NCBI RefSeq assembly: GCF_000718135.1
Contig: NZ_JOEM01000038.1
Coordinates: 1 to 24,996 of the forward strand
Reading direction: 5' to 3'
Length of the DNA stretch: 24,996 nucleotides
DNA from: Streptomyces cyaneofuscatus
Lineage (GTDB): Bacteria; Actinomycetota; Actinomycetes; Streptomycetales; Streptomycetaceae
Shown here: piece by piece, positions 1 through 24,996 of the stretch
How positions within the stretch are numbered: position 1 is the stretch's first letter
How the letters are laid out: each line of letters starts with the position of its first letter
The notes under the pieces: generated by a model
The model's database searches: none
Told to the model about the DNA's origin: nothing
Seen by the model: only the letters and a program-made list of their open reading frames with translations
Position numbers and translations under genes: made by a program

Positions 1-166
1 GACGCCCCGCCACCACCCGGAGAGCACCCAGCAACACACCCACATCCACAGCACCGGAAAGCCTCAAGACAAACGGCACACCATACGGCGCAACCCCACT
101 CCCCAATTCCTCAACAAACCACAAACCCTCCTGCTCCACCGAAAGCGGAAACTCGAACTCCGTCAT
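1..166 (-). CDS. NRPS, N-terminal part of a condensation domain (runs off the window)
   Basis: Only the first 55 codons are inside the window; the gene continues beyond position 1. The visible residues begin MTEFEFPLSVEQEGLWFVEE, which matches the start of an NRPS condensation domain (core C1, roughly SxxQxxLW), and they continue with the usual PYxxPFxLRLSG strand. The ATG at 166-164 overlaps the stop of the upstream NRPS gene as ATGA, so the two proteins are probably made together and act consecutively, with this C domain accepting the chain from the glycine PCP. Codon use differs sharply from the preceding gene: many codons end in T (GGT, TTT, GTT, CTT) and only four of 55 end in C. What follows the C domain cannot be seen. 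Confidence 0.8.
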   Translation of the reverse strand, partial: MTEFEFPLSVEQEGLWFVEELGSGVAPYGVPFVLRLSGAVDVGVLLGALRVVAGR

Positions 167-3100
167 CGAGTGACTCCTTCAGTGCGACGGCTCGCGCTCC
201 AGGCACGGGCCAGGCCGGCCGTTGGACCGGTGGCGTCGTTGGTGGTATCGCTGGGGGAGGTTGCAATGAGGGGGCCGTCGAAGTCACTGCCCAGCAGTGT
301 CGTGGCTCCGGCCACGGTCGGGTTGTCGAAGAACGTCCGGACCGTCAGACCGCCCGCAGTCCGCGAGTTAAGCCGGTTCACCAAACGGATCGCGTGCAAG
401 GAGGACCCGCCCGACGCGAAGAAGTTCGCTTGCCGGTCAGCTGGCCTGCTGCCCAGAACCTCGGCCCACAGGGCCGCGACCAGCTCCTCCTGCGGGCTCC
501 AGGCGACTGGCGCCGACAGGTTGGCCGACCCATCTTCCAGGGCCCGAAGCGCACGCCGGTCGACCTTCCCGTGTCTAGTCACCGGGATCCGGTCCAGCGG
601 CCGGAACAGCGAGGGCACCAGGAAAGCGGGCAGCGAAGCCGCCATATGCTCTCGTAGCCGGGCCGCCTCTGGAGCCGCCTCCAGCGCTGGCCGGTAATAG
701 GCGTGCAGCCGTACACCCCCCTCACCGGTCACCGCCGTAACCGCGGCCGCCTCCACCTGCGGGTGCCGCACCAGAATGGCTTCGAGTTCGGCCGGCTCTA
801 CCCGGTAGCCGCGGACCTTCAGCTGGTCGTCCAGCCTGCCGTGGATCTCGAGCTGCTCGTCGGGCGTGATCCGCCCTAGGTCACCGGTCGGGTAGCCAAC
901 AGTCGGTGCTCCCGCCAGCGGGATGATCGGACCATCAGCGTTCAGGAACCCGGTGGCGAGCCCTTCTCCGCCGATCCACACCTGGCCGAGGACGCCCTGC
1001 GGAACCACCGAGAGCTCCTCGTCCAGGACCCGCACCGTGCTACCCGCCAGGGGCTGCCCCACCCTCACCCGGGGCTCGCCGTCGTTCGCCGACCGGGCGG
1101 CCAGCGTCGATGTGGTGGCCCAGATGGTCGCCTCGGACGGCCCGTACAAGTTGGTGACCTCACAGCCTGTGGCGACCAGCCGGGCCGCGAGTGCGGGCGG
1201 AAGGGCGTCTCCGCCGACCAGCACGCGCAGCGGCGGCTCGGGCGACCACCCGGTCTCCAGCAGGCACTCCCAACCGAACGGCGTGCTCTGGAGCATGGTC
1301 GCTGATGTGCTCCGGATCCGGTCCAGAACCTCGTCGATCCCGTTCGGCAAAACGGGGGCGACGTCGACGCGCCCGCCTACACACAAGGGCAGAAGCAGTT
1401 CGAGCAGTGAGATGTCAAAGGTGACCGGGCTGGTCGCAACCAAGGTGTCGGACGCGTCGACCCCAAGGCGCGCGGCCAGTGCGGAAAGCCGAGAGGCCAA
1501 GGCCCGGTGGCCAACCAGTACCGCTTTGGGCTCGCCGGTGGTGCCGGAGGTGAACATTACATAGGCGCCGCCCCGTGGTTGACGAAAGGCCTCCGTTGGC
1601 CCGGTCGACGGCTGGACCCGGTCGAGCCGCACGCCTGGTATTCCCCAGGACTCCGCCCGGGCACTGGTCCGCTCGTCCACCAAGACGGCGCGGACCCCGG
1701 CGACCTGCCGCATCGTGGCTAGCCGGGCGTCGGGTTGGTCCGCTCCGAGCGGGACGCACACAGCGCCCGCCTGCCAGACCGCGAGCAGAGCGACGGGCAG
1801 CTGCTCCGTTCGCTCTAGCAGGATGCCGACCCGATCCCCCTCGACCACCCCGGCCGCGGTGAGGGCTTCGGCACCGATGGCGACCAGAGCGGCCACGGTG
1901 GCGAAGTCGATGCTTCCCCGCCCGCAACTGACGGCGACCGCTCCCGGACGCACGGCCGCTTGCCGGACCACCGCGGTCAGCACGTCGTCGGCCGCACCGT
2001 CCGCCCCTCCACCCGCCGGCTCGCCGACCAGTATGGCCGGGGTCGCCGAGCGGGCTGAAGCGGCGAGTACCCGGGCAGGCTCCTCGGTCAGCGTACGTAG
2101 CACCAGACCGAGGTCCTTCGCCATCCTCCGTACAGCCTCGCCGTCCACTGCCGAAGGGTCGAACCGCCAGACGGCGGCGAACTCGCCACCGGTCTCCTCG
2201 AACTCGAGCTGGAGGTCCAGGAAGGCGTGGGCGGAGTCGAGCCGCCGGAGCACCCAATTCCCGCTCGCGGTGTTGACCGCGCCGAACCTGTGGTGGTGGC
2301 CGACCAAAAACTGGTGGACCGGGTTCGTCCGGTGGCCCCGCTCTGCCCGCAGTCGGTTGGCGAGCAGGAGGAACGGGACGCTCTCGCGGCGGTAAGCGTC
2401 TAAGGTCGCCCGCCGCACTTGCTCGATCAGCTCGGCTCCGGTGTCACCCCCACGCAGTTCGACGCTGACCGGCGCCACGTTGGCGTGGAAGCCGACTCCC
2501 TTCGGACCGCTACCCGGCTCCAGCCGGTTGGCGCACGGGACGCCGAGTGTGAGTCGCCGCTGGCCCGAGTAGTCGCCGAGTACACGCGCGGCAGCAGCGA
2601 GCAGAACCATGAAAGGCGTGGCCCCATGTTCCTCCGCCGCCGCCCTCACCGCTGCGCTCAGTCCTGCACCCACCGGGCAGCTGACCGTCTCACCTCTGTA
2701 CGAGCGCAGGGCTGGCGCCCCCTCGCCGGCCGGCAGCGCGGCCGGAGGAGCAAGCGGTCGAAGCGCGTCAGCGGCGTCGGCCACCCGGTGGTCCTCGATC
2801 GACCACTCCGAGCGCTGCCAGGCCGCGTACTCACGGTAGTCCGTATGCTCGGATTCAGCGTCGCCCGGCCCTTCGTAGAGCCGGATGAGGTCGGTAACCG
2901 CGACTCGGACCGAAAACGCGTCGAGGATCGCGTGGTGTGCGCTGACCACTATCCGGGTCACCTCGTCCCCGACCCGGACGGCCTCTGCGAGAAGCAGCGG
3001 CCCCTCCGTCATGCCGCCGATGGCGGCCGACAGTCGGGCGTGCGAAGCCAGCACCACCGCGTCAGCGTCGCCGGTGGCCACCTGGTGGTCAACCACGGCC

Positions 3101-3624
3101 AGCTCTGTCACCGGCCCAGCGGCTTGCAGCAGCCGCTCGTCCTCCTCTGTAAAGCGCAGGCGCAACGCGGTGTGCCAGTCTTGCAGGCTACGCCAGGCAG
3201 CCTGCAGACGGCCTGGGTCGACTGGTCCGCGGTGCTCCAAGTCGAAAGAGAGCACGTAGGCCCTGGTGCTCTGCGGGTCGATCTGTTCGCTCAGCCAGAG
3301 CTGCTCCTGCTGGTACGAGACCGGCACGGAAGCCCCGGGGGTGGCCCGCACGATGGGCCGGGCCCGGTGACTTGGCGAGTCGGAGGCACGAACCACCAGC
3401 CCTACCAACTCCCTTGGGGTCGGCGCCTCGAACAAGACATGCAGCGGCAGATCGGCGGCCAGCTCATCGCTGATCGCGGCCGCAGCCTGCATCGCGAGAA
3501 TGGAGTCCCCGCCGTGGGCGAAGAAGTCCTCGTCCACGCCCAGCGGAGGCTGTTGGAGAACCTCACCAAGGATGCGGGCGAGCAAGGTCTCCAGGGGACT
3601 GATCTCAGCTACGGGCGCGGACAC
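163..3624 (-). CDS. Non-ribosomal peptide synthetase, PCP-C-A(Gly)-PCP
   Basis: 1153 aa. PCP1 lies at about 9-80 (GGDS, phosphopantetheine Ser41). The C domain lies at about 97-525, with HHAILDA at 230-236; the catalytic second His is present and the usual DG is DA. The A domain lies at about 545-1030, with FTSGTTGEPK (A3), NLYGPSE (A5), YPTGDLGR (A7) and the A10 Lys1020. PCP2 lies at about 1045-1115 (GGSS, Ser1075). The specificity residues read by eye are D-I-L-Q-L-G-L-I-W-K, a published glycine code. PCP1 has no A domain of its own in this protein, so its substrate must arrive in trans. I chose the GTG at 3624 because an upstream extension is arginine/proline-rich out-of-frame sequence overlapping the next gene; AGAGAGG lies upstream. 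Leu408 is a TTA codon (2403-2401). There is no thioesterase. The function is firm; the start is likely. Confidence 0.93.
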   Translation of the reverse strand: MSAPVAEISPLETLLARILGEVLQQPPLGVDEDFFAHGGDSILAMQAAAAISDELAADLPLHVLFEAPTPRELVGLVVRASDSPSHRARPIVRATPGASVPVSYQQEQLWLSEQIDPQSTRAYVLSFDLEHRGPVDPGRLQAAWRSLQDWHTALRLRFTEEDERLLQAAGPVTELAVVDHQVATGDADAVVLASHARLSAAIGGMTEGPLLLAEAVRVGDEVTRIVVSAHHAILDAFSVRVAVTDLIRLYEGPGDAESEHTDYREYAAWQRSEWSIEDHRVADAADALRPLAPPAALPAGEGAPALRSYRGETVSCPVGAGLSAAVRAAAEEHGATPFMVLLAAAARVLGDYSGQRRLTLGVPCANRLEPGSGPKGVGFHANVAPVSVELRGGDTGAELIEQVRRATLDAYRRESVPFLLLANRLRAERGHRTNPVHQFLVGHHHRFGAVNTASGNWVLRRLDSAHAFLDLQLEFEETGGEFAAVWRFDPSAVDGEAVRRMAKDLGLVLRTLTEEPARVLAASARSATPAILVGEPAGGGADGAADDVLTAVVRQAAVRPGAVAVSCGRGSIDFATVAALVAIGAEALTAAGVVEGDRVGILLERTEQLPVALLAVWQAGAVCVPLGADQPDARLATMRQVAGVRAVLVDERTSARAESWGIPGVRLDRVQPSTGPTEAFRQPRGGAYVMFTSGTTGEPKAVLVGHRALASRLSALAARLGVDASDTLVATSPVTFDISLLELLLPLCVGGRVDVAPVLPNGIDEVLDRIRSTSATMLQSTPFGWECLLETGWSPEPPLRVLVGGDALPPALAARLVATGCEVTNLYGPSEATIWATTSTLAARSANDGEPRVRVGQPLAGSTVRVLDEELSVVPQGVLGQVWIGGEGLATGFLNADGPIIPLAGAPTVGYPTGDLGRITPDEQLEIHGRLDDQLKVRGYRVEPAELEAILVRHPQVEAAAVTAVTGEGGVRLHAYYRPALEAAPEAARLREHMAASLPAFLVPSLFRPLDRIPVTRHGKVDRRALRALEDGSANLSAPVAWSPQEELVAALWAEVLGSRPADRQANFFASGGSSLHAIRLVNRLNSRTAGGLTVRTFFDNPTVAGATTLLGSDFDGPLIATSPSDTTNDATGPTAGLARAWSASRRTEGVTR

Positions 3625-3706
3625 TTGATGGGGCCTCTCTTCTCTCGATGGATGTACACGAACGGCTGGACGGTCGGGGTGGTACCGGCTGCGGCGGGAA
3701 CTATGG

Positions 3707-4531
3707 TCAGGACCTGCGGGGAGCTGCGGAACGGGTCCACTCGGACCGGTCCCCCTCTTCCAGCGGCAGCAGATGGGAGACGACACCGGTCTCGCCCGCA
3801 AGGTCGACGGAGTGAACCGCGAACCCCGGTGGCTCCGTGGTATAGGCGCCGTACCCGGGCGAGAGCCGGAACGCGCAAGCGCGGTAGGTGCTCGGGGCGG
3901 TGACCACCTGGGCTGTGCCAATCCGTCCTGATACGGTCCGGTGCACGTGACCTGCCAGGACCCCGAGCACCTGGGGTGCAGCAGCGATCACCTCTGCCAC
4001 CTTGGCCCGGTTGAGCAAGCCGATCTCGTCAAGGTACGGGATGCCCACCTCAATCGGCGGGTGGTGCATCGCCACCACGGTGGGCCGACCGGGCTCGGCG
4101 GCCAACGTCTCGCAGAGCCACGCCAGCCGCTCGCCGTCGAGCAGACCCCAGTGTTCACCCGGGACAGTGGTATCGCACACCACCACCCGGAGGCCTCCGA
4201 GGTTCGCCACATATTGGAAGGCGCCTTCCGGAGCCGCAGGTCCGACTGCCCTCGGGTGGAGGGCAGCAGCCCTGATGCCCTCGTCCCGGTCGTGGTTGCC
4301 CTTTACCAGGAGGACCGGTACTTGCGCCCGGTCCAGCAGCCGCTCGAACTGCCGGTACTGGTGCGGGCTGCCGTCGTGTGTGAGGTCGCCGGTGATAATG
4401 ACGGCCGTCACCGGGGTGCCGAACCGGCCGAGCCGGTCGAGCGCAGTGGCCAGCCCGTGCTCCGCTCGGTGGTCGGTTTCGTTTACCCGCAGGTGAGTGT
4501 CGCTGAGGTGCGCGAGAAGGATCCTGGTCAT
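3707..4531 (-). CDS. Calcineurin-like metallophosphoesterase (CpdA-like)
   Basis: 274 aa. It carries the full dimetal phosphoesterase signature in order: D11-x-H13 in LSDTHL, GD (Asp49), GNHD (Asn79-His80-Asp81), HH at 156-157, and GHVH at 194-197. This set resembles class III cyclic-nucleotide phosphodiesterases (CpdA, Rv0805) and related phosphoesterases. There is no signal peptide or membrane segment, so it is cytosolic. The ATG at 4531 overlaps the stop of the upstream ATPase gene (ATGA). An 82-base gap separates it from the NRPS downstream. Its place inside a biosynthetic operon suggests it removes a phosphate from an intermediate, reverses a protective phosphorylation, or cleaves a phosphodiester; the sequence does not show which. 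The family is clear and the substrate unknown. Confidence 0.88.
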   Translation of the reverse strand: MTRILLAHLSDTHLRVNETDHRAEHGLATALDRLGRFGTPVTAVIITGDLTHDGSPHQYRQFERLLDRAQVPVLLVKGNHDRDEGIRAAALHPRAVGPAAPEGAFQYVANLGGLRVVVCDTTVPGEHWGLLDGERLAWLCETLAAEPGRPTVVAMHHPPIEVGIPYLDEIGLLNRAKVAEVIAAAPQVLGVLAGHVHRTVSGRIGTAQVVTAPSTYRACAFRLSPGYGAYTTEPPGFAVHSVDLAGETGVVSHLLPLEEGDRSEWTRSAAPRRS

Positions 4532-5325
4532 GATCGGCCATCTGATGCGGGGACCGCAGCTGCGAGCAGCTCCGGGGCGTGGTGCCGGATGGCACTCTCG
4601 CAGGCTGACAGGTAGCTTTGCGCAGTCTCCACGGTGATCCGCTGCGGCAGCCCAGGGACGATTCGGTCCAGCAGCGGGACATGCCCGAGCAGGGGCTGCC
4701 CGTACGCCTGCTCCACCGCGTCGCAGGAGCCGGGGCAGCCGGTCAGTACGTGACCGGCCACCTGGGTGCCGGCGGCCGCGAACCAGGTGCTTTCCAGGGC
4801 ACCGATCCGCTCCTCGGGGTAGTGGCCGGGGCATCTGGCGAGGATGTAGGCGGTAGCGTCAACGGCACGGGGCGCGAGAACATTCGGAAGGTCGGCGGCC
4901 GGGTCGGCGTCGCCGATACCACCGGCACCCTCGATCACCACGTGCTCAAAGGTCGCCACGAGTGCGTGAAGTGCGTTCAGTACAGCGTCGTGGGCGTGCT
5001 GATACGCCACGCTGGGGAGGCTGGTGAGGTCGGCGGAATCACTCCCGTGTAGGCGGACCGTCCCGAGGCGATGGCCCAATAGTTCCGCCTCGCCCCGGTC
5101 GAAAGCGGAGCGTCGGACAACGACCGGCCCGACCCTCGAGTCCCGGGACAGCCCGGCGGCAAGGAGGTGTCCCTCCATCCCGCTCGCGTGCGGATCGTCC
5201 GTGACCAGCACGGCCTTGAAGGGGGTGACCCGGCTGCCACGGGCCGCGGCAGCCGCACAGAGTCCGATGGTGGCCATTGACTTCCCCACCCCTGGGCCTC
5301 CGGCGAGCACTATCGAGACGCTCAC
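4528..5325 (-). CDS. CobQ/BioD-family P-loop ATPase (ATP-dependent ligase-like)
   Basis: 265 aa. The N-terminus has a P-loop GGPGVGKS (9-16) followed by a segment ending VTPFKAV, as in cobyrate synthase CobQ. A second conserved block, VIEGAGG (130-136), matches the switch region of dethiobiotin synthetase (BioD) and CobQ. The length fits the synthetase domain alone; the glutamine amidotransferase half of CobQ is absent. Family members activate a carboxylate or carbamate as an acyl phosphate. BioD closes a cyclic urea on a vicinal diamine, which is notable because Dap, apparently made by this cluster, is also a vicinal diamine. That link is inference. The start is GTG at 5325, overlapping the upstream acyltransferase stop as GTGA; the stop overlaps the next ATG. 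The protein may instead be a regulatory or metal-related ATPase. Confidence 0.8.
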   Translation of the reverse strand: MSVSIVLAGGPGVGKSMATIGLCAAAAARGSRVTPFKAVLVTDDPHASGMEGHLLAAGLSRDSRVGPVVVRRSAFDRGEAELLGHRLGTVRLHGSDSADLTSLPSVAYQHAHDAVLNALHALVATFEHVVIEGAGGIGDADPAADLPNVLAPRAVDATAYILARCPGHYPEERIGALESTWFAAAGTQVAGHVLTGCPGSCDAVEQAYGQPLLGHVPLLDRIVPGLPQRITVETAQSYLSACESAIRHHAPELLAAAVPASDGRS

Positions 5326-6365
5326 AGTGCACCCCTAACGACCTCGGTGCCCTCGGTGTCTCCCCGGACGCTCAACATCGGGGCCAGCTCGGCGACGGCC
5401 CGACGAAGCGCCTCCAGCTGCTCCTCCACCGTCCCGGTGGCCAGCGGCTGGGTGGCCGTGCAGGCGGCCTCGACATCCGGCAGTGCCTCCAGGAAGCGGG
5501 AAACAGACCGTCCCGGGCCAAACTGCACAAAGTGCCATGAATAGTCAGGGATCTCATCGATCAGCCGACGGGCTGCCGCAGCAAACAGGATAGGCTGCTG
5601 GAGGTGCCTGACCCAGTGTCCCTTCGGCACGCCGCTGGTCAGCGGCTCGCCGGTGACGCTGGAGACGACCGGGATAGTCGGCCTCCGTTCGGGTAGCACC
5701 TCAGCCAGCTCACGGAGCTCGGCCCAGTGAGGCGGTTCGATCGAGCGGTGGCCTGCGACCTCCACGTCGAGCAGCCTGCAGACGTCCCCGGACTGCTCGA
5801 ACATCGACTGAGCCTGCCGTACAGCCTGGTGACTGCCCGTCAGCGCGAAGTGTCGGTCGCTGTTTTCGGCGGCTGGGCGCAGGCCGGTCTCTGCTAACAC
5901 TCGAAGGTATTGACCACGGTCCGCGACGGCGGCGACCATGGCTCCGTCCGCGCCGGTGACCAGAGCATCGGCCTGAAGCAGGGCGATATGCAGCGCTTCA
6001 TCCTCGGTGAGCAGCTCCGCTAAGACGGCGGCGGCCAGTTCTCCGACACAGGTGCCGATCACAGCACCGGGGGTGACCCCGGACTCCTGGAGGTGGCGTG
6101 AGAAGCCCAGGTCGAGGAAGAGGCGCAAGCCCCAGATGCCGTCCAGTTCTCGGAAGTCTGTCCGCCGACCGGCCACGGCTCTGCGAATGCCGTCGGCCGC
6201 TGTGGGCCGACCAAGCCCTTCGAGCAGGTCGGCGCCACGGCGCAGACTGTCGCCGATCGCCGGCACGCTCCAGGCCAAAGCCGCCAGCCGCTCGTCGTGG
6301 AAATCGGCGGCTCCGGTGAAGACAAAACAGTACCGCTTCGGACGCGAGACCTCGGGACCGGTCAC
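5322..6365 (-). CDS. Acyltransferase (FabD/AT fold) with Cys in place of the catalytic Ser
   Basis: 347 aa, the size of a free-standing malonyl-CoA:ACP transacylase-like AT. The nucleophile elbow reads VIGTCVGELAAAVL: the usual GHSxG Ser is Cys106 (codon TGT, 6050-6048) and the preceding His is Thr. His206 (VAGHRS) fits the catalytic His. The N-terminal GQGxQ oxyanion motif is replaced by TGAADF, and the Arg that normally binds the malonyl carboxylate is missing after the elbow (ALLQADALV). This argues against a malonyl-type extender and for another acyl or aminoacyl group, perhaps moved between carrier proteins as VinK-type ATs do (inference). Leu115 and Leu157 are TTA codons. The GTG at 6365 overlaps the monooxygenase stop (GTGA). 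An upstream in-frame ATG at 6491 would lie deep inside that gene and was rejected. Confidence 0.85.
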   Translation of the reverse strand: MTGPEVSRPKRYCFVFTGAADFHDERLAALAWSVPAIGDSLRRGADLLEGLGRPTAADGIRRAVAGRRTDFRELDGIWGLRLFLDLGFSRHLQESGVTPGAVIGTCVGELAAAVLAELLTEDEALHIALLQADALVTGADGAMVAAVADRGQYLRVLAETGLRPAAENSDRHFALTGSHQAVRQAQSMFEQSGDVCRLLDVEVAGHRSIEPPHWAELRELAEVLPERRPTIPVVSSVTGEPLTSGVPKGHWVRHLQQPILFAAAARRLIDEIPDYSWHFVQFGPGRSVSRFLEALPDVEAACTATQPLATGTVEEQLEALRRAVAELAPMLSVRGDTEGTEVVRGAL

Positions 6366-7420
6366 GCGCTCACCCCGGAGCGGACGGTGTCGGCACGGCG
6401 CACCAGGTCGGCGATCAGCGGCAGCGCGTCCAGCACTGCCCTCTCCTCGACCCCGAAGTCGACCAGGCAGGCGATCTCGTCCACTCCGCACTCGGCCAGA
6501 CCATCCAGCAGACCTTGGACGTCGGCCACCGTCCCGATCGCCGCGGCCTGGTCCATCAGCCGATCCGCCGCCCGTTCCACGACGAAGTCCAGGTCGTCGT
6601 TTGAGAGTTGACTTAGGTCAGCGCCTTCTCCCGAACTGCCGGTCGCCCACAGGTCCATCGACCCACGCAGGTACTCCTGGATCGGACCGGCGCACCGGCG
6701 CCGCGCCTCCATCGGGTCGGCGGCGAGGAAGGTGTGCAGCATGACGGTGACAGTGCCGCCCCGGGTGGAGTTAGCGTGTGGCCGGTAACCATCTCGGTAG
6801 GTGGCGATGTTGGCGCGCAGGCGCTCCAAGTCCTGGCCCAGAAGGTGGGTCAGGACGTTGGCACCGAGGCCACCGGCGGTCCGGAACGTCTCTGGCCGTC
6901 CAGCACTGGTCAGCCAGACCGGAAGTTCAGCCTGTACCGGGCGGGGGAAGGTGCGGACCTGCACGGCCGCTCCCGACCGGTCGGTCCGGGTAACCGCCCC
7001 GCCGGACCACAGGGTCCGCACCTCCTCGAGGGTCCGCTCAGTGGCCTCCCGCCTTTCCCGGTATGGGCGTTGAGCAAGGACGAAGTCCTGCTCGCGCCAG
7101 CCGGAGGCGAACGAGACCCCGGCCCGGCCACCCGAGATCCGGTCGACCACCGCCCACTCCTCAGCGACCCGGACCGGGTCGTGTAAGGGTGCAACCAGAC
7201 TGCCTGCCCGCAGCCCCACCTTCGAGGTCACCGCGGCGAGAGCTGCCGCCGTGACCGCGGGGTTGGGGTACTGCCCGCCGAACTCGTGGAAGTGCCGCTC
7301 CGGCATCCAGACGGCGTCCAGGCCGGCCTGGTCCGCGAATTGGGCCCCCCGAAGAAGCAGCTCGTAGTCGGCCGCCGACGATTGCCCCGCGTGCGCGAAG
7401 TAGAACAGACTGAATTTCAA
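6362..7420 (-). CDS. Luciferase-like flavin monooxygenase (natural-product type)
   Basis: 352 aa. It has a bacterial luciferase-like (LLM) alpha/beta barrel, beginning MKFSLFYFA, with the typical block GVSFASGWREQDF (101-113) and PVWLTSAGRPETF further on. It resembles the LLM subgroup found inside and beside NRPS/PKS enzymes, which use reduced flavin and oxygen, often to hydroxylate a carrier-bound intermediate. No flavin reductase gene is in the window. The start is TTG at 7420: GGGGGAG lies just upstream on the minus strand with suitable spacing, and a nearby ATG at 7440 is out of frame. Leu79 is a TTA codon. This is the first gene of the left operon, so its upstream region (7421-7638) probably carries the operon promoter. 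The site of oxidation is unknown. Confidence 0.9.
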   Translation of the reverse strand: MKFSLFYFAHAGQSSAADYELLLRGAQFADQAGLDAVWMPERHFHEFGGQYPNPAVTAAALAAVTSKVGLRAGSLVAPLHDPVRVAEEWAVVDRISGGRAGVSFASGWREQDFVLAQRPYRERREATERTLEEVRTLWSGGAVTRTDRSGAAVQVRTFPRPVQAELPVWLTSAGRPETFRTAGGLGANVLTHLLGQDLERLRANIATYRDGYRPHANSTRGGTVTVMLHTFLAADPMEARRRCAGPIQEYLRGSMDLWATGSSGEGADLSQLSNDDLDFVVERAADRLMDQAAAIGTVADVQGLLDGLAECGVDEIACLVDFGVEERAVLDALPLIADLVRRADTVRSGVSA

Positions 7421-7448
7421 GACTTCTCCCCCGGAACCATATGAGGTG

Positions 7449-7479
7449 GTTCCGAGCCCGGTTCGGAAGTGCTCGGAAC
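7449..7479. promoter_or_regulatory. Inverted/direct repeat cluster, possible operator of the left operon
   Basis: GTTCCGAG (7449-7456) and CTCGGAAC (7472-7479) form a perfect 8-base inverted repeat with a 15-base spacer. A further TCGGAA at 7463-7468 lies exactly 10 bases before TCGGAA at 7473-7478, so three half-sites are arranged on one helical face. The block sits 29-59 bases upstream of the monooxygenase TTG start, where an operator or transcription-factor site would be expected. No matching regulator gene is in the window. A hairpin in the mRNA leader is an alternative. Confidence 0.35.
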
Positions 7480-7567
7480 GGTGACTGCCATACAGACATA
7501 CTCCTAATGAATATCTGGCATGCGGCCGTTACGGTCGCCAAAGAGCTCTATGTCGAGGGGCCCTCTG

Positions 7568-7582
7568 GTTCGAAAGTCGAAC
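7568..7582. repeat. Short palindrome GTTCGA-N3-TCGAAC
   Basis: A perfect 6-3-6 inverted repeat in the 218-base gap between the nucleotidyltransferase stop (7639) and the monooxygenase start (7420). It could be a protein-binding site for the left operon or a weak hairpin after the nucleotidyltransferase gene. There is no T-run beside it, so it is not a standard intrinsic terminator. Confidence 0.25.
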
Positions 7583-7638
7583 ACCGCCAGGCGAAGATCT
7601 GCGCTGTTACGAGTACCGCCCCGGGGTGATTACCTCTC

Positions 7639-8790
7639 TCAATCCCGAGGTGTGGGACTGCTTGCCTTTACCTCGTCTGTTCGGCGAGGGTCAAACAGAC
7701 GCTGCAGGAAGGGACGACTCCAGCGCTGCGGCTCTCCCTCAATGGCTCCGTACTCGTCCAAGTACCCACAGTCGTCCGGGCGCAGAGCCGAGAGCTCTGC
7801 CGTCGGCACTGCATCCGGATACAGCAGTGCTGCGTGATGCATGGCGTAGTACACACTCTCTACTACGCCAAGATCCTTGGCGCGCTGCCGAACGGCAGGC
7901 CATTTGTCGGCCTCGCTGATGCGACGGCAGACCAACGCGATGTCCAGAAACTTCAGGACGTCAAGGTCGCCACCCTCGGTGACGTAATACAATGCGGTCG
8001 CCTTCATGTGAAGGTTCGCGCAAAGGTCGAGGAACTCGTCCTCCGGAGCCAGGGTGAAGCTTTGCTCCCCGCAGAGGGGCCCCCCGATGCGGCGCTCCAG
8101 AAGCCCATTGGTGAACTGAGCACCGTCGCGTCGGGTCTGGAAAATGTTGGTGCAAATGTCAACGACGAAAGTATCAATTCCATCGCGCCCACACATCTTC
8201 TGGTAAGGGAGTTCAACTGGCATGCTGAGGCGCCAGAAGGTTCTGGTGCCTCGACTAAATGGCTCGATACGCTGACCATCCAGTGCCAACTTGCCTTGAA
8301 CGTAGCCGAGGTCACGGAGGACCGCGCCGGCGGCTGCCGTATCACCTTTCTCGACCATAACATCCAGGTCGCCCATCGGTCGCAACCCCATGTCCCCATA
8401 GATTCGCTCTCCGAGAACTGGGCCCTTCCGGATTGCGTAGCGGAGTCCGGAATCGTTGAGCGCGATCAGGGCCTTCCCGAATTCGTCCACCAGGGACACG
8501 TTTCGGCTCTTGTTTCCGTGATAGGTAAAGATGTACAGCCCGGGGTACGGGATCAAGGAGGGCCCCCGAGCAGCGCGATGCAGCCCGTGATGGATGATGT
8601 TCCGGCCAACCAGAGGCAGAAGGCGCTGGCGCGCCGCCTGGTCGACAAAGAAGCCCCAATCAAACTCTCGACCATAGTCTGCGAGCCGCGCACGGCAGGC
8701 AGCGACCCGACTTTCATCGATGTCGAGATCTGCCAATAGCAGAAGAAGTTCAATTTCAGGACGTAGCTGCGGGGATTCAGATACATGCAT
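7639..8790 (-). CDS. Putative nucleotidyltransferase family protein (NTP_transf_5-like)
   Basis: 383 aa. Residues 121-146 hold RKGPVLGERIYGDMGLRPMG followed by DLDVMV, the hallmark of the nucleotidyltransferase-like family PF14907, with Asp141 and Asp143 as candidate metal ligands. Proteins of this type occur in polysaccharide, lasso-peptide and other specialised-metabolite loci, and most have no proven reaction. It is transcribed in the same direction as the left operon but is separated from it by 218 bases. The ATG at 8790 was chosen because GAGAGGG lies upstream and the protein then begins with the usual hydrophobic helix (PEIELLLLLADL); a GTG at 8841 is the alternative. Roles could include NMP transfer for self-resistance or sugar activation, but neither is shown by the sequence. 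Confidence 0.8.
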   Translation of the reverse strand: MHVSESPQLRPEIELLLLLADLDIDESRVAACRARLADYGREFDWGFFVDQAARQRLLPLVGRNIIHHGLHRAARGPSLIPYPGLYIFTYHGNKSRNVSLVDEFGKALIALNDSGLRYAIRKGPVLGERIYGDMGLRPMGDLDVMVEKGDTAAAGAVLRDLGYVQGKLALDGQRIEPFSRGTRTFWRLSMPVELPYQKMCGRDGIDTFVVDICTNIFQTRRDGAQFTNGLLERRIGGPLCGEQSFTLAPEDEFLDLCANLHMKATALYYVTEGGDLDVLKFLDIALVCRRISEADKWPAVRQRAKDLGVVESVYYAMHHAALLYPDAVPTAELSALRPDDCGYLDEYGAIEGEPQRWSRPFLQRLFDPRRTDEVKASSPTPRD

Positions 8791-8914
8791 GCCGTGTAGC
8801 CCTCTCGCGTGAAATGTGAAACAGCCCCTCGGCTCGGACACCGCGTGCGCACTCCGGCTACGGCTTCAACAGCTGTAGTTATCTCCCCATGAAACCGCCC
8901 CACTCGCCCGCAGT

Positions 8915-8936
8915 TGAGAGGTCAAGCAGCCTCTCA
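8915..8936. repeat. Inverted repeat TGAGAGG-N8-CCTCTCA
   Basis: A perfect 7-base stem with an 8-base loop, 125 bases upstream of the nucleotidyltransferase start on its 5' side. Its position fits an operator or an mRNA-leader hairpin for that minus-strand gene. Function is unproven. Confidence 0.35.
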
Positions 8937-9185
8937 CGCGAGGGGATCATCGAGTCGGCGCGAGCGCGCCCCTGTGAGCTTCACCCCTGGTCACACACGG
9001 AACGCTCGGGTTGCACCGCAGAATGGCCAACCCATCCCCCCCAACTCAAAGCCTTGCCAATGTTGCCAAGCAATCCATAACGAGCCGAATTAGACATTCG
9101 TCGCCGAGAATGAGACGCGACCCGGAAGGTTGAGCCTGGTCCAGACCAATAATCCTGGGCAAGAAAATAGCCTTCGTCAAGGCCT

Positions 9186-9203
9186 TTGTGATGCAGGTCA
9201 CAA
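9186..9203. promoter_or_regulatory. Crp-type palindrome TTGTGA-N6-TCACAA
   Basis: A perfect 6-6-6 palindrome that also fits the GTG(N6)GNCAC motif reported for Streptomyces Crp. It lies in the large divergent intergenic region, 470 bases before the carrier-protein start and 395 bases before the nucleotidyltransferase start. A chance match is possible, but the perfect symmetry and non-coding position support a real site. Confidence 0.45.
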
Positions 9204-9653
9204 GGGCGGACGTAAGTCCACTCGAGTGCCTAGGAGTGCTATCACAGCAACGTTCACTCAAAGGCCCTGGTCACGGAACCAGCCTCCCCGATCGCCCCTT
9301 CACTCCTGAAGATGCCGGCAGCGCCGAGAGTTTTCGGCCAACCAATGGCGAGATTACGCAAGGTCTCCATCGCGACAGGACCAGAGCCAGCACTCCCAGG
9401 CATAACCATCAATCTGGAACGCCAGGAAACGCGATCAGACCCTGTCATCAGATGGTCTAGACATGGATCGGGGGAGGTGGTTATGTTGGCGGCGCATCGA
9501 TCGCTCTGCTGACAGGTCGATTACATCTAGCCATCAAAGAGAAGCTGCGCACCCTCCTGTTTCAGGGGCAAGTACGCGACGAAGCCGCGTGAGCCTGATG
9601 ACAGGTTTTCCAAGTTCGTAAGCTGATCTCGTTCGACTGGCGGGGATTTTCAC

Positions 9654-9660
9654 AAGGAGG
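9654..9660 (+). promoter_or_regulatory. Shine-Dalgarno AAGGAGG of the carrier-protein gene
   Basis: A full-strength ribosome-binding sequence 11 bases before the ATG at 9672. It fixes the start of the first gene of the plus-strand Dap operon and suggests efficient translation of the carrier protein. Confidence 0.75.
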
Positions 9661-9671
9661 ACGAGCAATCG

Positions 9672-9929
9672 ATGCTCGCACCTATAGACACGATCACGCC
9701 CGAGATGATCGTCAGCCTGATTCAGGCTCACGTTCCCGACATCACTGCAGAGCAGCCGCTGTCCGCAGATACGGACTTGTGGAGAGCTGGAATGGATTCC
9801 CTGTCCAGTGTTTCCGTAGTCGTTGCCGTGGAGGAGCAGTACGACGTGGAGTTCCCCGATGAGTTACTGACTCGGGAGGTCTTCTCCACGGCTGCCGCGA
9901 TCGCCGCGGCGGTCCGCACCCTCCTGTGA
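9672..9929 (+). CDS. Free-standing acyl/peptidyl carrier protein
   Basis: 85 aa, the normal size of a single carrier domain. The phosphopantetheine site is Ser43 in AGMDSLSSV, followed by the usual acidic helix (VVAVEEQYDVEFPDELL). It is first in an operon with an acyl-CoA-dehydrogenase-like enzyme, SbnA, and an SbnB-adenylation fusion that has no carrier of its own. The natural reading is that the fusion loads this protein with an amino acid, probably Dap, and the flavoenzyme then acts on the tethered substrate (inference, by analogy with the ZmaH/ZmaG arrangement in zwittermicin biosynthesis). Leu65 is encoded by TTA (9864-9866), which in Streptomyces would put the first gene of the operon under bldA control. 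Confidence 0.93.
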   Translation: MLAPIDTITPEMIVSLIQAHVPDITAEQPLSADTDLWRAGMDSLSSVSVVVAVEEQYDVEFPDELLTREVFSTAAAIAAAVRTLL

Positions 9930-9939
9930 GGAACCATCA

Positions 9940-9961
9940 GTTCCGGCCCTGAGAGCGGAAC
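9940..9961. repeat. Inverted repeat GTTCCG-N10-CGGAAC
   Basis: A perfect 6-base inverted repeat in the 80-base gap between the carrier-protein stop and the dehydrogenase start. The half-sites are the same as those at 7449-7479 before the left operon. It may be an internal operator or a processing/attenuating hairpin; the shared half-site may be coincidence. Confidence 0.3.
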
Positions 9962-10009
9962 GCATCGCCGGTTCAAGAGAGACCTCGGAAACCCAAGGGA
10001 AGTAGACGT

Positions 10010-11206
10010 ATGTGTGCCGCGATTGTCGCGCTGGAGGATGCGGAGTCCTCGCGAAGCGAGCGACTGGCAAGTTCCGTCGATGCCGTCACTCACGCAGCTG
10101 CCCAGCATGCGCGAGACGTCGACGCGGGGGCCCGCATGCCTATGGAGGCGATTGCGACTTTGCGAGAGCGAAACCTGCTGGCGGCCGTCGCCCCGCGCGA
10201 CCTCGGAGGCCCGGGGCTGAGCGTTCGAGAACTTGCGGCTGTCGCCGGGAAGATCGCCCGCAGCTGCGGCTCGACCGCCATGGTGTGGGCCATGCATCAA
10301 GGACAGCTGGCCTGCCTGTGTCGGCACCACGGCGACGTTCCCGAACTCGTCGAACTGGCGCGGACCGCCGTGGCCCGGCAGTGGCTGATCGCGTCCGTGA
10401 CCAGTGAACCCGCCGGCGGCGGGGACATCCGCACCAGCGCGGCGGCCCTCGTCCCCTCTACGGACGGCAGCGGGACGGCGACCCTGGTGAAGGACGCCAC
10501 TACCGTGTCCTACGGGGCGGCGGCGGACCTCTTCCAGGTGACCGTCCGTCGGACCCCCGAGGCAGCGGCAAACGATCAAGTCCTCGTCGCCGTGCGGCGG
10601 GATCAGGCAACCCTGGAGCAGCGGGGCACCTGGGCCCCCCTCGGGATGAGGGGGACCAGCAGCCCCGGATTTCGGCTCACCGGGACCGTCCCCCAGGAGC
10701 AGATCCTCGGAGGCCTGTTCGCGGACATCGCCGGTGCCACTATGGTGCCGCTCACCCATACCCTGTGGGCCGCCGTCTGGCTCGGGCTGGCCGGCGAAGC
10801 CGTCAACAGGGCCGTCAAGGTGTCCCGTCGACGGTCGGTCAGCCACCCCGGTGGGGACGCCGCGCGGTCGGCGCTCGGCGAGGCTCGCTGGCGCCTCGCC
10901 TCCCTCGAAGCCCTGCTCGCCGACATGACCGTACGCACCCAAGAGGTGCTGGACGAGGGTGCGCAACCCACCGCGGGCCAGAGCGTTCGCACCAACGCGC
11001 TGAAGGTGGCCGCGTCCGAGAGTGCGCTGGAGATCGCCCACCTGAGCCTGCGGGTGTGCGGCATGGCGGGCTACTCCGAGGAGGGCCCCTACTCCGTCGC
11101 GCGCATCATCCGCGATCTCTCATCCGCTCCCATCATGATTAACAACAGCCGGCTACTCGACGCCACGGCGCAGCTGATGCTGATGGAACGTCAGCGAGAC
11201 CGGTGA
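10010..11206 (+). CDS. Acyl-CoA dehydrogenase-like flavoenzyme acting on a carrier-bound substrate (inferred)
   Basis: 398 aa, typical length for the family. Visible blocks are the N-terminal helical domain with LGGPGLSVRELAAVAGKIAR (65-84), the flavin-contact segment SVTSEPAGGGDIR (129-141), LGMRGTSSPG (211-220), and a C-terminal helical domain with VCGMAGYSEEGPYSVARIIR. These enzymes use FAD to form a C=C bond alpha-beta to a thioester; relatives in NRPS clusters act on carrier-bound amino or hydroxy acids. The neighbours (carrier protein, Dap synthesis, A domain) suggest aminoacyl-S-PCP as the substrate. AAGGGAAG lies 7 bases before the ATG at 10010. The stop is 19 bases before sbnA. I could not identify the catalytic base with confidence, so a monooxygenase-like or non-oxidative role is possible. 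Confidence 0.88.
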   Translation: MCAAIVALEDAESSRSERLASSVDAVTHAAAQHARDVDAGARMPMEAIATLRERNLLAAVAPRDLGGPGLSVRELAAVAGKIARSCGSTAMVWAMHQGQLACLCRHHGDVPELVELARTAVARQWLIASVTSEPAGGGDIRTSAAALVPSTDGSGTATLVKDATTVSYGAAADLFQVTVRRTPEAAANDQVLVAVRRDQATLEQRGTWAPLGMRGTSSPGFRLTGTVPQEQILGGLFADIAGATMVPLTHTLWAAVWLGLAGEAVNRAVKVSRRRSVSHPGGDAARSALGEARWRLASLEALLADMTVRTQEVLDEGAQPTAGQSVRTNALKVAASESALEIAHLSLRVCGMAGYSEEGPYSVARIIRDLSSAPIMINNSRLLDATAQLMLMERQRDR

Positions 11207-11225
11207 GCGGCCGGGAGGACCGATC

Positions 11226-12176
11226 ATGATCTCCGTTTCCCGCCCGCACGAACTACTCGACTCCGGGATATACGTCGACCTGCGAGAAATCCTAGGTCTC
11301 AACCTCCACGTCAAGTGCGAGGGCTTCAATTTCGCCGGTTCCGTCAAGCTCCGCACCGCCCGCCGACTCGTCGAACAGGCACGGCTCGACGGGAACCTGC
11401 GACCCGACTCCGTGCTGGTCGAATCGTCGTCGGGGAACCTGGGCGTCGCGCTCGCCATGGTGGGCGCCAGCATCGGGCTGCGCTTCGTCTGCGTGACCGA
11501 TCCACAGTGCACCACGCTCAACCTGGGCTTGATGAAGGCGCTCGGCGCCGAAGTGGTGGTCGTGGACCGGGCCGAACCCGACGGTGGCTTCCTGGCAGCC
11601 CGCAAGGAGCGCGTACGGCAGATGTGCGCGGCCGACGCGCGCTACCTCTGGCTCGACCAGTACTCCAACCCGGCCAATTGGCTGGCCCACTACGAGTCGA
11701 CCGCCCCCGTCATCGCGAAGCACTTTCCCGGTCTCGACCTGCTGTTTGTGGGGACCGGCACCGGTGGCACCGCCACCGGGTGCGCGCGGTACTTCAAGGA
11801 CCACGACGCCGGCGTCCGGGTCGTCGCCGTGGACGCAGTGGGCTCCATCAGCTTCGGTGGCCTCCCAGGCGTGCGTCGGATACCCGGTCTCGGCGCAAGC
11901 CAGCGGATGCCGCTGGTCGAACCGTCCCTGTACGCCGCAGTGCAAATGGTCGAGGAGGAGGACACCGTACGCATGTGCCGCACGCTCGCCAAGAGCGGTC
12001 TCCTCCTCGGCGGCTCCTCCGGCACCGTCGTCCGAGGCGCTCTGGACTGGCTGCGCCACAACGACCCCCACCAGGAGCTGACCGCGGTGGCCATCGCGCC
12101 GGACCTTGGGGAGCGCTACGTCGACACCGTCTACGACGACACCTGGCTGGCCGCCAACCATCCCGGCGCCCGATGA
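11226..12176 (+). CDS. sbnA: N-(2-amino-2-carboxyethyl)-L-glutamate synthase, SbnA-like (Dap pathway)
   Basis: 316 aa. A PLP enzyme of the cysteine synthase fold: Lys41 in FAGSVKLRTA for the Schiff base, the substrate loop ESSSGNLG (66-73), the phosphate loop GTGTGGTATG (176-185) and GGSSGT (262-267). The close match in layout to SbnA and the adjacent SbnB partner identify it as the enzyme that joins O-phospho-L-serine and L-glutamate to N-(2-amino-2-carboxyethyl)-L-glutamate with loss of phosphate. A plain O-acetylserine sulfhydrylase is much less likely because of this pairing. GGGAGGA lies just before the ATG at 11226. The stop overlaps an ATG (ATGA, 12173-12176), and the SbnB fusion follows at once. 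Confidence 0.9.
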   Translation: MISVSRPHELLDSGIYVDLREILGLNLHVKCEGFNFAGSVKLRTARRLVEQARLDGNLRPDSVLVESSSGNLGVALAMVGASIGLRFVCVTDPQCTTLNLGLMKALGAEVVVVDRAEPDGGFLAARKERVRQMCAADARYLWLDQYSNPANWLAHYESTAPVIAKHFPGLDLLFVGTGTGGTATGCARYFKDHDAGVRVVAVDAVGSISFGGLPGVRRIPGLGASQRMPLVEPSLYAAVQMVEEEDTVRMCRTLAKSGLLLGGSSGTVVRGALDWLRHNDPHQELTAVAIAPDLGERYVDTVYDDTWLAANHPGAR

Positions 12177-12217
12177 CCCGCCCTTCACCGCCCAGCACGG
12201 AGAGAACACGATCGCCC

Positions 12218-14878
12218 ATGGAATCTCAACGGCCCCTCCCCAGGTTCGGCATCGTCTCCGGAGCCACCGTCCACGCGGTCGTGGACGGGCGGCACGAGGA
12301 GATCATGGACCTCGTCGAGCAGACCTACCGTCTGCACGGCGAGGGCGGAACCACCAATCCACCTTCCTACTTCCTGCGCTTCGCCGACCGCCCGCGCGAC
12401 CGCATCATCGCGCTCCCCGCCGCCTTGCGCGGGGAGGAGCCGGTCAACGGGCTCAAGTGGATATCCAGCTTCCCCGGCAACCTCGACTCGGGCATTCCGC
12501 GCGCCTCCGCCGTCCTGATCCTCAACGACGCCGATACCGGGTACCCGTTCGCCTGCTTGGAAAGCTCCATCATCAGCGCCGTACGCACCGCCGCCTCCGC
12601 AGCTGTCGCGGCACGCATCCTGAGCCGCCGCGGAAAGAAGCCGACTCGCATCGGCTTCATCGGCGCGGGGCTGATCGCCCGCTACCTCCACGAATACCTC
12701 ACCGCGTCAGAAACGAGATTCGCCGAGATTGGGGTGCACGACCTGGAGCGATCGTACGCCGAGGCCCGAGCCGCCCAACTCCGCGCCACCCACCCCCACG
12801 TCACCGTCCACGACACGGCCGAACAGCTCATCAGGGGCTCCGACCTCGTGGTGCTCGCCACCACCGCGGCGGAGCCCTACCTCCACGAGACCGCGTGGTT
12901 CGCGCACCATCCGCTCGTCCTCAACGTCTCACTACGCGATTTGGCCCCGGACATCGTCCTCGACAGCATCAACATTGTCGACGACATCGAGCACGTCCTG
13001 CAGGCGAACACCTCGGTCCATCTCGCCGAACAGCGAATCGGGGACCGCAGCTTCCTGCACGGGACCCTGTACGACGTCCTCACCGGACGGATCGAGGTCC
13101 CGGACAACCGCACGGTGGTGTTTTCCCCCTTCGGCCTCGGCGTCCTCGACCTTGCACTGGGGTACTTCGTCCACCGGCATGCGGTGAAGCGCGGGCTCAC
13201 CGTCGACGTCCCTGACTTCTTCCACGACACCGACCGGATCCACCCCCCGAAAAGCACCGCTCCCCACCCGCCGGAAGCGTTGCGGCCCCTGGCGCTGGCT
13301 CCCGGCGCCCGCCAGCGGGCGGTCCAGCGGCACCGGTCCAACCCGGTCCCCGTGGACACGGCCGGGCGGCTCTTCGACACGGTGAGGAGGTGGGCTGAGG
13401 AGCAGCCGGAGCGGGTGGCCTTCGTCGAGGGCGACGACACCATCGCGTACGGCCCGTTCTTCCGGCGGATCCTGGAGATACGCGCCTTGCTGACCGACCG
13501 GGGGTGCGGAGTGGGAGACGTCGTCGCCTGCATCGGCGACCGGAGCTCGGACACCGCGGCCCTGTTCATCGCGCTGGAAGACCTCGACGCGCTCTACCTG
13601 CCGGTCGATCCGGCCTGGCCCGCCGCCCGGGTCGCGGACGTCCTCCGGCAAGGCGGAAGCCGCTACGTCGTCGAGTACGGGCGGGACGCCCAGGGGAGCC
13701 GACTAGCAGTACGCGCCCAGGACCCAGGCGCCGACCGGACGACGGTGCCCGGAGCGGGGGTGGGCGAGCCGCGATACATCATCTTCACCTCCGGCAGCAC
13801 CGGACGCCCCAAGGGCGCGGTGGTCGACCAGACCGGCATGATGAACCACCTCTGGGCCAAGGTCCACGACCTAGGGCTGACTGCCGACGACAGCGTGGCC
13901 TTCACCGCACCCCTGGTCTTCGACATCTCCGTCTGGCAGATGCTGGCCCCCCTGTTGGTGGGGGGGCGAGTGGTGGTCTTCCCAGCCGAGGTCATGCTAT
14001 TCCCGCGACGGATCTTCCGCGCCCTGGAGCGGACGGAGGTTACCGTCGCGGAGGTGGTTCCCAGCCTCGCCACCGTCCTCGCCCAGGAAGCCAGCCGGAA
14101 CACTGAGCAAACCTCCCTGCCCGCGTTACGTTGGCTCATCTCCACTGGCGAGGAGCTGGTGCCGAGCCTCGCCGAACGCATCCTCACCGTCCTGCCCCAC
14201 GCCCAGTTGATGAACGCCTATGGGCCCACCGAGTGCTCCGACGATGTAACCCACCACGTACTCACCACGGCCGATCTACGACGCAACCGGCTGCCCGTCG
14301 GGCAGCCCATCGCCAACGCTGTCCTGTACGTTCTGGTGTACGACCCCGACACCGGCACCTGGGACGCGGCCGAACCCGGCCGGGCGGGAGAATTATTCGT
14401 CGGCGGGGTGCCGGTTGGTCACGGATACGTGGGCGACACTGCGGCCACGAACGTCGCCTTCCATCGCGACACACTCGATCCCGGATCGCCGACCGGCCGC
14501 CTGTACCGCACCGGGGACCTCGCGCGCATCGACCAGGACGGCGTGCACTACCTCGGGCGCACCGACCGACAGGTCAAGGTGGGGGGTGTCCGGATCGAAC
14601 TCGGCGAGGTCGAAGCGGCGCTGAGCCGGCACCCGGAGGTGGAGAGCTGCGCGGTCTCGGTGGCCGCCGATGCCGGTGGACGTCCGGAACTCGTCGCCCA
14701 CTACGTGGCGCCCGGCGAACCGCAGATCGACGACCTGCGGAACCATCTGTCCGCGGCGCTGCCCGCCGCCATGGTGCCGAAGCAGTGGGTGCGCCTGGCC
14801 GCCATGCCCCTGACGGGCAACGGGAAGGTCGACCACCGGTCCCTCCCCGGGCGGCAGGAACGTGGCATAGCCCCGTGA
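12218..14878 (+). CDS. sbnB: SbnB-like dehydrogenase fused to an NRPS adenylation domain
   Basis: 886 aa. Residues 1-345 form an ornithine cyclodeaminase/SbnB-like NAD enzyme with the Rossmann loop GFIGAGLIA (146-154). With SbnA it would release L-Dap and 2-oxoglutarate by oxidative hydrolysis. Residues about 380-880 form an A domain: IIFTSGSTGRPKG (A3, 521-533), NAYGPTE (A5), YRTGDLAR (A7), GRTDRQVKVGG (A8) and the A10 Lys870. The specificity residues read D-I-W-E-I-T-A-D-D-K; the acidic positions suit a diamino acid. No carrier follows, so loading must be in trans, most simply onto the protein at 9672. Leu637 and Leu726 are TTA codons. I chose the ATG at 12218 (GGAGAG upstream, spacing 13). 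The ATG at 12173, overlapping the sbnA stop, would add 15 residues in atypical codons. Confidence 0.9.
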   Translation: MESQRPLPRFGIVSGATVHAVVDGRHEEIMDLVEQTYRLHGEGGTTNPPSYFLRFADRPRDRIIALPAALRGEEPVNGLKWISSFPGNLDSGIPRASAVLILNDADTGYPFACLESSIISAVRTAASAAVAARILSRRGKKPTRIGFIGAGLIARYLHEYLTASETRFAEIGVHDLERSYAEARAAQLRATHPHVTVHDTAEQLIRGSDLVVLATTAAEPYLHETAWFAHHPLVLNVSLRDLAPDIVLDSINIVDDIEHVLQANTSVHLAEQRIGDRSFLHGTLYDVLTGRIEVPDNRTVVFSPFGLGVLDLALGYFVHRHAVKRGLTVDVPDFFHDTDRIHPPKSTAPHPPEALRPLALAPGARQRAVQRHRSNPVPVDTAGRLFDTVRRWAEEQPERVAFVEGDDTIAYGPFFRRILEIRALLTDRGCGVGDVVACIGDRSSDTAALFIALEDLDALYLPVDPAWPAARVADVLRQGGSRYVVEYGRDAQGSRLAVRAQDPGADRTTVPGAGVGEPRYIIFTSGSTGRPKGAVVDQTGMMNHLWAKVHDLGLTADDSVAFTAPLVFDISVWQMLAPLLVGGRVVVFPAEVMLFPRRIFRALERTEVTVAEVVPSLATVLAQEASRNTEQTSLPALRWLISTGEELVPSLAERILTVLPHAQLMNAYGPTECSDDVTHHVLTTADLRRNRLPVGQPIANAVLYVLVYDPDTGTWDAAEPGRAGELFVGGVPVGHGYVGDTAATNVAFHRDTLDPGSPTGRLYRTGDLARIDQDGVHYLGRTDRQVKVGGVRIELGEVEAALSRHPEVESCAVSVAADAGGRPELVAHYVAPGEPQIDDLRNHLSAALPAAMVPKQWVRLAAMPLTGNGKVDHRSLPGRQERGIAP

Positions 14879-14916
14879 CCCCTTCGAAGCCGCACTTCCG
14901 CGCCAGAACCGGAGGA

Positions 14917-16011
14917 TCAGCGCCGTCGACCCTCGATGAGAGCGATCAGGGCCTCGGCAACTCGGGCGCACCCCTGTCCGTCCACCGCCTCTGCCCCCCG
15001 CCGAGCGAATTCGGCACGCTCCGCCGGACTAGTGAGCAGTCGGCGCAGCTGTGCGACACCGTCGCCCCCGGCTCCGTCGGTAGCACGCAGCACTTCGAGA
15101 CTTCCCAGCCCGGCGACCAGGGCGTCGCCGAGTACCGCCTCGTAAAGCGGCTGCTGGGACACGGTCACTGTCACCACGGCGACGGCGCAGCCGATGCACA
15201 GCAGGTCGAATACGGAACTGCCCGCCGCCGTAACGACAAGATCCGAGGTGCGGGCGAGTTCCGGCAGGTGTGCGACGGGTTCGACCACGTGGACTTGTTG
15301 GGCCGTTCCAGTCGGCAACGCCTTGATCGCACGGGCCGGTTCAGAACCGGTGGCCACGGCCGTCATCCGCAGTGGCGCGCCGGTCGCGAGCAGCGCCCGA
15401 ACCGCAACGGGGACTCCGCCATAGGGATCGGTGGCACCGAAAAAGCACAACACTTGCGGGGGTTCGGAGGGGTTGACGACGGTCCGTTCCGCTCGGCGCC
15501 CGGCGGCGAGCACGGCGTCGCGGATCAGGGCGTGGCGGTACCCGCCGAGCCGACGGGCTCCTGCAGGAAGAATGGTTCCGATTTCGCCTCCGCCCGGGGA
15601 CTGATCGACGTACAGGTCGGCCTCCTGTGCCCGGGTGGCCCCGTCGATCAAGGCGGCCACCACGATCCCGGCCGACCGAAGGGCCGAGGAGCACTCCGGG
15701 GCCAGCGTGTGCGAGTCCAGGACCACCGCGTCGAGGGCCATCTCCATTGCGACGCCGGCCAGTTCAGCTGGATCTTCGGGTCCCGGCAACACCGGGATCC
15801 TCTGGTCGTCCACGTACTCGCGGAGCCAGGCCGGACTCGCAGCCCGGCCAAGCAGGAACACCTCGGCGCCGCGTCGGCGCAGCTCGTCGGAAAGGGCGAG
15901 GCAGCGCATCACGTGCCCCCCGCCGATGCGCGGCGACGCATCAGCTCGCAGGCCGATCCGCAGCCCACGGGCAGAGCCCGGGGCAACGAGCGTGCTGCTG
16001 TCGAGGGCCAT
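14917..16011 (-). CDS. pseG: PseG/SpsG-like UDP-sugar hydrolase or related GT-B enzyme
   Basis: 364 aa. It has a GT-B fold related to MurG. The N-terminal RADASPRIGGGHVMRCLALS (22-41) includes the conserved GGGH with candidate catalytic His33. The C-terminal half has CFFGATDPYG and the nucleotide-sugar segment TAAGSSVFDLL (261-271), then SQQPL. PseG removes UDP from 2,4-diacetamido-2,4,6-trideoxy-L-altrose in pseudaminic acid synthesis. A PseB-like gene nearby supports a related aminosugar, although the intervening aminotransferase and acetyltransferase are not here. It could instead act as a glycosyltransferase. The gene is alone on the minus strand, convergent with the SbnB fusion (38-base gap, no clear terminator). 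The start is ATG 16011 (AGGAG at spacing 10); GTG 16017 is the alternative. Confidence 0.82.
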   Translation of the reverse strand: MALDSSTLVAPGSARGLRIGLRADASPRIGGGHVMRCLALSDELRRRGAEVFLLGRAASPAWLREYVDDQRIPVLPGPEDPAELAGVAMEMALDAVVLDSHTLAPECSSALRSAGIVVAALIDGATRAQEADLYVDQSPGGGEIGTILPAGARRLGGYRHALIRDAVLAAGRRAERTVVNPSEPPQVLCFFGATDPYGGVPVAVRALLATGAPLRMTAVATGSEPARAIKALPTGTAQQVHVVEPVAHLPELARTSDLVVTAAGSSVFDLLCIGCAVAVVTVTVSQQPLYEAVLGDALVAGLGSLEVLRATDGAGGDGVAQLRRLLTSPAERAEFARRGAEAVDGQGCARVAEALIALIEGRRR

Positions 16012-16021
16012 GGTCACGAAG

Positions 16022-16032
16022 CTCCTACGGAG
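16022..16032. promoter_or_regulatory. Palindromic pair of back-to-back Shine-Dalgarno sites
   Basis: CTCC-TAC-GGAG supplies GGAG on both strands. The minus-strand copy serves the PseG-like gene (ATG 16011 or GTG 16017) and the plus-strand copy (extended to GGAGGA) serves the epimerase ATG at 16039. Only 27 bases separate the two start codons, so both promoters must lie inside the opposite coding regions. Confidence 0.6.
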
Positions 16033-16038
16033 GAAGGC

Positions 16039-16989
16039 ATGCGCGTATTGATCACTGGGGCGTCCGGCTATCTCGGGCAGACAGTGGTGCACCGCCTGGT
16101 TACGGAGGGGTTCGCGGTGACCGCGCTCCAACACCGCACCAGGCGGTGGTGGCCTTCGGCCGTCCGGGTACGTGCGGGGGACTTACTCCGGCCGGCGGGT
16201 CTGACGGAAGCGGTCCGGGACGTCGAGGCGGTGTGCCACCTCGCTGCCGATACGACGGTGCGCCAGACCTCCGAACACGCGGCCGAACTGCAGCGGCAGG
16301 TTATCACCGGGGGAACCACCCATCTGCTGGCCGCGATGGAGACCGAGGCCAAACGCCGCGGTACTTCTCTGGTGTTGCTCAACCTTTCCAGCTCTGCGGT
16401 GTATGGGCGGGGCACCGGCAGCCCCCTGCGCACCACAGACATGGCCAAACCCCGGAGCCCCTACGGCGCCGCCAAGCTGGCCGCCGAGAAGGCCATCGGT
16501 GCCACAGCCGCCGGCGGTCGCATCGGGGCGATCAGCCTGCGTCTGTTCAATGCCGCCGGTCGCACACCCTACGGCTCCGCGCCCAGCCCGGTCACCCTGA
16601 TTCCCCGGGCAGTGGCTGCCGCGAGCGGACACTCGCCGGCCCTGACCGTCAACGGGGACGGCAGCGCCGTGAGGGACTTCGTCCACGTCCGTGACGTCAC
16701 CGCCGCGGTGGCCGCCTCCCTCGTCCGTACGGTGCCGGGAACTCACAGCGTCTACAACGTCGGCGCCACCCCCGCGAGCGTGGCCGAGGTGCTGGACGAG
16801 GTTGGGCGGTACGCCGGCAGGAACGTGCCGGTGCGATATCGGTCGGCCGACGAGAGGGACACCCCCCACCTGGTGGCCGATACGGCCGATGCCAGGGCCG
16901 CACTGGGCTGGGACCCGGTCCGCTCCGGGTTGCCGCACATCGTGGCGGAGCAGTTCGACGCCTCTTACCACGAGCACAACAGGAGTTGA
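16039..16989 (+). CDS. NAD-dependent NDP-sugar epimerase/dehydratase (extended SDR)
   Basis: 316 aa, normal for the family. The N-terminal Rossmann loop is TGASGYLG (6-13). CHLAADTT is the usual strand-4 motif. The catalytic set is the Ser-rich strand NLSSSAVYG with Tyr142 and Lys146 in SPYGAAK (YxxxK). VRDFVHVRDV and the C-terminal SVYNVG segment are typical of GalE/RmlB-like nucleotide-sugar enzymes. It probably epimerises or otherwise modifies a UDP- or dTDP-sugar for the glycosyltransferase encoded two genes downstream. The exact reaction cannot be told from sequence. The ATG at 16039 follows GGAGGA closely; much longer in-frame extensions upstream are not plausible because they run antisense through the PseG-like gene. 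Leu49 is a TTA codon. The stop is two bases before the PseB-like ATG. Confidence 0.88.
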   Translation: MRVLITGASGYLGQTVVHRLVTEGFAVTALQHRTRRWWPSAVRVRAGDLLRPAGLTEAVRDVEAVCHLAADTTVRQTSEHAAELQRQVITGGTTHLLAAMETEAKRRGTSLVLLNLSSSAVYGRGTGSPLRTTDMAKPRSPYGAAKLAAEKAIGATAAGGRIGAISLRLFNAAGRTPYGSAPSPVTLIPRAVAAASGHSPALTVNGDGSAVRDFVHVRDVTAAVAASLVRTVPGTHSVYNVGATPASVAEVLDEVGRYAGRNVPVRYRSADERDTPHLVADTADARAALGWDPVRSGLPHIVAEQFDASYHEHNRS

Positions 16990-16991
16990 GA

Positions 16992-17990
16992 ATGTCGCAG
17001 ACACTCCAGGGATCCACCCTGCTGGTCACCGGGGCCACCGGTTCTTTCGGCCGGGCGCTCATCGGGCACGTCCTGGACCACCACCGGGCGGCCCGCGTCG
17101 TGGCCTACTCGCGGGACGAGCTCAAACAGTACGAGGCCCGCCGCCACTTCGATGACGACCCCCGGCTGCGGTGGGTCATCGGCGACGTACGCGACCGGGA
17201 GAGACTGCTCTCCGCGATGCGAGGCGTCGACCACGTCGTTCACGCGGCCGCCCTGAAACAAGTGGACACCGGGGAGTCCAACCCCTCGGAGTTCGTCCGG
17301 ACCAATGTCCTGGGCTCGCAGAACGTGGTGGACGCTGCGATCGAAGCGGGTGTACGCAAGGTCGTGGCCCTCTCCACCGACAAGGCGTGCCGTCCCATCA
17401 ACCTGTACGGCGCCACTAAGCTCGTCGCGGACAAGCTGTTCATCGCGGCGAACCTCCAAACGGCCGACGCGGAGGCACGGTTTGCGGTCGTACGGTACGG
17501 GAACGTCCTCGGGAGCAGGGGATCGGTGGTCCCGTTCTTCCGGGAGACGGGACGCGCCGGGAAGTCCCTGCCCATCACGGACAAGCGGATGACCCGGTTC
17601 TGGCTCGGCCTTGACCAGGCGATCCGCTTCGTCGTGGAATCCCTGGACCTGATGCAGGGTGGTGAGCTGTACGTCCCGCGCATACCCAGCATGCGGATCG
17701 TCGACCTGGCGCGGGCGGTCGTACCGGACGCCCTCATGCATGAGGTGGGGCTTCGCCCCGGCGAGAAGCTCCACGAGGAGATGATCCATCCCGACGACGC
17801 CGCTAGCGTGGTCCGGCTGGGCAACCGGTACATCGTGCAGCCGACCCTCGGCGACGCCTGGGACTACCGGCAGCCCGCCGACGCCGTACCGGTACCGAGC
17901 GGGTTCTCCTACTGCTCCGACCAGAACAGCCAGTGGCTGACCGCCGACGACCTTCGCACCCTGCTCGGCCCAACGGGGGTCCTGTCATGA
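16992..17990 (+). CDS. pseB: UDP-N-acetylglucosamine 4,6-dehydratase, PseB/FlaA1-like
   Basis: 332 aa. An extended SDR with the NAD loop TGATGSFG (13-20), AAALKQVDTGESNPSEFVRT (85-104), which parallels the ALKHV...E.NP...TN block of PseB, the STDKA motif (Asp130, Lys131) and YGATK (Tyr139, Lys143). Spacing of the Asp-Lys-Tyr set is almost the same as in H. pylori FlaA1, a C5-inverting UDP-GlcNAc 4,6-dehydratase. The product would be a UDP-4-keto-6-deoxy-2-acetamido sugar, ready for amination at C4. With the PseG-like gene this points to a 2,4-diamino-2,4,6-trideoxyhexose-type building block. The ATG at 16992 follows AGGAG (16981-16985); TTG at 16986 is an unlikely alternative. The stop overlaps the next start as ATGA. 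Confidence 0.9.
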   Translation: MSQTLQGSTLLVTGATGSFGRALIGHVLDHHRAARVVAYSRDELKQYEARRHFDDDPRLRWVIGDVRDRERLLSAMRGVDHVVHAAALKQVDTGESNPSEFVRTNVLGSQNVVDAAIEAGVRKVVALSTDKACRPINLYGATKLVADKLFIAANLQTADAEARFAVVRYGNVLGSRGSVVPFFRETGRAGKSLPITDKRMTRFWLGLDQAIRFVVESLDLMQGGELYVPRIPSMRIVDLARAVVPDALMHEVGLRPGEKLHEEMIHPDDAASVVRLGNRYIVQPTLGDAWDYRQPADAVPVPSGFSYCSDQNSQWLTADDLRTLLGPTGVLS

Positions 17991-20881
17991 CCACAACCAC
18001 GCCTACTCTACGTGCTTTGGCCCGCCGCCTCGCCGACTATGCGGTGCTCGCCCATGACCCCGCGGTGCCAGCCGCCACGGCCGGCTACTGGGAGATGAGC
18101 CGCGCCCACTACACAGCGATCGACGACGTAGTGCGCGGATTCTCGGCCAAGGACGTTGCCGGGGCACGGGCGTACCAGGCACTCGCAACCGCGGCGCACG
18201 ATCCGGCTCACCACCGGTTGCTCACTGGGTACTTGGCGGGGATGCTGCACCGGCACCCGGCCGAGCAAGCCCGACTCGGCGCACTGGTCGCCGCTAGTGA
18301 CCGGGAGATTTGGCTCGACCACCACCTCGGCGACCGGCACACACCAGACAGGGCACCGCTCGGGCTCAAGGAGGTACACGCCCTGGCCGGGCCCCGGGTG
18401 AGACCACCCGGGGCCGACCCCCGAGTGCACGTGGTGATTCCCTTCCGCGACCGAACTGGCGAGGGCCGCGCCCGCAACCTGCTCGCCTGCCTGATCGCTC
18501 TGCGTGACCAGGACTACGCTATCGGCTCGGTCCAAGTCACCGTCGTCGAGACCGACGTCCACCCTCGCTGGCGAGAACTGATCGAGCCACTGGTCGACTC
18601 CTATGTGTTCGCCGCCCACGACGGCCGATTCAATAAGTCCTGGGCGGTCAACGTTGGCGTGGTCACCGAAGGCGCCGGGTCGGTCTACACCTGCGTCCTG
18701 GATGCGGACATCCTGATTGACCGCTCCTTCGTCCGCCGTAACGTCCGGCGGTTCCTGGACAACGGGCACACAGCACACGTCTGCTGCGACCAGTCCCTCT
18801 CCCTAGACGGCCCGTCAACAGCCGAAGCCATCGCCCGGCGGTGCGGAGCCGGAGACGCCGACGTGCCGCTAGACGTGCTGCGTGGAGTCCTGCTGCGGGA
18901 GCCGCCGGGCGGTGCCCTGTGGGCACGCAGCGACGCGTACGAAGCGGTCAGCGGCTTCGACGAACGCTTCGAGGGCTGGGGCGGCGAGGATGAGGACATC
19001 ACCCGCAGGTTGCAGCGGAGCGGCGACTTCCGGCGCTACGGTGACGCACCGCTGCTGCACCTGGACCATCCGCGCCCGGCAATGCGCGACAGTGAGCAAC
19101 AACCGTTCAACGCCCATGTAAAGATGGAAACTTGGGACGGCGGTGCCGGCTACGGCGACCCGTTCGCGTACACCGGCATCGCACCACGCTCGACTGCCGC
19201 GATCGCATTCTCGGCCACCGCTCGGGTTCCCGGCCCCCTAATGTGGGGGCAACGTCTGCTTTGGAATGACTCTCAATGGCTGGGAGAGAACGACCACTAC
19301 TTCAACATGACCGTGAGCGTGCCTGTCCCGCCCGGATGCCGGCTTACCCAAGTCCTGGATTGTCTGCAGCACCTAGTCCATCGCCACGAGGCTCTGCGCA
19401 GTAGGGTGATTCTCACTCCCGCGGGAGCACCCCTCCAGGAAGTCCTGCCCTCAGGATCGATCGACGTCCTACTTGCGGAAGCCTCCCCGGACACGGTAGA
19501 GGACGTCGCCGTGCAATCGCACGCGGAGCTGTTCGGGCGCTCCTTCCGCTTGGCCGACGAATGGCCGGTGCGGCCCTGTGTCGTCTCGGTCCAGGGCCTC
19601 CCCGCCCACGTCACGCTGGTCCTCTCGCACGTCTTCGCCGACGCCGGTGCGGCAGCGGTTCTCGCTGAGGAGTTGACAGCGCTGCTGGCAGGAACCACAG
19701 CCGACAAACTGCCGGGGCAGCCCCCCGCGCAACCGCTAGACCGTGCCGCTTACGAGGCCTCCCCGCCCGGCCAGAGACTCTCGGCGATCGCCCTGCGCCG
19801 ACTGGAAAAGCAGCTTCGGTCGATCCCGCAGACAATGTTCCCGGGCCCGGTGCTCAAGCCCGATCCATACCGCTACCGTCGGATGGAGATGCGCTCACCG
19901 GCCCTGACCGAAGCCTTGCGCCGTATTGCCGACCGGGAAAAGGCCAGTACATCGACTGTGCTGCTGGCCACCGTCGCCCTGGTGCTCGCGGCCGCCACCG
20001 GCCAGCGAACCGCAGTGTTCAAGACTGTACTCGGCAACCGTGCTTTCCCTGGTCTGGAACGGCTGGTGGGCAACACCCTCAGCAACGGCATCGTGCCAGT
20101 CGGGATCAAGGACGCCACCTTCGCCCGTCTGGTAAACGCGGTCGGCCGAGTCACGATGGGCAACCTGCTGCGCAGCCAGTGCGACCCGACCGAGCGGGAC
20201 GCGGTGACGGCTGCGGTCTCCCACGAGCGGGGCGTCCATGTGGATCTCTCGGTGTTCTTCAACGACACCCGTGACATCGCCAGAGGGCGGGAACCTCACA
20301 TGCGGCCAGAAGCGGATCTCGAAGCCCTGTCCGCGTTGACCCAGACGTCCTGGGTTGGTGAGTGGGAGCGGCAAGATGCCAAGTTCTTCTTCCACACCCG
20401 GTCGGACCGTGACTGCGACCCGGTATATGCGATGGTTGATACCGCCTTCCTGGCGAGCGCATCCGTCGACGCCCTATTGCGCGGTCTCGAACGCGTCGCC
20501 GTGCGGGTGGCCGAAGCGGACACACCGATCCGAGAGCTTCGGGAACTTCTCGAGAAGCACGGCACCGGTGCCCCCGCCCGCGGCCCTGACTGGCTGCTGG
20601 TGGACCACTGCTGGATCCGGCCAGGAGACATTAGTGCGGCGCTCGCTGCGGCGCTCCCGGCGTGGCCGTCCGAGGTGTTGGTCACCGAGAGGGAAGAGGG
20701 GCCCATCCTCACGGCGCACGTCACATGTGACGACCCGTCGGTATCCCCGCAGGACTTGCACCGGGCCGTCGTCTCCGTCTTGCCGGACTTCCCGGCCGCT
20801 ATGGCTCCGAGCCGTTACCTGATCACCTCGGCGGATTCTCCGCCTGCGGGCGCGGCCGGAGAACCGGTCGGCCCAACCTAG
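17987..20881 (+). CDS. Glycosyltransferase (GT2/GT7-like) fused to an NRPS condensation domain
   Basis: 964 aa. Residues 1-140 are an alanine-rich, probably helical region I do not recognise. About 145-365 is a GT-A glycosyltransferase: VHVVIPFRDR, the DAD metal motif (239-241), and FEGWGGEDED (328-337), typical of galactosyltransferase-like C-terminal segments. About 410-855 is a condensation domain: a C1-like start LLWNDSQWLGENDHY, HRHEALRSR (C2), and SHVFADA (547-553), where the catalytic His548 and Asp552 are kept while the first His and the final Gly of HHxxxDG are changed. Residues about 870-950 resemble only the small C-terminal subdomain of an A domain, with no A core. The enzyme may glycosylate and also acylate an aminosugar or peptide (inference). 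There is no signal peptide or membrane segment. The ATG overlaps the PseB stop (ATGA). Confidence 0.85.
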   Translation: MTTTTPTLRALARRLADYAVLAHDPAVPAATAGYWEMSRAHYTAIDDVVRGFSAKDVAGARAYQALATAAHDPAHHRLLTGYLAGMLHRHPAEQARLGALVAASDREIWLDHHLGDRHTPDRAPLGLKEVHALAGPRVRPPGADPRVHVVIPFRDRTGEGRARNLLACLIALRDQDYAIGSVQVTVVETDVHPRWRELIEPLVDSYVFAAHDGRFNKSWAVNVGVVTEGAGSVYTCVLDADILIDRSFVRRNVRRFLDNGHTAHVCCDQSLSLDGPSTAEAIARRCGAGDADVPLDVLRGVLLREPPGGALWARSDAYEAVSGFDERFEGWGGEDEDITRRLQRSGDFRRYGDAPLLHLDHPRPAMRDSEQQPFNAHVKMETWDGGAGYGDPFAYTGIAPRSTAAIAFSATARVPGPLMWGQRLLWNDSQWLGENDHYFNMTVSVPVPPGCRLTQVLDCLQHLVHRHEALRSRVILTPAGAPLQEVLPSGSIDVLLAEASPDTVEDVAVQSHAELFGRSFRLADEWPVRPCVVSVQGLPAHVTLVLSHVFADAGAAAVLAEELTALLAGTTADKLPGQPPAQPLDRAAYEASPPGQRLSAIALRRLEKQLRSIPQTMFPGPVLKPDPYRYRRMEMRSPALTEALRRIADREKASTSTVLLATVALVLAAATGQRTAVFKTVLGNRAFPGLERLVGNTLSNGIVPVGIKDATFARLVNAVGRVTMGNLLRSQCDPTERDAVTAAVSHERGVHVDLSVFFNDTRDIARGREPHMRPEADLEALSALTQTSWVGEWERQDAKFFFHTRSDRDCDPVYAMVDTAFLASASVDALLRGLERVAVRVAEADTPIRELRELLEKHGTGAPARGPDWLLVDHCWIRPGDISAALAAALPAWPSEVLVTEREEGPILTAHVTCDDPSVSPQDLHRAVVSVLPDFPAAMAPSRYLITSADSPPAGAAGEPVGPT

Positions 20882-20945
20882 TGAAACCCCCGCCGCAGGA
20901 GACTCGCCGCTCCTCTCTCCCCAAGACCCGCCCTCCACTCTCGCG

Positions 20946-20951
20946 AAGGAG
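20946..20951 (+). promoter_or_regulatory. Shine-Dalgarno AAGGAG deciding the first ABC start
   Basis: AAGGAG stands 7 bases before GTG 20959. This favours that start over the in-frame GTG at 20881, which would overlap the preceding stop and add 26 low-complexity Pro/Arg/Ser residues. Confidence 0.7.
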
Positions 20952-20958
20952 AACACCT

Positions 20959-22857
20959 GTGCCAGCGTCGCTGACCTGGTCGGCCGACGTTGTCGCTGCC
21001 GTCCGCGGACGAACGGGCCGTTGGGTCGAGATCACCCGTCTGTTGCATCGGGCGGGGACCCACGCCGCAGTCGGGTCACTGCTGCTGAACGTGGTACTCG
21101 GCATTCTCCCTGGCACGTTCGTCGTCGCCACGAGTGTGCTGCTCGGCGAGGTGCCGGGTCCGGCCGAGGCGCGCTCGGGACTGCCGGCGAAGGCCTTCAC
21201 CACCCTGTTCGTGGTGGTCGGCGCCTTCGCGCTGCAGCACTTCCTGGCACCGTTTCAAACGGTAGTAGCGGAAGCTGTTGCCCGTCGTGTTGACGAGCAT
21301 TGCATCGAAAGACTTTTCGAAGTGACGCTACGTCGGGCTCCGTTCCAAATCCTGGAGAACCCGTTCCACATCGACCTGATCGCCGACGCGCGGGCTGCCT
21401 TCGCCCGTGCGATGCCTACACCCGGCGAAGCAGCTGCTGCACTACCATTGCTGCTTGCCCGCTATAGCCAGCTGGCCACTGCGGTCGTGCTCGTTGGGTA
21501 CGTGCTCAGCCCGCTTGCCGCTGTCGTCGCGGCCGCGACCTCACTGGCCATCCGATTCGGCGTGCGCGGAACGTTGGGTCGGTACGCGGTGCTCTGGGAG
21601 TCACTGACTCGGCATCGCCGCAGGACCAGCTACATGAGAGAGCTAGCGACCGGACTCCAGGCGGCCAAGGAAATCCGCATGCTGAACCTAATGCCGTGGT
21701 TGAGCGCTCGGTTCCGCAAAGAGACCATGGCCGAGTTGCAGCCGCTGTGGGAGGGGAGCCGACGCCTGCAGTTCTGGCCGTTCATCGCCTTGGCGGCCGT
21801 CGGATTCCTCGGTGGATCGACCATACTGGGCCTGTTGGCGTCGCAGACGTCGCAAGGGCGGGTCAGCCTGTTGGAGCTGGGCATCGGCATCCAGGCGGTC
21901 TTGATCACCATGCGCTTCGGTGTGGCGTTTCCGGAATGTGACATGCCGACCCAGTTCGGGATGAACTCCTTCCATGCACTGAAACGGCTGGAAAAGGTGT
22001 CAAGTCGCGCAGCCCACCAGACGTCTGCACTCGATGCTCCCGCACCTGCACCGCAAAACTTGATCGCCTTCGAAAAGGTCTCGTTCTCCTACCAACAGGG
22101 TGCTCCGGCAGTGCTCGACGGGCTCGACCTGGAAATCCCCGCCGGTAAGTGCACCGCCATCGTCGGTCTCAACGGGGCTGGCAAGACCACGTTGGTGAAA
22201 CTGCTGGCCCGGCTCTACGAACCCACCCAGGGCCGGATCCTGGTCGACGGCGTCGACCTGGGCGACTGTGCCCCGGGAGCCTGGCAGCGTCGGATCGCCG
22301 TCATCTTTCAGGACTACCTCCGCTACGGGCTTTCGGCCGGAGAGAACATTGGTCTCGGCAATCCCAACCTCCTCGACGACAATGCGGCTGTGCTTGCCGC
22401 AGCCGAGAGCGCCGGGGCAAGCGGCATCGTGCGGAGTCTGCCCGAGGGCCTGCGCACGCCGCTCTCCCGGAACTACCCCGGCGGGCGTGACCTCTCTGGA
22501 GGTCAGTGGCAGCGGATCGCGCTCGCCCGAGCCCTGCTGGCCGTCCGTGGCGGGGCCACAGTCCTGGTCCTAGACGAACCGACCGCGCAGTTGGACGTAC
22601 GCAGCGAAGTGCAGTTCTTCGACGAATTCCTGGCCACTTCCGGGGCTCAGGGCATCACCAGCGTCATCATCTCGCACCGCTTCTCGACCGTAAGGCACGC
22701 GGACCGGATCGTGGTCCTTGAGTACGGCCGGGTGCTGGAGCAGGGCACCCACGAGTCACTCATGGAGGCCGACGGGCGGTACGCGGAGCTATTCCGGTTG
22801 CAGGCCCAGCGATTCCACGACGAGCACGAGCGGGAAGAGACGGGAGCTACCCCATGA
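20959..22857 (+). CDS. ABC exporter half-transporter (membrane and ATPase domains), subunit 1
   Basis: 632 aa. The N-terminal membrane domain (about 35-345) has hydrophobic segments near 38-62, 81-98, 160-200 and 273-295, and the coupling-helix sequence AAKEIRMLNL. The ATPase domain (about 365-620) is complete: Walker A GLNGAGKTT (403-411), Q-loop IFQDY (449-453), signature LSGGQ (512-516), Walker B VLVLDE (535-540) and H-loop His573. It probably forms a heterodimer with the next gene product in the cytoplasmic membrane and exports the cluster product, giving self-protection. Substrate specificity is inferred from context only. The gap from the glycosyltransferase fusion is 77 bases, and the stop overlaps the next ATG (ATGA). 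Confidence 0.93.
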   Translation: MPASLTWSADVVAAVRGRTGRWVEITRLLHRAGTHAAVGSLLLNVVLGILPGTFVVATSVLLGEVPGPAEARSGLPAKAFTTLFVVVGAFALQHFLAPFQTVVAEAVARRVDEHCIERLFEVTLRRAPFQILENPFHIDLIADARAAFARAMPTPGEAAAALPLLLARYSQLATAVVLVGYVLSPLAAVVAAATSLAIRFGVRGTLGRYAVLWESLTRHRRRTSYMRELATGLQAAKEIRMLNLMPWLSARFRKETMAELQPLWEGSRRLQFWPFIALAAVGFLGGSTILGLLASQTSQGRVSLLELGIGIQAVLITMRFGVAFPECDMPTQFGMNSFHALKRLEKVSSRAAHQTSALDAPAPAPQNLIAFEKVSFSYQQGAPAVLDGLDLEIPAGKCTAIVGLNGAGKTTLVKLLARLYEPTQGRILVDGVDLGDCAPGAWQRRIAVIFQDYLRYGLSAGENIGLGNPNLLDDNAAVLAAAESAGASGIVRSLPEGLRTPLSRNYPGGRDLSGGQWQRIALARALLAVRGGATVLVLDEPTAQLDVRSEVQFFDEFLATSGAQGITSVIISHRFSTVRHADRIVVLEYGRVLEQGTHESLMEADGRYAELFRLQAQRFHDEHEREETGATP

Positions 22858-24644
22858 GGAGTGTTTGGACGTCCGCCTCCTACCTGCTGGCTCTGGGATG
22901 GCGCATCAGCCGCCGCCGCCTGGTCGTCTCTGTCGTGCTCTTGACAGTGGGCCACCTGTCCGCACCGATGGCGGCAATAATGCTGGGTGCCTTCTCCGAG
23001 GCCGCGCTCTCGGGGCGGACCGCCCGCGCCGTCACCCTTTCCGTCGGTATCGCCTTAGTCCTAGTTTTCGACCTGACCATGACGCACTTCGCCCACCTCA
23101 CCTACTACGAATTGGGTCAGCTCGAACAACTCGCCCTCACCGAGGAGGTTGCGGGCATCGTCAACGGCAGCCCGGGTATCGAGGTGCACGACGATTCCAG
23201 GTTCAGCGAAACGCTGTCGATGGTGACCGACCGCCTGCTGCAGGTTCGGGCGGCCTTGGAGGCGGCACTGCTGCTGGGCAGCGCAGTACTGCAGGGTCTG
23301 CTGACCGCAGCAGTGTTGGCGAGCGTCAACCCCTGGCTAGCATTGTTGCCCCTAGCGGCCGTTCCCGCAGTGTTGGCCAGCACCCGAGCCCAGCGAATCG
23401 TGGACGAGGCCAGAAACGCGACCGCCTCGCACCTCCAGCTGTCCCGCCACTTGGTGGATCTCGGCACTATGGCCACGTCAGCGAAGGAAATCCGGCTCTT
23501 CGGCGTCCAGGATGCAGTGGTGGAGCGGCAACGGCGAGCGTGGCGCGCTGTCTCTAATCGCCTGACCACAGCGCAGTTCCGCGGCGCCCTGCTGCGAGCC
23601 GGCGGCCAGATAGGGTTCGCTGCCGCCTACGGCGTGGCTATCTGGCTGGTTTTGCGGGGGGCGGTCAGTGGCGAGGTCGGCATCGGACAGATGGTTCTCA
23701 CCCTCACCCTCTCGGTCCAGGTCGGCGCTCAGGTCGCAACCACGCTGGGGCTAATCGGCAAGCTGCAGAACGCGGGCCGCATCGTAGAACTCATCGCCCA
23801 GCTGCGCTCGAGCGCGGCACCGGAGACCCTGTCCGCTGCGAGGGTGGCTTCGCTCCCGGCGGTCCTACGCGGCGAAATCCGTCTGGAGAGCGTCTCGTTC
23901 GTCTATCCCGGCACAGACCGGCTGATCCTGGACAACGTCTCCTTGACCATCCCGGCCGGCACCACTGCGGCCCTGGTCGGCGAGAACGGCGCAGGCAAAA
24001 GCACGCTCGTCAAGCTTCTCTGCGGCCTATACCGCCCTACGTCCGGCCGCATTCTGGTCGACGGTATCGACCTTCAGGATCTCCGCTTGGAACAGTGGCA
24101 AGCCCGAGTCGCCACCCTCTTCCAGGACTTCGCACGGCTCGAACTGCGCCTGCGAGAGAACGTAGGCATCGGCCGCCTCGACTTCATGGAGGACGACGAC
24201 CGACTCCGGCAAGCCCTGAAGGCGGCGCGGGCAGACACTTTGGTGTCCGCTCTGCCGGACGGTCTCGATCAGCTTCTCGGGCACGCCTACGGAGACGGCT
24301 CGGAACTCTCCGGCGGCCAGTGGCAGTCTCTGGGGCTCGCCCGCGCGCTAATGCGCACCGACCCGTTGCTGTTGCTCCTTGACGAGCCGGCAGCCGCACT
24401 GGACGCCGCTGCGGAGCACACCCTTTTCGAACGGTTCGCCGCCGGCTCGAGCGTCGTCGGCGCCACCAACGGTGCGGTGACCCTCTTTGTCTCCCACCGT
24501 TTCTCCACCGTTCGCCTGGCCCAGCAGATCATCGTGCTCGGCAGGGGCCGTGTCATCGAGGCGGGCACACATGAGGCTCTCATGGCCGAACAGGGCTTCT
24601 ACCGAGAGCTGTTCACCCTCCAGGCTGAGGCCTATGAAAAGTGA
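22854..24644 (+). CDS. ABC exporter half-transporter, subunit 2
   Basis: 596 aa. The membrane domain (about 10-330) has hydrophobic stretches near 22-45, 60-75, 135-180, 250-272 and 278-300, and the SAKEIRLFGV coupling segment. The ATPase domain (about 340-590) has Walker A GENGAGKST (376-384), Q-loop LFQDF (422-426), signature LSGGQ (485-489), Walker B LLLLLDE (505-511) and His548 in SHRFSTVR. Both subunits keep all catalytic residues, so neither ATP site looks degenerate. The ATG sits in an ATGA overlap with subunit 1, as expected for a 1:1 heterodimer. Leu68 is a TTA codon (23055-23057). This is the last gene of the plus-strand operon. Confidence 0.93.
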   Translation: MRSVWTSASYLLALGWRISRRRLVVSVVLLTVGHLSAPMAAIMLGAFSEAALSGRTARAVTLSVGIALVLVFDLTMTHFAHLTYYELGQLEQLALTEEVAGIVNGSPGIEVHDDSRFSETLSMVTDRLLQVRAALEAALLLGSAVLQGLLTAAVLASVNPWLALLPLAAVPAVLASTRAQRIVDEARNATASHLQLSRHLVDLGTMATSAKEIRLFGVQDAVVERQRRAWRAVSNRLTTAQFRGALLRAGGQIGFAAAYGVAIWLVLRGAVSGEVGIGQMVLTLTLSVQVGAQVATTLGLIGKLQNAGRIVELIAQLRSSAAPETLSAARVASLPAVLRGEIRLESVSFVYPGTDRLILDNVSLTIPAGTTAALVGENGAGKSTLVKLLCGLYRPTSGRILVDGIDLQDLRLEQWQARVATLFQDFARLELRLRENVGIGRLDFMEDDDRLRQALKAARADTLVSALPDGLDQLLGHAYGDGSELSGGQWQSLGLARALMRTDPLLLLLDEPAAALDAAAEHTLFERFAAGSSVVGATNGAVTLFVSHRFSTVRLAQQIIVLGRGRVIEAGTHEALMAEQGFYRELFTLQAEAYEK

Positions 24645-24860
24645 AGACCGAGCTTCTTTGGCTTGTCGCTCCAGTGCGGGGATGACTTTTCGCGATTGGT
24701 TTCATGCGGTTGGGTCTGCCTCCGGCCTGCGGAAGATACGTAAAGGCTTCAGGCCCGCGGCGCCGCACTCGACGGGCGCTCGTGCTGTTCCAGTGCCTGG
24801 ATATGGGACTCTTCGGTGGGGGCGATGTCGCTCGCAGATCCCGATGATTCGGTGGGCACG

Positions 24861-24881
24861 GCACCGCCAGTTAGCCGGTGC
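24861..24881. repeat. Inverted repeat GCACCG-N9-CGGTGC downstream of the ABC genes
   Basis: A perfect 6-base stem 217 bases after the subunit 2 stop, within the 269-base non-coding stretch 24645-24913. It has no T-run, so it is at best a weak terminator; it may also belong to the flanking mobile element. Nothing else in that stretch could be assigned. Confidence 0.25.
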
Positions 24882-24913
24882 ACGACTAGTTTGGCCTTGA
24901 GCCTTTTCCAACC

Positions 24914-24996
24914 TCACGCTGAGGCGTGATGAAGGACGAGGACGGCCTGGACGATCGCTGTGATGCGGTTGGTGCTGCAGCGGAGTTTCCGTAGGA
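24914..24996 (-). pseudogene. C-terminal end of a DDE-type transposase (runs off the window)
   Basis: Reading in from the right edge on the minus strand gives 26 residues: LRKLRCSTNRITAIVQAVLV followed by LHHASA and a stop at 24916-24914. A basic RxxTNRITAIVQAxLVLHH tail is typical of the ends of IS4/IS5-like transposases in actinomycetes. Only the end of the gene is visible, so it cannot be judged whether the element is intact. A CCTCA-CGC-TGAGG hairpin (24912-24924) covers the stop. The neighbouring non-coding DNA and the mobile gene suggest the cluster ends near here. The call rests on a short stretch. Confidence 0.45.

Follow-up and report, generated by a model that had tools for sequence, protein, structure and literature searches.

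A Streptomyces protein joining a glycosyltransferase, a condensation domain and an adenylation-like tail, and its possible role in making aminoacylated sugars

A single gene of Streptomyces cyaneofuscatus encodes a GT-A glycosyltransferase (GT), a condensation (C) domain of the nonribosomal peptide synthetase (NRPS) kind and a tail that weakly resembles part of an adenylation (A) domain, an organization that recurs in full-length relatives and within a conserved cassette of genes. We propose, as a reading whose prospects we judge to be evenly balanced, that its product is a bifunctional tailoring enzyme by which one and the same small molecule is both glycosylated and aminoacylated. The gene lies in a window of 24,996 nucleotides (contig NZ_JOEM01000038.1), by which we mean the whole stretch of DNA analyzed, and is laid out as follows:

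17987..20881 (+): GT–C–tail fusion gene, 964 aa, with an ATG start that shares four bases with the stop of the PseB gene
17987..19159 (+): GT-A glycosyltransferase part, residues 1–391, with DxD at 239–241, WGGEDED at 331–337, H358 and H361
19160..19201 (+): junction between GT and C domain, residues 392–405 (approximate, from local matches of unfused relatives)
19202..20566 (+): condensation domain, residues 406–860 (approximate), with the active-site motif SHVFADA at 547–553 (His548 and Asp552)
20567..20878 (+): tail, residues 861–964, with weak likeness to the C-terminal subdomain of A domains and without the A10 lysine

The first-pass annotation had read these three parts in one open frame, and that reading stands. 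Translation of 17987–20881 on the plus strand yields 964 residues with no internal stop, the remaining five frames carry 11 to 28 stops each, and the search for homologues of the same order that the annotation suggested recovered 15 clusters of full-length GT–C–tail proteins. Every cluster with a named organism (11 of 11) belongs to Streptomyces or Kitasatospora, and "condensation domain-containing protein" is the sole label on 10 of the 11 full-length relatives that bear a source's own name. In local BLAST comparisons with the fusion (P0001), matches of GT-only proteins end at a median residue of 391 (range 363–421, n = 31) and matches of C proteins begin at a median of 402.5 (range 390–438, n = 44); that stand-alone proteins of the two kinds meet near the same place fits a genuine fusion. 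The annotation had anticipated that homologues might prove to be split, with a frameshift here. Instead, the relatives are fused over their full length, although unfused GTs and C proteins also exist, and we rejected a frameshift product or misjoined genes in view of the 15 clusters and of an equal organization on a Streptomyces anulatus plasmid whose record is described as complete. Sequence comparison confirms a real and conserved protein that holds the catalytic residues of both enzymes.

The GT half scored above the gathering score for Glyco_transf_7C (PF02709; 34.9 bits versus a cut-off of 23) and below that for GT2 (PF00535; 11.6 versus 23.3 bits) in a Pfam scan of the fusion, which was run from a longer start at 17933 and so numbers residues higher by 18; a stand-alone GT relative (L017) reached 38.7 bits with PF00535. 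The DAD and WGGEDED motifs lie where they were originally reported, and in an alignment of the GT family (42 rows, 41 of them distinct) residues D239, D241, W331, G332, G333, E334, D335, D337, H358 and H361 are invariant in all 42 rows. A profile of 19 stand-alone GT relatives matched β-1,4-galactosyltransferase chains at an E-value of 2.8e-7, in a match of only about 32 residues. The fusion has a WGGED-type motif in common with the β-1,4-galactosyltransferases (GT7) and GT2 enzymes of GT-A type, but differs from them in the roughly 140 N-terminal residues that precede the first GT-like strand and in its attached C domain.

The C domain matched Condensation (PF00668) at 66.9 bits, above the gathering score of 30.6. 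Its two catalytic residues, which in HHxxxDG are the latter His and the Asp, had been recognized correctly as His548 and Asp552. All 16 GT–C fusions and all 99 C+tail proteins retain them, as do 22 of the 24 fusions of DUF6271 to a C domain, the other two having no alignment at this place. The motif itself requires correction, since the exact HHxxxDG is absent: the window protein has S547-H-V-F-A-D-A553, with Ser for the first His and Ala for the Gly. SHVFADA is found in 14 of the 16 GT–C fusions (the window protein and 13 others) and SHxxADG in two, giving SHxxxD[A/G] overall. Tail-less C domains used for comparison also have SHxxxD- or CHxxxD-type motifs, and hence the change is not special to C domains with GT partners.

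For the tail (about residues 861–964), the proposed likeness to the C-terminal subdomain of A domains held at the level of the family but not of the individual protein, which gave no Pfam match even at E ≤ 1, PF13193 included. A profile built from 151 distinct tails and run against the other proteins of the analysis, which lack the tail, produced eight matches above the inclusion line with weak E-values (5.6e-5 to 0.0084), all eight of which overlap a Pfam AMP-binding_C domain, in register with PF13193; a reversed control, however, gave two matches with full-sequence E-values in a similar range (0.00085 and 0.0013), each made up of two weak pieces. The catalytic lysine of the A-domain C-terminal subdomain belongs to motif A10. 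That lysine is missing from the window tail, whose C-terminus has no NGK, and a C-terminal G[NTSD]GR is present in 90 of 99 C+tail proteins, in all 24 DUF6271–C proteins and in 2 of 16 GT–C fusions. The tail may serve to bind a carrier protein or to pack against the C domain.

The fusion gene is one of ten in a cassette that encodes a carrier protein, an acyl-CoA dehydrogenase, SbnA, SbnB-A, a PseG-like protein, an SDR, PseB, the GT–C fusion and two ABC transporters. The other genes of interest in the window are:

163..3624 (−): NRPS (PCP-C-A-PCP), outside the cassette
7639..8841 (−): NTP_transf_5 nucleotidyltransferase, of uncertain cassette membership; its counterpart on the S. anulatus plasmid, 77% identical, is close to the cassette there
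9672..9929 (+): free-standing carrier protein, 85 aa; PP-binding at 35.8 bits versus a cut-off of 20.8
10010..11206 (+): acyl-CoA dehydrogenase family protein (family scan)
11226..12176 (+): SbnA (2,3-diaminopropionate biosynthesis), 88% identical to an annotated SbnA on the S. anulatus plasmid
12218..14878 (+): SbnB-A (SbnB plus an A domain); TIGR03944 at 408.3 bits versus an equivalog cut-off of 326.9
14917..16134 (−): PseG-like protein of uncertain start, either an NDP-sugar hydrolase or a GT-B protein; TIGR03590 at 111.9 bits, below the equivalog cut-off of 153.55
16036..16989 (+): GalE-like SDR, either an epimerase or a reductase acting on sugars; its 134.9 bits fall short of the galE cut-off (262.3)
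16992..17990 (+): PseB, UDP-GlcNAc 4,6-dehydratase (inverting); TIGR03589 at 449.5 bits versus an equivalog cut-off of 407.75, scanned from a start at 16986
20881..22857 (+): ABC transporter 1, start at 20881 or 20959
22854..24644 (+): ABC transporter 2

The cassette is conserved at three Streptomyces loci, namely the window, a linear plasmid of S. anulatus (71–88% identity) and Streptomyces sp. McG3 (56–90% identity, the carrier protein being just 56% identical and on the opposite strand), and the flanks differ. When 56 kb of the S. anulatus plasmid and the McG3 contig in full (45.8 kb) were searched, a C-domain profile matched no protein other than the fusion, and the A domain of SbnB-A was all that the window NRPS matched as a query. 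With the sole C domain found there in the fusion and the sole A domain found there in SbnB-A, the obvious supply for the C domain in both relatives is SbnB-A together with the free carrier. We also dropped the window NRPS, an LLM monooxygenase, an AT, a CbiA-like protein and a phosphoesterase as parts of the system: a tblastn search at E ≤ 1e-4 located no counterpart of any of them next to the cassette in S. anulatus or McG3, apart from the match of the NRPS query to the A domain of SbnB-A. The genes for the PseG-like protein, the SDR, PseB and the fusion are grouped together in a second genus as well (G594), bearing out the earlier observation that sugar-nucleotide genes adjoin the fusion. 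Diaminopropionate genes were not found in 35 kb of sequence there, an arrangement that links the fusion with the sugar genes. A-domain queries likewise had no match in 35 kb there, and a DltC-like carrier and aminotransferases lie 6–9 kb from the quartet's end, and so the acyl donor in that genus would differ or come from elsewhere.

Sequence comparison thus demonstrates the fusion, the retention of catalytic residues in both parts, the conservation of the cassette and the presence in it of a single C domain and a single free carrier. In the function that we propose, the sugar transferred by the GT-A part would probably be a unit of the 6-deoxy-HexNAc type, which PseB and the SDR would derive from UDP-GlcNAc. 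The C domain would accept a single group, presumably of diaminopropionyl type, from the free carrier, which the A domain of SbnB-A would load and on which the acyl-CoA dehydrogenase would perhaps oxidize the bound group. The acyl group would then be attached, by an amide or ester bond, to a soluble molecule, most likely either the freshly made glycoside or the sugar itself, and the two ABC transporters would export the product. No deacetylase or aminotransferase was assigned among the nine of the ten cassette proteins that were scanned (by Pfam or NCBIfam; SbnA by its homologue's annotation), which leaves room for an ester or for an acceptor other than a sugar amine; given the differing flanks, the acceptor could also originate outside the cassette. 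Counting against the proposal, the PseG-like protein, if a hydrolase, would destroy a UDP-sugar; a sequence search against solved structures gave no match for it.

Each half is predicted to work like known kinds of enzyme, and what appears new is their combination and order: a literature search, to which most subscription papers were out of reach, found no GT followed by a C domain and an A-subdomain-like tail. VibH is a free-standing C domain that uses a soluble amine (PMC7962358), and OaaC, of the fatty acid amide type, is another that uses soluble amines (preprint PMC13142362). Both pair a single C domain with a separate carrier and a soluble acceptor, as we propose for the fusion, and the OaaC-type motif (D/H)HxxxDS, with strong conservation of its second His and its Asp (PMC13142362), resembles the fusion's own SHxxxD[A/G]; unlike for the fusion, the parts of these sources available to us mention neither a GT nor an A-subdomain-like tail (PMC7962358, PMC13142362). 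In lincosamide synthetase (LmbC, the carrier LmbN, and LmbD), as portrayed in PMC4351081, a free A domain and a free carrier provide the amino acid that an amino sugar receives, and LmbT of that pathway is similar to glycosyltransferases; unlike the fusion, the components are separate proteins, and LmbD is described as having no similarity to any known sequence. If both halves of the fusion act on one molecule, it would be a compact enzyme making aminoacylated sugars, and clusters of this kind could be mined with it as a marker.

A different view, which we hold to be rather unlikely, is that the GT and the C domain act at distant sites or stages of one pathway and are joined only for co-expression or co-localization. 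Stand-alone relatives of the GT are indeed common, five loci (L010–L014) have no C-domain match, and stand-alone C+tail proteins exist (P0017–P0019). Linked steps are suggested, however, by the adjoining genes for a GT and a C+tail protein in L032 and for a GT and a tail-less C domain in S. hainanensis, and by the repeated fusion of DUF6271 to C domains, for which a tree requires several changes (see below).

In the form given by the first-pass annotation, the C domain would release a peptide from an NRPS by joining it to the amine of an amino sugar, with the GT attaching the sugar, and this we now think quite improbable. An NRPS is encoded in the window, as the annotation noted, and there is precedent in streptothricin, where a C domain joins a carrier-bound amino acid to an amino sugar as an amide, although that domain belongs, according to the source, to an "unusual NRPS" (PMC4351081). 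But in the stretches searched of S. anulatus and McG3 the window NRPS matched just the A domain of SbnB-A, and the fusion holds the only C domain found; the lack of an assigned deacetylase or aminotransferase among the scanned cassette proteins also counts against this form, and peptide release is not supported. Very unlikely, too, is a scheme in which the GT glycosylates the carrier-bound diaminopropionyl group and the C domain then moves the glycosyl-aminoacyl unit to another amine; the single free carrier and single C domain would accommodate it, but the GT bears no sequence sign of carrier binding. Some GTs of the family have HAD-like partners (fused in P0020, adjacent in L021 and L023, HAD being assigned by eye), which hints that acceptors may vary and to that extent favors such a scheme. 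Finally, we give almost no credence to a noncatalytic scaffold role for one half, to which the altered first His and Gly might point, because the catalytic His and Asp of the C domain and the motif residues of the GT are kept throughout the fusions and the GT family.

Of 26 cases of a C domain with the tail that were examined, 24 have a GT or DUF6271 as partner, either fused to it or no more than two genes away, as compared with a GT partner in 1 of 19 for tail-less C domains. DUF6271 accounts for 21 of these cases, most of which look like one orthologous cluster, and the cases are therefore not independent. Fused DUF6271–C–tail proteins (24 among the 120 proteins listed) come from Streptomyces and Kitasatospora and share the C-domain type and the tail of the GT–C fusion, but their N-terminal part is PF19787, which has no detectable profile similarity to the fusion's GT (profile-profile E-values of 0.72 in one run and of 0.16 and 0.58 in the other). 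A sequence search of one DUF6271 protein against solved structures gave no match, and no study of DUF6271 turned up in the literature within reach; its conserved RRDSD, LTLPT and LDS stretches have, by eye, a possible GT-A look. In the tree, all seven GT–C fusions fall within one clade (99/96), L032 sits on a long branch that makes its placement uncertain, and the DUF6271–C fusions require six changes, at least four on starred branches. Part of these changes is gene-calling noise, as in one strain the same C domain is annotated both fused and alone (P0030 and P0065). The nearest unfused relatives on the tree are P0017–P0019 (Streptomyces sp. NBC_00708, NBC_00525 and NBC_00726); a search of 394 family genomes for their context gave the fused protein of G594 as its best match. 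We suggest tentatively, as a generalization that may well be wrong, that the tailed C domains form a class of their own among carrier-dependent acyl transferases, suited to work with GT-A partners and fused to a GT7C-type GT with one origin and to DUF6271 with several. If so, DUF6271 would be an unrecognized GT-A family and the widespread DUF6271 cluster would yield aminoacylated sugars; the recurrent partnership gives an uncharacterized Pfam family a testable function. That cluster, seen in many Streptomyces, comprises genes for DUF6271, a C+tail protein, an aaRS-like protein, a carrier protein, and PPTase-like, PhyH and MFS proteins.

The first-pass annotation had described a glycosyltransferase (GT) and an NRPS condensation (C) domain joined in one open frame, and this was borne out. 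Window positions 17987 to 20881 (+) translate as a single uninterrupted reading frame of 964 residues, in which a Pfam scan placed both Glyco_transf_7C and Condensation above their cut-offs. A search of some 5.8 billion proteins returned 15 clusters (P0002-P0016) that match the fusion over 97-100% of its length at 56-98% identity; the organisms named among them were Streptomyces or Kitasatospora in 11 of 11 cases. On the strength of these homologues we rejected an assembly accident as the origin of the fusion. GT-only matches end at a median of residue 391 (range 363-421, n = 31 proteins) and C matches begin at a median of residue 402.5 (range 390-438, n = 44 proteins), and both halves are therefore complete at the junction. 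In the sequence, the PseB stop codon and the fusion's start codon share a four-base overlap, a sign that the two may be translationally coupled. A longer GTG start exists at 17933, but it is the less likely one because aligned relatives start close to the position of the ATG. Such fusions are uncommon: among 392 genomes sampled from the genus, the window alone gave a full-length match, and 70 genomes of a sister genus gave one (G594). The S. anulatus copy sits on a 292-kb linear plasmid.

Judged by sequence, the N-terminal half is a GT-A enzyme of the Glyco_transf_7C type. The DxD residues, the WGGED residues and two histidines are invariant in all 42 aligned GT rows (41 distinct), and a profile of stand-alone GT relatives (n = 19) matched solved beta-1,4-galactosyltransferase structures (E 2.8e-7, spanning only about 32 residues). 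Stand-alone relatives at five loci (L010-L013 and L112) share a different recurrent cluster; judged by eye, the neighbours there look like genes for radical SAM, PhyH-like, alcohol dehydrogenase and oxidoreductase proteins, the set being incomplete in some loci.

By sequence, the second half belongs to the NRPS-type C domains, although its motif is altered. A profile of 17 proteins consisting of a C domain and the tail considered below, with the fusion left out, matched many solved NRPS C domains (best PvdL, E 5.5e-30); the fusion sequence alone gave one C-domain match, a tyrocidine synthetase chain (E 0.00069). His548 and Asp552 are retained in 16 of 16 GT-C fusions, whose active-site motif is SHxxxD[A/G]; tail-less C domains in the comparison set likewise deviate from HH. 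According to a preprint (PMC13142362), the motif of free-standing C domains acting on small soluble amines is (D/H)HxxxDS, in which conservation is high at the second His and at the Asp; this similarity is a lead and implies no class membership.

The fusion lies in a cassette of ten genes (carrier protein, acyl-CoA dehydrogenase, SbnA, SbnB-A, PseG-like, SDR, PseB, GT-C and two ABC genes) that is kept in the window, on the S. anulatus plasmid (NZ_CP108693.1) and in Streptomyces sp. McG3. Two genes of the window and their relatives:

12218-14878 (+), fusion of SbnB (ornithine cyclodeaminase family) with an adenylation domain (SbnB-A)
7639-8841 (-), NTP_transf_5 protein; a copy close to the plasmid cassette (L138:5467-6645) is 77% identical

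Identity of the cassette proteins to those of the window is 71-88% for the plasmid and 56-90% for McG3, where the carrier protein (56%) is on the opposite strand. Outside the cassette the three loci diverge: the window has NRPS, AT and LLM genes, the plasmid a YcaO/TOMM cluster along with transposases, and McG3 genes for a carbamoyltransferase, an OTCase-like protein and an APH-like kinase. Because it is placed between the YcaO/TOMM cluster and transposase genes on a linear plasmid (L136, NZ_CP108693.1 163565-206366), the cassette may be movable as a module. Over plasmid positions 150000-206366 and all of the McG3 contig, the C profile matches the fusion alone, and the NRPS of the window matches only the SbnB-A adenylation domain. 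To the left of the cassette, L109 and L110 (McG3) contain carbamoyltransferase, OTCase-like, pyruvate-kinase-barrel and APH-like kinase genes, which may form an additional tailoring set. In G594, PseG-like, SDR and PseB genes adjoin the fusion, DltC-like carrier and aminotransferase genes are farther away, and diaminopropionate genes were not found within the 35 kb searched. The fusion therefore keeps its sugar-gene neighbours, whereas the source of the acyl group seems to differ between loci.

In staphyloferrin B biosynthesis, SbnA and SbnB produce L-2,3-diaminopropionate. SbnB-A, to which the counterparts in two relatives show 78-79% identity across 881-886 residues, would join synthesis and activation of this compound in a single protein. 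Its specificity residues (D-I-W-E-I-T-A-D-D plus the usual Lys, read by eye) appear close to a diaminobutyrate code, and a diamino acid donor would fit. In its mode of action the fusion probably resembles a free-standing synthase of amides or esters that is coupled to a glycosyltransferase. The literature searched held no characterised fusion family containing the GT-C protein; what appears new is the pairing of the two domains, each half being of a known enzyme kind.

The first-pass annotation had likened the tail to the C-terminal subdomain alone of an A domain. When a profile built from 151 distinct tails was run against proteins lacking the tail, it gave eight matches above the inclusion line, SbnB-A of the window among them, with weak E-values (5.6e-5 to 0.0084); the likeness is supported because an AMP-binding_C domain overlaps the matched position in all eight. 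A reversed-sequence control gave two matches (0.00085 and 0.0013), each built from two weak pieces. The tail is common to GT-C fusions, to fusions of a C domain with DUF6271 (PF19787) and to stand-alone C+tail proteins; 90 of 99 C+tail proteins end in G[NTSD]GR, and the fusion's tail lacks the A10 lysine.

We surveyed the partners of such domains in 40 regions (38 centred on similarity matches, chiefly C-type ones with higher scores, plus two centred on paralogues from the genome of the window), in loci from the stand-alone GT search and in four further regions, taking C-type proteins below 1100 aa with a C-profile E-value below 1e-20. Among 26 tailed C domains, two were fused to a GT7C-type GT and three to DUF6271, one had an adjacent GT and 18 an adjacent DUF6271, one (L066) had neither, and one (L075) starts 43 bases from a contig end. 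A GT within two genes was seen for one of 19 tail-less C domains (20 rows, one locus fetched twice). These counts support an association with a GT or DUF6271 partner, the strength of which is not measurable from this sample because loci were picked by similarity to the fusion and DUF6271 accounts for 21 of the 26, most apparently one orthologous cluster. A DUF6271-C query matched 217 proteins, with 24 fused among the 120 listed; in the tree, GT-C fusions form one clade (99/96) apart from the DUF6271 fusions. A literature search for DUF6271 found no paper. Its cluster is spread among Streptomyces (L072, L097 and others of L072-L104, including L078 on contig C30 of the window's own genome) and would again supply a single carrier, a single loading enzyme and a single C domain. 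At L072 and L097 the neighbours of the C+tail gene are DUF6271, a PhyH dioxygenase, an aaRS-like protein and, by our own reading, small carrier-like, PPTase-like and MFS-type transporter proteins; the aaRS-like protein scores 26.6 bits for tRNA-synt_2b, just under the cut-off of 29.3.
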